The notes: generated from the letters alone by a model not told the origin. DNA of 64,000 bases from Natronorubrum halalkaliphilum (GCF_009834785.1 NZ_WUYX01000069.1:62001-126000); one strand, 5' to 3'. Positions 1 to 64,000 are shown, numbered from the stretch's first letter. Made by a program: numbers and translations.

Positions 1-1380
1 GCCATCGAACAGCGACTCGTCCGAATCGACCAGAATGTCATCGACGTCGGCGTCGGATGGTTCCGGGTCCTCGAGGAACGAGTCGTCGTCAACATCGACG
101 TCGTCACCGATGAGTTCGTCCATGTCGACCTCGTCGTCGCTGTCGAATTCGTCGAACTCGAGGTCCTCGAGTTCGTCCTGGAGTTCGTCGAAGCCGACCA
201 TCTCGACTTCGTTTTTGAGCTCGTTGAAGACGGCGTCGGCGTCGTCGACGTCGACGTTGTCGTCTGCAGACGCTCCGGCTTCGGTTTCGGTTCCGGTTCC
301 GGTTTCAGTTTCGTGTTCGGACCCGGTAGTCGCCGACCCAGTGTCCGCATCCGTCGGCGTCTCGCCCGTCTCGCCGTCGGCCGCCGCCGGTTCGGCCGTC
401 ACCGCGTCCGGATCCAGCTCTTCGTCTTCGAACAGGTCGTCGAACGACCCGGCGTCGCCCATTTCGTCGAACGCGTCGAGGTCGTCGTCGTCGACCTCTT
501 CGACCATCTCGTCTAAGTTGTCGAACTCGTCGAACTCGTCGAGGAGTTCGTCGACCTCGAGATCGCTCGCCTCGTCCGGCGAGAGGTCGTCACCGGCGTC
601 CGCGAGCAGTTCGTCGACTGCGTCCGTCCCGGTCGTGTCCGTTTCTGCGGCGACCGCTTCGAACCGCTCGGAGACGTTGAGAAGTTCGAAGTCGGTCACT
701 TCCTCGACCGGCTCGAGGCCGGACGTGATCGCGGCTTTTCCGACTGCGGTCCCGAAGACGGCGTCGATCCGGCCGCCGTACTCGCCGGCTTCGATGTCGC
801 TTCGGGGCGGCTCGGTACCGATCAGATCGAACGCGTCCACCAGGGCGTTTACGACGAGCGCTCCGTTGGTAACGCCGTCGTCCTCGGGCTCCGCGATCGC
901 GATTCGGGCGAAATAGGCCTCGTGGTTGTCGTCCGGCGGATCGAACCGCCGGATAACGTCGTCGATCTCGTCGGTCGACGGCGTTTCGAGCGGCAACGCC
1001 CAGACTTCGCTTTCGAGTTGAGCACGAAGCGCGTCGATCTTCGCCGACGGATCGGTTTCGATTTCGCCGGTGGCTGCAACCTCGTCGAACATCACCTCGA
1101 GTTCGTCGACGGCGTCGAAGATGACGTCCATCAGTTCGGGGGTCACGTCGAGCGTGTCGGTTCGGACGCCGTCGAGGACGTCCTCGATCGCGTGTGCGAG
1201 ATCGCTCGCTGACTCGAACCCCATCGCGCCACAGTTGCTCTTGAGCGTGTGTGCGACGCGGAAGATACTCTCCATCGCTTCGTTGTCCGCAGGATCACGC
1301 TCGAGGGTGAGCAACGCGTTGTTCAGCTCCGTAATTCGTTCTTCGTTCTCCTGAACGAAGTCGGTCACATAGTCAGTCAT
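1..1380 (-). CDS. cheA: Chemotaxis histidine kinase CheA, N-terminal part (gene continues past the left edge)
   Basis: Phosphodonor kinase of the chemotaxis system, which passes phosphate to CheY and CheB. About 460 codons are visible. Residues 1-110 form an Hpt (P1) domain with the H-box RVAHTLKSNCGAMGF, so His44 is the expected phosphorylated residue. Residues about 110-245 fold like the P2 response-regulator docking domain (for example the stretch around RIDAVFGTAVGKAAITS). From about 250 to the edge the chain is a long Asp/Glu/Ser linker. Dimerisation, ATPase and CheW-like domains must lie off the left edge. The start overlaps the end of cheB by 8 bp, giving the order cheY-cheB-cheA on the minus strand. 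Certain as CheA; only the 3' part is missing. Confidence 0.93.
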   Translation of the reverse strand, partial: MTDYVTDFVQENEERITELNNALLTLERDPADNEAMESIFRVAHTLKSNCGAMGFESASDLAHAIEDVLDGVRTDTLDVTPELMDVIFDAVDELEVMFDEVAATGEIETDPSAKIDALRAQLESEVWALPLETPSTDEIDDVIRRFDPPDDNHEAYFARIAIAEPEDDGVTNGALVVNALVDAFDLIGTEPPRSDIEAGEYGGRIDAVFGTAVGKAAITSGLEPVEEVTDFELLNVSERFEAVAAETDTTGTDAVDELLADAGDDLSPDEASDLEVDELLDEFDEFDNLDEMVEEVDDDDLDAFDEMGDAGSFDDLFEDEELDPDAVTAEPAAADGETGETPTDADTGSATTGSEHETETGTGTETEAGASADDNVDVDDADAVFNELKNEVEMVGFDELQDELEDLEFDEFDSDDEVDMDELIGDDVDVDDDSFLEDPEPSDADVDDILVDSDESLFDG

Positions 1381-2704
1381 CGTTCTCACCGTCCGTGTTG
1401 AACGCGTCGACGATCGTGTCCGCGAGCTCGCCCGCGGGCGTGATATCGTCGACACAACCCGTTTGAATCGCTTGACAGGGGATACCAAAGACCGGGCTCG
1501 TGGCTTCGTCCTGTGCGACCGTGTGGCCCCCGGCCGTTTTGATCGCCTCGATCCCCGCCGCACCGTCGCGACCCATACCGGTCAGGACGACGCCACAGAG
1601 CGGGTCGGAAACCCGTTCGGCGGCCGTCCGCATCGTCACGTCGATCGCTGGCCGAACGCCGTGGATTCGATCGCCGTCGTCGAGGCCGACCGTGAGGTGG
1701 CCGCCGACGTTACCCGTCACCTCGAGGTGAGCGCCGCCGGGGGCGACCAATATCTCGCCCGAACGGACGGTATCGCCGTCAGCCGCTTCGCTGACGTCGT
1801 ATCGGCTCCGCCGGTCGAGGCGTTCTGCAAACCGCCCGGTAAAGCTGCTCGGCATGTGCTGAACGACGAGCCCTTTCGCGTCGAACTCGAGCGGGAGTCG
1901 GTCGAACACCTGTTCGACGATTTTTGGCCCGCCGGTCGACGCGCCGAGGACGATCGTCGGGTCGGCTGCATACTCGCCCTCGAGTTCGATCGCGGCTCGA
2001 TCGTCCCGCTCGTCGGTTCCGTTCGCACGTCCACCGCCGCTCCGCCGCTTGAGGGTGGAGGAGGGGGTGGGTGCCGGGCGTTCCGGACCCGGGCTGTTCG
2101 GCGTCCCCTCGACGCCGGTTTCGGTGGCGGATTCGAATTCGGATCGGACTTTCGGCCCGGAACCGGTTCCGGTGCCAGTTCTAACGCGAGTACCGTTACC
2201 GTCTCCCGTTCCCGATCCGACCGCCGCACGACCCGCGGTTACGTTCCCGTCCGATCGGTCAGGTCGAGTCGCGTAGGCGGACGCGGCGGCGCGAGCGAGC
2301 GCGATCGACGACACGTTTGCGTTCGCGAGTTCGTCGACTTTCTCGACGACATCGTCACAGAGATCGGCGACGTTTCGCGAATCCGAGCCGTCGGGTTTGT
2401 TGAGAAAGTCGATGGCACCGCGCTCGAGGGCGTCGAGCGTCGCCTCCGTTCCACGATCAGTGTGAACACTGAGCATGAGAATAAGCGTCGGATTCGTCGC
2501 CATAATTCGCTCGACGGCGTCGATGCCGTCCAGTTCGGGCATCTCGACGTCCATCGTGACGATATCTGGATCGTACGCTGTGGCAGCTTCGATCGCTTCC
2601 GAGCCGTTCGTCGCCGTCTCGACATCGTAATCAGCCGCTGTGAGCGCGTTGCCGATGACTGTCCGCATAAACTGCGAGTCATCGACAACGAGTACTCGCG
2701 TCAT
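1373..2704 (-). CDS. cheB: Chemotaxis response regulator / protein-glutamate methylesterase CheB
   Basis: Demethylates (and deamidates) receptor glutamates in chemotactic adaptation. Residues 1-120 are a receiver domain with the acidic pair in VVDDS and the phospho-acceptor Asp52 in TMDVEMP. A long Gly/Thr/Pro/Ser-rich linker follows, about 145-245. The C-terminal methylesterase domain starts at TIVLGASTGGPK (nucleophile Ser), with VVQHMPSSF (catalytic His) and LTGMGRDGA (catalytic Asp). The 443-aa length exceeds the usual 350 or so because of the linker. The start overlaps the cheY stop by 4 bp (ATGA), so translation is probably coupled. All active-site motifs are intact. Confidence 0.96.
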   Translation of the reverse strand: MTRVLVVDDSQFMRTVIGNALTAADYDVETATNGSEAIEAATAYDPDIVTMDVEMPELDGIDAVERIMATNPTLILMLSVHTDRGTEATLDALERGAIDFLNKPDGSDSRNVADLCDDVVEKVDELANANVSSIALARAAASAYATRPDRSDGNVTAGRAAVGSGTGDGNGTRVRTGTGTGSGPKVRSEFESATETGVEGTPNSPGPERPAPTPSSTLKRRSGGGRANGTDERDDRAAIELEGEYAADPTIVLGASTGGPKIVEQVFDRLPLEFDAKGLVVQHMPSSFTGRFAERLDRRSRYDVSEAADGDTVRSGEILVAPGGAHLEVTGNVGGHLTVGLDDGDRIHGVRPAIDVTMRTAAERVSDPLCGVVLTGMGRDGAAGIEAIKTAGGHTVAQDEATSPVFGIPCQAIQTGCVDDITPAGELADTIVDAFNTDGENDD

Positions 2705-3063
2705 GCCGCGACGACGTCTGAGAGGGCCTTTCTGACGCTGGGTTCCTCGAACGGCTTCGTTACGTAGCCGTCCGCCCCAGCCTTCACGGCGAGTTTCATT
2801 TTCTCACGTTGCCCGACACTCGTGCACATGATAACCTGTGCGGCCGGGTCGATCTTTTTGATCGCCGCGGTCGCTTTGATGCCGTTACACTTCGGCATCA
2901 CGATATCCATCATCACGATGTCGGGGTCGTGTTCTTTGTACAATTTGACTGCTTCGGCGCCGTTGGTCGCCTCTCCAAGAATGCGGTAATCCTGTTCCAG
3001 GATTTGACGCAGTAAATTCCGCATAAAATGAGAGTCGTCCACGATGAGCACCCCTGTCGACAT
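2701..3063 (-). CDS. cheY: Chemotaxis response regulator CheY
   Basis: Single receiver domain of 120 aa, the diffusible signal that, phosphorylated by CheA, acts on the archaellum through CheF adaptors in archaea (family knowledge). The acidic pair is in IVDDS, the acceptor is Asp53 in MMDIVMP, the Thr switch is in IMCTSVG and the conserved Lys is in YVTKPF. First gene of a minus-strand cheY-cheB-cheA chain with 4-bp and 8-bp overlaps. An AT-rich box (rc TTGTATTTC, about 3088-3096) lies about 29 nt before the start, suggesting a leaderless mRNA. Confidence 0.95.
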   Translation of the reverse strand: MSTGVLIVDDSHFMRNLLRQILEQDYRILGEATNGAEAVKLYKEHDPDIVMMDIVMPKCNGIKATAAIKKIDPAAQVIMCTSVGQREKMKLAVKAGADGYVTKPFEEPSVRKALSDVVAA

Positions 3064-3197
3064 TCAGTAGTACACCAACCGCTGATAGAAATACAACTAC
3101 CATAAATGCTGTCTCTCGATTATCACTCATGATAAATGTCGAATACGGGTCGGAGAACCGTCTGAGAGCGCAACATCGCTCCCTCGGTTGGCAAGCG

Positions 3198-4022
3198 TTA
3201 TTCCCGCTGTCCGGACGCCAACAGGAACCTTTCCACGTCGATCAGCGGCGTCGCCTCGATAACGACCTCTCGAGTCGACGCCGTCTCCTCCGATTCCGCC
3301 GCTGTCGACTCCCCGTCATCGGCGGCCTCCGCGTCATCTGCACCCAGTTCGAACGTCTCTCCGTCGGCGCTGCCGGAGTCGGCCTGTGACGGTCCCCGCG
3401 GTGACGACAGTGTCATGCCCCCGCCGCTACTGGCGTCTCCACCGGAGGCAGTCTCGATCCGTGCCTCGTTCGTGGCTCCGACGTCACCGAACTCGGACTC
3501 GAGTTCTGGTTCGGGGTCCCGCTCCTGCTTGATGATCCCGGCCACGAGCGGGTGCTCGAGCGGTTCGGCGCTGAGCGGCTGCTCGTCGAGCGCCGCTTCA
3601 TCCAGAATATCGCTTTCGGGGACCGACTCGACGCCGATCACGTCGTCGACGCGGAGCGCCGCCGACTGGCGGTCCGCAGGTCGGTCGAGGACGAGCAACT
3701 GCTCTCGTCCGTCTCGTCGCCCGGGTTCGGTCACCGGAAAGTGGACGGACGGCTCGATCACGGCGGTGACCTCGCCGCGCAGGTCGACCATCCCCTCGAT
3801 AGCCGCCGGCGCTCGCGGAACTCGCGTCAACTCGTCGGGACGTTCCGCGAGCGTCCGGACCGCGTCGACCGGCACTGCCAGCCTGTGCTCGCCGACCCCG
3901 AAGTAGACGAATCGCTCGAGTTCTTCGTGCTCTTCATCCGCGTCGTCGGCGTCCCGACGCGTTCGGTCGTCGGCTTCGCCGATGTCGATTCCGAGAAGTT
4001 TTTCGGAAAGGTCCGGGGCCAT
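3198..4022 (-). CDS. cheW: Chemotaxis coupling protein CheW with a long acidic insert
   Basis: Scaffold linking chemoreceptors to CheA. After a charged N-terminus the CheW fold begins at about residue 36 (ERFVYFGVGEHRLAVPV), continues through MVDLRGEVTAVIEPS, and its predicted last strand and helix (ATPLIDVERFLLA) are at the very C-terminus. Between residue about 175 and 250 lies a Ser/Gly/Asp/Glu-rich stretch with no counterpart in ordinary CheW, so the 274-aa protein is nearly twice normal length. It precedes cheY by 134 bp on the same strand and is divergent from the small cheW downstream. Family assignment is firm; the insert is unusual. Confidence 0.88.
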   Translation of the reverse strand: MAPDLSEKLLGIDIGEADDRTRRDADDADEEHEELERFVYFGVGEHRLAVPVDAVRTLAERPDELTRVPRAPAAIEGMVDLRGEVTAVIEPSVHFPVTEPGRRDGREQLLVLDRPADRQSAALRVDDVIGVESVPESDILDEAALDEQPLSAEPLEHPLVAGIIKQERDPEPELESEFGDVGATNEARIETASGGDASSGGGMTLSSPRGPSQADSGSADGETFELGADDAEAADDGESTAAESEETASTREVVIEATPLIDVERFLLASGQRE

Positions 4023-4150
4023 GTTCCTGTTCGGGTATCACATTCCAACACTAAAACGTTGACTCCCCGTGTCTGCTCGCCGAAGGCGCTCGGATCGATC
4101 CGTTCGCCAACGCCGCTTGTCGGATCGTTGCAACGTCACGTCACGAAACG

Positions 4151-4158
4151 TTTATGAG
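4151..4158 (+). promoter_or_regulatory. TATA-like box of the small cheW
   Basis: The sequence TTTATGAG, preceded by a purine-rich BRE-like GAAACG, lies about 28 nt before the ATG at 4183. This is the spacing of haloarchaeal leaderless promoters and supports the ATG at 4183 over the in-frame upstream codon at 4069. Confidence 0.5.
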
Positions 4159-4182
4159 ATTACTGTGAAAGTATTGCACAGC

Positions 4183-4647
4183 ATGGCATCGGCTGGAAAC
4201 GACGACGGCTCCACAACTGACGACCGCGTTACCGTTCTGACGTTCGATCTCGACGGCGATCGCTACTGCGTCAGGACGGAATCCGTCGCGTCCGTTCTCG
4301 GCGTCACGGACGAGGACGCGATCGCGACTGCGGACGACCCCTGGAACGCAGGGGTCGTTTCGGTGTCCGGGAACCGTATTCGGGTCGTCGACCTTCCGCG
4401 GGCGTTCAACTCGACGGCTCGGACGGCCTCCCGAATCGACGCGCCGAAACTACTCGTGTTCTCCCTTACCGACGGCGACGGGGACTACTACGGCTGGCTC
4501 GTCGACGACGTCGACGTGACGCGAACGGTCCGTACGAGCAGCGTCGAGCCGACTCGAACGAGTACGCACACTCGACATGTCAAGGGTCGGTTCGACCTCG
4601 ACGGGGAGACGGTCGTCTGGCTCGACGAGCGAGCGATTCACGGCTAG
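4183..4647 (+). CDS. cheW: Small CheW-like chemotaxis protein
   Basis: A 154-aa protein consisting of essentially one CheW domain: VTVLTFDLDGDRYCVRTESV opens it, the middle contains AGVVSVSGNRIRVVDLPRAF, and GETVVWLDERAIHG closes it. A second coupling protein probably lets different receptor arrays be wired to CheA. Divergent from the long cheW, with a 160-bp shared upstream region. The start at 4183 was chosen because the longer form begins upstream of the promoter box and has an Arg-rich, non-haloarchaeal N-terminus. Confidence 0.85.
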   Translation: MASAGNDDGSTTDDRVTVLTFDLDGDRYCVRTESVASVLGVTDEDAIATADDPWNAGVVSVSGNRIRVVDLPRAFNSTARTASRIDAPKLLVFSLTDGDGDYYGWLVDDVDVTRTVRTSSVEPTRTSTHTRHVKGRFDLDGETVVWLDERAIHG

Positions 4648-4664
4648 CGGAGGGGTCTGCGGGG

Positions 4665-5438
4665 CTACCGCATTCCCGGCGGCGGGCCGTCGTCCGAGTC
4701 GTCGTCGAGTTCGACGTCTAACCCCATCTCTTCGCGCTGTTCCTGCAATCGCTTGACCTTTCGGTAGTAGTAGGCGATGCCGGTGCCGCCGACCAGGGCG
4801 ACGATTCCGACCAGGCCCACGAACAGCGTGATGTCGCGGTTGAGGTAGTACCGCAGCGAGATGGTGCTATCTACCTGGTCCCAGGTCAGCCGCTCCTGAT
4901 TGTCGACGATTTCCCGGTCGTAGCCGCTCGGATTGACGTCGCCGAACAGGAAGTTCGACGTCCGGTGGCCGTCGGGTGTCATCACCTCGTAGGAGCCCTC
5001 GACGTAGGCGGGCAGGCGGAACGTCTTGCTGCCGGCTTCACCCGAGAACGCGAGCGTTCCGTTGCCGTCCGGCACGCGGATCTCGGTACTCGAGCGGCCC
5101 TGATCGACGTACAGTTCGGAACCGGTCAGTTCGGTCCCGTTGGGGTACCAGTACCGAACGCTGTGGATATCGAGGGCCTCGTCGCGAAAGAGGTTCGACC
5201 GGTACAGCGACAGTTCCTCTCGGTCCTCGAGATCGTAGACCGCGCGGAACTCGCTGCCGCTGATCAGGCTACCACCTTCGATATCGATGGCGACGTCGGC
5301 GTCACTGTCCCGAAGGTCGTCGTACTCTTCGTCGCGGTCGAGTTCCTCGTCGGAGATGCCGCCGAAGATCATCGAGCAACCGGCTAAACCGACGAGCAAT
5401 CCGACCGCGAGCACCGCGAGAACGAGCCGTCGATTCAT
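4665..5438 (-). CDS. Membrane-anchored lipoprotein of haloarchaeal type (resembles DUF5803)
   Basis: A 257-aa protein with an N-terminal lipoprotein signal (hydrophobic VLAVLAVGLLVGLAGC, lipobox Cys) and a second membrane helix near residue 205-230 (LFVGLVGIVALVGGTGIAYY) followed by a charged cytoplasmic tail rich in Asp. The middle about 170 residues would sit outside the cell. No catalytic motif is visible. The start was placed at the ATG one base after the TAA of the upstream gene, giving tight coupling; an alternative start lies five codons upstream, inside that gene. Third gene of the tfe transcription unit. Function unknown. Confidence 0.8.
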   Translation of the reverse strand: MNRRLVLAVLAVGLLVGLAGCSMIFGGISDEELDRDEEYDDLRDSDADVAIDIEGGSLISGSEFRAVYDLEDREELSLYRSNLFRDEALDIHSVRYWYPNGTELTGSELYVDQGRSSTEIRVPDGNGTLAFSGEAGSKTFRLPAYVEGSYEVMTPDGHRTSNFLFGDVNPSGYDREIVDNQERLTWDQVDSTISLRYYLNRDITLFVGLVGIVALVGGTGIAYYYRKVKRLQEQREEMGLDVELDDDSDDGPPPGMR

Positions 5439-5439
5439 G

Positions 5440-6120
5440 TTACGGAACGACACAACGGAGTTCCGCCGGGAGATACTCGCCGACGCTTGCGAGCAGCCCC
5501 GGTGGATCGGTGTTCTCGGTGCAGATCACGCTCTGCTCGAGCAGGCCGAGTCGCTCGACGGTGACGTAGTCTTGGGCGTGGCCCGCGCGGTTGAGCGTCG
5601 CCCGGACCTCCGCACGCGTCGCGCTGTTGACGTTGAGCCGACCGTTGCCGCGGCTCCACTCGTAGAGGCGGTCCTGTTCTTCCTCGGCGAGTCGCGACGG
5701 GTCGTCGTCGCCGCCGTAGACGAACTGTAGCGGGGTGTGCTGGACCAACCCGTACCGTTCGCGGATCTGGGTCGCCGACCCCGGCCCGAGTCCGAGTTCG
5801 TCGGTCGGGATTCGGACGCCCTCGCCCTGTCCGGCGTCGAGGATGAACCCGTCGTCGTCCCAGGTTTCGAACGTGCCGGTGTAGGTGGATCCCGCCTCGA
5901 GGTCGGGGACGATTTCGCCGAACTCCTCCCGGAGAACGTTTCGCGCGACGGTGGCGTCCTCGCCCTCGATGGTCACGGAGGGGAAATCGTCGTGGCGTAT
6001 GCCGATGTCGAATTCGACGTCGAGTTCGCCGATTTCGTTGGTGACAAGCGAGCGCAGCGAGTCCAGCGAGCGTTCGCGGGCGTCTCCTTCGACGTAGAGT
6101 TTCGTTGCGAGTACGACCAT
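5440..6120 (-). CDS. Archaeal conserved protein, DUF2110 family
   Basis: A 226-aa soluble protein that I assign to the archaeal DUF2110 family from its overall pattern: an N-terminal alpha/beta part starting VVLATKLYVEGDARERSLDS, a central segment with TYTGTFETWDDDGFILDAG that looks like an S1/OB-type beta barrel, and a helical C-terminus with RLNVNSATRAEVRATLNRAG, which resembles a helix-hairpin-helix. The ATG shares one base with the tfe stop (TAATG), so it is translated with tfe. A nucleic-acid-linked role is plausible from the possible OB/HhH elements and the tfe context, but that is inference. Confidence 0.75.
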   Translation of the reverse strand: MVVLATKLYVEGDARERSLDSLRSLVTNEIGELDVEFDIGIRHDDFPSVTIEGEDATVARNVLREEFGEIVPDLEAGSTYTGTFETWDDDGFILDAGQGEGVRIPTDELGLGPGSATQIRERYGLVQHTPLQFVYGGDDDPSRLAEEEQDRLYEWSRGNGRLNVNSATRAEVRATLNRAGHAQDYVTVERLGLLEQSVICTENTDPPGLLASVGEYLPAELRCVVP

Positions 6121-6644
6121 TAGGCGTCCGCGTCGATGTTCAGTTCGTCCTCGAGCGCGTCGAGGCGGTCGTCCATCGAATTGACGAGTCGGTCGTTATC
6201 CATTGATTCGAGCGGCGAGCCACACTCCGGACATTCGAAGCCGAAGTCCATCGCTTCGCCGAACTCGAAGCGGATCGAGCAGATCTCACAGAGGTAGAAC
6301 TCGTGATTGCGCTCGTACTCCTGGCGCTGCTCGAGCGCGTCGTAGAGTCGGTACATCTCCTCTTCTAAGTTCTCGGGAATGTTGTCGTACTCGAACGTCC
6401 AGAGATAGGTGAGCCACCCCGAATCCTCGTCGCGCAGCCGTCGGTAGCTGGCGAGGTCGTTTTCGTACAGGATAAACAGCGCGCGTCGCACGTCGTTCAA
6501 CTCGAGATCGAGTTCTTCCGCGAGCTCCTCGTCGGTCACTTCCCCGTCCGGCGGTGCCGCCGCGACGGGCATCCCCTTGGGACCGACCAGCTCGTGCAAG
6601 TACTTTTGGATAACCGGGTCCTCGAGCAGGTCCTCAAAAGCCAT
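6120..6644 (-). CDS. tfe: Transcription initiation factor TFE (TFIIE alpha)
   Basis: Basal factor that helps TBP/TFB-RNA polymerase complexes open promoters. The 174-aa protein has the winged-helix TFE domain at residues about 1-100 (VTDEELAEELDLELNDVRRA is the helix-turn-helix) and a C-terminal zinc ribbon with LCEICSIRF and FECPECGSPL, so four Cys ligands are present. Normal length for archaeal TFE. First gene of the tfe-DUF2110-lipoprotein unit on the minus strand. Confidence 0.95.
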   Translation of the reverse strand: MAFEDLLEDPVIQKYLHELVGPKGMPVAAAPPDGEVTDEELAEELDLELNDVRRALFILYENDLASYRRLRDEDSGWLTYLWTFEYDNIPENLEEEMYRLYDALEQRQEYERNHEFYLCEICSIRFEFGEAMDFGFECPECGSPLESMDNDRLVNSMDDRLDALEDELNIDADA

Positions 6645-6766
6645 TACCTACGTGTAACGGCATGCGGCCATTAAGTCTTGCCAACTGCTTCGCACGCGAG
6701 GTCGAGAATTTCGAACCCACCCGGAGGCGATCCGCGTCGACTGACGCGGGCTATTAGGGGCCATTG

Positions 6767-6823
6767 CCGGTACAACCGCTGTCGTATCGCGGTTGCGCCG
6801 GTACCTCATCACGGCAGTCCGGA
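6767..6823. repeat. Imperfect palindromic hairpin element
   Basis: Arms CCGGTACAACCGC (6767-6779) and GCGGTTGCGCCGG (6789-6801) match at 11 of 13 positions around a 9-nt loop, followed by GTACCTCATCACGGCAGTCC. The same core recurs at 12126-12154, and weaker similarity links it to the elements at 39.9 and 56.3 kb. Lies in the 220-bp region between divergent tfe and the MBL gene. Confidence 0.55.
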
Positions 6824-6865
6824 CGGGAGTAACATTCACGGGACTGGACCGCGGGATTCGAGACA

Positions 6866-7858
6866 ATGGATACCGACACCGGCGGCACCTGTCGGAGCGA
6901 TCGCGGCGTCTCGACGGTTCATCGACTCGAGTTCGACGTGTCGTGGCCCCCGAGAAACGTCGCCGCTTATGTGGTCGACGGCCCCGAACCGATCCTGATC
7001 GACGCCGGAACGCCGACGGAGACCGGCGAGTCGGAACTCGAGGCGAGTCTCGAACGGGGCGGCTACGCGCTCGCGGACGTCGATCACGTTCTCGTGACTC
7101 ACCCTCACAGCGATCATCTGGGACAGGCGTCGACGCTTCGCGAGGCCGGGGCGACGATCCACGCTCCGGCGGCCGCGCTCGAGCGGCTGGAACGCGATCC
7201 GGAAACGGTTCGGTCGACCGTCCGCGAAACGGCCGTCGAGGTGGGCTATCGGGGCGACGATGTCGACGGGATCGTCGACGACGCCCTCGAATCGTTTCGG
7301 CGGGATCGGCGGCTGCTCGATCCCGACGCCACGCGACCGATCGAGGCGAACGCCACGTTCTCGGTCGGCGACCGGCAGTTTCGCTCCCTCGAAACGCCGG
7401 GCCACGAGATCACCCATCTCAGCTTCGAAACGGTACTCGAGGGAGAATCGGCGTTGTTCGCCGGCGACGCCCTCATCAAACCCTTCCGCGCCGGCGCGTT
7501 CCACGTCGGCATCGATCACGGTGCCGGCGAGGCGATCGATCAGTACTACGATGCGATGGATCGGCTGCTGGAGACGACGGCCACGCGTGTCTTCCCCGGA
7601 CACGGACCGACCTTCGAGGACCCCCATCGAATCGTCGGGCTCACGCGTAAGCGCCTCGATAGGCTCCTCGAGGAGACGCGCGCTGCACTCGCCGAGATCG
7701 AACCGGCAACGGCGCTTTCGGTCGCCGAGGAACGGGCCGGCAGCAGTCGGTATCTTGCGCCCGTGCTGGATACGATCGGCGCACTCGGAACGCTCGAGCG
7801 CCGAGGGGTGGTGACGTCCGAGCGAGAAGGGGGCGTGCGATATTATCGGATCGAGTAG
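6866..7858 (+). CDS. Metallo-beta-lactamase-fold hydrolase
   Basis: A 330-aa metal-dependent hydrolase of the glyoxalase II-like branch. The metal motif THPHSDHLG is near residue 85, the bridging Asp is in FAGDALIK and later His ligands are in ETPGHEITHL and FPGHGPTF. The last 80 or so residues form a helical winged-helix-like cap (ALSVAEERAG, ERRGVVTSEREGGVRYYRIE), as in LACTB2-type MBL proteins. Substrate unknown; thioester or nucleic acid hydrolysis are both seen in this group. Monocistronic, with a 33-bp gap to the convergent small membrane gene. Confidence 0.88.
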   Translation: MDTDTGGTCRSDRGVSTVHRLEFDVSWPPRNVAAYVVDGPEPILIDAGTPTETGESELEASLERGGYALADVDHVLVTHPHSDHLGQASTLREAGATIHAPAAALERLERDPETVRSTVRETAVEVGYRGDDVDGIVDDALESFRRDRRLLDPDATRPIEANATFSVGDRQFRSLETPGHEITHLSFETVLEGESALFAGDALIKPFRAGAFHVGIDHGAGEAIDQYYDAMDRLLETTATRVFPGHGPTFEDPHRIVGLTRKRLDRLLEETRAALAEIEPATALSVAEERAGSSRYLAPVLDTIGALGTLERRGVVTSEREGGVRYYRIE

Positions 7859-7892
7859 GTGTCGCGACTCAGGCGCTCAAACACTCGGCCGC

Positions 7893-8120
7893 TCACTTCG
7901 TCGATTCCGCATCGGCCGTGTCGTCGGTTCCGCGGAACGAATGCCAGCCGGCGACGACGAGGAGGATGACCAGCGCCATACCGAGGCCGTAAAACAGCCC
8001 CATCGCAACGGCGGGCACGATTCCGTGGTCGGTCATCAGCAGGACAAATATGTTACCGACGACGAGCGCAAAGCCGAGCATGTACCACTCGATCGGCGTT
8101 CTGGGAAGCGTTGTACCCAT
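7893..8120 (-). CDS. Small two-helix membrane protein
   Basis: A 75-aa protein with two hydrophobic helices, about residues 12-28 (YMLGFALVVGNIFVLLM) and 34-58 (VPAVAMGLFYGLGMALVILL), and a short acidic tail. It has haloarchaeal codon usage and its own ATG start. No recognised family. It sits downstream of the acyl-CoA ligase on the same strand with a 61-bp gap, so possibly co-transcribed. Confidence 0.65.
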   Translation of the reverse strand: MGTTLPRTPIEWYMLGFALVVGNIFVLLMTDHGIVPAVAMGLFYGLGMALVILLVVAGWHSFRGTDDTADAESTK

Positions 8121-8181
8121 ACCTGCGCTGTGTTCGCACTCGCTGAAAAACTAGCCCTTCCGCTTCGGCCGCGGTGGTCGA

Positions 8182-9819
8182 CTACGGTCCGGCTTCGGTT
8201 CCGCTTCCGCTTCGGTTCTCGTCCGCACTCTCGTCGTCCGCACTCTCGTCGTTCGCCTCGAGTTTGTACTTCTGGATCTTCCCGCTGGTCGTTCGCGGCA
8301 GTTGGTCGATGAACTCGATTTCGCGCGGATGTTTGTACTCGGCGACGCGCTCGAGGCAGTACTCCGCGAGCGCCTCGCTCGTCACGTCCGTGCCGGGCTC
8401 GACGTCCGCCGCGGGAACGACGAACGCCTTCGGAACCTCGTTACGTCGCTCGTCCGAAATCCCGACGACGGCGGCGTCCGCGATCGCCTCGTGTTCGAGC
8501 AGCAGGTTCTCGAGTTCGCTGGGGTAGACGTTGTAGCCGGCGGTGACGATGACGTGTTTCTTCCGGTCGACGATCTCGTAGTAGTTGTTCCGATCGCGGC
8601 GAGCGATATCGCCGGTCCGGAAGTAGCCGCGTTCCGTAAAGGCACGCTCGGTCGCCGCGGGCAGGTCGTGATAGCCCGACATCACCTGCGGTCCGCGGAC
8701 GAGGAGTTCGCCCTCCTCGCCGGGGGCGACTTCGTCGCCGCTCTCGTCGACGATCTTACAGTCGGTCATCCGCAGCGGCTGGCCGATCGTTCCGTGTCGC
8801 AGGCCGAACGACGAACCGGACTGCGTGTGGGTCGCCCCGTGGGTCTCCGTCAGCCCGTACCCCTCCGAGATATCGACGCCGGCGGTCGCTTCGAACCGTT
8901 CCTGGACGTTCGTCGAGAGCTTCGCGCCGCCTTCGGAGGCCGACTCGAGGCTCGTCATATCGTACTCCCCGAAGCTGTCGCTTTCGACCATGTCGGCGTA
9001 CATCGTCGTCACGCCGACGAAGTGGGTGATTTCCTCGTCCTCGATGAGCTCCATACACGCCTGTGCATCCCACTCGAGGGCGCTCCGGAAGTACAGACTT
9101 CCGCCGCCCGCCAGCGGCTGGAGGGCGGTGTGAGTGAAGCCGGTGATGTGGTACAGCGGCAGCCAGATCAGACTGCGAACGCCCTCGGGATCGATGTCGA
9201 CGGTCGTGCCTGTGAGCGGCCAGTTCAGCTGGGCCCGCGTGTTCCGGTGGGTGAGTTTGACTCCCTTCGGCTCGCCCGTCGTCCCGGAGGTGTACGGCAA
9301 CAAGGCGACGTCGTCGTCGGCTCGTTCGACAAGCGTCGGTTCGCCTCGAACGTCCTCGAAGAAGATGTCGTCCGGCTCCCGATCCATGTACTGGCTCTCG
9401 ACGGTGATCACGTCGATCTCTCGTCCGGTTTCCTCGAGAGCCTGATCGACGACCGGCCGGAGCGACGGATGCGTGACGACGGCTTTCGCGTCCGTGTCTT
9501 CGAGCTGATAGGCCACCTCGCGGCGCTTGTACTGCGGGTTGACCGGCGAGATCACGACGCCGGCCCTGAACGCCCCCAGGGAGGCGACGACGAACTCCGG
9601 ACAGTTTGGCAGGAACAGGAGCAAGTGATCGTCCGGCTCGAGTCCGAGTTCGTGGAGGCCGCCGGCGAACGACGCCGTCCGGTCCCGGAGTTCGGCGTGC
9701 GTCGTCCGCTCGCCGTGGTGTTCCATCGCCTGCTCGTCACCATGGAGCGCCGCCGTCTCGTCGAAGAGCTTTACAACGTTTCCTTCTGTAGCCGTCGAGT
9801 CGACGTCTGTTAGATCCAT
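8182..9819 (-). CDS. Long-chain fatty-acid--CoA ligase-type AMP-binding enzyme
   Basis: Activates a carboxylic acid through an acyl-adenylate to the CoA thioester. The 545-aa protein has the P-loop LPYTSGTTGEPKGVKLTH, the A5 motif SEGYGLTET, the A7-A8 region YFRTGDIARRD and DRKKHVIVTAGYNVYPSE, and the A10 lysine in RTTSGKIQKYKLE, so it should be active. Substrate not determinable from sequence; medium/long-chain or aryl acids are typical. The ATG at 9819 was chosen because a TATA box lies 28 nt upstream; the longer form would start inside it. The acidic C-terminal tail is haloarchaeal style. Confidence 0.9.
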   Translation of the reverse strand: MDLTDVDSTATEGNVVKLFDETAALHGDEQAMEHHGERTTHAELRDRTASFAGGLHELGLEPDDHLLLFLPNCPEFVVASLGAFRAGVVISPVNPQYKRREVAYQLEDTDAKAVVTHPSLRPVVDQALEETGREIDVITVESQYMDREPDDIFFEDVRGEPTLVERADDDVALLPYTSGTTGEPKGVKLTHRNTRAQLNWPLTGTTVDIDPEGVRSLIWLPLYHITGFTHTALQPLAGGGSLYFRSALEWDAQACMELIEDEEITHFVGVTTMYADMVESDSFGEYDMTSLESASEGGAKLSTNVQERFEATAGVDISEGYGLTETHGATHTQSGSSFGLRHGTIGQPLRMTDCKIVDESGDEVAPGEEGELLVRGPQVMSGYHDLPAATERAFTERGYFRTGDIARRDRNNYYEIVDRKKHVIVTAGYNVYPSELENLLLEHEAIADAAVVGISDERRNEVPKAFVVPAADVEPGTDVTSEALAEYCLERVAEYKHPREIEFIDQLPRTTSGKIQKYKLEANDESADDESADENRSGSGTEAGP

Positions 9820-9841
9820 GGTAGATGATACCGAACCACAG

Positions 9842-9850
9842 TTATAAAAA
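9842..9850 (-). promoter_or_regulatory. TATA box of the AMP-binding ligase gene
   Basis: On the minus strand the sequence TTTTTATAA sits about 28 nt before the ATG at 9819, giving a leaderless transcript and fixing that start. Confidence 0.6.
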
Positions 9851-9992
9851 TTCGCGTTAGCAATAGCTGCCGGATCGACCGACACCGTCGCCTCCGTCGT
9901 CGATCAGGTACCCGTTCGGTAAGCGTATTCATCTATTTAGATGAGAGAAGATATAGGAAAACTTAGGGTCATTCCCTTGCGTGACTGTTCCC

Positions 9993-10775
9993 ATGGCGCC
10001 TCGCCGACTCGCGGCCGTTCTCGGGTTGCTCGTACTGGTGGTTCTCGCCAGCGGCTGTATCGCGTTCGAACCGCCGTCCGATGACGACCCCGACGTGGAA
10101 GCGGTGTTCGAGGGTGCGTTCGTCCACAACGACGACCTCGAAGACGTTTCCGGGGAGCGCGTTTCGGAGGTGACGGACGGCAACCACACGCACACGTCGG
10201 TCGAACAGGTTTACGAACGGCCATACGTTGACTACCGAACTGAATCCCTCGAGACCGAGGGCGAGGAGGAAGCGGAAATTTACGTCTCGAACGCGACGGT
10301 GTCGTGGTGGTACTATCCGGACTCGGAGTGGGCGACGTACTTCGAGGACGACGAGTCGTTCGACAGCGATGACGTCCGATCTGCGCGAGCCGAGATGGCC
10401 GACAGACAACTCGATCTGTACGACCTCGAGTATCGCGGCACCGAACAGGTCGCCGATCGCGAGGCTCACGTCCTCGACGTCGAGATCAAAGACGAAGCCG
10501 TCGAAGAAGGGGTCTCGGTCCTCGTCGGCGATACGGAATACGTCTACGCGCTCGAGACCGTCGATCCGAGCGACGAACTCGAGGCCGTCGAGCAGACGAT
10601 CTGGATCGACGTGGAGTACGACTATCCGCTGAAAGAACAACTGATCTTCGAGGGGCCGGACGGCGACCGACACAGCTGGACCGAGCGCTTCGAGACGGTC
10701 ACATTCAATTCCGGACTCGAGGACGAGCGGTTCGCGTTCGAGCCGCCGGAAAACACGACGGTTGACGAGTCGTAG
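9993..10775 (+). CDS. LolA/DUF2092-like lipoprotein
   Basis: A 260-aa exported lipoprotein: Arg-rich n-region, hydrophobic LAAVLGLLVLVVLASGC and lipobox Cys. The body has the half-barrel pattern of the LolA/RseB superfamily, ending with the typical TFNSGLEDERFAFEPP. In haloarchaea such proteins probably bind lipids or hydrophobic ligands at the cell surface (family inference). An in-frame GTG at 9981 lies 27 nt after an ATATAGG box and could be a leaderless start; the ATG at 9993 gives the cleaner signal peptide. Confidence 0.78.
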   Translation: MAPRRLAAVLGLLVLVVLASGCIAFEPPSDDDPDVEAVFEGAFVHNDDLEDVSGERVSEVTDGNHTHTSVEQVYERPYVDYRTESLETEGEEEAEIYVSNATVSWWYYPDSEWATYFEDDESFDSDDVRSARAEMADRQLDLYDLEYRGTEQVADREAHVLDVEIKDEAVEEGVSVLVGDTEYVYALETVDPSDELEAVEQTIWIDVEYDYPLKEQLIFEGPDGDRHSWTERFETVTFNSGLEDERFAFEPPENTTVDES

Positions 10776-10838
10776 CGGCGTAACAGCGTCGCGGTCGATC
10801 GCCCGAAGTCACCCGAGGATCGACCGCAGGTTACCGCC

Positions 10839-11771
10839 TCACTCCGCCGACTGTCCGATCTGCTGTCTGTTCTCGAGTTCGAGTCCGCCCTCGAGCGTGC
10901 GGACGGGGTAGGGCATGTCGATCCCGTCCTCGTCGAAGCGCTCCTTGACGGCGGTCACGTACTCCCCTCGCGTCCGAACGAAGTCGGCGCGGGAAGGGTC
11001 GGCGATCCAGAACCGCGACTGGAGGCCGATGTCGGAGTCACCGAGTTCCGTCAGTCTGACGGACGGCGCGGGGTCGTCCATGATGTCGGGGTGACGCTCG
11101 GCTTCCTCGACGATGATGTCGGTCGCCTGCTCGATGTCGTCGCCGTAGCCGATCCCGAAGACGAACTTCAGTCGGAGTTTGTCGGCGTCGACGGGGTTTT
11201 TGAGCACGCTGTCGGTGAGCGCCGAGTTTGGCACCGTCAGCAGTTCGTTATCGAACGTTCTGACGCGGGTCACGCGCAGGCTGATGTCCTCGACGACGCC
11301 CGAGTAGGTGCCCTCGTCCCACTCGATCCAGTCGCCGATCCGGAACGGCTTGTCGGTGTAGATGAACACGCCGGCGACGAAGTTCCGAATGACGTTCTGC
11401 ATCGCGAGGCCGACCGCGAGCGCCCCCGCCGCGGCGATCCCGGCCATCGAGACGAGGAAGTTACCGTAATCGGCGGCCCCGAACGCGACCGCGACGGCCA
11501 CGAACAGGATCAGGAACTTCACGATCATCACCAGCGGCTTCTGTGCGTGGCGGTCGAGTTCGCGGCGATCGAACGCGCGTTCGAGCAGCGGGAGCACGAC
11601 GAACCTGCCGAGCAGGTAGACGAGGACGAACGCGAGGACGAACATGACCAGCCGCTCGGCGCTTCCGGCCTGGGTGGCGGTGAGCCCGGCATCCTCGAGT
11701 AGATTGCCGACGAGCCCGAGATCGGCCGCTGACTCCCCGTTCGCCTGCAGCGGGGAGAGCGCTCCGCTCAT
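10839..11771 (-). CDS. mscS: Small-conductance mechanosensitive channel (MscS family)
   Basis: Tension-gated channel releasing solutes on hypo-osmotic shock. The 310-aa protein has N-terminal membrane helices (about residues 38-62 and 85-110), the glycine/alanine-rich pore helix TM3 (AAAGALAVGLAMQNVIRNF) and the cytoplasmic beta domain starting YTDKPFRIGDWIEWDEGT, followed by the alpha/beta domain. Domain order and length are normal. Its start overlaps the YhbY stop by 4 bp. Confidence 0.92.
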   Translation of the reverse strand: MSGALSPLQANGESAADLGLVGNLLEDAGLTATQAGSAERLVMFVLAFVLVYLLGRFVVLPLLERAFDRRELDRHAQKPLVMIVKFLILFVAVAVAFGAADYGNFLVSMAGIAAAGALAVGLAMQNVIRNFVAGVFIYTDKPFRIGDWIEWDEGTYSGVVEDISLRVTRVRTFDNELLTVPNSALTDSVLKNPVDADKLRLKFVFGIGYGDDIEQATDIIVEEAERHPDIMDDPAPSVRLTELGDSDIGLQSRFWIADPSRADFVRTRGEYVTAVKERFDEDGIDMPYPVRTLEGGLELENRQQIGQSAE

Positions 11772-12016
11772 CGATGCAGCACTGCCGTGTGTCCGCGGGT
11801 GTCGATCAGTTCGGCGTTGACGCGGTCGGCGAGATCGGCCGCCTTTTCGTCCGTCGAGCTGCCGGCGCGGGCCGCACGGAGGAACTTGACTTTCACGAGG
11901 TTCTCGTTCGACAGTTGATCGTCGAGTTCGTCGACGACCGCTTCGAGGCCGCTTTTGCCGACCCAGACGGTGACGTCGAGATCGTGGGCTCGTTGCTTGA
12001 GCTGTTGTTTATCCAT
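11768..12016 (-). CDS. YhbY/CRM-domain RNA-binding protein
   Basis: An 82-aa single CRM domain: the GxxG-type loop is in VWVGKSGLEAVVDELDDQL, and VKVKFLRAARAG and ELIDTRGHTAVLHR follow. CRM proteins bind structured RNA and associate with the large ribosomal subunit (family knowledge). Located between the RNase P protein gene upstream and mscS downstream on the minus strand, a haloarchaeal RNA-processing linkage. Confidence 0.88.
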   Translation of the reverse strand: MDKQQLKQRAHDLDVTVWVGKSGLEAVVDELDDQLSNENLVKVKFLRAARAGSSTDEKAADLADRVNAELIDTRGHTAVLHR

Positions 12017-12125
12017 AGGGCAGACTAACGAGGCGAGCCGTTTGAATCTTCTCGAATCGGCATCTCATCCCGCAGCGTCGAGCGGGCGTCGAAACGCACC
12101 TGGACGACTGCCGTCAGTCGTGTCG

Positions 12126-12154
12126 GTGCAACCGCTGTCGTCCGGCGGTTGCAC
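12126..12154. repeat. Perfect palindromic hairpin element
   Basis: GTGCAACCGC (12126-12135) and GCGGTTGCAC (12145-12154) are perfect 10-bp arms around a 9-nt loop, between the RNase P and YhbY genes. The core is shared with the element at 6767. It could also act as an RNA hairpin in the rnp4-yhbY transcript. Confidence 0.6.
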
Positions 12155-12178
12155 GGCGAAATCGGGACCGAAGGCCCG

Positions 12179-12463
12179 TCAGTCGTCGTAGGGATATCTG
12201 GCGTGGGCACCGCAGTCACAGCTGATTACGACGTGACCGTCCTGGAGCCTCACGCGAGCGTTCTGTCCGGGGCGAAGATACGCATCGCAGCGATCGCAGC
12301 TGAACCGGCGGAACTCTCGGGGCAGCGTCAACCGGTTGCGTTCCGCGACGCGACGCGCGAGACGGACGTAGTACCGCGCCCGATCGTGGTTTCGATCCGC
12401 TGCCGCCGCTCGAGCCAACTCGTGAAGGCGCTCGATCCGCTCGGCGGCGACGTCCGTACCCAT
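12179..12463 (-). CDS. rnp4: Ribonuclease P protein component 4 (Rpp21 family)
   Basis: Protein subunit of archaeal RNase P, which removes tRNA 5' leaders. The 94-aa protein has the N-terminal helical pair (IERLHELARAAAADRNHDRA, YYVRLARRVAERNRLTLP) and the zinc ribbon FSCDRCDAYLRPGQ ... VISCDCGAHARYPY with four Cys. Normal length. Upstream of yhbY on the minus strand, 162 bp apart with a hairpin between. Confidence 0.92.
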   Translation of the reverse strand: MGTDVAAERIERLHELARAAAADRNHDRARYYVRLARRVAERNRLTLPREFRRFSCDRCDAYLRPGQNARVRLQDGHVVISCDCGAHARYPYDD

Positions 12464-12551
12464 ACCACGCCTTTCGGCGGTTCGCCTATTGATGTTGTGT
12501 TTGTGGACTCGTCTCCGGCAGCGACGGCCGGGACGGGGATGGGGCTGAACA

Positions 12552-12729
12552 GTTACCTACGAGTTCGTCGGTTCGGGCCGTACGATCGGGGCCGCAGACG
12601 AGTCGACCCGTCAACCGCTGGACGACCGATCCGCCCGAGAAGGTCGCGTTCACCGGCTGGATCGACGACAAGCGCGGCGCGTTTGCCGCCGTCGACATCT
12701 TCCACGCCTCGACACGGGCCAAAAATTAG
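12552..12729 (+). pseudogene. Probable decayed gene remnant with a frameshift
   Basis: A frame ending at the TAG at 12727-12729 reads NRWTTDPPEKVAFTGW then IDDKRGAFAAVDIFHASTRA with strongly haloarchaeal codon choice. Just upstream a different frame reads VTYEFVGSGRTIGAADEST with equally good codons, preceded directly by TGA. Joining them needs one frameshift near 12600-12615. No usable start codon is seen. The fragment resembles no family I recognise. The rest of the 658-bp region 12464-13121 shows no convincing gene, only the promoter for the next gene. Confidence 0.35.
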
Positions 12730-13085
12730 TGAATCGCCCTTCTCGAGGCGAGGACCTGTGGCGAACCGATCAGTATCCGTGACAGTCTCGCGTTTGATGA
12801 ATTTTGCACATCCGACACAGACTGTTTGAAGCGGGAGGGGAAACGAGAGTTTCGACGCGCGCTCGAGCGTCTCGCTGCTGGTCCGAGTCTCAGAACAATA
12901 CTAAAGAATCAGTCATGTAAGTATTATATCAGAGGCGATCTCGAACGAGTTGGACGGAAACCGATGCGAACTATTGTCGAGTTTCGTGCCAACGGTTCCC
13001 ATAGATATGGCCTATAGACCGGGTAACGGTGCTGGTTGAAAAGGTTTTTGACAATCTCCCGTAGCCGAATCCGATACACAATATT

Positions 13086-13094
13086 GTTATATAT
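13086..13094 (+). promoter_or_regulatory. TATA-like box before the first binding-protein gene
   Basis: The sequence GTTATATAT lies about 32 nt before the ATG at 13122 in an otherwise AT-rich stretch. It is the only strong promoter-like signal between 12.5 and 13.1 kb and probably drives the first SBP-PAP2 pair. Confidence 0.55.
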
Positions 13095-13121
13095 CAACAG
13101 CAAATAGGTGTAATAGACTGA

Positions 13122-14957
13122 ATGAATTGTGATACGAACGGCCCCGTTGACGGCGTCGATCGACGCTCGGTCTTGGCTGCTGGCGCAGCCGGACTATCGC
13201 TCTCCCTGAGCGGCTGTATCGACACCGTTCGAAGCGTCGTCAACGACGACGGGGACGATCAACTGTCACTCTCCATCGTCACGGTTCCCGCGGACGGCGA
13301 CAGGGAAAACGTCCGAATCGCCCGTCACCTCGAGTCGAATCTCGAGGCGGTCGGCGTGGACGTAACCCTCACCATGCGTTCGCGCTCCGAGTTTTTGGAG
13401 AAAGTGCTGATCGATCACGACTTCGATCTCTACGTTGGTCGCCACCCCGCCGATTACGACCCCGACTTCCTCTACGAAGCCCTCCACTCCACGTACGCCG
13501 ACGAAGCCGGATGGCAGAACCCGTTCCGGTACTCCAATCCGACCTTCTTCGACCCCCTGCTCGAGGAGCAACGACGGGCTGAAGGAGAGGAACGACGCGC
13601 ACGTATCGACTCGGTCCTGGACGGACTCGCAGAAGAGAAACCGTTCGAACCGATCTGTCGGCCCGGCGAGTACCGCGTCGCCAGAACCGATCGGTTCGAC
13701 GGCTGGGACGACGGCCACCTCGCGACGCGACGTGGCTATCTCGGCCTCGACCCGCTCGACGAGGAGATCGACCGCCTCGACGCGCTCGTGACCGACGCGC
13801 GCCCGTCACAGAACGTCAACCCGCTCTCGGCGACGGCCCGCGAACGCGGTCCGATCGTCGATCTGCTGTACGATTCGCTCGGCACGGTTCACAGCAGCGA
13901 CGACGGCGAACACGAGATCGCCGAGTGGCTCGCCGAATCCTGGGAGTGGGAGACGCCGTCGGACGACGAACCGGGCGAGAAGACGATCGCCACCGTCACG
14001 CTCCGAGAGGACTGTACGTTCCACGACGGTGAGCCGGTGACCGCCGCGGACGTCGCCTTCACCTATCGGTTCATCGCCGATACCGCACTCGGTCAGGCCG
14101 ACTCCCCGTCGCCTGCGCCGCGCTATCGCGGACTGACGAGTCTGATCGACGAACACGGGATCGAGATCGACGACGAGAGCGACTATCGGCTCCGGATCCC
14201 TGTCGAAGCGGACAGAGCGGTCGCCGAACGCGCGTTTACCGTTCCGATCCTCCCTCGACATATCTGGCGCGAGGAGCTCCGAGATCGGATCGACACCGCC
14301 GGCGACGTTACGGCTCCGCAGGGCCAGTGGGGACTCGTCACCACGAGCTCGGTGGACCCGATCGGCAGCGGGCCCTACCAGTTCGAGAGCCAGTCCGACC
14401 GCGATTACCTGGCCCTCGAGCGGTTCGACGATCACTTTACCCGCCGGGAAGACCTCGACGGCGACCACCTCCTTGCACCGATGGTCGAGGAGCTCCGATT
14501 CAACGTCGATCCCGGCAGTTCGTCCTCTATCGCACGGGTCGAAAGCGGTGCCGCCGACGTCACGTCGTCGATGCTCGAGACGCACGCGATCAACGAAATC
14601 TCCGACGAGCCGGAGATTCAACGGCTCGAGGATCCGTCGTGGACGTTCTATCACCTCGGATTTAACACGCGCGTCCCGCCGTGTAGCAACCCCCACTTCC
14701 GGCGAGCGGTATCCCAGCTGATCGATAAAAAATGGGTGGTCGAAGAAATCTTCTACGACCACGCCGAGCCGATTGCGACGCCGGTAGCCGACGAGTGGGT
14801 CCCCGACGAGTTGGCGTGGGACGACGACACGTCCGAAGACCCGGTGACCCCGTTCGTCGGTACCGACGGCTCTCTCAACGTCGAAGCGGCACGCGCTGCG
14901 TTCGACGCAGCCGGGTATGCCTCCGACAGCGACGGTCGGTTATTGGGGCGGTACTGA
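13122..14957 (+). CDS. Family-5 (peptide/nickel-type) solute-binding lipoprotein, circularly permuted
   Basis: Exported lipoprotein of 611 aa with a Tat-like n-region (DRRSVLAAGAAG) and lipobox LSLSGC. All family-5 segments are present but in rotated order. Residues about 48-208 match what is normally the C-terminal part (LSIVTVPADGDRE, DPDFLYEALHS, PFEPICRPGEYRV). Residues about 225-611 match the normal N-terminal and middle parts (DARPSQNVNPLSATARERG, LREDCTFHDGEPVTAADVAF, WTFYHLGFNTR, HFRRAVSQLIDKKWVVEEIF) and then the protein ends. The ordinary order is seen in the protein at 49628-51241. No permease or ATPase is adjacent; the stop overlaps the start of a PAP2 gene (TGATG). Ligand unknown. 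Confidence 0.85.
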   Translation: MNCDTNGPVDGVDRRSVLAAGAAGLSLSLSGCIDTVRSVVNDDGDDQLSLSIVTVPADGDRENVRIARHLESNLEAVGVDVTLTMRSRSEFLEKVLIDHDFDLYVGRHPADYDPDFLYEALHSTYADEAGWQNPFRYSNPTFFDPLLEEQRRAEGEERRARIDSVLDGLAEEKPFEPICRPGEYRVARTDRFDGWDDGHLATRRGYLGLDPLDEEIDRLDALVTDARPSQNVNPLSATARERGPIVDLLYDSLGTVHSSDDGEHEIAEWLAESWEWETPSDDEPGEKTIATVTLREDCTFHDGEPVTAADVAFTYRFIADTALGQADSPSPAPRYRGLTSLIDEHGIEIDDESDYRLRIPVEADRAVAERAFTVPILPRHIWREELRDRIDTAGDVTAPQGQWGLVTTSSVDPIGSGPYQFESQSDRDYLALERFDDHFTRREDLDGDHLLAPMVEELRFNVDPGSSSSIARVESGAADVTSSMLETHAINEISDEPEIQRLEDPSWTFYHLGFNTRVPPCSNPHFRRAVSQLIDKKWVVEEIFYDHAEPIATPVADEWVPDELAWDDDTSEDPVTPFVGTDGSLNVEAARAAFDAAGYASDSDGRLLGRY

Positions 14958-15811
14958 TGCTGACGGAGGTACTGACGCAGGTCGCACTCGTCGTCGCGAT
15001 CATGCTGCTCGTCTCGATCCCGCTGTTTATCGGCCGGGAGCGACTCACGCGGCTCCGAACGGACTGGCAGTCCCGACTCCGGACATCTGCGCCAGCGATG
15101 CTTATTTTGTCGGTCGTCTTGCTGTTCAACCGGGTCATGCGACAGGACGATCCGGATATCGGTGTTCACATGACCGAGACGATCCGCGGACTCGAGGGCG
15201 AGTTCATCCTCATCTTCCAGCAGATCGGGAGCACGGAGCTGACGATGTACTTCTCGTTCATCTACGTCTACGGCTACACGTTCCTGTTGATCTTCCCGGC
15301 GGTCGCGTACTTCGCGCTGTCGGACACCAGGATGTTCCGACGCCTGTTGACGTCCTACACGCTCAACTACGCGATCGGGCTCACGCTGTACGCGCTCGTG
15401 ATCGCCTACGGACCGCGGAACTTCATGCCTGAAGTAGAGACGGTCCTGTACAACGCGAGTCCGGAGTACCAGCATCTCACTCGCGAGGTCAATCGGAACA
15501 CCAACGTCTTCCCGTCGCTACACACCTCGCTTGCGGCGACGGTCGGCCTGTTCGCCTACCACACCCGGTCGAGCTACCCGAAATGGTATCTTGTCGCCAC
15601 CGTCCTCGCTGTCAGTGTCATTATTTCGACGATGTACCTCGGGCTCCACTGGGCAACCGACGTCGTCGCAGGGCTCGCCCTCGCGGCCTTCTGCGTCGCC
15701 GCGTCCGACCGCATCGTCGGCCGGTGGTCGCTCTCGGCGATCTACACGGATCTCCGCAGTCTTCGCGAGCGACGTGCCGATCGGTCCGACGGAGCCGACG
15801 GTGATCCGTGA
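14957..15811 (+). CDS. PAP2-superfamily (AUR1-like) integral membrane phosphatase/phosphotransferase
   Basis: A 284-aa protein with about six membrane helices. Acid-phosphatase motifs are near the C-terminus: FPSLHTSLAAT (equivalent of PSGH, catalytic His) and STMYLGLHWATDVVAG (SRxxxxxHxxxD type, second His and Asp). YGPRN upstream replaces the usual KxxxxxxRP motif, as in the AUR1/inositol-phosphotransferase-like branch. Expected chemistry is hydrolysis or transfer of a lipid phosphate at the membrane. The start is the ATG sharing one base with the stop of the permuted binding protein, so the two are co-translated. A paralogue lies at 17740. Confidence 0.85.
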   Translation: MLTEVLTQVALVVAIMLLVSIPLFIGRERLTRLRTDWQSRLRTSAPAMLILSVVLLFNRVMRQDDPDIGVHMTETIRGLEGEFILIFQQIGSTELTMYFSFIYVYGYTFLLIFPAVAYFALSDTRMFRRLLTSYTLNYAIGLTLYALVIAYGPRNFMPEVETVLYNASPEYQHLTREVNRNTNVFPSLHTSLAATVGLFAYHTRSSYPKWYLVATVLAVSVIISTMYLGLHWATDVVAGLALAAFCVAASDRIVGRWSLSAIYTDLRSLRERRADRSDGADGDP

Positions 15812-15889
15812 CCGACCCGTGCGCAGCGCCTCGAGCGGCCAGCGCAATACTGTTATACCGCCGGCTGCCAAGTCCCACAAACGATCGGA

Positions 15890-17740
15890 ATGAGTGACAG
15901 CGTGGCCGGACGGACGACCACCGAAGCCGCCGAGCGCGAAGCCTCCGGCGACGACGGCGGCGGCGGCAACGGCATCAGCCGCCGAGCGGCGCTAGCGTCG
16001 ACCGTCGGGCTAACGACGGCCACGAGCGGCTGCGTCCGTCAACTTCGCAGTATCGTCAACCGAGACGATATCGATCCGCTCTCACTGACGATCACGACCC
16101 TTCCTGCGGACGGCGACCGAGAAAGCATCCGGCTCGCCAGGGAGATCGCCGCGGCGCTCGAGGCCGCCGGGATCGACACGAGTATCGAGATGCGATCAAA
16201 CGAGGAGTTCCTGCGCTCGGTACTGATCAATCACGACTACGACGTGTACGTGGGTCAACACCCCGGGGGAACCGACCCGGACTTTCTCTACGAGGCGCTC
16301 CACTCGCTGTACGCCGACGAGCGCGGCTGGCAGAACCCGTTCGGGTTTACGAACCTGCTGGTCGACGACTTACTCGAGTCCCAGCGGGATGTCGACGGCG
16401 AGCAGCGCCGCGAGGCGGTCACATCACTACTCGAAGCGCTGACGGTCGAACAGCCGTTCGTCCCGATCTGTACGCCGATCGAACACCGACTCGTCAGGGA
16501 CGATCGGTTCGACGGCTGGGACGACGGCCACCTCGCGACCCGAACGGGCTATCTCGGGCTCGAGCCCCAAACCGACGGCAGCGGCGAGCAGCTGCGAGCC
16601 GTCCACATGGACGCACGCCCGTCGCAAAATCTCAACCCGATCAACGCCGAGTATCGCGATCGAGGGACGATCGCCGACCTGCTGTACGACTCGCTCGCCA
16701 CCGACGTCGTCGATATCGACGGCGCCCACGAACTCGAGCCGTGGCTCGCCGAGGACTGGGTGTGGGACGAGGGCGACGATGAAGCTGAAACCGAAGACCA
16801 ATCGAGCCTAACCGTCGAACTTCGGCCAGATTGTCGGTTTCACGATGGCGAGCCACTCACCGCCGACGACGTCGCCTTCACCTATCGGTTCCTCGCGGAC
16901 ACCGCACTCGGCGGCAGCGCCACACCTGCGCCGGCACCGCGCTATCGCGGACAGGTCGCCGCGATCGACGACGTCGAGGCCACCGACGACCGTACCCTCG
17001 AGTTCACAGTCGCCACAGGCGAAGAAGTCGCTGCTCGTGCACTGACGGTGCCGATCCTCCCCGAACACGTCTGGACCGAGCGCGCCGCAGCCGCCAGCGT
17101 TCCCGGCTATCGCGTCGCCCAGGGAACCACCGATGCGGTGGTGACGGACAACGTCCCGCCGATCGGGAGCGGCCCGTTCCAGTTCGGCGATCGAACCGAA
17201 CGCGAACACGTTACGCTCGAGCGCTTCGAGGATCACTTCACGAGCCGCGACGACGTCGATCTCCCCGAGGCGACGGTCGAGGAACTGCGCGTCCAGATCG
17301 ATCCGCGGAGCACGTCGGCGATCCAGTTGATCGAAGACGACAGCGCCGATCTCACGAGTTCGACCCTCGAGAACTACGTCATCGCCGATATCGAGGAGAC
17401 CGAGGACGTTCGGTTGCTCGAGTCGCCGTCGTGGACGTTCTACCACCTCGGATTTAACGCGCGCAAAGCGCCGTTTGGGAACCCCCGGTTCCGACAGTGC
17501 GTCGCGCAGCTGATCGACAAGTCGTGGGTGGTCGACGAGGTGTTTCACGGCCACGCCGATCCGATCGCGACGCCGGTAGCCGGCGAGTGGGTCCCCGAGG
17601 AGTTGGCGTGGGACGGGGCGGATCCGGAGCTGCCGTTCCTCGGCTCCGACGGCGACGTCGACGTCGACGCGGCACGAACCGCGTTCGAAGCGGCCGGCTT
17701 TCGGTACGACGGCGACGGGAACCTCCGGGTGAGACACTGA
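15890..17740 (+). CDS. Second circularly permuted family-5 solute-binding lipoprotein
   Basis: A 616-aa paralogue of the 13122 gene with the same rotated segment order. A Tat-type signal (SRRAALASTVGLTTATSGC) is followed by the normally C-terminal part (LTITTLPADGDRE, DPDFLYEALHSLYADERGW, PFVPICTPIEHRL), then DARPSQNLNPINAEYRDRG, LRPDCRFHDGEPLTADDVAF and RFRQCVAQLIDKSWVVDEVF, ending soon after. Blocks such as RFDGWDDGHLATR and PSWTFYHLGFN are shared with the first copy, so the pair arose by duplication. It starts 78 bp after the first PAP2 gene and ends in a TGATG overlap with the second. Ligand unknown; no transporter subunits nearby. Confidence 0.85.
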   Translation: MSDSVAGRTTTEAAEREASGDDGGGGNGISRRAALASTVGLTTATSGCVRQLRSIVNRDDIDPLSLTITTLPADGDRESIRLAREIAAALEAAGIDTSIEMRSNEEFLRSVLINHDYDVYVGQHPGGTDPDFLYEALHSLYADERGWQNPFGFTNLLVDDLLESQRDVDGEQRREAVTSLLEALTVEQPFVPICTPIEHRLVRDDRFDGWDDGHLATRTGYLGLEPQTDGSGEQLRAVHMDARPSQNLNPINAEYRDRGTIADLLYDSLATDVVDIDGAHELEPWLAEDWVWDEGDDEAETEDQSSLTVELRPDCRFHDGEPLTADDVAFTYRFLADTALGGSATPAPAPRYRGQVAAIDDVEATDDRTLEFTVATGEEVAARALTVPILPEHVWTERAAAASVPGYRVAQGTTDAVVTDNVPPIGSGPFQFGDRTEREHVTLERFEDHFTSRDDVDLPEATVEELRVQIDPRSTSAIQLIEDDSADLTSSTLENYVIADIEETEDVRLLESPSWTFYHLGFNARKAPFGNPRFRQCVAQLIDKSWVVDEVFHGHADPIATPVAGEWVPEELAWDGADPELPFLGSDGDVDVDAARTAFEAAGFRYDGDGNLRVRH

Positions 17741-18591
17741 TGCTGGTCAGAGTGTTGTTGCAGTTGACGGTGGTCGTGACGCTCATGATACTCATCTCGA
17801 CGGCCCTGTTCGTCGGCCGATATCGGCTTCGAGACACGCGAGTGGAGTGGCGAAGTCGGATCCGAGCGGCAGCTCCAATCACGATCGCCCTCGCCGTCGT
17901 CTTGCTGTTCAATAGCGTCGCCAGACAGATCGTCCCCGATCTCTCGTGGATGATCGACTGGAACTTCACGGAGCCCATTTACGATATCGAGGGCGAGTTC
18001 ATCCTCTGGCTGCAGTCGCAGGCGACGCCGGCGGTGACGGCGTACTTCTCGTTTATCTATATCTACGGCTACGTCTTCCTGCTGATCTTCCCCGTCGTCG
18101 CCTACTTTGCGCTCTCGAATACGCGCCCCCTTCGGGAACTCTTGACGGCCTACACCCTGAACTACGCACTCGGCCTCCTCCTCTACACGTTCGTCATCGC
18201 CTACGGCCCGCGGAACATGATGCCGGACCTCGTGGAAGCGCTACTGTACGATACGTACCCCCAGTACCAGCATCTCACGCGACAGGTCAACCGCAACACC
18301 AACGTTTTCCCGTCGCTTCACACTTCCCTCGCCGCGACCGTGTCCTTTCTCGCCTATCGAACCCGCGAGATCTATCCGACGTGGAACCTCCTTGCGGCCG
18401 GCCTCGGCGTCTCCGTCGCGATTTCGACGATGTATCTGGGCATTCACTGGGTGATCGACGTCCTTGCCGGGATCGTCCTCGCGTACATCAGCGTCGAACT
18501 TGCGGGCGTCCTCGTCGGTCGCTGGTCGCTCTCGGAGTGGCTGGACGGCCACGTGCCGTCGTTGGGAGCGTTTCGGGATAGTAACGAGTAA
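17740..18591 (+). CDS. Second PAP2-superfamily (AUR1-like) membrane protein
   Basis: A 283-aa paralogue of the 14957 product. Conserved blocks include EGEFILWLQS, FSFIYIYGYVFLLIFP, AYGPRNMMPD, NRNTNVFPSLHTSLAATVSF (catalytic His) and AISTMYLGIHWVIDVLAG. Multiple membrane helices, with catalytic residues predicted at the outer face. The ATG overlaps the upstream binding-protein stop by one base; an in-frame extension upstream would be Arg-rich out-of-frame translation of that gene and is rejected. Last gene of the duplicated SBP-PAP2 array. Confidence 0.85.
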   Translation: MLVRVLLQLTVVVTLMILISTALFVGRYRLRDTRVEWRSRIRAAAPITIALAVVLLFNSVARQIVPDLSWMIDWNFTEPIYDIEGEFILWLQSQATPAVTAYFSFIYIYGYVFLLIFPVVAYFALSNTRPLRELLTAYTLNYALGLLLYTFVIAYGPRNMMPDLVEALLYDTYPQYQHLTRQVNRNTNVFPSLHTSLAATVSFLAYRTREIYPTWNLLAAGLGVSVAISTMYLGIHWVIDVLAGIVLAYISVELAGVLVGRWSLSEWLDGHVPSLGAFRDSNE

Positions 18592-18739
18592 CGAGGAACG
18601 AGGAACAGTACACGGACCGAGCAGCCGTTTTCGTCGGCCGGACGCCGAACGAGAGACGAGAGCCGGCGCTGTTCAAAAACGGAAACCGCGAGGCTGCGAA
18701 GCTACGAAACCGCGAAAACTGCGCGGACGGGAGCAGTCG

Positions 18740-19123
18740 TTAGTCGTCCTCGAGCGCGTCGGCGATGCGCTTGAGAGCGCGGGTCTGGTCGCGCATCTCG
18801 TCGCGCATCTGGCGGACTTCCTGGACGAGTTCTTCGTTGCCGACCTCTTCGCCGCGACCGCCGGGTCCGCCCGGTGCGCCACCGGGGCCGCCGGGACCGC
18901 CGCCCATCATGCCGCCCATCATCTGGGCGAACGGGTTGCCGCCACCGCCCATGCCGCCGGGGCCGCCACCGCCGCCGCCGAACGGACTCTCCGGAGGCTC
19001 ACCCTCGCCTTCGCCTTCTTCGGCTCGTTTCTCTCGGATCTCTTCGACTCGCTCGCGGAACGATTTCTCCTCGCCGCCCTCGTCTCCTGCGTCTGCGTCG
19101 TTGGATTCGTTTTCGTCGGCCAT
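18740..19123 (-). CDS. Low-complexity Gly/Met-rich protein with acidic and coiled ends
   Basis: A 127-aa protein: an acidic N-terminus (MADENESNDADAGDEGGEE), a charged helix (RERVEEIREKRAEEGEGEGE), a central Gly/Pro/Met stretch with repeated GGG and MMGG, and a C-terminal predicted coiled coil (ELVQEVRQMRDEMRDQTRAL). The start at 19123 is the ATG before the acidic segment; the longer frame upstream is not haloarchaeal in composition. No family recognised. The Gly/Met core resembles chaperone-tail and self-assembly sequences, but that is only a resemblance. Confidence 0.6.
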   Translation of the reverse strand: MADENESNDADAGDEGGEEKSFRERVEEIREKRAEEGEGEGEPPESPFGGGGGGPGGMGGGGNPFAQMMGGMMGGGPGGPGGAPGGPGGRGEEVGNEELVQEVRQMRDEMRDQTRALKRIADALEDD

Positions 19124-19281
19124 ACCTCCGAATTCCGTACCGCCGCGGAAAAGGATTACCATGTGTCGGATGCACTGGGTCAGATCAGAGACCCGTGAAC
19201 GGATCGGGGCGATGAGACGGCACCACCCGGGGTTTGTCACGCCTGCACAAGACGGAAAGGAATTGGTACGGTACTGGCCGT

Positions 19282-19626
19282 ATGGTCGACGATACCCCTG
19301 ACCGAAACCCGATCGTCAGCGAAGGCCGGTACGCGATCGTCGACGCGGGCGAGAGCGAGGCAGTTGACTTCTGGCTCGTTGCGGACGGTGAAGACGATGC
19401 CAGCGACGCCGAACACCGTGTGCCGCTCGAGCGGACCGAAATCGACGACGCCTACGCCGTCCTCTCGAGGCTTCGGGCCGAGCTGACCGACGCCGACGAC
19501 GGCCGGGATTCGGTCGAACTGTCCTGTCACAGCTGCGGAAAGACCTGGACCTATACCGGATCGGACGAGCACGTCGCGTGTCCGAACTGCGAGACTGAGG
19601 TGCCCATCGAAGGCGTCGGCCCCTGA
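19282..19626 (+). CDS. Small zinc-ribbon protein
   Basis: A 114-aa soluble acidic protein. The first about 75 residues are an alpha/beta segment (RYAIVDAGESEAVDFWLVAD). The C-terminus is a zinc ribbon with SCHSCGKTWTY and VACPNCETEVPI, so two CxxC knuckles. Probably a haloarchaeal conserved protein of unknown role. The ATG at 19282 was chosen, as the upstream codons do not look coding. The last base of the TGA stop is also the first base of the 82-bp palindromic element. Confidence 0.75.
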   Translation: MVDDTPDRNPIVSEGRYAIVDAGESEAVDFWLVADGEDDASDAEHRVPLERTEIDDAYAVLSRLRAELTDADDGRDSVELSCHSCGKTWTYTGSDEHVACPNCETEVPIEGVGP

Positions 19627-19707
19627 TACGGATTGCTGTAACTATGTACCGCCGATCACCAGGGACGGGGTCGGTGATCGGCGGTCATTGACTACAGTAA
19701 ACCGTAT
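19626..19707. repeat. 82-bp palindromic MITE-like element, copy 1
   Basis: Imperfect terminal inverted repeats (ATACGGATTGCTGTAACTA at the left; the complement of the right end reads ATACGGTTTACTGTAGTCA) enclose a 13-bp hairpin ACCGCCGATCACC/GGTGATCGGCGGT with the 12-nt loop AGGGACGGGGTC. Near-identical 82-bp copies occur at 39308 and 40004. No coding capacity. The element begins at the last base of the preceding stop codon. Confidence 0.85.
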
Positions 19708-19870
19708 GAGACCGACGTCGTCACGCCGCTCGGTGTTCCGGCCGTCACGGCCACCACGAGTACACAGGCTGAACCCTTGTTACGGCAATCGCCCAACGGT
19801 GAGTATCGATTCGAACTGACGGCGTTCGAGGGCCGACGTCGAACGCGACACACCAGCACGTGAGTACCCC

Positions 19871-20506
19871 GTGACAGAACACGTAACCAGGCGACAGGCG
19901 ATCAAGGGAATCGGCAGTACGATAGCAGTCGCAAGTGGAGCGAGTCTCGCGAGCGCGAGCGAGACGCCCGCGGACGCGGTCGTCGACGCGGACCGCGACG
20001 ACGACGCCGACTATCCGCGCTGTCTGTACAAACCGGACGAGGACGGGGAATGGAATCCCGTCCTCCCCATCAATATCCACGCCCCCGCTCCGGGAGCGGA
20101 GTCGGCGCTTGCAGCCGTCGAAAACGACTTTTCGGGACTCGGTAACCTCGAGTGGACACGGGTCTTTCCGGATTCGACGGCCAAGGCCTGGGACAGCGAG
20201 CGCGAGGCGCTCGTCGCCCCGGATTACTCCTTCCGTCGGCCGCGGCTGGGCGACGAGTGGAATCACATCCACATCTGGGGCGTCGACGAGAACCGAGTCG
20301 GGATCCACGCCCATCTGGATGTCATCGATCTCACCGCGTCACACTTCCACCGCGGCGATCACTACGGCGATGCGGCCCGGGAAGTCACGGATCACCTGAC
20401 CGGAGACGGCTGGCGGGAACGACGTCCCTACAGTATCGATTACGGCGTCGAACCGGAGCGACTCAAGCGCTGGGGAGAGACGGGCGACGTGAAACTCGAG
20501 TACTGA
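19871..20506 (+). CDS. Tat-exported protein related to the neighbouring membrane protein
   Basis: A 211-aa protein with a twin-arginine signal (TRRQAIKGIGSTIAVASGAS) and a soluble body. Its pattern INIHAPAPGAESALAAVENDF ... LGDEWNHIHIW ... HLDVIDLTASHFHRGDHYGD follows the extracellular part of the convergent protein at 20541-21833 (INLIVHGPDDRVQRTLVAQ, TYLGSRYHIRAY, HREYFDWFRLRHSVTD), so the two are probably homologous and resemble LssY C-terminal-like domains. The start is a GTG. No catalytic motif is visible; a secreted binding or cell-surface role is inferred from location only. Confidence 0.7.
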   Translation: MTEHVTRRQAIKGIGSTIAVASGASLASASETPADAVVDADRDDDADYPRCLYKPDEDGEWNPVLPINIHAPAPGAESALAAVENDFSGLGNLEWTRVFPDSTAKAWDSEREALVAPDYSFRRPRLGDEWNHIHIWGVDENRVGIHAHLDVIDLTASHFHRGDHYGDAAREVTDHLTGDGWRERRPYSIDYGVEPERLKRWGETGDVKLEY

Positions 20507-20540
20507 GCGAGGGCTCGTCTCGAGTCGACCGAGGGCGACC

Positions 20541-21833
20541 TCACAGATATCCGAGCAGCGGCATCGCGAGGCCGACGCCCCATCCCAGGAGCCCCATGCC
20601 GAAGAGGACGGCTCCTTCAGCGTCGCTACGGGCGGCACCCGCCGCGAGCAACCCGAGCGCGATTATCAGTCCGAGTCGGTGAAGCAGCAACTCGAGCGGC
20701 AGCGTCGTGATTCCGATCCCGACGAAATCCAGGACGAACCCGACGCCGAGTCCGACGGTAGCGAACACGAACGCCGACTGGGGCTGCAGCGGATCCCCCA
20801 GCCAGCTCACAACGCGTTGTAACCGGACGAACCTGGTCGCCGCTTCGAGCGGCTGAGTGAGCACGATCGCCGTCACCGGCAAGCCGACCGCCAGTATCGG
20901 ATAGAGCACGGCGACGAACGCCTGGGGCGTGATCCACGGCACCGCGTCCTCCACGGCGAGACCCGCGACCCGAACGCCGAGGACCAATCCGACGAGCGCC
21001 CCGGCGAGGATGAACCCGCGGCTGTTCAGATACGCCCATTTGAGCAGGCGACGCGTCCCACGGACGATACCCCGCGTCGTGTCACCGCCGACGAATCCGA
21101 GCAAGCCGAGGACGCTTCCGGCCACGATGGGTCCGATAGCGGCCAACTCGATAACCGAAAGCCAGCCGTCGTTCCAGCCCCCGTGCGTGCCGTGATACTC
21201 CCGTCGCACCTCCTCGACGAAGGGCTCGTCGAGAAACTCCGCCTCGAGCGTGTTCTGGGAGTCCTGAATGTCGGTCACCGAGTGTCGAAGCCGGAACCAG
21301 TCGAAGTACTCCCGGTGTACCTGGATCGCCGTCCAGTCGTCCTGATCCATCGTGTAGGCGCGGATGTGATACCGGCTTCCGAGATACGTTCCGGTATGGA
21401 GCTGGTAGCTTTCCTGGATCCAGACGCCCTCGTCGCCGTGCGGTCCGGTGTCGACGTAGGTGTACCGCGTCGAGCCGTGGGCGTCGTCCCACTGGATCGA
21501 ATCGTCGGCACCCTCGTAGGCCTCCGGTTCGTCCTCGGCTTCGGGGTCCAGTTCCTCCCACTCGAGTTCCTCCTGAGCGACGAGCGTTCGTTGGACCCGG
21601 TCGTCCGGTCCGTGGACGATGAGGTTAATCGCGAGCGTCCGCTCGTCAACCGATCGATCGCGGCTGGTGTACGGCCAGATGTAACTGCCGTTTTCTTCGG
21701 GTTGGATCAGCTGGTCTCGCTCGAGGGTCTCGGGCTCGGCGGGGTCGGCCATCGGGTTGAACACCCCGCTGGCAACTAGATAGCTCGCACCGAGGACGAG
21801 TACCGCGAGGAGCAAGAGATGGCGACGGTTCAT
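20541..21833 (-). CDS. Membrane protein with extracellular LssY-like domain and about six C-terminal helices
   Basis: A 430-aa protein with an N-terminal membrane anchor (LLLLAVLVLGASYLVASGVF), an extracytoplasmic domain to about residue 225 containing the shared pattern also found in the Tat protein at 19871, then hydrophobic helices: IGPIVAGSVLGLLGFVGG, ILAGALVGLVLGVRVAGL and four more to the C-terminus. No transport or enzyme motif recognised. Convergent with the Tat protein with a 34-bp gap. A role jointly with that protein at the cell envelope is inference. Confidence 0.72.
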   Translation of the reverse strand: MNRRHLLLLAVLVLGASYLVASGVFNPMADPAEPETLERDQLIQPEENGSYIWPYTSRDRSVDERTLAINLIVHGPDDRVQRTLVAQEELEWEELDPEAEDEPEAYEGADDSIQWDDAHGSTRYTYVDTGPHGDEGVWIQESYQLHTGTYLGSRYHIRAYTMDQDDWTAIQVHREYFDWFRLRHSVTDIQDSQNTLEAEFLDEPFVEEVRREYHGTHGGWNDGWLSVIELAAIGPIVAGSVLGLLGFVGGDTTRGIVRGTRRLLKWAYLNSRGFILAGALVGLVLGVRVAGLAVEDAVPWITPQAFVAVLYPILAVGLPVTAIVLTQPLEAATRFVRLQRVVSWLGDPLQPQSAFVFATVGLGVGFVLDFVGIGITTLPLELLLHRLGLIIALGLLAAGAARSDAEGAVLFGMGLLGWGVGLAMPLLGYL

Positions 21834-22152
21834 CGGCTGGTCCGAAGTCTCGGCGGTTCTCCGTTGCTAGGCTCGTCCATGCCGTCGTGCTCGAGGTGTT
21901 CGGGAGCTTCTCTTTGTAGTCTCGACCGGCGAACGAGCGGCCACCTGCACGGCCGATCGATCCCGATACCGACCGCCGGCGTCTCGTTTATCGTAATAGT
22001 TACCCGGTAACTCATCCGCCTCTATTTATGCGGGTGCTTGCATTGTTCGGGGAAAGCTGCCGTCAGAATCCGATCGGGCGTTTCGCGCAGATACGGGTGC
22101 AATTCGATCAGTTCGGCCAGTTCGGCCAGTTCGGCCAGTTCGGCCGAAGAAC
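21834..22152. other. 319-bp intergenic region with a short tandem repeat
   Basis: No credible gene was seen. An AT-rich patch at 21985-22030 may hold minus-strand promoter elements for the membrane protein, but at about 155 nt from its start. Four tandem 9-bp units lie near the right end. Confidence 0.5.
22111..22146. repeat. Four tandem 9-bp repeats
   Basis: The unit GTTCGGCCA is repeated four times (the last ends in G), just downstream of the DUF2797 stop codon. A slippage-type microsatellite; no function assigned. Confidence 0.75.
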
Positions 22153-22905
22153 TCAGCCGAACGACCCCAGCGACGACTGGAGGTTCTGATCGGTTTCGCC
22201 CTCCGTGACGTCGTATCCCACGAGGTCCCGCATATCGACGGCGTAGGTTGTCCCGCCGTTCTCGAGGACCAGCAGTCGTCCCTTCACACCGACGACGGTC
22301 CCGGACGCGATCGTTTCGGGAACCGGCTGGGCCTCGAGCCCGAGCGCGTAATCGAACGCGTATCGATCGATGACGTCGAACGACTCGAGCGCGGTCTCCC
22401 AGGCGTCTTCGTCGACGGTCGCCGCGAGCGAGCCGATCTTCGTCGGCGTCCGGACGCGATCGATCAGTCGGTGGGCGATCTCGGCTTCGATTTCGCGGGC
22501 GATTCGGCCGTTCGAGACGGTGTGAACGTGGGCCGCCCGGTCGGCACCCTGTTCGCGGAGGCGGGTCTCGAGCCGGCGGTGTTTGGTGACGCCGACTTTG
22601 AACGTGTCGGGGGCGAACGCGGCGATGTAGACGGCGTGGTCGTCGTAACAGTCCATCTCCTCTTTCAGACAGGTGCCCGTACAGCGCGCACAGACCCACG
22701 TGCTCGTGTGATAGTCGCAGTAGGGCGCTGACGGGCGCTCACAGGAAACGTGGTCCCCGTCGTCGATAGTGCCGGCACAGTGGCGCGAGCCGAGCGAGTA
22801 GGAGAGGCTATCGCCGGGTTCGAGGGCGCGCTGCTCGATCGACCCGCCGGTACCGAGCAACAGCGCCGATCCCCGTCCGCTCGGCTGGTACCCGACCAGT
22901 TGCAC
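22153..22905 (-). CDS. DUF2797 family protein
   Basis: A 250-aa protein assigned to DUF2797. It has the Cys/His-rich middle part (HVSCERPSAPYCDYHTSTWV, CARCTGTCL) followed by a GIY-YIG-like core (DDHAVYIAAFAPDTFKVGVT and later RLREQGADRAAHVH), which suggests a nuclease-like fold with a zinc site. Biological role unknown. The start is a GTG at 22905; a TATA-like box GGTATATTTA (minus strand, about 22928-22937) lies 27 nt upstream, supporting a leaderless GTG start. Confidence 0.83.
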   Translation of the reverse strand: MQLVGYQPSGRGSALLLGTGGSIEQRALEPGDSLSYSLGSRHCAGTIDDGDHVSCERPSAPYCDYHTSTWVCARCTGTCLKEEMDCYDDHAVYIAAFAPDTFKVGVTKHRRLETRLREQGADRAAHVHTVSNGRIAREIEAEIAHRLIDRVRTPTKIGSLAATVDEDAWETALESFDVIDRYAFDYALGLEAQPVPETIASGTVVGVKGRLLVLENGGTTYAVDMRDLVGYDVTEGETDQNLQSSLGSFG

Positions 22906-23080
22906 GGCTTCGGGTTCGGGACGACGCTAAATATACCGTTCGTTGTCCGGGACGAATCCTGTCCGACGGACTCCGGTGCGGATGAACGCAGCGGAAACCG
23001 ACCGTCCATTACCGTCGTCGGGAATAAACCGCACCGATCTCCGGAAGAAGAATTATCCGCGACGACGCTAATTTCGGGGT

Positions 23081-23440
23081 ATGGCTATGACACTCGAGGG
23101 ACGACTCGACGCGGATGTCTCGTCGGACGGTTCGAAGTCGGCGATGGTCACGTTCGAATTTACCGTTACCAACGCGGGCTCGGAGACCGTCACGCTCCAG
23201 TTTACGGACGGCTGCAAGGCGGACTTCGTCGTCCGAGAGGACGGCCGCGAGGTCTGGCGGTTCAGCGAGGGCCGGATGTTCACGCAGGCGCTCAGCTCGG
23301 AGACGCTCGAGCCGGACGAAACGGCGACGTACAAGGCCGAATGGACGGCCCCACAACCGGGTGGCTACATCGGCCGCGCCGAGTTGCAAGCGCGGGAGAC
23401 GGCGTGTGAGGTGCAAACCGACTTCGCGATCACGGAGTGA
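23081..23440 (+). CDS. BsuPI-type intracellular proteinase inhibitor domain protein
   Basis: A 119-aa single-domain protein with an immunoglobulin-like beta pattern: TFEFTVTNAGSETVTLQFTD, the hallmark REDGREVWRFSEGRMFTQAL and LEPDETATYKAEWTAPQPGG. This matches the BsuPI (intracellular proteinase inhibitor) family, known in Bacillus to inhibit intracellular serine protease. No signal peptide, so cytoplasmic. An AGAATTATCC box about 28 nt upstream fits a leaderless ATG. Target in haloarchaea unknown. Confidence 0.8.
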   Translation: MAMTLEGRLDADVSSDGSKSAMVTFEFTVTNAGSETVTLQFTDGCKADFVVREDGREVWRFSEGRMFTQALSSETLEPDETATYKAEWTAPQPGGYIGRAELQARETACEVQTDFAITE

Positions 23441-23506
23441 TCCGAGACTGCGGCGATGAAAGCCGCCAGCGAAGTCACTAAACCCGCCCCATCCTAACGG
23501 CGAGCC

Positions 23507-24472
23507 ATGCAAGCGCTGGTTATCGCGGCGCACGGCTCACACCTGAATCCGAACGCCTCGGATCCGACCTACGCCCACGCGGATACCGTCCGCGAGACGG
23601 GGGCCTTCGACGAGGTCCGCGAGGCGTTCTGGAAGGAAGAACCGCACTTCCGCGAGGTGATTCGCACCCTCGAGTCCGACGAGGTCTTCGTCGTTCCGCT
23701 GTTTATCAGCGAGGGGTACTTCACCGAACAGGTCATTCCGCGAGAGCTGCGACTCGAGGGATGGGAGCCGGAAAAGTGGGGCTCGGACGGAACGAACGCC
23801 TCGCAGGTGACGCTCGAGGTCGGCGACGCGGCGAAGACGGTCCACTACTGCGGCCCGGTCGGGACCCACGACGCGATGACGGACGTGATCGTCCAGCGGG
23901 CCCAGTCGGTCACCGGGGACCCCGACGTGGGCGAGGGGGTCGGCCTCGCGGTCGTCGGCCACGGCACCGAACGCAACGAGAACTCGGCGAAGGCGATCGA
24001 GTATCACACCGAGCGCATCCGCCAACGGGGTCGCTTCGAGAAGGTCAAGGCGCTGTTCATGGACGAGGAACCCGAGGTTGACGATGTCACGGAGTTCTTC
24101 GGGAACGAGGCGCGTATCGCCTCCGACCGCTCGAACGGACAGCGCCAATGTGATGATATCGTCGTCGTCCCGCTCTTTATCGCCGACGGCTACCACACGC
24201 AGGAGGACATTCCCGAAGACATGGGCCTGACCGAGGACTACCGCCTCGGCTGGGAGGTTCCAGCCGACGTCGACGGTCACTGGATCTGGTACGCCGGTGC
24301 GGTCGGCACCGAGGGGCTGATGGCCGACGTCATCCTCGAGCGAGCGGCGGATGCGGGTGCCGATATCGGCGGCGCGCTCGAGACGGACGTGACGTCGTCC
24401 GACGACCGGGGTCATCGTTCCGAGACCGAGACCGAACCCGGCACGGACACAGGTACAGGGATGGGGGACTGA
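23507..24472 (+). CDS. CbiX-type double-domain protein (sirohydrochlorin chelatase family)
   Basis: A 321-aa protein with two CbiX/SirB-like halves: the first with AAHGSHLNP, EEPHFREVI and VFVVPLFISEGYFT, the second with VVGHGTERNENSAKAIEYH, KALFMDEEPEV and DIVVVPLFIADGYHTQEDIP. The His-Gly motifs are those of type II chelatases that insert Co, Ni or Fe into tetrapyrroles. Followed after 3 bp by a DR2241-family Fe-S protein, a fixed haloarchaeal pair. No other cobalamin genes are nearby, so the metal and tetrapyrrole are not settled. The C-terminal Thr/Glu/Asp tail is linker-like. Confidence 0.85.
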   Translation: MQALVIAAHGSHLNPNASDPTYAHADTVRETGAFDEVREAFWKEEPHFREVIRTLESDEVFVVPLFISEGYFTEQVIPRELRLEGWEPEKWGSDGTNASQVTLEVGDAAKTVHYCGPVGTHDAMTDVIVQRAQSVTGDPDVGEGVGLAVVGHGTERNENSAKAIEYHTERIRQRGRFEKVKALFMDEEPEVDDVTEFFGNEARIASDRSNGQRQCDDIVVVPLFIADGYHTQEDIPEDMGLTEDYRLGWEVPADVDGHWIWYAGAVGTEGLMADVILERAADAGADIGGALETDVTSSDDRGHRSETETEPGTDTGTGMGD

Positions 24473-24475
24473 CGC

Positions 24476-25645
24476 GTGACGATCGCGACGGCGACGTTCG
24501 AGTCGCTGCTGGCCGCTGCCGACGCCGAGTCCGGAATCGAATTCGACGGACTCCGCATCGAACAGACGGGCAAAAACGAATACGCCCTCGAGACGCCCGA
24601 GACAGAGCGGACCGGACTCGAGGCTGACGCGCTCCGGCAAGCGCTCGAGCCGCTGGCGGCGTACGTCACGAACTGGTGGTACTGGCGGGAGTCGGTCGGC
24701 GGCGAGGGCACCGCTCGCCGAGCGTTTCTCCGCTGGTGTGAACGAGCGCCCCTCGCCCTCGAGGAACGAGACGCCGAGACGGGGGCAACCGACGAAGACG
24801 CCCTCACAGTCTCCGAACGGTACACCGCACTCCGGGACGGGATCGACCGCAAATGGGGCCAGTTGTGCGTTACCGCTCGTCTCGACGACGACGGCGACGA
24901 CGGCGACAACGGTGACGAACCCACGGGCGAGCGCGTCTACGACTGCTGGCACGTCGACGACGCGGACACCGATCTCACCGACCTCAAGGTGTACGACGAC
25001 CCGCGGGACGCCCGGAAGCTCTCGACACACGACGAGGACGGTCGCTACCGGCCGCTGAAGACCGCACCCACGCTGCGGTCGGGTTGGGCCTTTACGGGGC
25101 TCTCCGGGGACGAACTCGTCGAGACGGTCGGTTTCTTCTACCCGGCCACGGTCGCCAACTGGCACCGGGAGCGACGGGGAACGCTGGACGTTGACCACTG
25201 GCTCGAGACCGCCGAGCGCCAGACCGGGATCTACGACGTGGTCGAGGACCTGCCCCGCGAGGCCGTCGCGTGGATGGCCGACGCCTGCTGTGTGGACTCC
25301 CAGTGTCTCCGGCGGCGAGAGTGGCAGTACGAGGAGGGCGACGACCTCGACGTCGACGGCGGCGACGGAGCGTTCACCTGTCGCGAGCCGTGTTCGCTGG
25401 TCATCGCGGCCGCTCGCAAGTGGACTATCCTCGAGTCCGAAGCCGAACACACCTACGAACTCGAGTTGACGACGAGCGAGCGAAACCAACTGGAGGAACT
25501 GATTGACGCCGTCGCGGAGGGCCGCACCGACGAGATCCGTGAAGCGGACGTCAACGACGGTGCGAACCGCTTTCGAGCGCGCTACCTTCGGGCGAAGCGG
25601 TTCGACGAGGACGGGAACCTCGAGGCGACGCGAGTCGACGAGTGA
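24476..25645 (+). CDS. DR2241 family iron-sulfur protein
   Basis: A 389-aa protein. The C-terminal quarter carries a Cys cluster typical of the Fe-S domain of the DR2241 family: ADACCVDSQCLRR, then FTCREPCSLVIAAARKW. The N-terminal about 280 residues are helical with Trp-rich blocks (YVTNWWYWRESVGGEG). The start is GTG, 3 bp after the CbiX stop, so translated together. Proposed roles for the family involve metal or tetrapyrrole handling with CbiX; the exact activity is unknown. Confidence 0.8.
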   Translation: MTIATATFESLLAAADAESGIEFDGLRIEQTGKNEYALETPETERTGLEADALRQALEPLAAYVTNWWYWRESVGGEGTARRAFLRWCERAPLALEERDAETGATDEDALTVSERYTALRDGIDRKWGQLCVTARLDDDGDDGDNGDEPTGERVYDCWHVDDADTDLTDLKVYDDPRDARKLSTHDEDGRYRPLKTAPTLRSGWAFTGLSGDELVETVGFFYPATVANWHRERRGTLDVDHWLETAERQTGIYDVVEDLPREAVAWMADACCVDSQCLRRREWQYEEGDDLDVDGGDGAFTCREPCSLVIAAARKWTILESEAEHTYELELTTSERNQLEELIDAVAEGRTDEIREADVNDGANRFRARYLRAKRFDEDGNLEATRVDE

Positions 25646-25695
25646 TCGGTATCCGGTCGACAGCGGCTCCGTTATCGAACCGCGTCTCCGCTCCG

Positions 25696-26271
25696 TTAGT
25701 GGGTCAGCAAGAACAGCGCCACGGCGAGGCCCACCACGACGATTGCTATTCCGAGCGTGGCGACCGGGCCGCCGATCGTCGCCGCCGTCAGCGCTCCGAT
25801 CCCGACCGCGAACAGTCCGAGCGCAACGACAGCAAGCGTCCCCGGCTCGAGCCCGGTCGCCGCGAGTCCCCGTTCGACGACGGACGGCTCCGGGCCCGAC
25901 GCGGCGGGTTCGGCGAGCGATTCGTCGATATCGACCGCAGCCGGAGCCGGGTTGGCGACGACGGGAATCGAGAGCGATTCCGATCCGTAGCCGGTCAACA
26001 CCTCGAGTTCGCCCTCGATGGGAGCGTCGATCGCCTCGGTGGCGAGGCGGACAGGTACGATCGTTTCGCCGTCCGCTTCGACGTAGTAGTTCGACGTCTC
26101 GAGCGTCGCGATTCGTTCGAGGTCGCCGTGAAGCCGACAGTGGACGTGTGCGGGCGCGCCGTGACTCCGGAGAACGAGGGTAAACGAGTCTCGCGTCTCG
26201 AGGGTACCGACGGCTGTCTCGAGTGAGTCGGCGGACCCGCGGTTGACGTGGACGGTGACCTCCGGAGACAC
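25696..26271 (-). CDS. Membrane protein with N-terminal beta domain and two C-terminal helices
   Basis: A 191-aa protein: residues 1-105 form a beta-rich domain (EVTVHVNRGSADSLETAVG, FTLVLRSHGAPAHVHCRL), then an acidic Pro/Ala linker, then two closely spaced hydrophobic helices (LAVVALGLFAVGIGALTAA, VATLGIAIVVVGLAVALFLL). The GTG at 26271 was chosen because upstream codons in the frame are Arg/Cys-rich and lie over the Trm112 gene. Conserved haloarchaeal type; no known function. Follows trm112 with a 13-bp gap. Confidence 0.7.
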   Translation of the reverse strand: MSPEVTVHVNRGSADSLETAVGTLETRDSFTLVLRSHGAPAHVHCRLHGDLERIATLETSNYYVEADGETIVPVRLATEAIDAPIEGELEVLTGYGSESLSIPVVANPAPAAVDIDESLAEPAASGPEPSVVERGLAATGLEPGTLAVVALGLFAVGIGALTAATIGGPVATLGIAIVVVGLAVALFLLTH

Positions 26272-26284
26272 GGGTATCAGGCGG

Positions 26285-26488
26285 TTAGGCCGGTGTTCCC
26301 TCGCGCATGTCCGGTGGCAGCAGGTTCGGGATGCCGTCTTCGATCGGATACCGTTCGCCACACTCGGTACAGACGAGGGTGCCCCCGACGATCTCCTCGC
26401 TATCGTCGTCGGCGTATTCGGCGTCCTCGAGTTCCAGGTCGTGTTTGTCCAGCGGACAACAGAGGATTTCCAGCAACGACTCCTTCAT
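26285..26488 (-). CDS. trm112: Trm112 family methyltransferase activator
   Basis: A 67-aa protein: KESLLEILCCPLDKHDLEL at the start and TLVCTECGERYPIEDGIPNL at the end give the Trm112 zinc-binding/beta fold, with Cys residues in CCP and CTECG. Trm112 stabilises and activates several class I methyltransferases that modify tRNA, rRNA and release factor. A Trm9-like candidate partner lies at 34981-35682. The ATG at 26488 gives the family's normal length. Confidence 0.88.
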   Translation of the reverse strand: MKESLLEILCCPLDKHDLELEDAEYADDDSEEIVGGTLVCTECGERYPIEDGIPNLLPPDMREGTPA

Positions 26489-26606
26489 ACTACGTAGGCT
26501 TGCCGCCTCCAGCAAAAGGTTTCGGGAACGCGCCGGGCCGAGAGTGATCGGGAACGGTTCGGGTCGGCGCGGTGAAAACGCACGAGGGTGCCGCGAGGCC
26601 CCCTCG

Positions 26607-27977
26607 CTACTGCGATTCGTAGGGGTTCTCGGCGATGACGGTCTCCTCGCGGCCCGGACCGACGCCGACCGCGTAGATCGGTGCATCGAGTTCGTCGCTG
26701 ATGTACTCGAGGTAGGTCCGTGCGTTTTCCGGAATCGCGTCGTAGCCCTCCGCGGCTACGTCGGCCCAGTCGACCTCCGGCCAGCCGTCGAACGTCCGGA
26801 AGGTAGCCTCACAGCGGCCCCACTGTTCGGTCGTCGGGGGCATGGTGTAGACCTCGTCACCGTCGAACTCGTAGGAGTGACCGACTTTCACTTCGTCCAG
26901 TCCCGCGAGAACGTCGATGTGGTTGATCGCGAGGCCCGTAAAGCCGTTCGCGCGGGCCGCGTGACGCAGCATCGGCATGTCGAGCCAGCCGACGCGTCGC
27001 GGACGGCCGGTGACGGTGCCGTACTCGCCGCCCTCGTCGCGGATAGTGGTCGCGAGGGCTTCCTCGTCCCCACCGGCACCCGCATCAGCGTCGTAGTCGG
27101 GCGTTTGGCCCTCGACGCCGCCGAGTTCGGTCGGGAGCGGACCGGTGCCGACCCGCGAGAGGTAGGCCTTGACGATGCCGATAACCTCGCCGTCGCCGAC
27201 GACCGTTGGACCGAGTCCGGTGCCGACGGTCGCGCCACCCGCGGTCGGGTTCGAGGACGTGACGTAGGGGTAGACACCGTGGTCGATGTCGAGTGAAGTC
27301 CCCTGTGCACCCTCGAGCATGACGTTGTCGCCGTCGTCGATACGCTCCTGAAGGAACGTGCCGCAGTCGACGGTCATCTCCTCCTCCGCGAGTCGTTCGC
27401 CGTACTCGCGGTAGGTTTCGTAGAGGTGATCGATATCGAACTCCTCGCCGGTCTCTTTGCCGAAAACGTCCTCCGCGAGGGCTTTCTTCTGGGGGACGAC
27501 GTACTCGAGGCGCTCGCGGAGGACCTCGGGATCGAGCAAGTCGCCGATTCGGACGCCGCGGCGGCCCGCCTTGTCCTCGTAGGTCGGTCCGATGCCGCGT
27601 TTGGTCGTCCCAGCGGCGAGGTCTTCTTTCTCTTCTTCCTCGATTCCGTCGAGTGCGCGGTGGTAGGGGAGGATAACGTGTGCGCGCTCGGCCACGCGAA
27701 CGTCCGGCTCCAGCCCGCGCTCTCGAAGCGTGTCGATCTCGTCGAACAGCGTCTCGGGATTGACGACGCAGCCGTTGCCGAGGACGCCGACTTTCCCGCG
27801 GACCGCGCCCGACGGAACGAGTGATAGCTTGTACTTCTCACCGTCGTGAACGACGGTATGTCCTGCGTTGTCGCCACCCTGATAGCGGGCGACGACGTCG
27901 GCAGCGTCGCCGTACAGATCGACGACGCCACCTTTGCCTTCGTCGCCGAGTTGCGACCCGACGATTGTGACGGTCAT
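26607..27977 (-). CDS. purA: Adenylosuccinate synthetase
   Basis: Condenses IMP and aspartate with GTP to adenylosuccinate, the first committed AMP step. The 456-aa protein has the GDEGKGGVVDLYGD P-loop-like motif, GGDNAGHTVV, the TTKRGIGPTYEDKAGRRG region, EGAQGTSLDIDHGVYPYVTS and GRPRRVGWLD. Full length, with an extra acidic segment around residue 290 (DYDADAGAGGDE). A TATA-like GTTTATCGG on the minus strand about 31 nt upstream suggests a leaderless mRNA. Confidence 0.96.
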   Translation of the reverse strand: MTVTIVGSQLGDEGKGGVVDLYGDAADVVARYQGGDNAGHTVVHDGEKYKLSLVPSGAVRGKVGVLGNGCVVNPETLFDEIDTLRERGLEPDVRVAERAHVILPYHRALDGIEEEEKEDLAAGTTKRGIGPTYEDKAGRRGVRIGDLLDPEVLRERLEYVVPQKKALAEDVFGKETGEEFDIDHLYETYREYGERLAEEEMTVDCGTFLQERIDDGDNVMLEGAQGTSLDIDHGVYPYVTSSNPTAGGATVGTGLGPTVVGDGEVIGIVKAYLSRVGTGPLPTELGGVEGQTPDYDADAGAGGDEEALATTIRDEGGEYGTVTGRPRRVGWLDMPMLRHAARANGFTGLAINHIDVLAGLDEVKVGHSYEFDGDEVYTMPPTTEQWGRCEATFRTFDGWPEVDWADVAAEGYDAIPENARTYLEYISDELDAPIYAVGVGPGREETVIAENPYESQ

Positions 27978-28225
27978 AACAGCGGCGGGTTCTTGCCGGG
28001 CCGATAAACAGATTACGGTATGAGCGGCTGATCCGCAGTGAAATATACACGGACGTGGATAGTCGCGGGCCAGAAGCGCACGCTAATCGATACTGTTTTT
28101 CCCGGGACATTCGTCCGTCTCGAGGTGTGAATTTGTCCTTCAGTCTCTCCGGGAACGGAAACGTTAACTACTGACAGGAACGAGCATCTAGTTGAGAGTG
28201 GACGCGTCGGTCTGCGAGAGTAACG

Positions 28226-28233
28226 TTTAAAAG
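28226..28233 (+). promoter_or_regulatory. TATA-like box of the small HTH gene
   Basis: The sequence TTTAAAAG lies about 29 nt before the ATG at 28259 and is preceded by an AACG BRE-like element. Confidence 0.5.
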
Positions 28234-28258
28234 GTACAAAGACAAGTTAACAAATGCC

Positions 28259-28564
28259 ATGATAGACCGACTTGAGAAAGAAGTCGATATGTTGGAACGA
28301 CATCTGCAGGTCCTGAAGATGGTTATCGAAAACGAACCGATCGGGATCGTCAAGATGTCGAACGAGACCGGCTACCCACACCACAAGGTCCGCTATTCGC
28401 TCCGCGTCCTTGAAGAGGAGAACCTCATCGAGCCCTCCAGTCAGGGTGCGATCAAGACCGAACGAACCGCCGAATTCGTCGACGAACTCGACGGCAAACT
28501 CGACGACATCATCGACAAACTCGACGGCATGAAGATCGAAGACGTCGCCGAGATCGAAGGCTAA
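28259..28564 (+). CDS. Small winged-helix DNA-binding protein
   Basis: A 101-aa protein: an N-terminal helix (IDRLEKEVDMLERHLQVLKM), a helix-turn-helix (IGIVKMSNETGYPHHKVRYS with recognition helix LRVLEEENLIEPS) and a C-terminal amphipathic helix likely to dimerise (FVDELDGKLDDIIDKLDGMK). Highly conserved haloarchaeal regulator type; target genes not identifiable. Leaderless promoter upstream. Next gene is 336 bp away. Confidence 0.8.
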   Translation: MIDRLEKEVDMLERHLQVLKMVIENEPIGIVKMSNETGYPHHKVRYSLRVLEEENLIEPSSQGAIKTERTAEFVDELDGKLDDIIDKLDGMKIEDVAEIEG

Positions 28565-28900
28565 TCTGTCTCCCCACCGGCCGACCTGAAATCCGACATC
28601 TGTCTTCAGGCCGCTCGGGTCCCCGGGGAACGGTGTCCTCGACTGCGAGCTGTACCGTCCACTGATCGTCACCGCCTGCCCCGCGCGATACCCGCAGGCC
28701 AACGGCGATCGGATGCGATCTCACGCTCCGTTTTCTGACTGTTCTGCCGACCCGTTGAGCGCCGACAGCGACTCGACAGCCATCGCAAAATCGTCCGACT
28801 GTAGCGTATCGACCGGGAATCTCTCAGGCGACGACCAACGACCGATGATCGACGACCGACGACACCCGACTCGAGTCGATACGAAACCGCGAACCCCCGA
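28565..28900. other. 336-bp region without a gene
   Basis: No ORF with haloarchaeal codon bias, hairpin repeat or strong promoter was seen. It separates the convergent 3' ends of the HTH gene and the long acidic-linker gene. Confidence 0.4.
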
Positions 28901-31579
28901 TTACAGCTCAGGGACGTTCATGTGGAACCCTTCGGAACGCGACTCGACCAGACAGAGGTGGTACCCCTGTTTCCGCGAGAGGTTGACGTAACTGAGCTTC
29001 GAGCCGCGACTGAGGAAGCCGCTACTCGTCGCCTGCTCGGTCACCTCGAGTGCGCCCGGTTCGAAGTAACTGGAGGTGACGGCGATCGCCGCCGCCAGCT
29101 CGGGATAGTTCGCTTTGACCGCCGAAGCGGCCTCTTCCATCTCCTCGAGCATCGTCTGTGAGGCGGGCTCTCGCGAGTCGTTCAGGTTCGCAACGACGAG
29201 CGGGTCGCCCATCTTGTCGAACGCGACCACGTCGAAGCTCACGTGATCGGGAACCTCGTCGGTGTCGTCGTCCTCGAGCGAGATCGTCGCGTCCAGTTCG
29301 GCGCGGTCGATTCGCGGAATCGCATCGTAGAGATCAGTCAGCGCACCGGCGTTTCCGGTATCGCGGATCTCGTAGAGCACCATCTCGGTGAGCCAGTCGA
29401 CGAATCGGAACTCCATGGTCTCCGTGAGAAACGCATCGTAGGGCTCGCCGTTGACGGCGACGTCGGCCGCGTCGAACCCCGTGTGGTGCTCGAGTCGCAG
29501 GTTAGAGGCGACTTCGTTACGGTCGGCCTCGCCGTCGTGGGCCGTCTCGAGCGTCGGCTGGCTCTTCGAGAGGTAGCGCACGAAGAGGTTCGTATCGGCG
29601 AGCGCCTGCTGGGGCGAGAGTTGCCTGCTTGCGTCCAGAGTCTGGGACTGCGTACCCGAACCACCGTCGTCACCCGACTCGCGAGCGCGCTCGAGTTCGC
29701 GTTCCAACTCTTCGATCCGCGACTGGTACCGATCGACCGTGGCGGTGAGTTCCTCGTTCTCCGAACGAAGCCGATCGCGTTCGGCCTCGAGTTCTTCGGC
29801 CGCGGCCACGAGTTCGTCGCGTTGGGTTTCGAGGGTCTCGATTCGCTGTGCGAGTTCGGCGACTCGCTTATCGGACCGCTGACTCGAGTCGGCGTCGTCC
29901 GTCGTTGCCGACCCACTCCGAGCGTCCGAATCGGCCTGCTCCGCCTGTCGTGCGTCTTGCTGGCGCTGACTGCGATTGCTGGAGTTGGTCTGTCGCGTTT
30001 GGGTGGATCGTTCCTGCGTCGACGTCGACCCCGCAGACGAGTCGGCGGCCGACTCGGTCGCGTTTTTGGAGCGTTGACGACCCTGCTCCGCGGCCACAGC
30101 CGAACCGTTTCGTTCCGACTCGACCGTCTCGCTGTGGTCTGGATCGATCGACGGGATACGGCGCGTTTCGCGCCACTGCTCTTCCTCCTGGAATCGCTCT
30201 TCGTTTTCGCCCTCGGACTCGTCGGGGTCGGGTTGGGCTGCTCGTTCCGGCCGGTCCGATCCCGTGGCTTGCGAATCCCGTTGTGGCACCGATTCCGCGC
30301 TCGCGTCCGGCTTGTCGCTCCGCGAATTGGTTTCGTCCTGCGGGTGTGCACCGTCGGCCGTCCAGGAGATGTCGTTCTGCCCGAGTTGTTCTGCTGCCGC
30401 TTCAACTTCGGCCGGATCGGGACCCGACCCCTCGACGTTCTCGGTGTCGGTCTCGTCGGCGGTAATCTCGTCAGCAACCGCCGACTCGGCGGTTGGTTCC
30501 GCCGTTTCGTTCGACGTCTCCGGTTTACGTGCAGTCGAATCCGAGTCGGTCACAGCGGTCTCGTCGCCGGTAGCGGGTTCCGACCCATCGGTGGCGGATT
30601 CGCCGGTCGCTTCTCCGGCAGTGGCTCGTTCGTCAGCCGACGACGCCGACTCGGTATCGGACTCAGCCGTCGATCCCGCGTCTGTAATGCCGCTCGAGGC
30701 GGGCTCCGTCCCGACATCGTCGGTTGTAGTGATTCCGGATTGCCCGTTCCTGTCCTGGCCGTCGGTCTCGGACGACGCCGTCGACTCGATAGTGACGTCT
30801 TCGATCGGCGCGTCCGTCGTTACGCCGTCGCCGGAGGGGTCGGGCTCGTCCCCGGAGATATCGATCGACTCGAGTGCCGACTCCGTCGGGTCGACACTCG
30901 GCTCGGCTCGTGTACCCGTATCGGTGCTCGTCGAGGGCGACGCCGTCCCCGTTTCGGTCTCGGTCTTGGTCTCGGTCTCCCTCTCGGTTTCGACACCGGA
31001 ACCGTCGTCCGACTCGGCAGACTGCTCGTCGCTTTCGCCCGTCCCGGGAACGTCCGTCACGTCGATCTCGACGTCGGTGACTTCGTAGATCCCGACCTCG
31101 TCGTCGGCTCGCTCGAACGCCTCGTCACCGGTAAGGAGTCGATCGGCATTGCCGATATAGGCAGCCGCCATCCGACGACCGCCGTAGTAGACGGCGTAGT
31201 AGTCGCCGCTGAGTACGTTTTCACTCAGTTCGATATAGCCGGTAAACGACCCGTTCTGGAGCGTCCCGTCGACCTCCCGGAGCGGGGTTTCGTTCGTGTA
31301 ATATTTCGCCCTCGTTTCACCGCCGCGCTCTTCCATCGTACAGAGCAGCGGTAGCGAGGGGTGTGGTGCCTCGTAGACGGTCCCCGAGGCGCTCTCGAAA
31401 TCCTCGATCGCGCCGTCGATAACGCCGACGATGCGACCGTTAAGCATGAATAGCCACGTCCCAGCGCCGGAGACAGCCCCCGAGAAGTCAGCAGCAGCGA
31501 GATCAGCAAGGCCATCGTAACCGCCGCTGAACGGGCGAGAATCCCATTGTTCGACGCGCTCTTGCGTGCGCGGGTCCAT
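28901..31579 (-). CDS. Large two-domain protein joined by a very long acidic linker and coiled coil (resembles DUF7527)
   Basis: An 892-aa haloarchaeal protein. Residues about 1-165 form a compact domain (SGGYDGLADLAAADFSGAVS, WLFMLNGRIVGVIDG, YYAVYYGGRRMAAAYIGN). Residues about 180-560 are Asp/Glu/Ser/Thr-rich low complexity, then a coiled coil at about 570-640 (RIETLETQRDELVAAAEELE). The C-terminal about 200 residues form a second alpha/beta domain (LFVRYLSKSQPTLETAHDG, VSFDVVAFDKMGDPLVVANL). Cytoplasmic, with no membrane segment. Function unknown; a scaffold or regulatory role is only a guess from the architecture. Separate transcription unit. Confidence 0.8.
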   Translation of the reverse strand: MDPRTQERVEQWDSRPFSGGYDGLADLAAADFSGAVSGAGTWLFMLNGRIVGVIDGAIEDFESASGTVYEAPHPSLPLLCTMEERGGETRAKYYTNETPLREVDGTLQNGSFTGYIELSENVLSGDYYAVYYGGRRMAAAYIGNADRLLTGDEAFERADDEVGIYEVTDVEIDVTDVPGTGESDEQSAESDDGSGVETERETETKTETETGTASPSTSTDTGTRAEPSVDPTESALESIDISGDEPDPSGDGVTTDAPIEDVTIESTASSETDGQDRNGQSGITTTDDVGTEPASSGITDAGSTAESDTESASSADERATAGEATGESATDGSEPATGDETAVTDSDSTARKPETSNETAEPTAESAVADEITADETDTENVEGSGPDPAEVEAAAEQLGQNDISWTADGAHPQDETNSRSDKPDASAESVPQRDSQATGSDRPERAAQPDPDESEGENEERFQEEEQWRETRRIPSIDPDHSETVESERNGSAVAAEQGRQRSKNATESAADSSAGSTSTQERSTQTRQTNSSNRSQRQQDARQAEQADSDARSGSATTDDADSSQRSDKRVAELAQRIETLETQRDELVAAAEELEAERDRLRSENEELTATVDRYQSRIEELERELERARESGDDGGSGTQSQTLDASRQLSPQQALADTNLFVRYLSKSQPTLETAHDGEADRNEVASNLRLEHHTGFDAADVAVNGEPYDAFLTETMEFRFVDWLTEMVLYEIRDTGNAGALTDLYDAIPRIDRAELDATISLEDDDTDEVPDHVSFDVVAFDKMGDPLVVANLNDSREPASQTMLEEMEEAASAVKANYPELAAAIAVTSSYFEPGALEVTEQATSSGFLSRGSKLSYVNLSRKQGYHLCLVESRSEGFHMNVPEL

Positions 31580-31616
31580 AGTTCAACAAGCGGGAACCGC
31601 AACAAATACGTTTCGC

Positions 31617-31895
31617 CTAGATTTTCGATTCTGCGTCGTCCGCGAGTTCTTTCATCCGTTTGCCGATTCGGCCGGCGCTCGAGAACTCGTCTTCGCTCAT
31701 TCCCTTTGCGAGAGCGTTGCCGAGGACGAAAACAGCGTGTTTGTGTTCACTCTTGGACTTGTGAACGTGTGATGGATCGACGTCGAGCTGGTGGTACGGA
31801 TCGAAGAGCGCCTCGTCGACATCTTCGCGCTGCGAGAAATACTCCATGATGACGACGAGTTCTTCGTGCAGCTCGAGGAGTTCGTCTTTATGCAT
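31617..31895 (-). CDS. UPF0058 family protein
   Basis: A 92-aa all-helical acidic protein beginning MHKDELLELHEELVVIMEYF and containing YHQLDVDPSHVHKSKSEHKH, the signature of archaeal UPF0058 (a small histidine-containing helical protein of unknown role). The ATG at 31895 was chosen on a TATA-like GCTTAAGC about 28 nt upstream; longer forms read out of frame through the intergenic region and DUF998 gene. Confidence 0.88.
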   Translation of the reverse strand: MHKDELLELHEELVVIMEYFSQREDVDEALFDPYHQLDVDPSHVHKSKSEHKHAVFVLGNALAKGMSEDEFSSAGRIGKRMKELADDAESKI

Positions 31896-31972
31896 GATCG
31901 CGTGTAAGGACGGTCTCGGCTTAAGCGTTGTGTGGAAGGGGAATGCAAACCCGATCCCGCGGGAGCAGTCGG

Positions 31973-32614
31973 TCAGTTCGACGGATCGGGTTCGGTTCGC
32001 CGGTCGACGGCCAAGACGAGAATCCAACTCCCGAACGCGAGAGCAGCGACGAATTCGGGAACGGCAAACCACGCCATCGGGTCGGCCGCCACGGTCCGAT
32101 ACAACAACCAGCCCACCCAGGCGAGCGGATGGACGATTCCGAGCCAGATCGAGACGAGGCCCAGACGCGGCTCGTCCGCGAGGACCAGTCCGGAGCCGTA
32201 GACCCACTGCGCGAACGGCGCGATACCGAAGTACAGCAACGCGGCCGGCCCGTGCAGACTGGTCTCGAGATACACGGCCGTGTGTCCGAGGAAAAAGACG
32301 CCGACGCCGATCAGGCCGATCGTGGCCGCCCACAGGAGGGCGACCCCCAGCCGCTCGAGAGCGGTCCGACTCTCGATCCAGAGTTGCCAGCCGAAGGGGA
32401 TACCGAGCAGTCCCCCGAGGATCAATCCGCCGTTGAACAGGGGGAAGGTCACCGCGTCGGTACGACCCATATCCGAGAGTGCGCGTCCGCGCCAGGTGAA
32501 CGTCTCCGGGGCGGCGAGCAGGGTCGCGAGGACGATCGCGCCCAGTGCGACGATCGGTGCGGCGAGCCCGCAGATCGTCGCGCGTCGGTGCCAGTCTCCG
32601 TCGGTCGCGGTCAT
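31973..32614 (-). CDS. DUF998 family membrane protein
   Basis: A 213-aa protein with six predicted membrane helices: ATICGLAAPIVALGAIVLAT, FPLFNGGLILGGLLGIPFGW, ALLWAATIGLIGVGVFFLG and three more. After the first helix comes RGRALSDMGR, a DUF998 hallmark (S-D-x-G). Function unknown in the family. The ATG at 32614 is preferred; a TATA-like GAATATACA box at about 32647 leaves no room for the upstream TTG at 32644. Confidence 0.82.
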   Translation of the reverse strand: MTATDGDWHRRATICGLAAPIVALGAIVLATLLAAPETFTWRGRALSDMGRTDAVTFPLFNGGLILGGLLGIPFGWQLWIESRTALERLGVALLWAATIGLIGVGVFFLGHTAVYLETSLHGPAALLYFGIAPFAQWVYGSGLVLADEPRLGLVSIWLGIVHPLAWVGWLLYRTVAADPMAWFAVPEFVAALAFGSWILVLAVDRRTEPDPSN

Positions 32615-32867
32615 TGCGTTCGCTCGAGCGCGGGAGTCAATCAAACTGTATATTCGTGTCTCCGTTACTCGAGGGAGGGCCGACAGCGAAAACGCGAAGG
32701 TCGGAAGCGCCAGGGGGCACGGCGGTGCGGTAGTGTGGCCTGCGGCAGGCTACGGTGGTGTGGAGCTGAGAGAGGGAAGCCACGGTGAGCGAGATGGGGA
32801 CGGAGTAGAACTGAGAGCGGGATAATAATGAGTACGGAAACGACCATCCGACCATCGAACGGCCGAC

Positions 32868-34022
32868 TCAATCCGCAGCAACCGACGTTTTCCCGTCGCG
32901 CTGTTCGGCCGGGAACCACGCGAGGTCGTGATCGGCCGTGACACGAACGGCGACCCGTTCGTCCAGTTCGATCTGATCGGAGTGGTTGTGCATACACTCG
33001 ATCGTTTCGCCGGAGTCGAGTTCGACGCGGTAAAGCACGGTCGGGCCGAGATACCGGCGGTAGACGACGCGACCGTTGGTTTCGGTTTCGTCGCCGGGGA
33101 AGGCCGTCACGTCGTCGGGGCGGACGAGAATATCGATGTTTGTGCCGTCGTACTGGTGGGCGAGACCGTTGACGTCGTCGCGGAGCACGCGCCCGAGGGA
33201 GGTGTCGACGCTGTCGCCGTGGACCTCCCCCGAGAGGAAGCTGGCGTGACCGAGAAAGCCCGCGACGAAGCGCGACTCGGGCTGCTGGAACACCTGCTGG
33301 GGCGTATCGATCTGCTCGATGTCGCCCTCGTTCATCACGGCGACGCGATCGGAAATCGACAGCGCCTCCTCCTGATCGTGGGTCACCGAGATCGCCGTCA
33401 CACCGGCCTCTTTGATGATTCGACGGACTTCCTCGCGCATCTCGACGCGCAGGTCGACGTCCAGATTGGAGAACGGTTCGTCGAGCAACAGCATCTCGGG
33501 TTCGGGAGCCAGCGACCGGGCGAGGGCGATCCGCTGTTGCTGGCCGCCGGATAGCTCGTCCGGATAGGCCTCGTCCTGGTCCTCGAGTCCGACGAGTTCG
33601 AGCAGTTCGTCGACGCGGGCGTCGCGTTCCTCGTCGACCCACTCCTGCAGGCCGAAGGCGACGTTCTCGCGGGCGGTCAGATGAGGAAAGAGCGCGAACT
33701 CCTGAAAGACGACGCCGACGCCGCGTTCCTCCGGGGGAACGAAGCGACCGTTGCCCGCAACATCATCGTCTCGAAGTTGAATCCGGCCGTTATTTGGCTT
33801 CTCGAGGCCGGCGATCAAACGAAGCGTCGTCGTCTTGCCACAGCCCGATGGACCGAGTAGGGTGAGAATTTCGCCGTCACGAACGGACAGCGAAAGCTCG
33901 GGGATAACCTCCTCGGTGCCGTACTGTTTCGCGACACTGTCGAGTTCCAGTACCACGTTCTCCGTGGCGGACTCGGGTGTTGGTTCCGTCGTGGCCGTCG
34001 AGAGTAGTTGTCCGTTCGCCAT
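32868..34022 (-). CDS. ABC transporter ATP-binding protein, Fe(III)/thiamine/molybdate-type importer
   Basis: A 384-aa ATPase of the FbpC/PotA class. Walker A LLGPSGCGKTT, Q-loop VVFQEFALFPH, signature DELSGGQQQRIALARSLA, Walker B MLLLDEPFSNLD and H-loop VTHDQEEAL are all intact. The C-terminal TOBE-like domain (NIDILVRPDDVTAFPGDE) is typical. It stands alone: no binding protein or permease is adjacent, so its partners are elsewhere. The palindrome in its promoter suggests control by an iron- or manganese-responsive DtxR-type repressor, favouring a ferric iron importer. Confidence 0.9.
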   Translation of the reverse strand: MANGQLLSTATTEPTPESATENVVLELDSVAKQYGTEEVIPELSLSVRDGEILTLLGPSGCGKTTTLRLIAGLEKPNNGRIQLRDDDVAGNGRFVPPEERGVGVVFQEFALFPHLTARENVAFGLQEWVDEERDARVDELLELVGLEDQDEAYPDELSGGQQQRIALARSLAPEPEMLLLDEPFSNLDVDLRVEMREEVRRIIKEAGVTAISVTHDQEEALSISDRVAVMNEGDIEQIDTPQQVFQQPESRFVAGFLGHASFLSGEVHGDSVDTSLGRVLRDDVNGLAHQYDGTNIDILVRPDDVTAFPGDETETNGRVVYRRYLGPTVLYRVELDSGETIECMHNHSDQIELDERVAVRVTADHDLAWFPAEQRDGKTSVAAD

Positions 34023-34055
34023 TGATCGACTCCGGCGTCTGCTGCCGTTCGTTTT

Positions 34056-34082
34056 GTTTAGGCGTGCCTAAAACACTTATAG
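34056..34082 (-). promoter_or_regulatory. TATA box and DtxR-like palindromic operator of the ABC ATPase gene
   Basis: The palindrome TTTAGGCGTGCCTAAA (34057-34072) lies just after a minus-strand TATA-like CTATAAG (34076-34082) and before the expected start site near 34053, about 31 nt ahead of the ATG. The TTAGGC-N2-GCCTAA form resembles metal-responsive DtxR/IdeR-family sites. A repressor bound here would block transcription initiation. Confidence 0.65.
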
Positions 34083-34198
34083 CTGCCGGTCGATTCCAAG
34101 AGCGTAGGAAGACCGATGGCATCCGCGCAGTCGATCGGCACCCACTCCGAGACCCGATTCGCAGGGAAACGGTCACGAATCGGACGGGACGAACGCGG

Positions 34199-34669
34199 TT
34201 AGAGTTCGACGCCGCTCGGGATCAGGCTGTGCTGGCGAAGCAGGTTCCCTTCGTCGTCGTAGACCAGGAACGTCCGTTTGTCGTAGGTGACGAAGTGATC
34301 GCCGTCGAGCGTGATTTCGACCTCGTACCGTCCGTCGTCCTCCGTTGCGTCCTCGCCGTAGCTGCGAGCGGCCCGAATAAACGTCAGTACGTCGTCGGCC
34401 TCCTCGTTGAGTTCGAGGATGAACTCGCCGGTAACCCGATTCGTCACGCTGACGACGCCCGCCGCGTCGTTACCCAGCGGTTCCTGGAGTCTGAGGGCGA
34501 CGTCCGTTCCGCCCGCCTCGAGAATGTCTCCGTCGGGTCCGGTAAGGCGCTCGCGGAGCATCGTTTCCGGGCCGGTAAAGTTGATCGATACCGAGGGTTG
34601 GCTCGGTTCGCCGTCGGTCTCGACCCAGTCGACATTGTTGACATCTAACGTGAAGTGCTCGCGCCTCAT
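34199..34669 (-). CDS. Conserved haloarchaeal protein (resembles DUF5793)
   Basis: A 156-aa acidic soluble protein beginning MRREHFTLDVNNVDWVETDG and containing SVSINFTGPETMLRERLTG, GVVSVTNRVTGEFILELNEE and FVTYDKRTFLVYDDEGNLLR. Mainly beta; no catalytic motif visible. Widespread in haloarchaea, function unknown. The ATG at 34669 was chosen over a start 7 codons upstream, whose extension lacks conserved character. Separated by 177 bp from the ABC gene on the same strand. Confidence 0.75.
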   Translation of the reverse strand: MRREHFTLDVNNVDWVETDGEPSQPSVSINFTGPETMLRERLTGPDGDILEAGGTDVALRLQEPLGNDAAGVVSVTNRVTGEFILELNEEADDVLTFIRAARSYGEDATEDDGRYEVEITLDGDHFVTYDKRTFLVYDDEGNLLRQHSLIPSGVEL

Positions 34670-34980
34670 TCCGTATCCGACACTTCGCACTCACACCGTA
34701 TCAACGTAACGCACGACCTCCCACATTCGATACATATCAACTGGCAGTCTCGGCGCGGACGACAGTGGGACGGTGTGGACTGATCTGTACCGTTCACCGC
34801 GACTCGGCCGGACCTGGCAGGCGCGAAGAGAGACGGCACGGGTCGCGGCGAACTGGACCGAATCGCGTCCTCGCCGCAGTTCGGCGGTCCTGGTTCCAGT
34901 TCCGATTGGTCGCGCCACTCACGACCGTCGTCTACCGCGTTTGCGAACGCTTTTTGCACATCCCCGGACGAAGGCAGACA

Positions 34981-35682
34981 ATGGCCGAGGAGCAGGACGG
35001 GGACCCAGCACGACGAGCCGCCGTTCGCGACACCTACGACCGGATCGCCACCCACTTCGCGTCCACTAGGGAGTACGCCTGGCCCGAAGTCGAAGCGTTC
35101 GTCGAAGCGACTGCGAATACACGCCCCACCGACACGACCGCCCGTTCCGTCGGCCTCGATCTCGGCTGTGGCAACTGCCGCCACGCCGAACTGCTCGCCG
35201 AGACCTGCGATCCAGTCGTCGGCCTCGACGTGAGTCGGGGGCTGCTCGAGACCGGGCGCGAGCGCGCACGAGAGCGCGCGTTCGACGTCGAACTCTGTCA
35301 GGGCGACGCGTCCGAACTGCCGCTCGCCGACGATACCGTCGACGTCGCCGTCTACGTCGCGACGCTACACCATCTGCCGACCCAACGTGCTCGGCGAGAC
35401 AGCCTCGACGAACTCGCGCGGGTCCTCGCCCCCGGCGGTCGTGCGCTCGTCAGCGCGTGGTCGACCGCCCACGACAACTTCGACGAGACCGACGGGTTCG
35501 ACACGACGGTCGAGTGGACGCTTCCCGGGGGCGAAGCGGTCGACCGATTCTACCATATCTACGCCCCCGACGAGTTCGAGGCCGCCCTTGAGGCGAGCGA
35601 CCTCGAGACGCTCGAGTGGGAGCTCTCGAGCGGGAACTGTTACGCCGAGGTGACGGTTCCGGATCGGGAGCCGACTTCGTGA
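34981..35682 (+). CDS. Class I SAM methyltransferase, Trm9/ALKBH8-like
   Basis: A 233-aa Rossmann methyltransferase. The N-terminus VRDTYDRIATHFASTREYAW and motif I GLDLGCGNCRHAELL match the Trm9/ALKBH8 group that methylates wobble-uridine carboxymethyl groups in tRNA; CQGDASELPLADDTVDVAVY, ATLHHLPTQRARRDSLDEL and LAPGGRALVSAWS complete the SAM fold. Archaeal relatives work with Trm112, which is encoded at 26285-26488. The ATG at 34981 was chosen; the upstream in-frame extension is Arg/Cys-rich and non-coding in character. tRNA substrate is inference. Confidence 0.83.
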   Translation: MAEEQDGDPARRAAVRDTYDRIATHFASTREYAWPEVEAFVEATANTRPTDTTARSVGLDLGCGNCRHAELLAETCDPVVGLDVSRGLLETGRERARERAFDVELCQGDASELPLADDTVDVAVYVATLHHLPTQRARRDSLDELARVLAPGGRALVSAWSTAHDNFDETDGFDTTVEWTLPGGEAVDRFYHIYAPDEFEAALEASDLETLEWELSSGNCYAEVTVPDREPTS

Positions 35683-35692
35683 GCCGGTAGTC

Positions 35693-35801
35693 ATACTGTT
35701 GGACAGAACGACGTGAAGCCGACCGTGAATTCGGGGTTGTCGCCCACGGTGACGACTCCAGCAGAACGATCGGCTTCGTATTGACCACTGTCCGACAGTA
35801 T
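35693..35801. repeat. 109-bp terminal-inverted-repeat (MITE-like) element
   Basis: The ends are ATACTGTTGGACAG (35693-35706) and CTGTCCGACAGTAT (35788-35801), 13 of 14 complementary. Inside, GAAGCCGACCG pairs with CGATCGGCTTC (10 of 11), so the whole element can fold into a long hairpin. No coding capacity. Sequence unrelated to the 82-bp family. Located between the methyltransferase gene and tRNA-Gly. Confidence 0.75.
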
Positions 35802-35978
35802 CAATCACTGTTCTCCATCGGGATCGGTTGCGCGCTCGAGTCGCAGTATCGATCCCGCGCTCGAGTTAGTTCGGGTCGAAGTCCGTCTTCCGTCTCTCGG
35901 TTCGACGTGAAAAACGACCCGCGGATCGCCGGTCCGAAAAGCAAGAGCCTTAATGGTGGAGTGAAAACCAGAGGATGA

Positions 35979-36049
35979 GCGCGGATGGTCTAGTGGTAGG
36001 ACCTGAGCCTTCCAAGCTCATGGCCCGGGTTCAAATCCCGGTCCGCGCA
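35979..36049 (+). tRNA. tRNA-Gly (anticodon UCC)
   Basis: A 71-nt cloverleaf: acceptor GCGCGGA pairs with TCCGCGC, the D-arm contains GTCTAGTGGTAGGAC, the anticodon stem CTGAGC/GCTCA encloses CTTCCAA with anticodon TCC, and the T-arm is CCCGGGTTCAAATCCCGG. Discriminator A at the 3' end, CCA not encoded. No intron. Confidence 0.97.
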
Positions 36050-36185
36050 TTTCTGCTGCGAACAACACCGTGAGCAGCGGCAATCGCGTACGAACCGCAT
36101 CAAGTGTCACATTCTCGAGTTCGTCGTCGATCGAGTGCCGGATCGGCGATCACCGGGCGTTCTCCGTGCAATCCCGTTTTCTGGC

Positions 36186-39100
36186 TCACTCGGCCGCTGG
36201 CAAGGTAAACGAGAACGTCGATCCGTTGCCGGGTTCACTCTCGACCCATATTTCACCATCGTGCCGTTCGACGATGCGTTCACAGAGTGCGAGGCCGATG
36301 CCCGCCCCTTCGTACTCCTCGTTGCTGTGAAGCCGGTCAAAGACGGTAAATATCCGATCTTGATCTTCGGGAGGGATTCCGATACCGTCGTCGTGAACGG
36401 AGAAGACCCATTCTCGGCCCCGTTGCTCCGCATCGATGTGGATGTGCGGTGGATCCTCCCCGCTGTACGTGATCGCGTTTGAGAGCAGATTCTGAAAGAC
36501 CTGCCGCAACTGACTGTCATCACCTTTCACCGTGGGGAGTTCCGCGTTCGTGATTTCAGCGTTGCTCTCCTGGATCTGTAGCTGCAAGTCCTCAACTGCA
36601 CTGTTCAGTACCGCATCCATCTCTATCGGTTCGAACGGATCCCCCCGCGTCTCGACGCGGGAGTACTCGAGGAGTCCGTCGATCATCTCGCGCATCCGGT
36701 CGGCTCCGTCGACGGCGAACTCGATGAACTCCGTGCCGTCCTCGTCGAGGGCGTCCGCGTACCGGCGTTCGATCAACTGCAGGTAGCTGGTAACCATCCG
36801 AAGCGGTTCCTGTAAGTCGTGGCTGGCCGCGTAGGCGAACTGTTCGAGGCGCTCGTTCGACTCTTTGAGTTCGGTCTCCAGGCGCTTTCGTTCGGTGATA
36901 TCGGAGATGATGCCCTCGAGCGTTACGAGAGTCCCATCGTCAAAGTGACCGCGCCCCTCCGAACGGACCCAACGAAGGTCGCCGTCAGCGGTCTCGATGC
37001 GGTAAGTAAGCGAGAACGTCTCCCCGTCGTCGACCGTTCGTTGGATCTCTTCCCACACCTCCTCTCGGTCGTCTTCGACCATGATGTCGCCACCGTAGGA
37101 GACCGCTCCAGTCTCCAGGGCGTCGGGTTCGTACCCCGTAATCTCGCGACAGGCGTCGCTAACGAACTCCATCTGCCACTCGCGGTCGTTGTGACACCGA
37201 TAGACCATGCCGGGGACGTTGTCCATCAGCGTCGAGAGTTGGCGTTCGTACTCGCGGCGTTCGGTGACGTCGCGGTCGGAGACGATGATCGAGACGACAT
37301 CGCCCTCGTCGTTGGTGACCGGCCTGAAGACGCCGTCGAGCGTGTATTGCTCGCCGTTCGGTCGAGTCAGATCCGTCTCGAACTCGACGTACTCGCCGTC
37401 CGCCGCGCGTTGGGTCCATCGCTTCACGTCGGACTGGACGCCGTCGCCCTCGCCCCACCACGGCGTCTCCCAGAAGGGGACGCCGGTGACGTCCTCGAGG
37501 TCGGCGTGGATATACTCCATCGCCGTCTGGTTGATATCCAGCGTCGTTCCGTCCGGTTCGAGCAGTCCGACGAGGATGTTCGGATCGTTAAAGATCGCTT
37601 CGAACCGTCGCTCTTTTCGCCGGAGTTCCCGCTCGCGCTCCTTGCGCTCGGTGATGTCGCGGAAGTACACCGAGAGGCCCGTCTCCGACGGATAGACGTT
37701 GACCTCGAGCCAGGTGTCGATCGGGGGGTAGTACGCTTCGAACGAGTTCGACTCCTGGGTCTCCATCGCTTCCCGATATCGCTTCTCGAACGGAGTCCCC
37801 TCGAGTTCGGGGAGGGTCGTCCAGACGCACGTTCCGAGCACTTCCTCCCGTTCGAGGCCGAGAATTTGCTCGGCGCGGTCGTTGACGTGCGTGAACCGAC
37901 AGTCCTCGTCGAGCGCGTAGAACGCGTCGGAAATCCGGCCAAAAATACGCTGGAGTTCGCTCTCGAGTTCCTGTTCGCGTTCGTACCGATCGGTCATATC
38001 ACGCGTGACCTTGAGATAGCCACGGTGCGTGCCGTCGTCGTCGAACACTGCGGTTATCGTGACGTTCGCCCAGAATCGAGTGCCGTCGTTTCTAACGCGC
38101 CAGCCCTCGTCTTCGACCGATCCGTTTGCAGTAGCCCGCTCGAGGTTTCGTTCGGGAACGCCCGCCGCCCGATCCGAGGACGTATAGAACGTCGAGAAGT
38201 GTTCGCCGAGTATTGCTTCGGCGTCGTAGCCTTTGATTTCCCGTGCACCTTCGTTCCAGCTGATAACGTCGCCGTCTGCGTCCAACCGGAAGATTGCATA
38301 TTCTTCGACGGCGTCAGCCAGGGATCGGAACCGCTCTTCGGTTTCTCGGAGGACGCCCTCGGATCGCTTTCGGTCCGTGATATCGTAGTAGAGTTCGATC
38401 CGACCGCCGGCGTACTGACCCGATTCGATGGGCTTGCTGTAGTGTTCGAGCCATCGTTCCTCGTGGTCATCGTCGCCCGGCATCCGGCATTCGAACCGCT
38501 CGACGTAGCTGTTGTCCTCGTAGGTGCTCAAAACGGTATCCGCGAACTGGTCCGGGTTATCGAATTTGTGTTTCACCGCTTGGTTCAGTATCTGCCGTTT
38601 GTCGCGTCCGATAACCTCGCGCCGGTCGAGGTCGAAATAGTCCCCGATCGTCGCGTCGATCCACGCGACGTCGAACTCCTGATCGAGTACGAAGACGCCG
38701 ATATTGGCTTCGTCTAACACGTTCGTGATTGAGTCGGTCGATGCCCGTGCCGACTCGAACGTGTCCAGTCGCTGCGTCCGTTCGGATAGCTCTCGAACGA
38801 CGCCGATCGTCCCCTCGAACTCACCCTCGTCCTCGTTTACGAGAAGGTTGATCCGAAGTTCGCAGGGGGCGATTTCGCCGCCGGCAGTGTGGATTCCAAG
38901 TTCGAACCTGACGACATCGTCGGCCCCTGCTTTCAGTTGAGTGCGGATCTCGCGGCGGATTTCAGTGAGATCGTCATCGGCAAGAACGAGTGAGATGTGT
39001 TCGCCGAGGAGTTCGTCCCGATCGTATCCGGTCGCCTCGAGGAAACCCTCGTTGACCGCAACGAAGTGTCCGTCGGCATCGAGCTGGTAGATTCCGTCGT

Positions 39101-39197
39101 CGATCGTCGTAATGAGCGTCTGATATCGCTGTAGTGCCACTTTCTCGTCGGTATTCCCCCAAAATACCTCCCCAGTGGCATCCGCTCTTGAACTCAT
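36186..39197 (-). CDS. Soluble histidine kinase with about six PAS domains
   Basis: A 1003-aa cytoplasmic sensor kinase without membrane helices. Tandem PAS modules begin near residues 25, 160, 285, 410, 530 and 660, each ending in a DITER/DMTDR-type boundary (ELSERTQR, DITDRKRSE, DMTDRYERE, DITERKERE, DVTERREYE, DITERKRLE). The C-terminus has the HisKA H-box FAYAASHDLQEPLRMV and HATPase boxes VFQNLLSNAI, FSVHDDGIGIPPEDQDRIF and GAGIGLALCERIVERH. All catalytic residues look intact. No cognate receiver is fused or adjacent; a HalOD1 gene lies upstream. Ligands unknown (redox or small molecules are typical for PAS). Confidence 0.93.
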   Translation of the reverse strand: MSSRADATGEVFWGNTDEKVALQRYQTLITTIDDGIYQLDADGHFVAVNEGFLEATGYDRDELLGEHISLVLADDDLTEIRREIRTQLKAGADDVVRFELGIHTAGGEIAPCELRINLLVNEDEGEFEGTIGVVRELSERTQRLDTFESARASTDSITNVLDEANIGVFVLDQEFDVAWIDATIGDYFDLDRREVIGRDKRQILNQAVKHKFDNPDQFADTVLSTYEDNSYVERFECRMPGDDDHEERWLEHYSKPIESGQYAGGRIELYYDITDRKRSEGVLRETEERFRSLADAVEEYAIFRLDADGDVISWNEGAREIKGYDAEAILGEHFSTFYTSSDRAAGVPERNLERATANGSVEDEGWRVRNDGTRFWANVTITAVFDDDGTHRGYLKVTRDMTDRYEREQELESELQRIFGRISDAFYALDEDCRFTHVNDRAEQILGLEREEVLGTCVWTTLPELEGTPFEKRYREAMETQESNSFEAYYPPIDTWLEVNVYPSETGLSVYFRDITERKERERELRRKERRFEAIFNDPNILVGLLEPDGTTLDINQTAMEYIHADLEDVTGVPFWETPWWGEGDGVQSDVKRWTQRAADGEYVEFETDLTRPNGEQYTLDGVFRPVTNDEGDVVSIIVSDRDVTERREYERQLSTLMDNVPGMVYRCHNDREWQMEFVSDACREITGYEPDALETGAVSYGGDIMVEDDREEVWEEIQRTVDDGETFSLTYRIETADGDLRWVRSEGRGHFDDGTLVTLEGIISDITERKRLETELKESNERLEQFAYAASHDLQEPLRMVTSYLQLIERRYADALDEDGTEFIEFAVDGADRMREMIDGLLEYSRVETRGDPFEPIEMDAVLNSAVEDLQLQIQESNAEITNAELPTVKGDDSQLRQVFQNLLSNAITYSGEDPPHIHIDAEQRGREWVFSVHDDGIGIPPEDQDRIFTVFDRLHSNEEYEGAGIGLALCERIVERHDGEIWVESEPGNGSTFSFTLPAAE

Positions 39198-39307
39198 GTT
39201 CTGTGTGTAGCTATTCTAACGGATAAACCCCCCGGCGGTCGCAACAGTTCGTTCGATATTCTGTGGCCGTCGTCTTCCACGAGAATTGCGCGTCCGATCG
39301 ATGTGCG

Positions 39308-39389
39308 ATACGGATTGCTGTAACTATGTACCGCCGATCACCGACCCCGTCCCTGGTGATCGGCGGTAAGTGACTACAGTAAACCGTAT
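39308..39389. repeat. 82-bp palindromic MITE-like element, copy 2, with inverted loop
   Basis: The outer sequence is the same as in copies 1 and 3 (left ATACGGATTGCTGTAACTA, right TGACTACAGTAAACCGTAT) and the hairpin arms are the same 13-bp repeats, but the 12-nt loop reads GACCCCGTCCCT, the exact reverse complement of the loop in the other copies. Lies between the histidine kinase and HalOD1 genes, about 110 bp upstream of the kinase start. Confidence 0.85.
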
Positions 39390-39415
39390 GACACGGACGG
39401 AGCGATCGCTCGAGC

Positions 39416-39694
39416 CTACCGGGGGCCGTCCTCGAGAACGCGGATCGATCCGCTCGAGAAAACGACGATTCGATAGTCGAGCCAGTGGAACTCGACGCGG
39501 CCATCGGTCGCTCGGTCGCCGAAGAGCGAATCCAGCGCTTCGGGATTGATCGCGTCGTACAGCGGCGGGTGTAGTGCCGTCGGATCGGCGCCTTCGCGCT
39601 CGGCAACGGCACGAACTACTTTTTCGGAAACCGGCTGGTGGCAAGTAGTTACCCCCTCTCCCAGAACGTTAGCAGTTGAGTTGTTGTTGGTCAT
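39416..39694 (-). CDS. HalOD1 output-domain protein
   Basis: A 92-aa stand-alone HalOD1 domain: SEKVVRAVAEREGADPTALH, PPLYDAINPEALDSLFGD, VEFHWLDYRIVVFSSGSIRV. HalOD1 is a haloarchaeal output module often fused to receivers or PAS regulators (family knowledge). The ATG at 39694 was chosen. It is bracketed by two copies of the 82-bp element, whose outer ends are 614 bp apart, and sits upstream of the multi-PAS kinase on the same strand, suggesting a shared signalling function. Confidence 0.8.
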   Translation of the reverse strand: MTNNNSTANVLGEGVTTCHQPVSEKVVRAVAEREGADPTALHPPLYDAINPEALDSLFGDRATDGRVEFHWLDYRIVVFSSGSIRVLEDGPR

Positions 39695-39907
39695 GTCCCA
39701 GCCTCTATATATGCTACTGATCAACAGGCCCTAATTAAAATCTATTGGTTCTCTTTCGACGCGCAAGCACCGAATAACTCGTCATTTTGATAATCAGTAC
39801 CTTCCGTTTCGGAAGTACGCCCGGGCCTATGTTCGATTTGCCATTCTCGCGCCACTTCATTTGATATGGCAACTACTTACCGCATATCGTGTCGCGAGGA
39901 CGGGGCT

Positions 39908-39991
39908 GAGACGGTCTGCCGGAAGCCAGTGCCGGCCGACCGCAAGACGTCTCGCGGTCGCCCTGATACACGGGTACAGCAAACCGCACGG
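39908..39991. repeat. Degenerate palindromic element related to the 82-bp family
   Basis: The left end GAGACGGTCTGCCGG and the complement of the right end (CGGTTTGCTGTACCCG) are similar inverted repeats resembling the ACGGTTTACTGTA ends of the 82-bp elements. The core GACCGCAAGACG/TCTCGCGGTC forms a hairpin. It begins in a TGAGACGG context and is followed 12 bp later by copy 3. The surrounding 39725-40003 holds no convincing gene. Confidence 0.45.
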
Positions 39992-40003
39992 TTGACCGCT
40001 CTC

Positions 40004-40085
40004 ATACGGATTGCTGTAACTATGTACCGCCGATCACCAGGGACGGGGTCGGTGATCGGCGGTAAGTGACTACAGTAAACCGTAT
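40004..40085. repeat. 82-bp palindromic MITE-like element, copy 3
   Basis: Identical to copy 1 except for the short right-arm junction (GGTAAGTGAC instead of GGTCATTGAC). Loop AGGGACGGGGTC as in copy 1. Its last base is the first plus-strand base of the DICT gene's stop codon, so the gene ends exactly at the element. Confidence 0.85.
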
Positions 40086-40807
40086 CAGACGCTCTGCTGG
40101 AGGGATCGATCTAACAGGGCGACGAGTCGACTCTCGTCGACCCAGACGCCTTCGAACCCACCACCGTCGTGCTCTTTTGCTAACAGGCCGCCGCTCCAGA
40201 GTTCGTCGCCGTCGCCGTCGAAGACGAGAACCCAGACCGAACCGATCTCCGCTCCGGCATCGGCGTGAATCGTGACTCCCGGAATCGATGGCCGGGCCCA
40301 GTCGTCGTCGATGTAGACGTGAATGTCGAGGGCCGTCTCCGCCGCGAGGCGGTCGTAGACCGGCGCCATCGCCTCGAGTGCACCCGATCGCTGGAAGCCC
40401 ACCCGAAGGGTACCGCTGCCGACTTGCCAGGCGCGGTTCTCTATCTCCCGGCTGGCCGCGAGCAGTTGCCGACGGTCGAGCGTGTGCCAGACGGTCGACT
40501 CGAAGACGTCGATCACGTGCCGATACGGAACCTCGTCGAGCTCTTCTGCCCACGGGTCATAGATCGGTGGTTCGAGGAACTCTCGGACGGCGTCGAGGCC
40601 GATAGCGGCGACGAACTCGCCGCCTTCGTGGACGACGAGAAAGGCCCGACTGGCCGCCGTCATCTCCGGGAGCGAGCGATAGTCGACGGATCTGACGCCC
40701 GTCTCCCGCCGCAGTCGATCGACGAGAGCGGGCCGTGGAGCGGGTGCGTAAACGGTAATCGTCCGCGACGCCGACTCGATTCGATCGATGTAATCGGAGA
40801 GTGTCAT
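40085..40807 (-). CDS. DICT sensory domain protein
   Basis: A 240-aa cytoplasmic protein whose pattern (SDYIDRIESASRTITVYAPA, RSVDYRSLPEMTAASRAFLV, EFVAAIGLDAVREFLEPPIY, LWSGGLLAKEHDGGGFEG) fits the DICT domain, a sensory domain found in diguanylate cyclases and two-component proteins and common in haloarchaea. The C-terminal half may be a paired second domain. The ATG at 40807 was chosen. The HTH gene 106 bp upstream on the same strand is a likely partner. Signal sensed is unknown. Confidence 0.78.
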   Translation of the reverse strand: MTLSDYIDRIESASRTITVYAPAPRPALVDRLRRETGVRSVDYRSLPEMTAASRAFLVVHEGGEFVAAIGLDAVREFLEPPIYDPWAEELDEVPYRHVIDVFESTVWHTLDRRQLLAASREIENRAWQVGSGTLRVGFQRSGALEAMAPVYDRLAAETALDIHVYIDDDWARPSIPGVTIHADAGAEIGSVWVLVFDGDGDELWSGGLLAKEHDGGGFEGVWVDESRLVALLDRSLQQSV

Positions 40808-40913
40808 CGGTTTCGATTTGCAGTTCGGTTTCGGTCTCGACTTCGACCCTCGAGTGGTGACCGGTAACTGATGAGGTGGTGGGAGTAGCGGTGAGGCAAA
40901 CGAGAACGGATAC

Positions 40914-41282
40914 TCACGTCCCCGTTTCCGCCGCACACGCTCGCGTTGCGAATTCTCGAACCGGCGCTGGGCAGGGTGCCAACGAGAGGGTTCCATCGTC
41001 CTCGTCGTGACGTACGACGCCAGCCTCTACCAGGTTCGGAATTTGGGTGTGTAAAAGGTTCAGATACTGCGTATTCCGACATCGTGGCTCGATCACGCCA
41101 CAGTCCGGCGTGTGCAGCCAACCGGTAACGACGTCGGCTACTTCCGACAGCGACGCCGTCTCGTGCTCGAGGAGGAAGTAGACCACGAACCGACGGGTCC
41201 GGTCTCGAAGCGCCAGAAACGCAGCGTCGATCGTACTCGGACTCGCGTTCGGCCCGTTCGACGACTGACGTTCCGGATCCAT
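40914..41282 (-). CDS. Winged-helix regulator (DUF7344/ArsR-like type)
   Basis: A 122-aa DNA-binding protein: LALRDRTRRFVVYFLLEHET and ASLSEVADVVTGW form the first helices and the HTH; YLNLLHTQIPNLVEAGVVRH is the recognition helix and wing typical of haloarchaeal ArsR-like regulators. Likely partner of the DICT protein downstream. The ATG at 41282 was chosen, since the upstream extension has no haloarchaeal bias. Divergent from the acetyltransferase gene. Confidence 0.8.
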   Translation of the reverse strand: MDPERQSSNGPNASPSTIDAAFLALRDRTRRFVVYFLLEHETASLSEVADVVTGWLHTPDCGVIEPRCRNTQYLNLLHTQIPNLVEAGVVRHDEDDGTLSLAPCPAPVREFATRACAAETGT

Positions 41283-41433
41283 AGTGAAGACCCTAGGGAC
41301 TACCGGCGTGTTAGTTACCCGCTTACATTTGCCATTAGTGATCACCGAGAGGAGAGCGAACGCAACCGAAATCGATCGCGACGGCGGGCCGGAACCGCAC
41401 CGCTTAGTGACTCCCGCGCCAACGGGTACGGAC

Positions 41434-42006
41434 GTGAACTACGAAATCCTCGGATGGCCGCCGGACGGGCCCCAGCTCCGGCTCGATCACGAGCGATTCA
41501 GTTACGCCGGCAAGTTCGTTATGACGAACACCGGCAAAGCCGTGGCTCGAGACGAGGCCCGCGGCGAGGCTTCCGACGGCGAGCCGGACCCGTCGATCGT
41601 CGCCGCGGTGGCGTTCAACGAGGATCGCACCGACGAGGGAACGCTGTGGCTGCGCTACGTCACGGTCGAACGCGGACGACGGGGCGACGGGATCGGTCCG
41701 GAACTCCTCACGCTCGTCCGCGATCGCGCGCTCGAGCGAGGGTACGAGCGACTTCGCATCGCGGTCAACAACCCGTTCGCGTACGAGGCGCTGTATCGGG
41801 CCGGGTTCGACTACACCGGCGAAACGACGGGGATCGCCGAGTTGGTGCTCGAGCACTCCGGATCCGACGCCGACGGGCGGCCCGACCGCGAGCGGTATCA
41901 GGCAGGTCTCGACGAATTTCGCGACCGCGACCTCTCCGACGACGAGGAGGCGTTTCTCGCGGATCGACGGGGCCGAGAGCCGCCCGGGCTCGAGTCGCGA
42001 AACTAA
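41434..42006 (+). CDS. GNAT family N-acetyltransferase
   Basis: A 190-aa protein with a GNAT core: LWLRYVTVERGRRGDGIGPE carries the acetyl-CoA pyrophosphate loop (RxxGxG-type), followed by LLTLVRDRALERGYERLRIA and NNPFAYEALYRAGFDYTGET. The acidic C-terminus is an extension. The GTG at 41434 was chosen: a CGCTTAGTG box lies about 30 nt upstream and earlier codons are not coding-like. Substrate unknown. Confidence 0.8.
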   Translation: MNYEILGWPPDGPQLRLDHERFSYAGKFVMTNTGKAVARDEARGEASDGEPDPSIVAAVAFNEDRTDEGTLWLRYVTVERGRRGDGIGPELLTLVRDRALERGYERLRIAVNNPFAYEALYRAGFDYTGETTGIAELVLEHSGSDADGRPDRERYQAGLDEFRDRDLSDDEEAFLADRRGREPPGLESRN

Positions 42007-42054
42007 CGCGTTTAACTGAAATCCTGCCGTTTTGATGGCGAGCAGTGTCGCGGC

Positions 42055-42100
42055 GAGGTCCGCAACCGGGAAGCCAACAATTCAAATCCCGGACCTCCGA
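42055..42100. other. Inverted repeat with a tRNA 3'-end-like segment
   Basis: GAGGTCCG (42055-42062) pairs with CGGACCTC (42090-42097). The right side reads TTCAAATCCCGGACCTCCG, which looks like the T-loop, T-stem and acceptor 3' strand of a tRNA, and shares TTCAAATCCCGG with tRNA-Gly. No matching 5' half is present, so this is at most a tRNA fragment. Lies directly upstream of fen. Confidence 0.3.
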
Positions 42101-42111
42101 AGGAGTCGGTA

Positions 42112-43089
42112 ATGGGAAACGCTGCACTACGCGATATCGCCGCCATCGAGGAGATTCCCTTCGACGATATCGAGGGCGTCGTCGCCGTCGACGCGCACAA
42201 CTGGCTGTACCGATATCTGACCACGACGGTCAAGTGGACTAACAGCGGGAAGTACACCACGAGCGACGGCACGGAGGTCGCCAACCTCATCGGCATCGTC
42301 CAGGGCCTGCCCAAGTTCTTCGAGAACGACGTCGTTCCGGTGATGGTCTTCGACGGCGGCCCCTCCGAACTCAAAGACGACGAGATCCAATCCCGTCGGG
42401 AGCAACGCGAGACCTACGAGGAGCAACTCGAGGTCGCCCGCGAGGAAGGCGACGAGGTTGCGATCGCGCAACTCGAGTCCAGAACCCAGCGACTGACGCC
42501 GACGATCCAGGAGACCAGCCGGGAGCTGCTGCGGTTGCTGGACGTGCCGATCGTCGAGGCACCCGCCGAGGGCGAGGCGCAAGCGGCTCACATGGCCCGC
42601 CGGGGCGATGCCGACTATGTCGGCTCGGAGGACTACGACGCGCTCCTCTTCGGCGCGCCGCTGACGCTGCGCCAACTGACGAGCAAGGGCAATCCAGAAC
42701 TGATGGATCTCGAGGCCACGCTCGACCGTCACGACCTCACGCTGGAACAGCTGATCGACGCGGCGATCCTCATCGGGACGGACTTCAACGACGGCGTGAC
42801 CGGGATCGGCCCCAAGACCGCGCTTTCGGAGATCGCCGAACACGGGGACCTCTGGAGCGTCCTCGAGGCGCGGGGCGATACCATCGAGTACGGCGACCGC
42901 GTGCGACAGCTGTTCCGCGACCCGAACGTGACCGACGACTACGAGTTCGACGCGTCGCTGGACCCCGATCTCGTGGCCGCGAAGGCGTACGTCACCGACG
43001 AGTGGGCGGTCGACGCGGACGAGGTTGCACGCGGCTTCGAGCGGATCGAAGAGAGCGCGACGCAGACGGGGCTGGATCGCTGGACCTGA
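42112..43089 (+). CDS. fen: Flap endonuclease 1
   Basis: Structure-specific nuclease that removes 5' flaps in Okazaki maturation and repair. The 325-aa protein starts [20 protein letters not shown]; the N-domain has [11 protein letters not shown] and [14 protein letters not shown], the I-domain has [15 protein letters not shown] and [20 protein letters not shown] with metal-binding acids, and the H3TH is [20 protein letters not shown]. The C-terminal [11 protein letters not shown] is the PCNA-binding (PIP) box. Complete. Confidence 0.95.
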
Positions 43090-43207
43090 CGCCGCGGCGA
43101 TTGAGGTCCGCTCTCCATCATTCTCTCATCGCCGGAGTCGAGGACTCGAGGACTCGAGAGTAAGACAACGGAAAACGACGACAGGGAGGGAGAGGACTGG
43201 GCGTCCG

Positions 43208-43294
43208 TCAAAGCAACCAGAGGCCGATTACCGCTACCAGTATCGCCGCGCCGACGAGCGGTTTCAAGAGAATTTCTGCTGTCCGACTCATCAT
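43208..43294 (-). CDS. Tiny single-pass membrane protein (28 aa)
   Basis: An ORF of 28 codons starting with two consecutive ATGs: MMSRTAEILLKPLVG followed by AAILVAVIGLWLL, then TGA. One membrane helix with a positively charged N-terminus. Codon choice is haloarchaeal (GTC, GGC, GCG, CTC). It lies in the 260-bp gap between fen and the oxidoreductase gene. Below ordinary gene-calling length, so undetected by most pipelines; function unknown. Confidence 0.5.
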   Translation of the reverse strand: MMSRTAEILLKPLVGAAILVAVIGLWLL

Positions 43295-43348
43295 CGACGC
43301 CTTCGGTTTCACAGCGCTAATTAATTCGGACAGTTGCCTCCGACAGGC

Positions 43349-44500
43349 TCACTGAGACCGGTTCGACGCGAACTCCCGAGAGACGCGTTCGGCGGCGTTG
43401 CGAACCGCCCCGACCGACGAGAGGTAGCCGACGCCGACGGTCGACTTCAACGCTTTCGCGGCCCGACCGGTCAGGACCGCCGGCCCGACCTGCGCCACCG
43501 CGTCGTCGCCGACGCTGACCAGCCACCCCGGCGACTCGAAGGTAAACGACTCGAGGTGGGGATCGAAGGGGTCGGCACCGTCGCGTTCGGCCTCGACGAG
43601 TCGGCCGATGTTCTCGGCGACCGTCCGCGCTTCGCGAACCGCCGACTGCGCACTCGGCGGCACCGCGTCGCCGGTGGCGTCGACGACGCGTGCGGCGTCG
43701 CCGAGCGCGAACGCGCGGTCGTCGAGGCGCAGGTCGCTCTTGACCGAGGGCCGGTCGCCGTCGAACGCGTCCGGGCCGCGGATCCCGCCGGTCCAGACGA
43801 ACTGCTCGTACGGTAGCCGTTCGCCCGACTCGAGGTGGATGTGGGTCTCGTCGGCCGCCGTCACGGCCGTCCCCGTCCGAACGTCGACGCCGGCGTCTTC
43901 GAGCGCGCGCTCGACCGCCCGCTGGAAGTTCTCCGGGAACCCCGGCGCGACCGCCTCGAGTTGCTCGAGGATCGTGATCGTAGCCGCGCCTCGTTCCTCG
44001 CGGGCGAGCGCGGCGAGTTCGCCCGCGACCTGTACGCCCGAGAGGCCGGCCCCGCCGACGACGATCCGCCCGTTCTCACCTCGAGACTGACACACCTCGA
44101 GCGCTCGCGACCGAATTTTGCGAGCGTGTGACAGCCGTTTGAGCGCGGTTCCGTGTTCGGGAACGCCCTCGAGGCCGTAGTAGGCGGTCCGCGCGCCGAG
44201 ACAGATCGCCGCCAGATCGTACTCGAGTTCGCCGGTCGACAGGGTGACCGTCCGTTCCTCGCGGTTGATCTCTTCGACGCGAGCGACGTGAACCGTCGCT
44301 CGATCGAGAACCTCCGGGAGCGACACCCTGATCTCGTCTGCCAGTTCCGGGCGGCGAATCACGCGGTGGAGTTCGTGCTGGACCAGGTGGTCCGGCGACT
44401 CGTCGACCACTGTGATGTCGACGTCGGGGGGTAGGTCGGACTCGAGCAAGCGCGTCAGTGTGAGACCCGCATAGCCCGCGCCGAGGACGACGACGTGCAT
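43349..44500 (-). CDS. NAD(P)/FAD-dependent oxidoreductase, NDH-2 like
   Basis: A 383-aa flavoprotein of the type II NADH dehydrogenase/sulfide-quinone reductase fold. FAD motif VVVLGAGYAGLTLTRLL at the N-terminus, second Rossmann motif IVVGGAGLSGVQVAGELAAL for NAD(P)H, and the FAD-closing motif AFALGDAARVVD with PPSAQSAVREA. The C-terminal membrane-binding amphipathic part is short. The start at 44500 was fixed by an AGTATATG box 29 nt upstream; a start 24 codons further upstream would precede that promoter. Likely transfers electrons to quinone; substrate not certain. Confidence 0.88.
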   Translation of the reverse strand: MHVVVLGAGYAGLTLTRLLESDLPPDVDITVVDESPDHLVQHELHRVIRRPELADEIRVSLPEVLDRATVHVARVEEINREERTVTLSTGELEYDLAAICLGARTAYYGLEGVPEHGTALKRLSHARKIRSRALEVCQSRGENGRIVVGGAGLSGVQVAGELAALAREERGAATITILEQLEAVAPGFPENFQRAVERALEDAGVDVRTGTAVTAADETHIHLESGERLPYEQFVWTGGIRGPDAFDGDRPSVKSDLRLDDRAFALGDAARVVDATGDAVPPSAQSAVREARTVAENIGRLVEAERDGADPFDPHLESFTFESPGWLVSVGDDAVAQVGPAVLTGRAAKALKSTVGVGYLSSVGAVRNAAERVSREFASNRSQ

Positions 44501-44612
44501 GTACGTCTCTAGTGGCTCGAGTCCCATATACTGCGAGGCAACGTCGGACTCGAACGACCACGACGTACTCATGGGGACTTAAGTCGGGCAGAAATGTACT
44601 AGCTACCCGTGT

Positions 44613-45146
44613 ATGTCGGATCATTCGACCGAAGAAAGTAGCGTGGAGGGAGTGCTCGATGACGCCCACATCGGAGATCTGGTTTCGAATCATCTCGATG
44701 AAATCGATTACAAAATCTACCGGATTCTGAACGAAGACGGCCGCATTTCGGATACTGACCTCGGTGAGCGGGTCGACCTCTCGCGAACGGCGGTTCGCCG
44801 GCGACGAAAGAAGTTGCAGGAGGAGAACATGATCAAAATCATCGGCGTGCTGGTCCTTCAGGAGGCCGAACTGAGTTACGCGGACGTCCGGGTGACGGTC
44901 AGTTCCGACGCGACGAGAGACGCCATCGACGAGTTCATCGCCTTTCTCATCGACCAGGAACTCGTCTACGAGGTCGACGAATACCTGGGCCAGTCGGACA
45001 TCCTCGTTCGGGTCTGGCACGGCTCCTTACAGGACGTCAAGACCTACGTGATCCAACTCATGCAACGCGATATCGTCGAGGACTTCGAGATAACGCCGGT
45101 TACCAAGACGCACAAAGCCTGGCACAGTGAGATCGAGGACGACTAA
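44613..45146 (+). CDS. Lrp/AsnC family transcriptional regulator
   Basis: A 177-aa protein: HTH at residues about 28-75 (DEIDYKIYRILNEDGRISDT, DLGERVDLSRTAVRRRRKKL) and a RAM/AsnC-like ligand domain after residue 85 (IKIIGVLVLQEAELSYADVR, VYEVDEYLGQSDILVRVWHG). The N-terminal about 28-aa acidic extension is unusual. A CTTAAG box about 30 nt upstream suggests leaderless transcription. Divergent from the oxidoreductase, which it may regulate. Confidence 0.88.
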   Translation: MSDHSTEESSVEGVLDDAHIGDLVSNHLDEIDYKIYRILNEDGRISDTDLGERVDLSRTAVRRRRKKLQEENMIKIIGVLVLQEAELSYADVRVTVSSDATRDAIDEFIAFLIDQELVYEVDEYLGQSDILVRVWHGSLQDVKTYVIQLMQRDIVEDFEITPVTKTHKAWHSEIEDD

Positions 45147-45418
45147 GACGATCTGGTGAAACTTCTCCCCGTTTCCCGGGGCGACTGTGAGCGGTCGTCT
45201 TGCGGTCGCGCCGGCACTGACGGACAGCAATCAGTCTACTTGGGGCAGGTCGATCTCCCGGTTTTCTATCCTCTCGTACGAGGGAGTGTCGTCGGAGGCA
45301 GTCGCTTACCTCGAGCAGTAACACAGCGGAGCGCCGGTTCGCCGGTGCGTCGAAGAACCGGGTCACCGGAACGACTGTACCGGCCGAAGCTGTCAAATAC
45401 GGTCGAACTGGCCGACAG
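45147..45418. other. Intergenic region between lrp and the dppF end
   Basis: No gene, repeat or strong promoter seen. It separates the convergent ends of the regulator and the peptide-transporter operon. Confidence 0.35.
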
Positions 45419-46462
45419 CTACATTTCCGACTCGTCTTCGTCGTGGAGGAGACAGCGACTGACGTGATCGGTGCCGACGTCGACGAGTTCGGGTTCGACT
45501 CGAGAACAGTCGTCGACGGCTCGGTGACACCGGGGGTGGAACGGACAGCCCGAGGGCGGATCGGACGGATCAGGCGTCTCGCCGCGGATCGAGATTCGCT
45601 CCGGCTTGAACGCCGCTTCCGACTCCTCGACGATCGGAATCGCCGACAGTAACTGTTCGGTGTATGGGTTCTGCGGGGCGTCGAACAGCGTCTCCGCGGG
45701 CGCTTTCTCCATGAGTTTGCCCAGGTACATTACGCCGATGCGGTCGGCGATGTTTTTCGTGAGGCTCAGATCGTGCGTGATCATGAGATACGAGAGGTCG
45801 AGTTCCGCCTGTAACTCCTCGAGGAGCGCGATCACCTTGGCCTGGACGCTCACGTCCAGCGCGCTCGTCGGTTCGTCGAGAACGAGCAACGATGGATTCA
45901 GCGTCAACGCGCGAGCGATCGCGACCCGCTGTTTCTGGCCGCCGGAAAGCTCGTTCGGGTACCGGTACAGGAAGTCCTCCGGCAGATCGACGCGCTCGAG
46001 CAGTTCCGCGACGCGTTCTCGCCGCTCGGCTTTCGTGCCGATATCGTGGACGACCAGCGGTTCGGCGACGATGTCTTTGATCCGCTTTCGCGGATTCAAC
46101 GACGAGGTCGGATCCTGATAGACGACCTGAATCTCGCGTCGGACCGGCTTGAGGTCCCGCTCGGACAGCGCCGAAATATCCCGTCCGTCGAACCTGATCG
46201 ATCCGCCGGTCGGCGCGTGAAGCCGAGCGATCGTCTTCCCGAGTGTCGTTTTACCACAGCCGGACTCGCCGACGATGGCGAACGTTTCCCCGCGTCTGAC
46301 GTCGAAGGAGACGCCGTCTACGGCCTTCACTTCGCCGATCTGTTTCTTGAGCAGTCCGCCCGTGATCGGGTAGTACTTCTCGAGATCCCGAACTTGAAGA
46401 AGCGGTTCGTCGGTGTCGTCGATGCTATCGGTTTCATCGGCTCTGGTGTGGTCGCTACTCAT
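45419..46462 (-). CDS. dppF: Peptide/nickel-type ABC transporter ATP-binding protein DppF/OppF
   Basis: A 347-aa ATPase: Walker [18 protein letters not shown]-loop [16 protein letters not shown], signature [17 protein letters not shown], Walker [16 protein letters not shown]-loop MITHDLS. The C-terminal family-specific segment [15 protein letters not shown] is present. Last gene of the SBP-dppBCDF operon; its ATG overlaps the dppD stop by 8 bp. The ATG at 46462 was chosen over one 21 codons upstream lying inside dppD. Confidence 0.94.
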
Positions 46463-47663
46463 CGGTATCCTCCGCGCTTCGAGGCGTCTGTGCGTCGATC
46501 GAAGCCGTTGTTCCGGCACTCTCACCCTTCACGCTCGACCGGTCCTGGGCCGGTTCCGAGGTCGGTCGATCCTCGAACGCGGCCCCGCTGTCGAACTCGA
46601 TCTCCTCGGCCGCGATTTCCGCCGCTTCCGCTCGGGACAGACCGTCCTCGTAGAGGTGGCAGGCGACTTCCTGGCCCGACGACAGTTCGTACCGCGGCGG
46701 TCGTTCGACGTCGCACGTGCCGGACATAGCGGCCGGACAGCGCGGGTGGAATCGACAGCCCGACGGCGGATCGGTGTAGTCCGGGAGGAGCCCCTCGATG
46801 CCGTCGCGATCGAACTCGGTGAGCTTCGGCACGCTGTCGACCAGCCCCCGGCTGTAAGGGTGTAAGGGTTCGTCGAGGATCTCGTCTCGAGTGCCGACCT
46901 CGGCGATCTCACCGGCGTACATGACGTAGATCCGGTCGGCGATCCGACGGGCGACGCCGAGGTTGTGCGTGATGTACAGCATCGAGAGGTTCTCGCGTTC
47001 GATCTGTTCGGTCAGCAGGTCGAGGATCTGATCCTGGACGGTGACGTCGAGCGCCGTCGTCGGCTCGTCCGCGATGAGGAATTCGGGTTCGCCGAGCATC
47101 GCCATCGCGATCAGGACCCGCTGGCGCATCCCGCCGGAGAGCTCGATCGGATACCGATCGAGAACGCCTTCCGGATCCGGAATCTGGAGCTGATCGAGCA
47201 GTTCGACGCTTCGATCGCGCATCTCCGCCTCGTCTGCGTCGCGTCGGCCGAGCACGTTGCGAACGATCTCGAGCCAGCCGACGTTCGTTTTGCCCTGGTA
47301 GGTCAGGACGTCGCGCATCATCTCGCCGACGGTAAACACCGGCGAGAGACTCGTCATCGGATCCTGGAAGATCATCCCCATCGACTCGCTTTTGACCCGT
47401 TCGTGGGCTGTCTGATCGCCGAGGAGTTCCTCACCCTTGTAGTAGAGTTCGCCGTCGACGATCTCACCGGGTGGCTGGGGGAGCATCCCCATGATCGTTT
47501 CCGCCGTGACGCTCTTGCCGCAGCCGGATTCGCCGACGATGGCGACGGTTTCGCCCTCGTCGACGGTGATATCGACGTCGTTGATGACGCGAGCGCGGCC
47601 GTCGAACGTGTCGAAGTGAACTTCGAGGTCACGAAGTTCGAGGATCGGATCGGTCCTACTCAT
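46455..47663 (-). CDS. dppD: Peptide/nickel-type ABC transporter ATP-binding protein DppD/OppD
   Basis: A 402-aa ATPase: Walker [18 protein letters not shown]-loop MIFQDPMTSLSPVFTV, signature IELSGGMRQRVLIAMAM, Walker B FLIADEPTTALDVT, then the oligopeptide-family motif GCRFHPRCPAAMSGTC. A 60-residue Ser/Thr/Glu C-terminal extension is present. Between dppC and dppF on the minus strand. Confidence 0.94.
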   Translation of the reverse strand: MSRTDPILELRDLEVHFDTFDGRARVINDVDITVDEGETVAIVGESGCGKSVTAETIMGMLPQPPGEIVDGELYYKGEELLGDQTAHERVKSESMGMIFQDPMTSLSPVFTVGEMMRDVLTYQGKTNVGWLEIVRNVLGRRDADEAEMRDRSVELLDQLQIPDPEGVLDRYPIELSGGMRQRVLIAMAMLGEPEFLIADEPTTALDVTVQDQILDLLTEQIERENLSMLYITHNLGVARRIADRIYVMYAGEIAEVGTRDEILDEPLHPYSRGLVDSVPKLTEFDRDGIEGLLPDYTDPPSGCRFHPRCPAAMSGTCDVERPPRYELSSGQEVACHLYEDGLSRAEAAEIAAEEIEFDSGAAFEDRPTSEPAQDRSSVKGESAGTTASIDAQTPRSAEDTDE

Positions 47664-47664
47664 C

Positions 47665-48570
47665 TTAGTCTACCTCCACGTCGAGGACGTCGCGGAGCCC
47701 GTCGCCGAGCAGGTTGAACCCGAGAACGGCGATGAAGATCGCCACGCCGGGGAACGTCGAGTACCACCACTGTGCGGGGAGGTATGCGCGTCCCTCGGCG
47801 ATCATCGTCCCCCACTCGGGCGTGGGCGGTTGGGCGCCGAGTCCGAGGAAGCCGAGGCTGGCTCCGATCAGGATGGCGTAGCCCATGTCGAGGCTGAACT
47901 TGACCGTGATCGGTGCCAACACGTTGGGGAGAATCTCTCGGAACATGATTCGAATTCGACTCGCGCCGATGCCGCGGCTGGCTTCGACGAACTGCTCTTC
48001 GCGGACCGAGATCACTTCGCCGTAGACCAGCCTGGCGTACCACGGCCACCAGACGACGGCGATGGCGATCATCGCGTTTCGCAGGCTCGGCTGGAGCGGT
48101 ACCGCCACCGCGAGCGCGAGCACGAGCGGCGGGACCGACAGGAAGATATCGGTGATTCGCATGAGCACCTGTCCGGTGAATCCGCCGACGTACCCGGCGA
48201 CGAGGCCGACCGGAACGCCGATCCCGATCGCGAAGGTGAGGACGAACAATCCGAGCGCGAGCGAGTACCGCGTGCCGAATATCACCCGCGAGAGGATGTC
48301 CCGCCCGGCCTGGTCCGTCCCGAACGGATGCGCGAGGCTCGGTTCGGCGAACCGGTTCGCGAAATCGACCGCGGGTTCGCCCATGTAGCCGGCGTCTTGG
48401 GGATGGCGAGCGATGTACGGAGCGAAGATAGCGATGAAGACGAGTCCGACGATGATTCCGAGTCCCACCAGCGACAGCGGGTTCTGCCGGAACCGGTAGG
48501 CGATCCGTCGGGCGCTTTCTTTGCGGTTCTCCATCGACTCCGAGTGGTACCAGTTTTCGATCGCGCTCAT
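47665..48570 (-). CDS. dppC: Peptide/nickel-type ABC transporter permease DppC
   Basis: A 301-aa permease with an N-terminal cytoplasmic segment, a first helix (LVGLGIIVGLVFIAIFAPYI) and five further helices. The EAA-type coupling motif is EASRGIGASRIRIMFREILP, and GTDQAGRDILSRVIFGTRYS is a DppC hallmark. Overlaps the end of dppB by 4 bp and precedes dppD by one base. Confidence 0.94.
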   Translation of the reverse strand: MSAIENWYHSESMENRKESARRIAYRFRQNPLSLVGLGIIVGLVFIAIFAPYIARHPQDAGYMGEPAVDFANRFAEPSLAHPFGTDQAGRDILSRVIFGTRYSLALGLFVLTFAIGIGVPVGLVAGYVGGFTGQVLMRITDIFLSVPPLVLALAVAVPLQPSLRNAMIAIAVVWWPWYARLVYGEVISVREEQFVEASRGIGASRIRIMFREILPNVLAPITVKFSLDMGYAILIGASLGFLGLGAQPPTPEWGTMIAEGRAYLPAQWWYSTFPGVAIFIAVLGFNLLGDGLRDVLDVEVD

Positions 48571-49586
48571 TCGCCGTCACCTCCGTATCTGACTCGCGGA
48601 TCGAAGTAGCCGTAGAGAATGTCGACCACCAGATTCGCGACGATGAACACGATGCCGACGACCAGCGTCACGCCGACGATCGCGTTGATGTCGTTGGCCA
48701 GAATCGCGTCGACGCCGTAGCGGGCCATCCCTGGCCAGGCGAAGACGATCTCGATGAGAAACGCCGACCCGATGAGAAAGCCGTAGTCGAGCGCGATGAT
48801 CGTCAACGTCGCCGCGAACGACGACTTCAGCACGTACTTGTACGCGATGAGCTTTCCGGGAATGCCCGAGGAGTGCAACGCGTGGACGTAGTCCTTGTTC
48901 AACTCCTCGATGAAACTCGAGCGGGTCATTCTGGCGATATCGGCCATCGGCGCGAGCGCGAGCGTAAACGCTGGCAGTGCGATGTGGGCGACCGCGCTCC
49001 GGAACGCGCGGAAGTCCATCGCGATCAGGCTATCGACGAGCATCATTCCGGTCAACCGGGGCGGCGCTTCTACGCCGATTCGGCCGGTCGCCGGGAGCAG
49101 CCCCAGGTGGAACGCGAAGACCAGTTGGAGCAGGATCGCGGCCCAGAAGGCGGGCATCGACACGCCGAAGAACGCAAACAGTCGGCTGGCGTTGTCCTCG
49201 GCCTCGTCCTTGTTTCGGCCGGCGATAATGCCGAGCGGAACACCGATCGCGATGGCGATCAGCATCCCGACCGTGATCAGCTCGAACGTCGCCGGGAAGA
49301 AGTAAACGAGATCCGCCGCGACGTTCCGGTTCGTAATGAGCGAGATCCCCATATCGCCTTGCAACAACCCGGCCATGTAATCGAAATACTGAACGACGAC
49401 TGGATCGTCGAGTCCCATCTCGTCTCGGAGCGATTGAACGGCTTCGTCCGTCGCCCGCGGGCCGAGCGCGAGCCGTGCCGGATCACCGGGAAGCACACGG
49501 GCGAGCGTGAAGATGAGAATCGAGAGCCCGATGAAAACGGGAATGCCGGCTAGCGTCCGTCGTATCACGTAGCTTTTGAAGCCCAT
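48567..49586 (-). CDS. dppB: Peptide/nickel-type ABC transporter permease DppB
   Basis: A 339-aa permease starting with the typical IRRTLAGIPVFIGLSILIFT and VLPGDPARLALGP; the periplasmic segment DPVVVQYFDYMAGLLQGDMG and EAA motif VHALHSSGIPGKLIAYKYVL follow. Six predicted helices. Starts 42 bp after the binding-protein gene on the minus strand. Confidence 0.94.
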   Translation of the reverse strand: MGFKSYVIRRTLAGIPVFIGLSILIFTLARVLPGDPARLALGPRATDEAVQSLRDEMGLDDPVVVQYFDYMAGLLQGDMGISLITNRNVAADLVYFFPATFELITVGMLIAIAIGVPLGIIAGRNKDEAEDNASRLFAFFGVSMPAFWAAILLQLVFAFHLGLLPATGRIGVEAPPRLTGMMLVDSLIAMDFRAFRSAVAHIALPAFTLALAPMADIARMTRSSFIEELNKDYVHALHSSGIPGKLIAYKYVLKSSFAATLTIIALDYGFLIGSAFLIEIVFAWPGMARYGVDAILANDINAIVGVTLVVGIVFIVANLVVDILYGYFDPRVRYGGDGE

Positions 49587-49627
49587 ATAGTGTTAATCGT
49601 AATCGTAATATCGCGCGAGACGTGCGA

Positions 49628-51241
49628 TCAGCGATCTTCGTAGAGGCGCCAGAACGCCTTCGAGTACCCGACGAGACCGTTATCGACGTAGCCGCCGACG
49701 CGTTCGTTGACCCCGTACAGCTCCGCCTCGTTGACGACGAACAGCGCCGGTGCGTCGTCGGCGATGATCTCCTGTACCTCCTCGTAGTACTCGGTTCGCT
49801 GGTCAACGTCGATCTCGGTTCGGGCGTCGTCCAGTAACTGATCGACCTCCTCGTTCTCGTACCAGGCCGGACTCTCCCAACTGCCGTGGGAATCCGAGTG
49901 CCACGCGGGGTAGAGGAACGTGTCCGGGTCAACGTAGGAAAACGAGAGGTAGATGGCGTGCATGTCCGAGGTCGTGTCCTGGCTCGTTACCATATCCGTG
50001 ATGCGAGTCCACGGCGCCCCCTCGAGTTCGAGATCGATGCCCAGTTCGTTGAGGTTCGTCTGCAGCAACAGCCCGATATTCTCGGTGACCGTCAGGCCGG
50101 TCACGTAGGTGTAGGTGAGTTCGATGTCTTCGGCGTCGTAATCGGACTCGTCGAGGTACTCCTGAGCGCGCTCGAGGTCCTGTTCGTACTGGATCACGTC
50201 GTCGTTGTGCCCCCACATCTCCGAGGGGAGCGGCCCCTGCATCTGGTCGGCGTTCCCGAGCAGGATGTCGTCGACGATCTGCTGGTAGTCGACGGCGTAG
50301 GAGATGGCCCTGCGGACGTTGACGTCGTCCAGCGGCTCGCGCTGGGTGTGCATGAAGACGTACAGCGGCGAGAACGTGACCTCGTCGCTGACGAACACGT
50401 GATCGAGGTCGGCCAGTTCCTGGTAGGATTCAACGGACAGCCACTCGTCGGTGATGTCCGCGGACTCGTCACCCATCATCCCCGTGACCGTCCCTTCTTC
50501 GGGAACGATCTCGAGGACGACTTCGTCGAAGAGGTCGTCGCTGGGCCAGTCGCCCCACCAGTCCTCGGAACGCTGCAGGACGAGTCGTTCTTCGCGCTCG
50601 TGTTCGACGAGTTCGTAGGGGCCGCTGCCGGCGTCGTTCTGTTCGAGCCAGTCCTCGTCGTTGGCGTCGATCTCCGATTCGTTGACGATCGGCATGTAGG
50701 GCAGCGTAAAGAGGAACGGTGCGAACGTCCGTTCGGTTTCGATTTCGACGGTGGTTTCGTCCGCGGCGGTGACGCTGTCGGGTCCGATCGTATCCGCCCA
50801 CATCCAGGAGAGTCCGTCCTGTAGCTCGAGCATCCGTTCGAACGAGTAAACGACGTCGTCGGCGGTCACGGGATCGCCGTTGTGGAACGTCGCGTCGTCG
50901 CGCAGGAAGAACTCGTAGGTCTGGTCGTCGTCGCCCACCTCCCAGTCTTCCGCAAGCCCCGGTGCAAGTTCCGGCGGCGATTCGTCGGTGTAGTTGAGCA
51001 ACGAATCGTAGACGTTGACGGTGTAAATGTTCTCGAAGTTATCCGACGCTCGCATCGGATCGATCGTCGACGGGGAAATCGTCGTTGCGTACACGAGCGA
51101 CTCGTCTTCGTCGGTCTCTTCGGGCTCCTCGCCCGCACAGCCTGCGAGTACGGTGGTCAGTCCGCCGGCGCCGACACACTGCAGCAGCCGTCGCCGTCCG
51201 ATCTGGTGTGGAGTTACGTGGTCTTTGCCATCGAGACTCAT
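49628..51241 (-). CDS. dppA: Family-5 peptide-type solute-binding lipoprotein (ordinary domain order)
   Basis: A 537-aa Tat-exported lipoprotein (signal GRRRLLQCVGAGGLTTVLAG, then Cys). Ordinary family-5 order: ISPSTIDPMRASDNFENIYT, LRDDATFHNGDPVTADDVVY, VRRAISYAVDYQQIVDDILL, then DIELTYTYVTGLTVTEN, DPDTFLYPAWHS, VDQLLDDART and EEVQEIIADDAPALFVVNEA at the C-terminus. First gene of the transporter operon. The start at 51241 fits a TATA-like GGTATATTAC about 28 nt upstream. Ligand probably a peptide or ring amide relevant to the adjoining hydantoinase genes (inference). Confidence 0.92.
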   Translation of the reverse strand: MSLDGKDHVTPHQIGRRRLLQCVGAGGLTTVLAGCAGEEPEETDEDESLVYATTISPSTIDPMRASDNFENIYTVNVYDSLLNYTDESPPELAPGLAEDWEVGDDDQTYEFFLRDDATFHNGDPVTADDVVYSFERMLELQDGLSWMWADTIGPDSVTAADETTVEIETERTFAPFLFTLPYMPIVNESEIDANDEDWLEQNDAGSGPYELVEHEREERLVLQRSEDWWGDWPSDDLFDEVVLEIVPEEGTVTGMMGDESADITDEWLSVESYQELADLDHVFVSDEVTFSPLYVFMHTQREPLDDVNVRRAISYAVDYQQIVDDILLGNADQMQGPLPSEMWGHNDDVIQYEQDLERAQEYLDESDYDAEDIELTYTYVTGLTVTENIGLLLQTNLNELGIDLELEGAPWTRITDMVTSQDTTSDMHAIYLSFSYVDPDTFLYPAWHSDSHGSWESPAWYENEEVDQLLDDARTEIDVDQRTEYYEEVQEIIADDAPALFVVNEAELYGVNERVGGYVDNGLVGYSKAFWRLYEDR

Positions 51242-51263
51242 GGTATGGGTACCCGAGGCAAGA

Positions 51264-51273
51264 GTAATATACC
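51264..51273 (-). promoter_or_regulatory. TATA box of the binding-protein/dpp operon
   Basis: On the minus strand GGTATATTAC ends about 22 nt before the ATG at 51241, giving the dppABCDF genes their own promoter downstream of the hyuAB-racemase genes. A second AT-rich GTATATATTC at 51317-51326 could be an alternative. Confidence 0.5.
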
Positions 51274-51364
51274 TTTCGCATGATGTCATCTTCTGTGCCC
51301 GAATTGGCTCCTTATAGAATATATACTCCACAAAACGTGAACAAATTAGTTCGAAACGTGATTA

Positions 51365-52162
51365 CTAGTTCTCGGACGACGAGTGGTCCCAGACGCCTCG
51401 CGTCGAGAAGTCCTCGGGGACGTCCCAGTCGTGAATCTCTGCGGGGCGGGGCGATTCGTACCCGCCGATGTTGCTGTGTGACCAGCCGAGCGAGGCCAGT
51501 TCCGCCTGGAGTTCGGCGAACTTGAACGGGGCGACGACGGCGTCGAGGACGGGGCCCCCGAGTTCGTCCTGCAGCGTTTCGTGGAAGCCGTATTCTGCGG
51601 TACAGCCGAGAATGATCACCTCGGCGTGATCCTCCTCGATCGCGCTCTGTGCGGCCGTCGTGAGCCGTTCTCGCGTTCGCTCGGGATCGGCCTGAAAGTC
51701 GAGTACGCCCAGATCGACGGGACGGAACGACGCCAGGCGGTCGTCGAACCCGTATCGTGCGATCGTCGAGCGCATCTGGGGGACCCACTTCCGACGGCCA
51801 ACGATCACCGAGAACGTATCCCCCATCGTCGACGCGAGATGTGTCGTCGCCTGTGCCGGCCCCATCACCGGCATCGAGTCGGAGACCTCGCGAGCCTCCT
51901 CGAGTCCGAGATCGTAGAAGCAGCCGATGACGGTGGCGTCGACACCGTCGTTTTCGGCTTCCTTGACGCGGTGAAGAACGTCCGGTAACACCAGCGATTC
52001 GTAGTAGTGAAACTCGACGTGGTGTGGGCCGCGGTCGAGGCTTACGACCTCGACCTCCGTCGTTTCACGTTTCGTTTCGTTCAACAGCGCTTCGATGTCG
52101 TCGCTGAAATCGTCGTGGCCGACCGGATCGATCCACCTGATTCGGGTTGCATTCGTGCTCAT
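51365..52162 (-). CDS. Aspartate/glutamate/hydantoin racemase family protein
   Basis: A 265-aa enzyme of the Asp/Glu/hydantoin racemase superfamily. Two cysteines in equivalent positions of the two lobes form the acid/base pair: DATVIGCFYDLGLEEAREV and VIILGCTAEYGFHETLQDEL. PVMGPAQATTHLASTMGDTF also matches hydantoin/allantoin racemases. It likely interconverts enantiomers of a hydantoin or amino acid so that both can enter the HyuAB route. Follows hyuB with a 14-bp gap. Confidence 0.85.
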   Translation of the reverse strand: MSTNATRIRWIDPVGHDDFSDDIEALLNETKRETTEVEVVSLDRGPHHVEFHYYESLVLPDVLHRVKEAENDGVDATVIGCFYDLGLEEAREVSDSMPVMGPAQATTHLASTMGDTFSVIVGRRKWVPQMRSTIARYGFDDRLASFRPVDLGVLDFQADPERTRERLTTAAQSAIEEDHAEVIILGCTAEYGFHETLQDELGGPVLDAVVAPFKFAELQAELASLGWSHSNIGGYESPRPAEIHDWDVPEDFSTRGVWDHSSSEN

Positions 52163-52176
52163 GGGTTGATAGTGGG

Positions 52177-53928
52177 TTATTCTGCCGTTAGCTCTCGCCG
52201 TCGCCGTTCGGTCGCTTCCGCATCGAGTTCCCCGCCGTCGGTGATGACGACGCCGTACACCGTTTCGGCGGTGTCGGTCGTGATGTAGTCGTCACGGTAG
52301 TCCTCGAGGACCCGTTCGGGGTCCCGCTCGAGGGGGCTCCCCCAGCCGCCGCCGGCACTCGTGACGAGGCGGGCGACGTCGCCGTCCTCGAGTTCGTAGT
52401 TGGTCAGTTTCCGGTGGCGCTCGGTCGTCCCGTCGGTTTTCACGATATCGATGTAGTTGCCGTCGCCGGGCTGGCCGTCCCCGACGCCCCACGGCGGATA
52501 CTCCGAGCGACCGAACGACGCGGTGATGAACGCGCCGCTTTCGTTGTAGACCCTGTAGTCTTGGACGAGGCCGGTGCCGCCGCGGAATTCCCCGTGGCCG
52601 GCTTCCTGTGGCGTGTCCAGTGCGAACTTGTCGAACAGCAGCGGGAACCGCGTCTCCATCACTTCGACCGGCATCTCGAGGGTGTCCCCGTCGCCGCTGC
52701 AGACGAGCACGTCGGCTCCGTCGCGGTCCCGACAGGCGCCCCACCCGCCGGGTTGTGGCTCGATAACGAGGAAGTCGTCGTCGGTTCGGTCGTCCGTGCC
52801 GCCGACGATCGTCGCACAGACGCTCGTGAAGTGTCCCGCGGACAGCTTCTCGGGGAGGTGCGGAGCGAGCGCCTTCCAGGGAAGATCCGCCGCCATCGCC
52901 GACGACTCCCAGTCGGTCCCGATCGGTGCCGGCTTCGTCGCGTTCAACACCGTCTCCTCGGGAATGACTAACTCGAGCGGCTCGAAGAAGCCGCCGTTGG
53001 TCGGGGCTTCCGGCAGCGTGATCGCCTGGAACAGCGCCCGGGCGTCGCTGACGGACGCGGCGTACGGCGAGTTGATCGGCCCCTCGGTCTCGGGATCGGT
53101 TCCCGTGTAGTCGAACCGGACCGCGTCGTCGGTGATCGTCACTTCGACGGTAACGTACACGGGCTCGTCGGTGACGCCGTCGTCGTCGAGGAAGTCTTCG
53201 GCGTGGTAGGTCCCGTTGGGAAGCGTTTCGATCTCGTCGAGTACGAGCTGTTCGCCGTAGGCGAGCCACTCGTCGACGGCGCGCTCGAGGGTTTCGGTCC
53301 CGTACCTGTCGGCAATGTCCTGGACCCGTTCGACGGCGACTTCCATCGACGCCTCCTGAGCTTGCATGTCGCCGAGGGTCATCTCCGGCATCCGCGTGTT
53401 GGCCTCGACGATGTCGCGAACCGCACGGTTGAGCTTCCCCTCTTCGTAGAGTTTGACCATCGGGTACTGGATTCCCTCCTGAAACACGCTCGTGGCGTCG
53501 GTGGTCCACGAGCCGGGATCCTTGCCGCCGACGTCGGTCCAGTGGGCCTTCGACGCGGCGAACATGACGATTTCGTCGTCGACAAACACCGGTGCGACCA
53601 TCGCGACGTCGTTGAGGTGAGTGCCGCCGTGGTAATCGTTGAGGAGGACGACGTCGCCGGGATAGAACCCGTCGAGTCCGTACTTTTCGATGGTATCCTC
53701 GACACAGAACTTTAGCGTCCCGAGAAAGCCCGGCACACCGTTGGCCTGCGCGACGACCTTCCCGTCGGTATCGATCAGTCCGCAGGCGTAGTCGAGCGTC
53801 TCGTAGATCACGCTCGATTTGGCCGTCCGCCCGAGGTTGATAAACGACTCTTCGGCCGCGCTCTGGAGCGCGTTCGTGATGACCTCCCGCGTGAACGGGT
53901 CCAGGTCGGATTCGATTTCGGTGCTCAT
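52177..53928 (-). CDS. hyuB: Hydantoinase/oxoprolinase B subunit
   Basis: A 583-aa HyuB-family subunit, pairing with HyuA in ATP-dependent hydantoinase, 5-oxoprolinase or acetone/acetophenone carboxylase-type enzymes. Characteristic blocks are DPFTREVITNALQSAAEESF, PGDVVLLNDYHGGTHLNDV, AFSASKAHWTDVGG-type AASKAHWTDVGG and GAFITASFGRSEYPPWGVGD. The ATG at 53928 overlaps the hyuA stop by 4 bp, which excludes the much longer open frame running back through hyuA. Confidence 0.92.
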   Translation of the reverse strand: MSTEIESDLDPFTREVITNALQSAAEESFINLGRTAKSSVIYETLDYACGLIDTDGKVVAQANGVPGFLGTLKFCVEDTIEKYGLDGFYPGDVVLLNDYHGGTHLNDVAMVAPVFVDDEIVMFAASKAHWTDVGGKDPGSWTTDATSVFQEGIQYPMVKLYEEGKLNRAVRDIVEANTRMPEMTLGDMQAQEASMEVAVERVQDIADRYGTETLERAVDEWLAYGEQLVLDEIETLPNGTYHAEDFLDDDGVTDEPVYVTVEVTITDDAVRFDYTGTDPETEGPINSPYAASVSDARALFQAITLPEAPTNGGFFEPLELVIPEETVLNATKPAPIGTDWESSAMAADLPWKALAPHLPEKLSAGHFTSVCATIVGGTDDRTDDDFLVIEPQPGGWGACRDRDGADVLVCSGDGDTLEMPVEVMETRFPLLFDKFALDTPQEAGHGEFRGGTGLVQDYRVYNESGAFITASFGRSEYPPWGVGDGQPGDGNYIDIVKTDGTTERHRKLTNYELEDGDVARLVTSAGGGWGSPLERDPERVLEDYRDDYITTDTAETVYGVVITDGGELDAEATERRRRELTAE

Positions 53929-55982
53929 TGCTGGCTGATTCGTAAGTTTCCGTATTCGTCGACGCGACACGTCTGATCCGGATGAACGAGCGTCGTACAC
54001 GCCGGCTCCTCGACGATGGCCGGCCCGTCGAAGCGAGCCTCGGTCGGCAGGGACGACCGCGCGTAGATCGCCGTCTCGTGGCTTCCTTCCGCGCCGAAGT
54101 CGACGAGTCGGACGTCCCGCCGAGCGTCCGACGGCCGCCCGCTGCGATCGAGGACGTCGATAGTCGGTTTCGGCACGTCCGCGGTCGCCGTGAGTCGGAG
54201 GTTCACCACTTCGACGGGATCCTCGAGTCGGAAGTTGTACGCCTGCTCGTGAAGCCGGTGGAACCGCTCGATCGTCCGCTCGATCGCGTCGGCGGTGAGC
54301 CGCGAGCCGTTGGCCCGAATCGGCGTCTGCACCGTGTGCTCCTGACCGTCGTACCGGAGATCGACGCTGCGTTCGACGTCGATGTCGTCGGCCGGGACGT
54401 CTTCCGCGGCGAACGCCTCGCGGGCGCGATCGGCCATCGTCGCGAAGGCGTCGTCGACCGTTTCGGCCGCGGCGGCTTCGAACGGTCGGACGAGCGTCCG
54501 GACGTAATCCCGACGCAGATCCGTCAACAGCATTCCCCACGCCGAGAACTGTCCCGGTGCGCGGGGAACGATCGTCTCTTTGACGCCCAGTTCGCGCCCG
54601 AGCGTGGCCGCGTGGAGCCCGCCCGCCCCGCCGCTGGCGACGAGGACGAACTCCCGCGGATCGTACCCTCGTCTGAGACTCACCTGCTTCAGGGCGTGTG
54701 CCATGTTCGAGTTGACGACCCGGAGGATGCCGTGAGCGGCCTCGCGAGGGCTCGTTCCGAAGGCGTCGGCGACGGACTCGAGGGACGCCTCGGCCCGATC
54801 GACCTCGAGTTCCATCTCGCCGCCGAGGAAGTAATCCGGGTTGAGTCGGCCGGTGACGAGGTTCGCGTCGGTGACCGTCGGCTCGGTGCCGCCGCGACCG
54901 TAGCAGGCCGGCCCCGGATCCGCACCCGCGCTCTTGGGGCCGACGTTGATCGAGTCGCCCTTGTCGACCCACGCGATCGAGCCGCCGCCGGCCCCGATTT
55001 CGACGATATCGACCACCGGTATCTGGACCGGATACCCCTCCTCGCGGGCGGAACTCTCGAGCCAATACTCGGTGTCGATATCGACCTCGCCGTCCTCGAC
55101 GAGCGACGTCTTCGCGGTCGTCCCGCCCATGTCGAAGCTGATCACGTCGGGTTCGCCGACGTGCTCGCCGACTCGGGCGGCACCGAAGACGCCGCCGACC
55201 GGGCCGCTTTCGACCATCTCGATCGGGCTCTGTCGGGCCTGTTCGAAACTGCTCGTGCCGGCGTTGCTCTGCATCACGTACCGGTTCCCGTCGACGCCGT
55301 TCTCGTCGAGATGCGCCTCGAGGGTCGTCAGGTAGTCGTCGGCGATCGGTCGGACGTAGGAGTTGAGCACCGCGGTGTTGGTGCGCTCGTACTCCCGGTA
55401 CTCCTCCGTGAGTTCGTGGGAAAGCGTGACGTAGGCGTCCGAGAATTCCTCGGCGATGAGGGCCCGCGTTCGGCGCTCGTGTTCCGGATTCGCGTAGGCG
55501 TTGAGGTACGCGACGGCGATCGTCTCGATCCCTCGGTCGCGAATCTCGGCTACGGCGTCGCGAACGTCGTCCGGTTCGAGGGACGTGACGACGCTTCCGG
55601 ACTGGTCGACCCGTTCTCGGACTTCGAAGCGGTCGCGTCGAGGGACGAACGGTTCCGGTTTCTCGTACCGGAAGTTGAACATGTCCGGTCTGTTCGCCCG
55701 GGTGATATCGAGGACGTCGCGGAATCCGTCGGTCGTGATAAGCGCACAGGGCTCGCCCTCGCGCTCCGTAATCGCGTTGATCACCACGGTCGTGCCGTGG
55801 ACGAACTGTTCGATGTCGGGCAACGACAGGTCGCTCTTCGAGAGTGCATCGATGACGCCATCGGCGTAGTTCGCCGGCGTCGTCGAGGCCTTCTCGAGCG
55901 ATAACGTTCCGTCGCGGACGGCGACGAGGTCGGTAAACGTGCCCCCGATGTCGACCGCGACGCGTGTGTTATTACCACTCAC
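53925..55982 (-). CDS. hyuA: Hydantoinase/oxoprolinase A subunit
   Basis: A 685-aa HyuA subunit with an actin-like ATPase fold: DIGGTFTDLVAVRDG (phosphate 1), EQFVHGTTVVINAITER, ISFDMGGTTAKTSLVED (phosphate 2), GAGGGSIAWVDKGDSINVGP and VLVASGGAGGLHAATLGREL. Likely couples ATP to ring opening of hydantoin or 5-oxoproline-like amides; exact substrate unresolved. The start is a GTG at 55982, 28 nt after a TTTAATA box, so probably leaderless. First gene of the hyuAB-racemase set. Confidence 0.92.
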   Translation of the reverse strand: MSGNNTRVAVDIGGTFTDLVAVRDGTLSLEKASTTPANYADGVIDALSKSDLSLPDIEQFVHGTTVVINAITEREGEPCALITTDGFRDVLDITRANRPDMFNFRYEKPEPFVPRRDRFEVRERVDQSGSVVTSLEPDDVRDAVAEIRDRGIETIAVAYLNAYANPEHERRTRALIAEEFSDAYVTLSHELTEEYREYERTNTAVLNSYVRPIADDYLTTLEAHLDENGVDGNRYVMQSNAGTSSFEQARQSPIEMVESGPVGGVFGAARVGEHVGEPDVISFDMGGTTAKTSLVEDGEVDIDTEYWLESSAREEGYPVQIPVVDIVEIGAGGGSIAWVDKGDSINVGPKSAGADPGPACYGRGGTEPTVTDANLVTGRLNPDYFLGGEMELEVDRAEASLESVADAFGTSPREAAHGILRVVNSNMAHALKQVSLRRGYDPREFVLVASGGAGGLHAATLGRELGVKETIVPRAPGQFSAWGMLLTDLRRDYVRTLVRPFEAAAAETVDDAFATMADRAREAFAAEDVPADDIDVERSVDLRYDGQEHTVQTPIRANGSRLTADAIERTIERFHRLHEQAYNFRLEDPVEVVNLRLTATADVPKPTIDVLDRSGRPSDARRDVRLVDFGAEGSHETAIYARSSLPTEARFDGPAIVEEPACTTLVHPDQTCRVDEYGNLRISQQ

Positions 55983-56005
55983 AATGAGCACACAATTCGG
56001 AGAGT

Positions 56006-56013
56006 GTATTAAA
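56006..56013 (-). promoter_or_regulatory. TATA box of the minus-strand hyuAB genes
   Basis: The minus-strand sequence GTTTAATA lies about 28 nt before the GTG at 55982, fixing that start as leaderless. It sits in an AT-rich divergent region. Confidence 0.55.
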
Positions 56014-56245
56014 CTTTCTGTCACCGAATTTTCCCAATTGTATTTATTTCGTCTATAACAGTCCAGTTTAGAACCGAATGGGGGGATGAAAGAGCACATC
56101 ACGAAACGACACATCGACGATTCGTCTACTAATATGATTACGACCCGGTCGCTTCTCTCGCTGGAATCGCTGGCGACGGCCCATTGGAACGAGAGCGCGA
56201 GACGTCCGCGGGTCGCTGTGACCGTGACTCGAGTGAGAATCTTGT

Positions 56246-56331
56246 ATACGGCCGCTGGACACCATTTCCAGGGCAGTCACGACCCGTTCTGCGGTCCCCC
56301 GGTACACAGACACAGCAGACCGTCTCAGAGA
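56246..56331. repeat. Degenerate palindromic element at the cupin stop codon
   Basis: The left end ATACGGCCGCTGGACACC resembles the ATACGGATTGCTGTAACTA ends of the 82-bp elements, and the complement of the right end (GAGACGGTCTGCTGT) matches the start of the 39908 element over 14 bases. The right end overlaps the stop codon of the cupin gene (TGA then GACGGTCTGC). No coding capacity. Confidence 0.4.
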
Positions 56332-56657
56332 TCACCGAGAACCGCGTAGACGAGTCGAACCAGTTCGTCCGTCGTATTTTCGCTGTAGTGGTCGACCCCC
56401 GCGGGGATGACCGTCACTGATTCCGGACCGACGGTGATGCGTTCCCCGTCCGCGACGAGATCGATCTCGCCCGACAGGATAACCGAGATTTCGTCCCCGG
56501 CGTGGCTCGTCGTCCCGTTTTCCGGGACGCGTTCACCGGGTTCGATGACGTAACTGCCGACCTCCGCGTTCGGATCGTCGCTTTCGAACAGTGCGAACGG
56601 CTCGTCGCGGCTTTCGTCCCAGCGCTCCTCGAGTCGGTGAACGGTAACGTCGCTCAT
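56325..56657 (-). CDS. Small cupin-domain protein
   Basis: A 110-aa single cupin barrel: VGSYVIEPGERVPENGTTSH and DEISVILSGEIDLVADGERI carry the first motif (His/Glu metal ligands), and VIPAGVDHYSENTTDELVRL the second (His). Such proteins bind metals or small ligands and may act as sensors or isomerases. Located between the two hyuAB loci. The ATG at 56657 gives the family length. Stop codon abuts a palindromic element. Confidence 0.83.
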   Translation of the reverse strand: MSDVTVHRLEERWDESRDEPFALFESDDPNAEVGSYVIEPGERVPENGTTSHAGDEISVILSGEIDLVADGERITVGPESVTVIPAGVDHYSENTTDELVRLVYAVLGDL

Positions 56658-56793
56658 GCCGAAGCCGATGGTGGCTATCAAAGTAAACTCTTCGGGCACC
56701 GCAGTTGACGATAAGTACTCAAAGAACGTGTTATGTCTCCGCTTCGTTACTACCTCTTTTCGATACGGGTAGAATGAGAAGATTTCAGCACAA

Positions 56794-56803
56794 ATTATAT
56801 TAC
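56794..56803 (+). promoter_or_regulatory. TATA-like box of the plus-strand hyuAB genes
   Basis: ATTATATTAC, about 45 nt before the GTG at 56844, the best AT-rich box ahead of the second hyuA; would give a leader of under 20 nt. Confidence 0.4.
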
Positions 56804-56843
56804 GATACCCTCCCTCGGTCAGCGTACTGAGGTGCGATAACAC

Positions 56844-58880
56844 GTGACAGAACGACTTGCAGTTGACATCGGTGGCACGTTCGTCGACGCGATCACGTTC
56901 GATCGATCGACCCGCGACGTCACCGTCGAGAAAGCATCGACGACCCCGGACGAGCCCGAATCCGGCGTCCTCTCCTCGATCGAAAAGGTCGGCGCGACCC
57001 TCGAGGACACCGAGGCGTTCGTCCACGGGACGACGCTGGGTCTCAACGCCGTCCTCGAGCGGGAGGGGGCGGCGACCGGCATCATCACGAACGAGGGGTT
57101 CGAGGACGTCTACGAGATCGGTCGGACGAACGTCGAACGGGAATCGATGTACGATATCCGGTACCAGAAACCCGAGTCGATCGTCGCCCGACGACGGCGC
57201 GTCGGCGTCCCCGGACGGTTAGACGCCAACGGCGAGGAGGTCGAGCCCCTCGACGAAGACGCCATCAGGGACGCCGCGGCGCAGCTCGTCGAAGAGCAAG
57301 ACGTCGACGGGATCGCCATCTGTTTCCTCCACTCCTACCGGAACCCCGCTCACGAACGAGCGGCGGCGCGGATCGTCCGCGAGGCCTACCCCGACGTCAG
57401 CGTCTCCATCTCGAGCGACATCACCCGCGAGTACCGCGAGTACGAGCGCACGAGCACGGCCGTGATGGACGCGTATATCAAACCGATCTTCGAGACGTAC
57501 ATCGATAATTTGGACTCGGAACTGACCGACGAGGGGTTCGACGCGCCGTTTTTCGTCACCCGGTCCGGCGGCGGCACGCTCACCGCGGACAGCGCGACCG
57601 ACGCGCCGGTCCACACCATCCTCTCGGGACCCGCCGGCGGCCTCATCGGGGCGTCGAACGTCGGCCGCGAAACCGGCCGGGACGATCTCATCACCGTTGA
57701 CATGGGCGGGACTAGCCTCGACGCTTGCGTCATCGAAGACGGCACGCCGGCCGTCAAGTACGACTCTCGGCTCGAGCACCAGCCGCTGATGATCCCTGTC
57801 TACGACATTCGAACCATCGGCGCGGGCGGCGGCTCGATCGCGTGGCTCGACGGCGAACTCCTCAAGGTCGGACCCCAGAGCGCGGGCGCGGACCCTGGAC
57901 CCGTCGCGTACGGTCACGGCGGCACCGAACCGACGGTCACCGACGCAGCCGTCGCGCTGGGCTACATCGATCCCGACGACTTCCTCGGCGGCGATATGGA
58001 ACTCGACGCCGACGGCGCGAAAGCGGCGATCGACGAGACGCTCGCCGACCCCCTCGACTCGAGCGTGACGGACGTCTCTCGAGGCGTCTTCGACGTGACG
58101 CTCGCGAACACCGTCGGCGCGATCCGCGAGATCACCATCGAGAAGGGACTCGATCCGCGGGAGTTCTCGATGATGGCCTTCGGCGGCGCGGGACCGATGT
58201 TCGTGCCGCTTTTGGCTCGCGAGATGGGCGTCGAAGAGGTCGTCGTCCCCAAGGCTCCCTCGGTCTTCTCGGCGCTCGGCATGCTCATGGCCGACGTCGT
58301 CTACGACTTCGCGCGGACGAACATCGAAGCCCTGACCGACCTCGAACTCTCGGATCTGGAGACGACGTTCGACGACCTCGACGCCGAGGCGCTCGAGACC
58401 CTCACCGACGAGGGCTTCGAGGAGGACGAGATCGATCTCGAGCACACCCTCGAGATGCGCTATCTCGGGCAGGAACACACCGTCGAAGTGGACGCCAACG
58501 GGATCCAGACGATCGACGAAGTCAGCGATCGCTTCGAGGACAAACACGAGGATCGGTACGGCCACGCGATGGACGATCCGCCGGAGGTCGTCCACCAGCG
58601 GGTCCGCGCCATCGGCCGCAACGACAAACCGCCGCTCGAGCGCGAGGATCCCGTCGACGGGACGCCCGAGCCGATCGGGAGCAGGGACGCCTACTGCTTT
58701 GCCGTCGACGAGCGAACCGCGTTCGACGTCTACGACCGCGGCGACCTGCGTTCGGGGATGTCGATCGACGGTCCGGCGGTCGTCCGGGAGCCGACCACGA
58801 CCATCGTCTTCCACTCGGATCAGACCGCGACCGTCGACGAGTACGGACAGCTCGTCATCAGCGGAGGTGACGCCCAATGA
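56844..58880 (+). CDS. hyuA: Second hydantoinase/oxoprolinase A subunit
   Basis: A 678-aa HyuA paralogue: DIGGTFVDAITFDRSTRDV, VHGTTLGLNAVLEREGAATG, TVDMGGTSLDACVIEDG, IGAGGGSIAWLDGELLKVGP, MMAFGGAGPMFVPLLAREMG. ATPase motifs intact. The GTG start at 56844 gives the typical N-terminus. It overlaps hyuB by 4 bp. Divergence from the minus-strand copy indicates a different substrate rather than a recent duplicate. Confidence 0.92.
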   Translation: MTERLAVDIGGTFVDAITFDRSTRDVTVEKASTTPDEPESGVLSSIEKVGATLEDTEAFVHGTTLGLNAVLEREGAATGIITNEGFEDVYEIGRTNVERESMYDIRYQKPESIVARRRRVGVPGRLDANGEEVEPLDEDAIRDAAAQLVEEQDVDGIAICFLHSYRNPAHERAAARIVREAYPDVSVSISSDITREYREYERTSTAVMDAYIKPIFETYIDNLDSELTDEGFDAPFFVTRSGGGTLTADSATDAPVHTILSGPAGGLIGASNVGRETGRDDLITVDMGGTSLDACVIEDGTPAVKYDSRLEHQPLMIPVYDIRTIGAGGGSIAWLDGELLKVGPQSAGADPGPVAYGHGGTEPTVTDAAVALGYIDPDDFLGGDMELDADGAKAAIDETLADPLDSSVTDVSRGVFDVTLANTVGAIREITIEKGLDPREFSMMAFGGAGPMFVPLLAREMGVEEVVVPKAPSVFSALGMLMADVVYDFARTNIEALTDLELSDLETTFDDLDAEALETLTDEGFEEDEIDLEHTLEMRYLGQEHTVEVDANGIQTIDEVSDRFEDKHEDRYGHAMDDPPEVVHQRVRAIGRNDKPPLEREDPVDGTPEPIGSRDAYCFAVDERTAFDVYDRGDLRSGMSIDGPAVVREPTTTIVFHSDQTATVDEYGQLVISGGDAQ

Positions 58881-60673
58881 GCGACGCGACCGCCGCCGAC
58901 GAGATCGACGCCGCCACGGTCGAAGTGGTGCGAAACTACCTCACGTCCGCCGCGACGGAGATGCAGCGGACGCTGATCAGAACGGCGTACAACACGATCA
59001 TCTACGAGATTCTGGACTTCGGCATCTCGCTGTACGATCGCGACCGCAACCTGATCGCGGACTCGCCCGGACTCGCCCTGTTCCTCGGCGCGAACGACTA
59101 CGCCTTAGAGAAGGTCGTCGAGCACGTCGGCGAGGAGAACATGAACCCGGGCGACGTGATCCTGATGAACTACCCCTACTGGAGTTCGACGCACACGCTC
59201 GACGTGGGCGTGTTCGCGCCGATCTTCCGCGAGGGCCCGGAGGTGCCACGAGAGGAGAACGAGCTCATCGGCTACGCGGCCACGCGCGCCCACTGGCTCG
59301 ACCTCGGCGCGAAAGACGAGGGGTACGTCCTCGACTCGACGGACGTCCACCAGGAGGGCATGATCTTCCCGGGGACGAAAGTGTACAAAGGAGGCGAGCC
59401 TGACGAAGAGATTCTGGACCTGATCCGGTTCAACTCCCGTCTTCCGGACAAGGTCCTCGGCGATCTCAACGCCCAGATCGCCGCGATTCGAACCGGTAAA
59501 CAGCGCTTACAGGAACTGCACGGAAAGTACGGCGGCGAGACCGTCGACACCTGTATCGAGCGCATCCAGGGCCACGGCGAGCGAACCGCCCGCGACGCCG
59601 TGCGAGAACTGCCCGACGGGACGTGGTCCGCGGTCGATTACGCGGACGGGACGACCGGAGATCTCATCCGGATCGAAGTCGAGGTGACCATCGACGGCGA
59701 GGAGTTCCACGTCGACTTCTCCGGGTCGTCCGACCAGGTCGACGAGCCGCTGAACATTCCGCGAGGGATGACCGAAACCGTCTGCAAGCTCTGTTTCAAA
59801 TCGATTACGACGCCCGAAGAGACCTCGAACGCCGGCCAGTACGCGCCGCTTTCGGTTCACGCGCCGGAGGGCAACCTCTTCAACGCGAGCTATCCCGCGC
59901 CGACGTTTACCATCTGGACCGGTATCGTCAGCGTCGACGTCGTCTTCAAGGCGCTGGCGAAGGCGATGCCCGACCGGATCCCCGCCAGCTCCGGCGGCGA
60001 CCTGAACGACGTCATGCTGTTCGGCGAGGATCCCGAAACGGGACGCCAGTTCGTCGAGGCCAACAACGACGCCGTCGGCTGGGGTGCAACGGACGAACAC
60101 GACGGGGCGAACTCGGTGATGCACATCACCGAGACGATGGTTCAGAACATCCCCGTCGAAGTGTTCGAGAACAAGGCCCCGATCTCGTTCGACGAACTCT
60201 CCTTGCGCCAGGACTCCGGCGGCGCCGGCGAACAGCGGGGCGGACTGGGACTCCGACGCGACTACCGCGTCGAGCATCCGGTCGGCGCGCTCTCGATCAT
60301 CCAGAAGACGCGCAAGCCCGGCTGGGGGATCGACGGCGGCGAACCCGGGGCAAAAAACGGCATCGTCCTCGATCTCGACGACGACGCCGACGACCGCGTC
60401 CAGGTCCTCGTCGACAACACCGACATCTACGACGACGACGAGCTCTGGGTCGGGATGTTCCGCGGAACGTTCCACGAGGGCGAGGTCATCTCCAACCGCA
60501 CCGGCGGGGGCGGCGGCTACGGCGATCCCCACGACCGGGATCCCGAAGCCGTCCTCGAGGACGTGATCGACGGCTACGTCTCCCGCGAGTCGGCCCGGGA
60601 GGACTACGGCGTCGCGATCACCGAAGACGACGAGATCGATCGCGAAGAAACCGAACGGCTCAGGTCGGAGTGA
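58877..60673 (+). CDS. hyuB: Second hydantoinase/oxoprolinase B subunit
   Basis: A 598-aa HyuB paralogue: AATVEVVRNYLTSAATEMQR, NPGDVILMNYPYWSSTHTLD, ATRAHWLDLGAKDEGY, SGGAGEQRGGLGLRRDYRVE. Starts at the ATG overlapping the hyuA stop by 4 bp and is followed after 16 bp by the M24 peptidase gene, so all three are likely one transcript. Confidence 0.92.
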   Translation: MSDATAADEIDAATVEVVRNYLTSAATEMQRTLIRTAYNTIIYEILDFGISLYDRDRNLIADSPGLALFLGANDYALEKVVEHVGEENMNPGDVILMNYPYWSSTHTLDVGVFAPIFREGPEVPREENELIGYAATRAHWLDLGAKDEGYVLDSTDVHQEGMIFPGTKVYKGGEPDEEILDLIRFNSRLPDKVLGDLNAQIAAIRTGKQRLQELHGKYGGETVDTCIERIQGHGERTARDAVRELPDGTWSAVDYADGTTGDLIRIEVEVTIDGEEFHVDFSGSSDQVDEPLNIPRGMTETVCKLCFKSITTPEETSNAGQYAPLSVHAPEGNLFNASYPAPTFTIWTGIVSVDVVFKALAKAMPDRIPASSGGDLNDVMLFGEDPETGRQFVEANNDAVGWGATDEHDGANSVMHITETMVQNIPVEVFENKAPISFDELSLRQDSGGAGEQRGGLGLRRDYRVEHPVGALSIIQKTRKPGWGIDGGEPGAKNGIVLDLDDDADDRVQVLVDNTDIYDDDELWVGMFRGTFHEGEVISNRTGGGGGYGDPHDRDPEAVLEDVIDGYVSRESAREDYGVAITEDDEIDREETERLRSE

Positions 60674-60689
60674 TCGAAACCACCGACAC

Positions 60690-61811
60690 ATGATCGACGA
60701 AACCGTTATCGAAACCCGACTCGAGCGAGCCCGCGAGGGGTTGGACGACGCGGGAGCCGACGCAGTCGTCTGCTTCCCGAGTTCGAACATGTACTACCTC
60801 TCGGGGTTTGACGACGAGCCGATGGAACGCCACCTGTTCCTGTTCGTCACAACCGAGACGGCGTTGTTCGTCGCACCCGAGATGTACGACGCCCAGATCA
60901 AAGACGAGTCCCCAATTACGGACGTCCGCGCGTGGGGCGACGACGAAGATCCGACGGCGCTCCTCGAGACGGTCGGCGACGAACTCGATCTCGGGGGCGG
61001 CCGCCTGCTGGTCGACGACCGCATGTGGGCCCTGTTCACTCAGGACCTCCGGGCGACGTTCCCCGAGGCCTCGTTCGGCCTCGCGAGCGAGGTTCTCGAG
61101 GGGCTCCGGATTCGAAAGGACGAGGCCGAACTCGAGCGCCTCCGCGAGGCGGCGCGGCTATCTGACGCCGTCAGCGAGGAGATTCGCGCGCTCGGCGCGG
61201 ACGCGATCGGCATGACCGAACGCGAACTCGCGGCCGAGATCGAGGATCGACTCGCCGCGGTCGGCGGCGACGGCGTCTCCTTCGAAACCGTCGTCGGCTC
61301 CGGCCCGAACGGGGCTCGGCCACACCACCGCCACGGCGAACGCACGATCGAATCCGGCGACCCCGTCGTCCTCGATTTCGGAACCTGGTTCGAGGGCTAT
61401 CCCGGCGACCAGACCCGAACCGTCGTGTTCGACGGCGAGCCGTCCGAGACGTTCCGCGAGGTTCACGAGGCCGTCCTCGACGCCCACAACGCCGGCGTCG
61501 AGGCCGTCGAACCGGGCGTGGAGGCCCGCGAGGTCGATCGCGCCGCCCGCGAGGTACTCGAGGACCGGGGCTACGGCGAGGCGTTCATCCACCGGACGGG
61601 CCACGGGGTCGGCCTCGACGTTCACGAGCCGCCGTACATCACGAGCGAGAACGACCGCGAACTCGAGCCGGGAATGGTCTGTAGCGTCGAACCCGGCGTC
61701 TACCTCGAGGGCGAGTTCGGCGTCCGCATCGAGGATCTGGTCGTCGTCACCGAGGACGGCTGCGAGCGGCTGAACGATTCGCCGCGAACGTGGCGGCCGC
61801 TCGACGAGTAG
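60690..61811 (+). CDS. M24 family aminopeptidase (Xaa-Pro dipeptidase-like)
   Basis: A 373-aa protein with the creatinase-like N-domain (VVCFPSSNMYYLSGFDDEPM) and pita-bread C-domain. Metal ligands are in PVVLDFGTWFEGYPGDQTRT (two Asp), HRTGHGVGLDVHEPPYI (His), SVEPGVYLEGEFGVRIEDL (two Glu). It probably hydrolyses the N-carbamoyl or dipeptide-like product of the hydantoinase, or X-Pro peptides; in hyuAB clusters the former fits the context (inference). Confidence 0.9.
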   Translation: MIDETVIETRLERAREGLDDAGADAVVCFPSSNMYYLSGFDDEPMERHLFLFVTTETALFVAPEMYDAQIKDESPITDVRAWGDDEDPTALLETVGDELDLGGGRLLVDDRMWALFTQDLRATFPEASFGLASEVLEGLRIRKDEAELERLREAARLSDAVSEEIRALGADAIGMTERELAAEIEDRLAAVGGDGVSFETVVGSGPNGARPHHRHGERTIESGDPVVLDFGTWFEGYPGDQTRTVVFDGEPSETFREVHEAVLDAHNAGVEAVEPGVEAREVDRAAREVLEDRGYGEAFIHRTGHGVGLDVHEPPYITSENDRELEPGMVCSVEPGVYLEGEFGVRIEDLVVVTEDGCERLNDSPRTWRPLDE

Positions 61812-61837
61812 GAGGTGCCGGACTCGAGGCGTCCCAC

Positions 61838-61857
61838 TGGCCGGCCGGCATTTTTTT
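61838..61857 (+). terminator. GC-hairpin plus T-run terminator after the M24 gene
   Basis: TGGCCGGCCGGCA followed by seven T residues (61851-61857), 40 bp after the M24 stop. The palindromic GGCCGGCC and T-run are the expected archaeal terminator form for the plus-strand hyuAB-M24 transcript. Confidence 0.5.
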
Positions 61858-61984
61858 GGCTGGGGACGGCTGTGTGATCTCTCGAGTCGCTCGAGGATGA
61901 ACGCGGTGTCCGAGAGCGCCGATCAGCCGAAGACGTTGTCGAATGCGGTCGCGAGGCGACCGCATGCAGCGCAAAAGTTCGGTT

Positions 61985-62968
61985 CTAGAACAGGTGCTTT
62001 TCCTCGTCCAGTAACTGCGCGGGGCCACCGACGTCCCAGGTGGTCGTGGAGACGCCGCAGTCCGAGATCGCTTCTTCGACTTCTTCGGCGTGTTCCTCGG
62101 TGGTGTTGACGTAGACGCTGGCACCCGTGTCCGTCGAGAAGTAGACCGGAATGTCCTCTTCTTCGCGAAGTTTTCGCACGCGGTTGAAGATCTCGAGCGT
62201 GGCGGGCTGCCAGTAGACCCAGCCCTTCGGACCGGTCATCGTGGTCGCGGCCAGCGATAGCGAGTCCTGTTCAGCGAGTTCGAACGCGGTCTCGAACTCG
62301 TTGTTCCGCAGGGCATCGCGCATCTCGGCGATCTGGCCGTGGATGTGGGCGTTCCTGGCCTGGAACATGTGGCTGTCGGCGGCCTCATCGTGGGCGTCTT
62401 CGGTCTCCTTGTGGTAGGGGACAAGTCCGACGATGATCTTGAGGTCCTCGTGGAGATCGGTCGGAATTCGCCGAGAGCGGCAGTCCTCGTCGTTCAGTCC
62501 CGTGTGTAGCTGGGAGAACGCACCGGTGACCGCTCGAGCGGCCGAAGCCGAGCCGACGCGGGCGATAGTCGAGATTTCCTGTCGCGAGGCGTCGAGGTCG
62601 GCCGCTTCGGCGAGCGCCATCGCGGCGGCCGCAAAGCCCGAGGAAGACGATCCCAGCCCGACGTTCGAGGGGAAGCTGTTCTCGCTCTCGAGCCGAACGG
62701 GGTAGACGGTGTGTGCGGCGTCGGACTTCGAGCGCGCCTTTTCGACGACGGCTTCGACGCGCTCGTAGGCGCGGCCGTCGAGTTCCTCGCCGTCGACGAC
62801 GAAGGTGTCCTCCTCGTAGTCCATCGAGAACTCGACGGTGGTACGAGTGTGGCTCGGTGCCGTACAGAGGCTGATACTGTCGTGGTACGGAAGCCGCTTG
62901 ATATCGTCGCGCATTCCGTGATACTTGACCAACCCCTGAATCGGGTGGGCCATGGCGGTCGCTTTCAT
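61985..62968 (-). CDS. mvaD: Phosphomevalonate decarboxylase (MvaD family, haloarchaeal type)
   Basis: A 327-aa GHMP-fold enzyme making isopentenyl phosphate in the archaeal mevalonate pathway; haloarchaeal homologues act on mevalonate-5-phosphate (family knowledge). GLVKYHGMRDDIKRLPYHDS at the N-terminus, NVGLGSSSSGFAAAAMALAE (phosphate loop), RVGSASAARAVTGAFSQLHT and PVYFSTDTGASVYVN (catalytic Asp region) are present. The ATG at 62968 fits a CTTTAAGC box 27 nt upstream, so a leaderless mRNA. Sits alone at the end of the catabolic region. Confidence 0.92.
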   Translation of the reverse strand: MKATAMAHPIQGLVKYHGMRDDIKRLPYHDSISLCTAPSHTRTTVEFSMDYEEDTFVVDGEELDGRAYERVEAVVEKARSKSDAAHTVYPVRLESENSFPSNVGLGSSSSGFAAAAMALAEAADLDASRQEISTIARVGSASAARAVTGAFSQLHTGLNDEDCRSRRIPTDLHEDLKIIVGLVPYHKETEDAHDEAADSHMFQARNAHIHGQIAEMRDALRNNEFETAFELAEQDSLSLAATTMTGPKGWVYWQPATLEIFNRVRKLREEEDIPVYFSTDTGASVYVNTTEEHAEEVEEAISDCGVSTTTWDVGGPAQLLDEEKHLF

Positions 62969-62990
62969 ATCCGGATACGCGGATGAAGAC

Positions 62991-62998
62991 CGCTTAAA
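62991..62998 (-). promoter_or_regulatory. TATA box of mvaD
   Basis: The minus-strand CTTTAAGC lies about 27 nt before the ATG at 62968 and fixes that start over in-frame alternatives at 63004 and 62953. Confidence 0.5.
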
Positions 62999-63176
62999 GG
63001 TCACGGCATCCGAGCGACTGGTCCGACCGGCGATTCAATTCGAGTAGCCGGCACAGATGGGATTCAGCTTGCTGATAGTAGCCACTGGAAGTCGGTGCAC
63101 ACCCGATCGCCGACAGCTGTGCGATCGGTGTGTAAACAGTTCAGTTGTTACTATACAACGGGTCCGTCCGAGACAC

Positions 63177-63605
63177 CTACCGAACGACCGTCACCGGAAC
63201 GGGAGCGCGTTCGACGACGAGATTCGCAGTGCTTCCCAGACGCAAGCCGTCGACGCCGCGCTGTCCCCGATTCCCCATGACGATCTGGTCGATATCCGTA
63301 TCCTCGCTGTAGGCGATGATCGCCTGCGGAGGGTTCCCGACCGAGGTCGCGGTCTCGAGCGCCGACTCTCCCTCGTCGACAGCGTCTCGAGCGTCCTCGA
63401 AGAGGGCGGCCGCCGCCGCTTGCTGTTCGTCGTGCCACTCGTCGGACAGCGGCGGCAGTTGGTCCTCGGCGTCGGGGACCACTGCGAACGGATCGATCGC
63501 GTGAAAGAGGACGATTCGCGCGTCGGAAAACGTCTCGAGGGCGTACTCGAGTGCGGCCTGTGCGTGAGTCGAGCCGTCGTGTGGGACGAGAATCGTATCC
63601 GCCAT
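63177..63605 (-). CDS. UspA domain universal stress protein
   Basis: A 142-aa UspA domain: ADTILVPHDGSTHAQAALEY at the start, IVMGNRGQRGVDGLRLGSTA with the GxxGx9GS ATP-binding pattern, and NLVVERAPVPVTVVR at the end. Nucleotide-binding stress protein. A GATTTACTA box about 28 nt upstream suggests a leaderless transcript. The next upstream gene on the same strand is another UspA. Confidence 0.92.
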   Translation of the reverse strand: MADTILVPHDGSTHAQAALEYALETFSDARIVLFHAIDPFAVVPDAEDQLPPLSDEWHDEQQAAAAALFEDARDAVDEGESALETATSVGNPPQAIIAYSEDTDIDQIVMGNRGQRGVDGLRLGSTANLVVERAPVPVTVVR

Positions 63606-63777
63606 GGGTTTCTCGTAGGTCGGTGACGATAGTAAATCCACGCCACGAGGCGCGCGTGCTCGGGCGGCGTCGAGACGGTGTCCGTTCAATCCCGCTTCTC
63701 GCGTTGTTCGTCGTGGTTCCCGTCGAGTTCGTCGGCTGGAACGACGATGACGGTTGCAACGAGTATCGAGACCGCGA

Positions 63778-64000
63778 TTACCGAACGACGATAACCGGGG
63801 TCGGCGCTCGACGCACGACGCTTTCCGCAACGCTGCCCAGCAGGATTCTGGAGACGCCCTCGCGGCCGTGACTGCCGACGACGATCGAGTCGAACCCGTC
63901 CGTTTCGGCGCGGTCGACGATGACGTGATCCGGCTGTCCGGTATCGACGTCGGTATCGATCTCGTGACCGAGCTCGTCGGCGATCGCCGCCGCGTCATCG
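63778..64000 (-). CDS. UspA domain protein, C-terminal part (continues past the right edge)
   Basis: The visible about 73 residues read RAETDGFDSIVVGSHGREGV then SRILLGSVAESVVRRAPTPV, ending VIVVR, the second half of a UspA domain with the ATP-binding G-2x-G-9x-GS pattern. The N-terminal half lies beyond the edge. Paralogous to the adjacent UspA gene. Confidence 0.88.
   Translation of the reverse strand, partial: DDAAAIADELGHEIDTDVDTGQPDHVIVDRAETDGFDSIVVGSHGREGVSRILLGSVAESVVRRAPTPVIVVR

Follow-up and report, generated by a model that had tools for sequence, protein, structure and literature searches.

Very probable circular permutation of two family-5 solute-binding proteins in Natronorubrum halalkaliphilum, and its recurrence

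Two solute-binding proteins (SBPs) encoded in a 64,000-nucleotide stretch of Natronorubrum halalkaliphilum DNA (hereafter the window) are very probably circularly permuted members of family 5, a large binding-protein family that is detected with a single profile in a single order, and the permutation has with the same high probability arisen recurrently. The two open reading frames, P0001 and P0002, are present on the plus strand as a preliminary description of the window had claimed (Table 1). The PF00496 (SBP_bac_5) profile has 368 positions; in P0001 profile positions 282-359 are matched at window 13251-13481 and positions 2-284 only afterwards, at 13917-14936, while in P0002 positions 287-358 precede positions 1-286. 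The whole-protein scores of 174.8 and 179.7 bits exceed the Pfam gathering cut-off of 32.4, and SBP_bac_5 is the only confident Pfam family in either protein, each time as two stretches. Instead of a collinear match of the N part followed by the C part, the Pfam scan thus found two matches in swapped order for both proteins, as the preliminary description had anticipated, and for this reason the pair is classed as a permuted variant and not as an ordinary member. The protein proposed there for comparison does have the ordinary order, its real extent being 49628-51331 on the minus strand rather than 49628-51241.

Table 1. Features of the window that bear on the rotated proteins (coordinates counted from the first letter of the window).
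Feature	Position	Strand	Evidence
P0001, rotated family-5 solute-binding lipoprotein 1, 611 aa	13122..14957	+	PF00496 twice, swapped; split profiles; AlphaFold2 pLDDT 88.7
P0001 Tat-like signal and lipobox (..SLSGC), residues 1-32	13122..13217	+	translation; homologue alignment
P0001 ordinary C-terminal third, placed first, residues 44-197	13251..13712	+	split profile 1.9e-15; PF00496 282-359
P0001 ordinary N-terminal two thirds, placed last, residues 227-611	13800..14954	+	PF00496 2-284; aligns to ~1-357 of solved family-5 chains
PAP2 (PF14378) membrane phosphatase 1	14957..15811	+	start codon overlaps P0001 stop (TGATG); catalytic residues invariant in 67 relatives
P0002, rotated family-5 solute-binding lipoprotein 2, 616 aa	15890..17740	+	PF00496 twice, swapped; split profiles
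P0002 ordinary C-terminal third, placed first, residues 64-212	16079..16525	+	split profile 2.7e-12
P0002 ordinary N-terminal two thirds, placed last, residues 244-616	16619..17737	+	PF00496 1-286
PAP2 (PF14378) membrane phosphatase 2	17740..18591	+	start codon overlaps P0002 stop (TGATG)
Ordinary-order family-5 protein (comparator, outside the rotated set), 567 aa	49628..51331	-	PF00496 1-365 in order

Split profiles were made from ordinary proteins only (n=11, from archaea and Bacillaceae) and cut at the loop of the new termini, giving an N part of 321 and a C part of 166 positions. P0001 matches the C part at residues 44-197 (1.9e-15) and then the N part at 227-575; P0002 does so at 64-212 (2.7e-12) and 244-603. 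By Pfam and split profiles alike, the ordinary last third stands ahead of the other two thirds in both proteins, as the circular permutation reading holds. Among 238 family-5 open reading frames (all loci fetched to that point, some of which overlap), the split profiles gave the order C-then-N in 170, N-then-C in 57 and the N part only in 11, and found none that carried both orders or resembled a fused duplicate intermediate. The median coverage of the rotated proteins runs from 11 to 320 of the 321 N-part positions and from 6.5 to 150 of the 166 C-part positions, with a 20-residue gap (a linker of about 20 aa) between the parts and few residues past the N part. Judged by this coverage, no segment is lost in the rotated proteins; the chain is rotated and the old termini are joined. 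The swapped order of P0001 and P0002 is, on the same sequence comparisons, far beyond chance, and it is kept in more than 100 homologues.

The window pair falls in a haloarchaeal branch in which a PAP2 (PF14378) gene follows the SBP gene. Directly downstream of 88 rotated genes, PAP2 was found in 65, a permease in 12, both in none and neither in 11, which are for the most part second copies from Natrinema and include one opposite-strand operon. Two Natrinema second copies (L073 and L077) stand without the PAP2 gene that is found after their counterpart in the window genome. In the window, both SBP stop codons overlap the PAP2 starts as TGATG, the two PAP2 proteins score 69.5 and 68.0 bits against PF14378 (cut-off 27), and the motifs PSLH, HxxxD and GPRN do not vary among 67 sequences. 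Adjoining permease or ATPase genes were found neither for the window pair nor for the SBP-PAP2 branch. Gene order alone suggests a partnership with PAP2, and we tentatively propose that the window pair may represent a permease-less branch coupled to this lipid phosphatase, in which the SBP would act as a ligand-binding accessory of the membrane enzyme. It is also possible, if rather doubtful, that the PAP2-paired proteins are ordinary transport receptors using a distant permease and that the PAP2 gene next to them has a loose link to them or none: permeases can be shared by binding proteins, and the window genome holds further family-5 importers, but the SBP-PAP2 pair is kept across many haloarchaeal genera with its genes overlapping or nearly touching, and it never has a permease downstream. 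With regard to the proposed PAP2-coupled role, LpqW, a lipoprotein of the family-5 fold, demonstrates that this fold is able to work in a membrane lipid pathway, as it steers PIM/LM synthesis in mycobacteria (PMC3229680, PMC10928101).

The preliminary description named two rotated proteins, both of which are real, but the family-5 rotated total in the N. halalkaliphilum genome is five. The other three lie on contigs C39 (L017) and C13 (L018), both seen by a genome-wide PF00496 search, and on contig C44 (L019), seen by the split profile. Beyond this genome, homologue searches showed the rotated form to be conserved, with more than 100 homologues and with members in Halobacteria, bacteria and TACK archaea. 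Tallies were made at E <= 1e-28 with a junction profile (A2) that divides the two forms cleanly: rotated proteins match it over positions ~1-191 at more than about 100 bits, ordinary proteins over one half only and at less than 95 bits. The rotated form was found in 92 of 145 sampled genomes of Halobacteria (48 of 58 genera), in 7/142 genomes of the class of a Rhizobiaceae metagenome-assembled genome (MAG; Alphaproteobacteria), and, as upper estimates, in 15/149 of the phylum of Cytobacillus (Bacillota) and 5/121 of the phylum of a Nitrososphaeria MAG (Thermoproteota). The latter two are upper estimates because the weaker matches L199-L201, L209, L210 and L213 are unconfirmed by the split profile, which finds just the N part in these proteins although they match A2 end to end. 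Within the phylum of an Anaerolineales MAG and that of a Halomonas MAG, the form was seen in no genome but these two MAGs, and it also occurs in one Armatimonadetes, one Marsarchaeota and one Thermoprotei genome. Overall, the rotated groups comprise Halobacteria, some Alphaproteobacteria, Bacillota, Chloroflexota, Armatimonadota and TACK archaea; with bacteria and TACK archaea among them, the idea of an oddity confined to haloarchaea was rejected. Five relatives retrieved by the locus search, from Bacillaceae (L123, L128, L138) and Thermoprotei (L117, L141), turned out to have the ordinary order.

Permease and ATPase genes do lie alongside L017, L018 and the bacterial members. Rotated proteins often stand at the head of a complete ABC-importer operon, and in Nitratireductor, Maritalea, Ketogulonicigenium, Roseomonas and the haloarchaeon Natrononativus such an operon includes two permeases and two ATPases; the rotated proteins are annotated merely as ABC transporter substrate-binding protein. 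On the minus strand of the window, 45419-56114 holds an ordinary SBP gene with two permease genes, two ATPase genes, a racemase-like gene and putative hydantoinase/oxoprolinase genes, and three rotated alphaproteobacterial SBPs (L151, L153, L154) sit in closely resembling clusters. Ordinary and rotated receptors may serve a similar type of operon.

For the trees, sequences were un-rotated in silico, and the core rotated set was reduced to 30 representatives. A single clade of this core set was compatible with the data (p-AU 0.115), so that one origin of the core is compatible with, though not shown by, the sequences. A single clade of the core together with L018, L202 and L211 was rejected (p-AU 1.5e-4, in a reduced 33-row set), and with it, in these trees, a single origin for all rotated forms. 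L018 groups with ordinary haloarchaeal proteins; its family occurs in 27 of 97 Halobacteria genomes, of which 12 carry the rotated form and the others the ordinary one (12 and 8, respectively, verified by translation). In the tree of this family the rotated and ordinary forms interleave. L217 of genome G054, which is rotated, and L227 of genome G075, which is ordinary, are sisters (100/100), and a single rotated clade was rejected (p-AU 9e-6). The rejection was repeated with each module taken separately (N part 6e-6, C part 0.011), and since the L217/L227 sister pair recurs in each module tree, transfer of a single module fails to explain it. Two rotated proteins from the Bacillota sample (L211 and L212) end a few residues earlier, at '..LLREAGYRVD', and L211 falls among ordinary proteins in the trees; the two possibly represent another independent rotation.

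Comparison of the G054 and G075 loci places this change of order at one chromosomal site. Outside the SBP gene, and in its signal-peptide region, the DNA is collinear at 65-76% nucleotide identity; the matching stretches take in an hpt-like gene and antiporter region upstream and 4 kb of permease and ATPase genes downstream, with permease 2 being 90% identical in protein. Within the SBP gene, rotated nucleotides 3751-4161 correspond to ordinary 4361-4768, and rotated 4313-5523 to ordinary 3111-4321. In the protein, the signal end is shared (residues 1-33 in both, 82%), rotated 53-235 equals ordinary 481-662 (73%), and rotated 248-661 equals ordinary 72-485 (73%). Because orthologous importer loci carry either order, the order is, on these alignments, taken to have changed more than once at one chromosomal site. 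Five residues (ordinary 481-485) are contained in both matches, so that the rotated chain carries them at either end; duplication followed by trimming would leave such a trace, though the overlap is too short for proof. Circular permutation via duplication and subsequent trimming is a described model (PMC3320104), and the rotated chains could have originated in the same manner, by an in-frame tandem duplication from which the outer pieces were lost.

In two genomes, G057 and G087 (loci L241, L245), an ordinary operon of the L018 family converges on a rotated one that lies within about 10 kb, and such neighbours are possible recombination partners. An alternative that can be built on them assumes only a few ancient permutations and ascribes the interleaving in the L018 family to old paralogues, rotated and ordinary, that were gene-converted module by module and then differentially lost, or to module-wise recombination between species. 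Haloarchaea recombine freely, but the account is unlikely: L217 and L227 are sisters in both modules at loci that are collinear on both sides, so that both modules would have to be converted, and the G057 and G087 paralogues share only ~40% identity in their N parts. Repeated, perhaps reversible, switching of family-5 topology at one fixed loop in orthologous loci, which would make chain topology an evolutionarily labile trait, together with a permuted side branch that left transport and partners PAP2, is an overall picture that we consider nearly, if not quite, probable.

The new C-terminus in most rotated proteins reads '..A...L..AGY.WD.DGrL..', and the new N-terminus starts at the next strand. 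Sequence alignment places the cut of the mature chain in one loop, which connects the end of the '..A..LL..AGY..DGxL' helix to the following strand; this same loop is cut in nearly all rotated proteins, and the signal sequence stays in front of the rotated chain. It is scarcely conceivable that the order is an assembly or annotation artefact, as the draft state of the window genome (72 contigs) might suggest, given that independent genomes show it many times over, including assemblies of one to three contigs, and that signal sequence, linker and stop are all in frame there at the same loop.

AlphaFold2 models of P0001 (with 44 rotated sequences; pLDDT 88.7, pTM 0.87) and of one bacterial rotated member (pLDDT 84.5, pTM 0.81) predict the family-5 fold for the rearranged chain. 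With sequential aligners, residues ~212-611 of the P0001 model match ~1-357 of solved family-5 chains, among them AppA (1xoc; Z 21.7, 331 residues at 2.9 Å) and NikZ (4oet; Z 22.1), and the bacterial model matches 1xoc at Z 24.4. Sequential aligners cannot place out-of-order segments, so the match to 1xoc assigns the fold to residues 212-611, and the identity of the C-terminal third comes from the sequence match to the split profile. No rotated order was found in the 60 PDB matches listed for a profile of rotated proteins; in all 60, the early chain aligns to the late part of that profile.

The preliminary description had set two arrangements against rotation, an unrelated domain at the N-terminus and a complete ordinary domain after residue 222, and its reading survives both: the N-terminal third is the family's C-terminal third, and the rest lacks the C part. 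The corresponding rival, which makes the N-terminal ~210 residues an unrelated domain followed by a full ordinary protein, draws on the weak score of the first part of P0001 alone against Pfam (24 bits) and has a vanishingly small probability, as the split profile matches this part at 1.9e-15 (1e-23 or better in bacterial members), the chain past ~212 aligns only to ~1-357 of the ~500-residue chains, and the N part stops at the loop without a C-terminal third.

In the structural match of the P0001 model, the cut corresponds to OppA ~361. This lies inside domain III, which we take to span ~270-486, so the cut would fall in the second lobe and leave the number of hinge crossings unchanged. The ligand cleft and both permease-contacting faces would likewise remain intact, and because these features are kept, rotation probably affects ligand binding and transport very little. 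The suggestion that rotation moves the lipid anchor holds for haloarchaeal forms with an N-terminal lipid anchor, in which it would shift from lobe 1 to lobe 2. As a general reason for rotation, anchor placement was rejected, because a lipobox is missing from many of the rotated bacterial proteins. Four rotated proteins of Nitrososphaeria and Marsarchaeota (L112, L113, L202, L203) have a C-terminal transmembrane anchor after a linker, so that their anchor meets the second lobe from the opposite end.

In the open-access literature, no report was found of permuted family-5 proteins or of an order change between orthologues of one binding protein. A widespread permuted subfamily under a generic annotation bears on annotation, structure modelling and biosensor design. 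The both-order locus further provides naturally matched proteins, with about 73% identity in each module and closely similar permeases, on which the effects of topology on folding, export, lipid anchoring and permease docking can be studied. Such pairs are a natural experiment on re-cutting protein chains and on the way in which natural permutation arises, which has usually been studied only on distant relatives.

The closest relatives of the rotated proteins are the ordinary SBP_bac_5 or cluster C proteins (AppA 1xoc, NikZ 4oet, DppA 1dpp, OppA 1ola), with which they share the sequence family and the predicted fold; bacterial and some haloarchaeal rotated members also come first in operons of the same type as theirs, which contain two permeases and two ATPases. 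Unlike these, the rotated proteins have their chain parts exchanged and their termini in the second lobe, not the first. Permuted binding proteins are already known in other clusters. OpuAC-type glycine betaine binding domains and ProX are related by permutation, as in the family-5 case, but belong to cluster F and bind other substrates. TpMglB-2 (Tp0684) is a circularly permuted glucose-binding lipoprotein, designated 'type Ic / cluster Bc', that resembles the rotated family-5 proteins in being a naturally permuted, anchored binding protein with a clade of its own, but it belongs to cluster B, has another cut site, an added fourth hinge crossing and a divergent segment, and no both-order orthologues are reported there (PMC4990184). 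LpqW (PDB 2grv) is a family-5-fold lipoprotein tied to a membrane lipid pathway and not a transporter (PMC3229680, PMC10928101). It matches the P0001 model at Z 20.3 but, unlike the window pair, is actinobacterial and has the ordinary order in the matched range. To our knowledge, LpqW has no PAP2 partner. Permuted DNA methyltransferases and swaposins are further natural circular permutations, for which duplication is the classic model (PMC3320104); they are other families, whereas in family 5 either order is found in orthologues at one syntenic locus, and the family-5 case is unusual in its breadth and recurrence.
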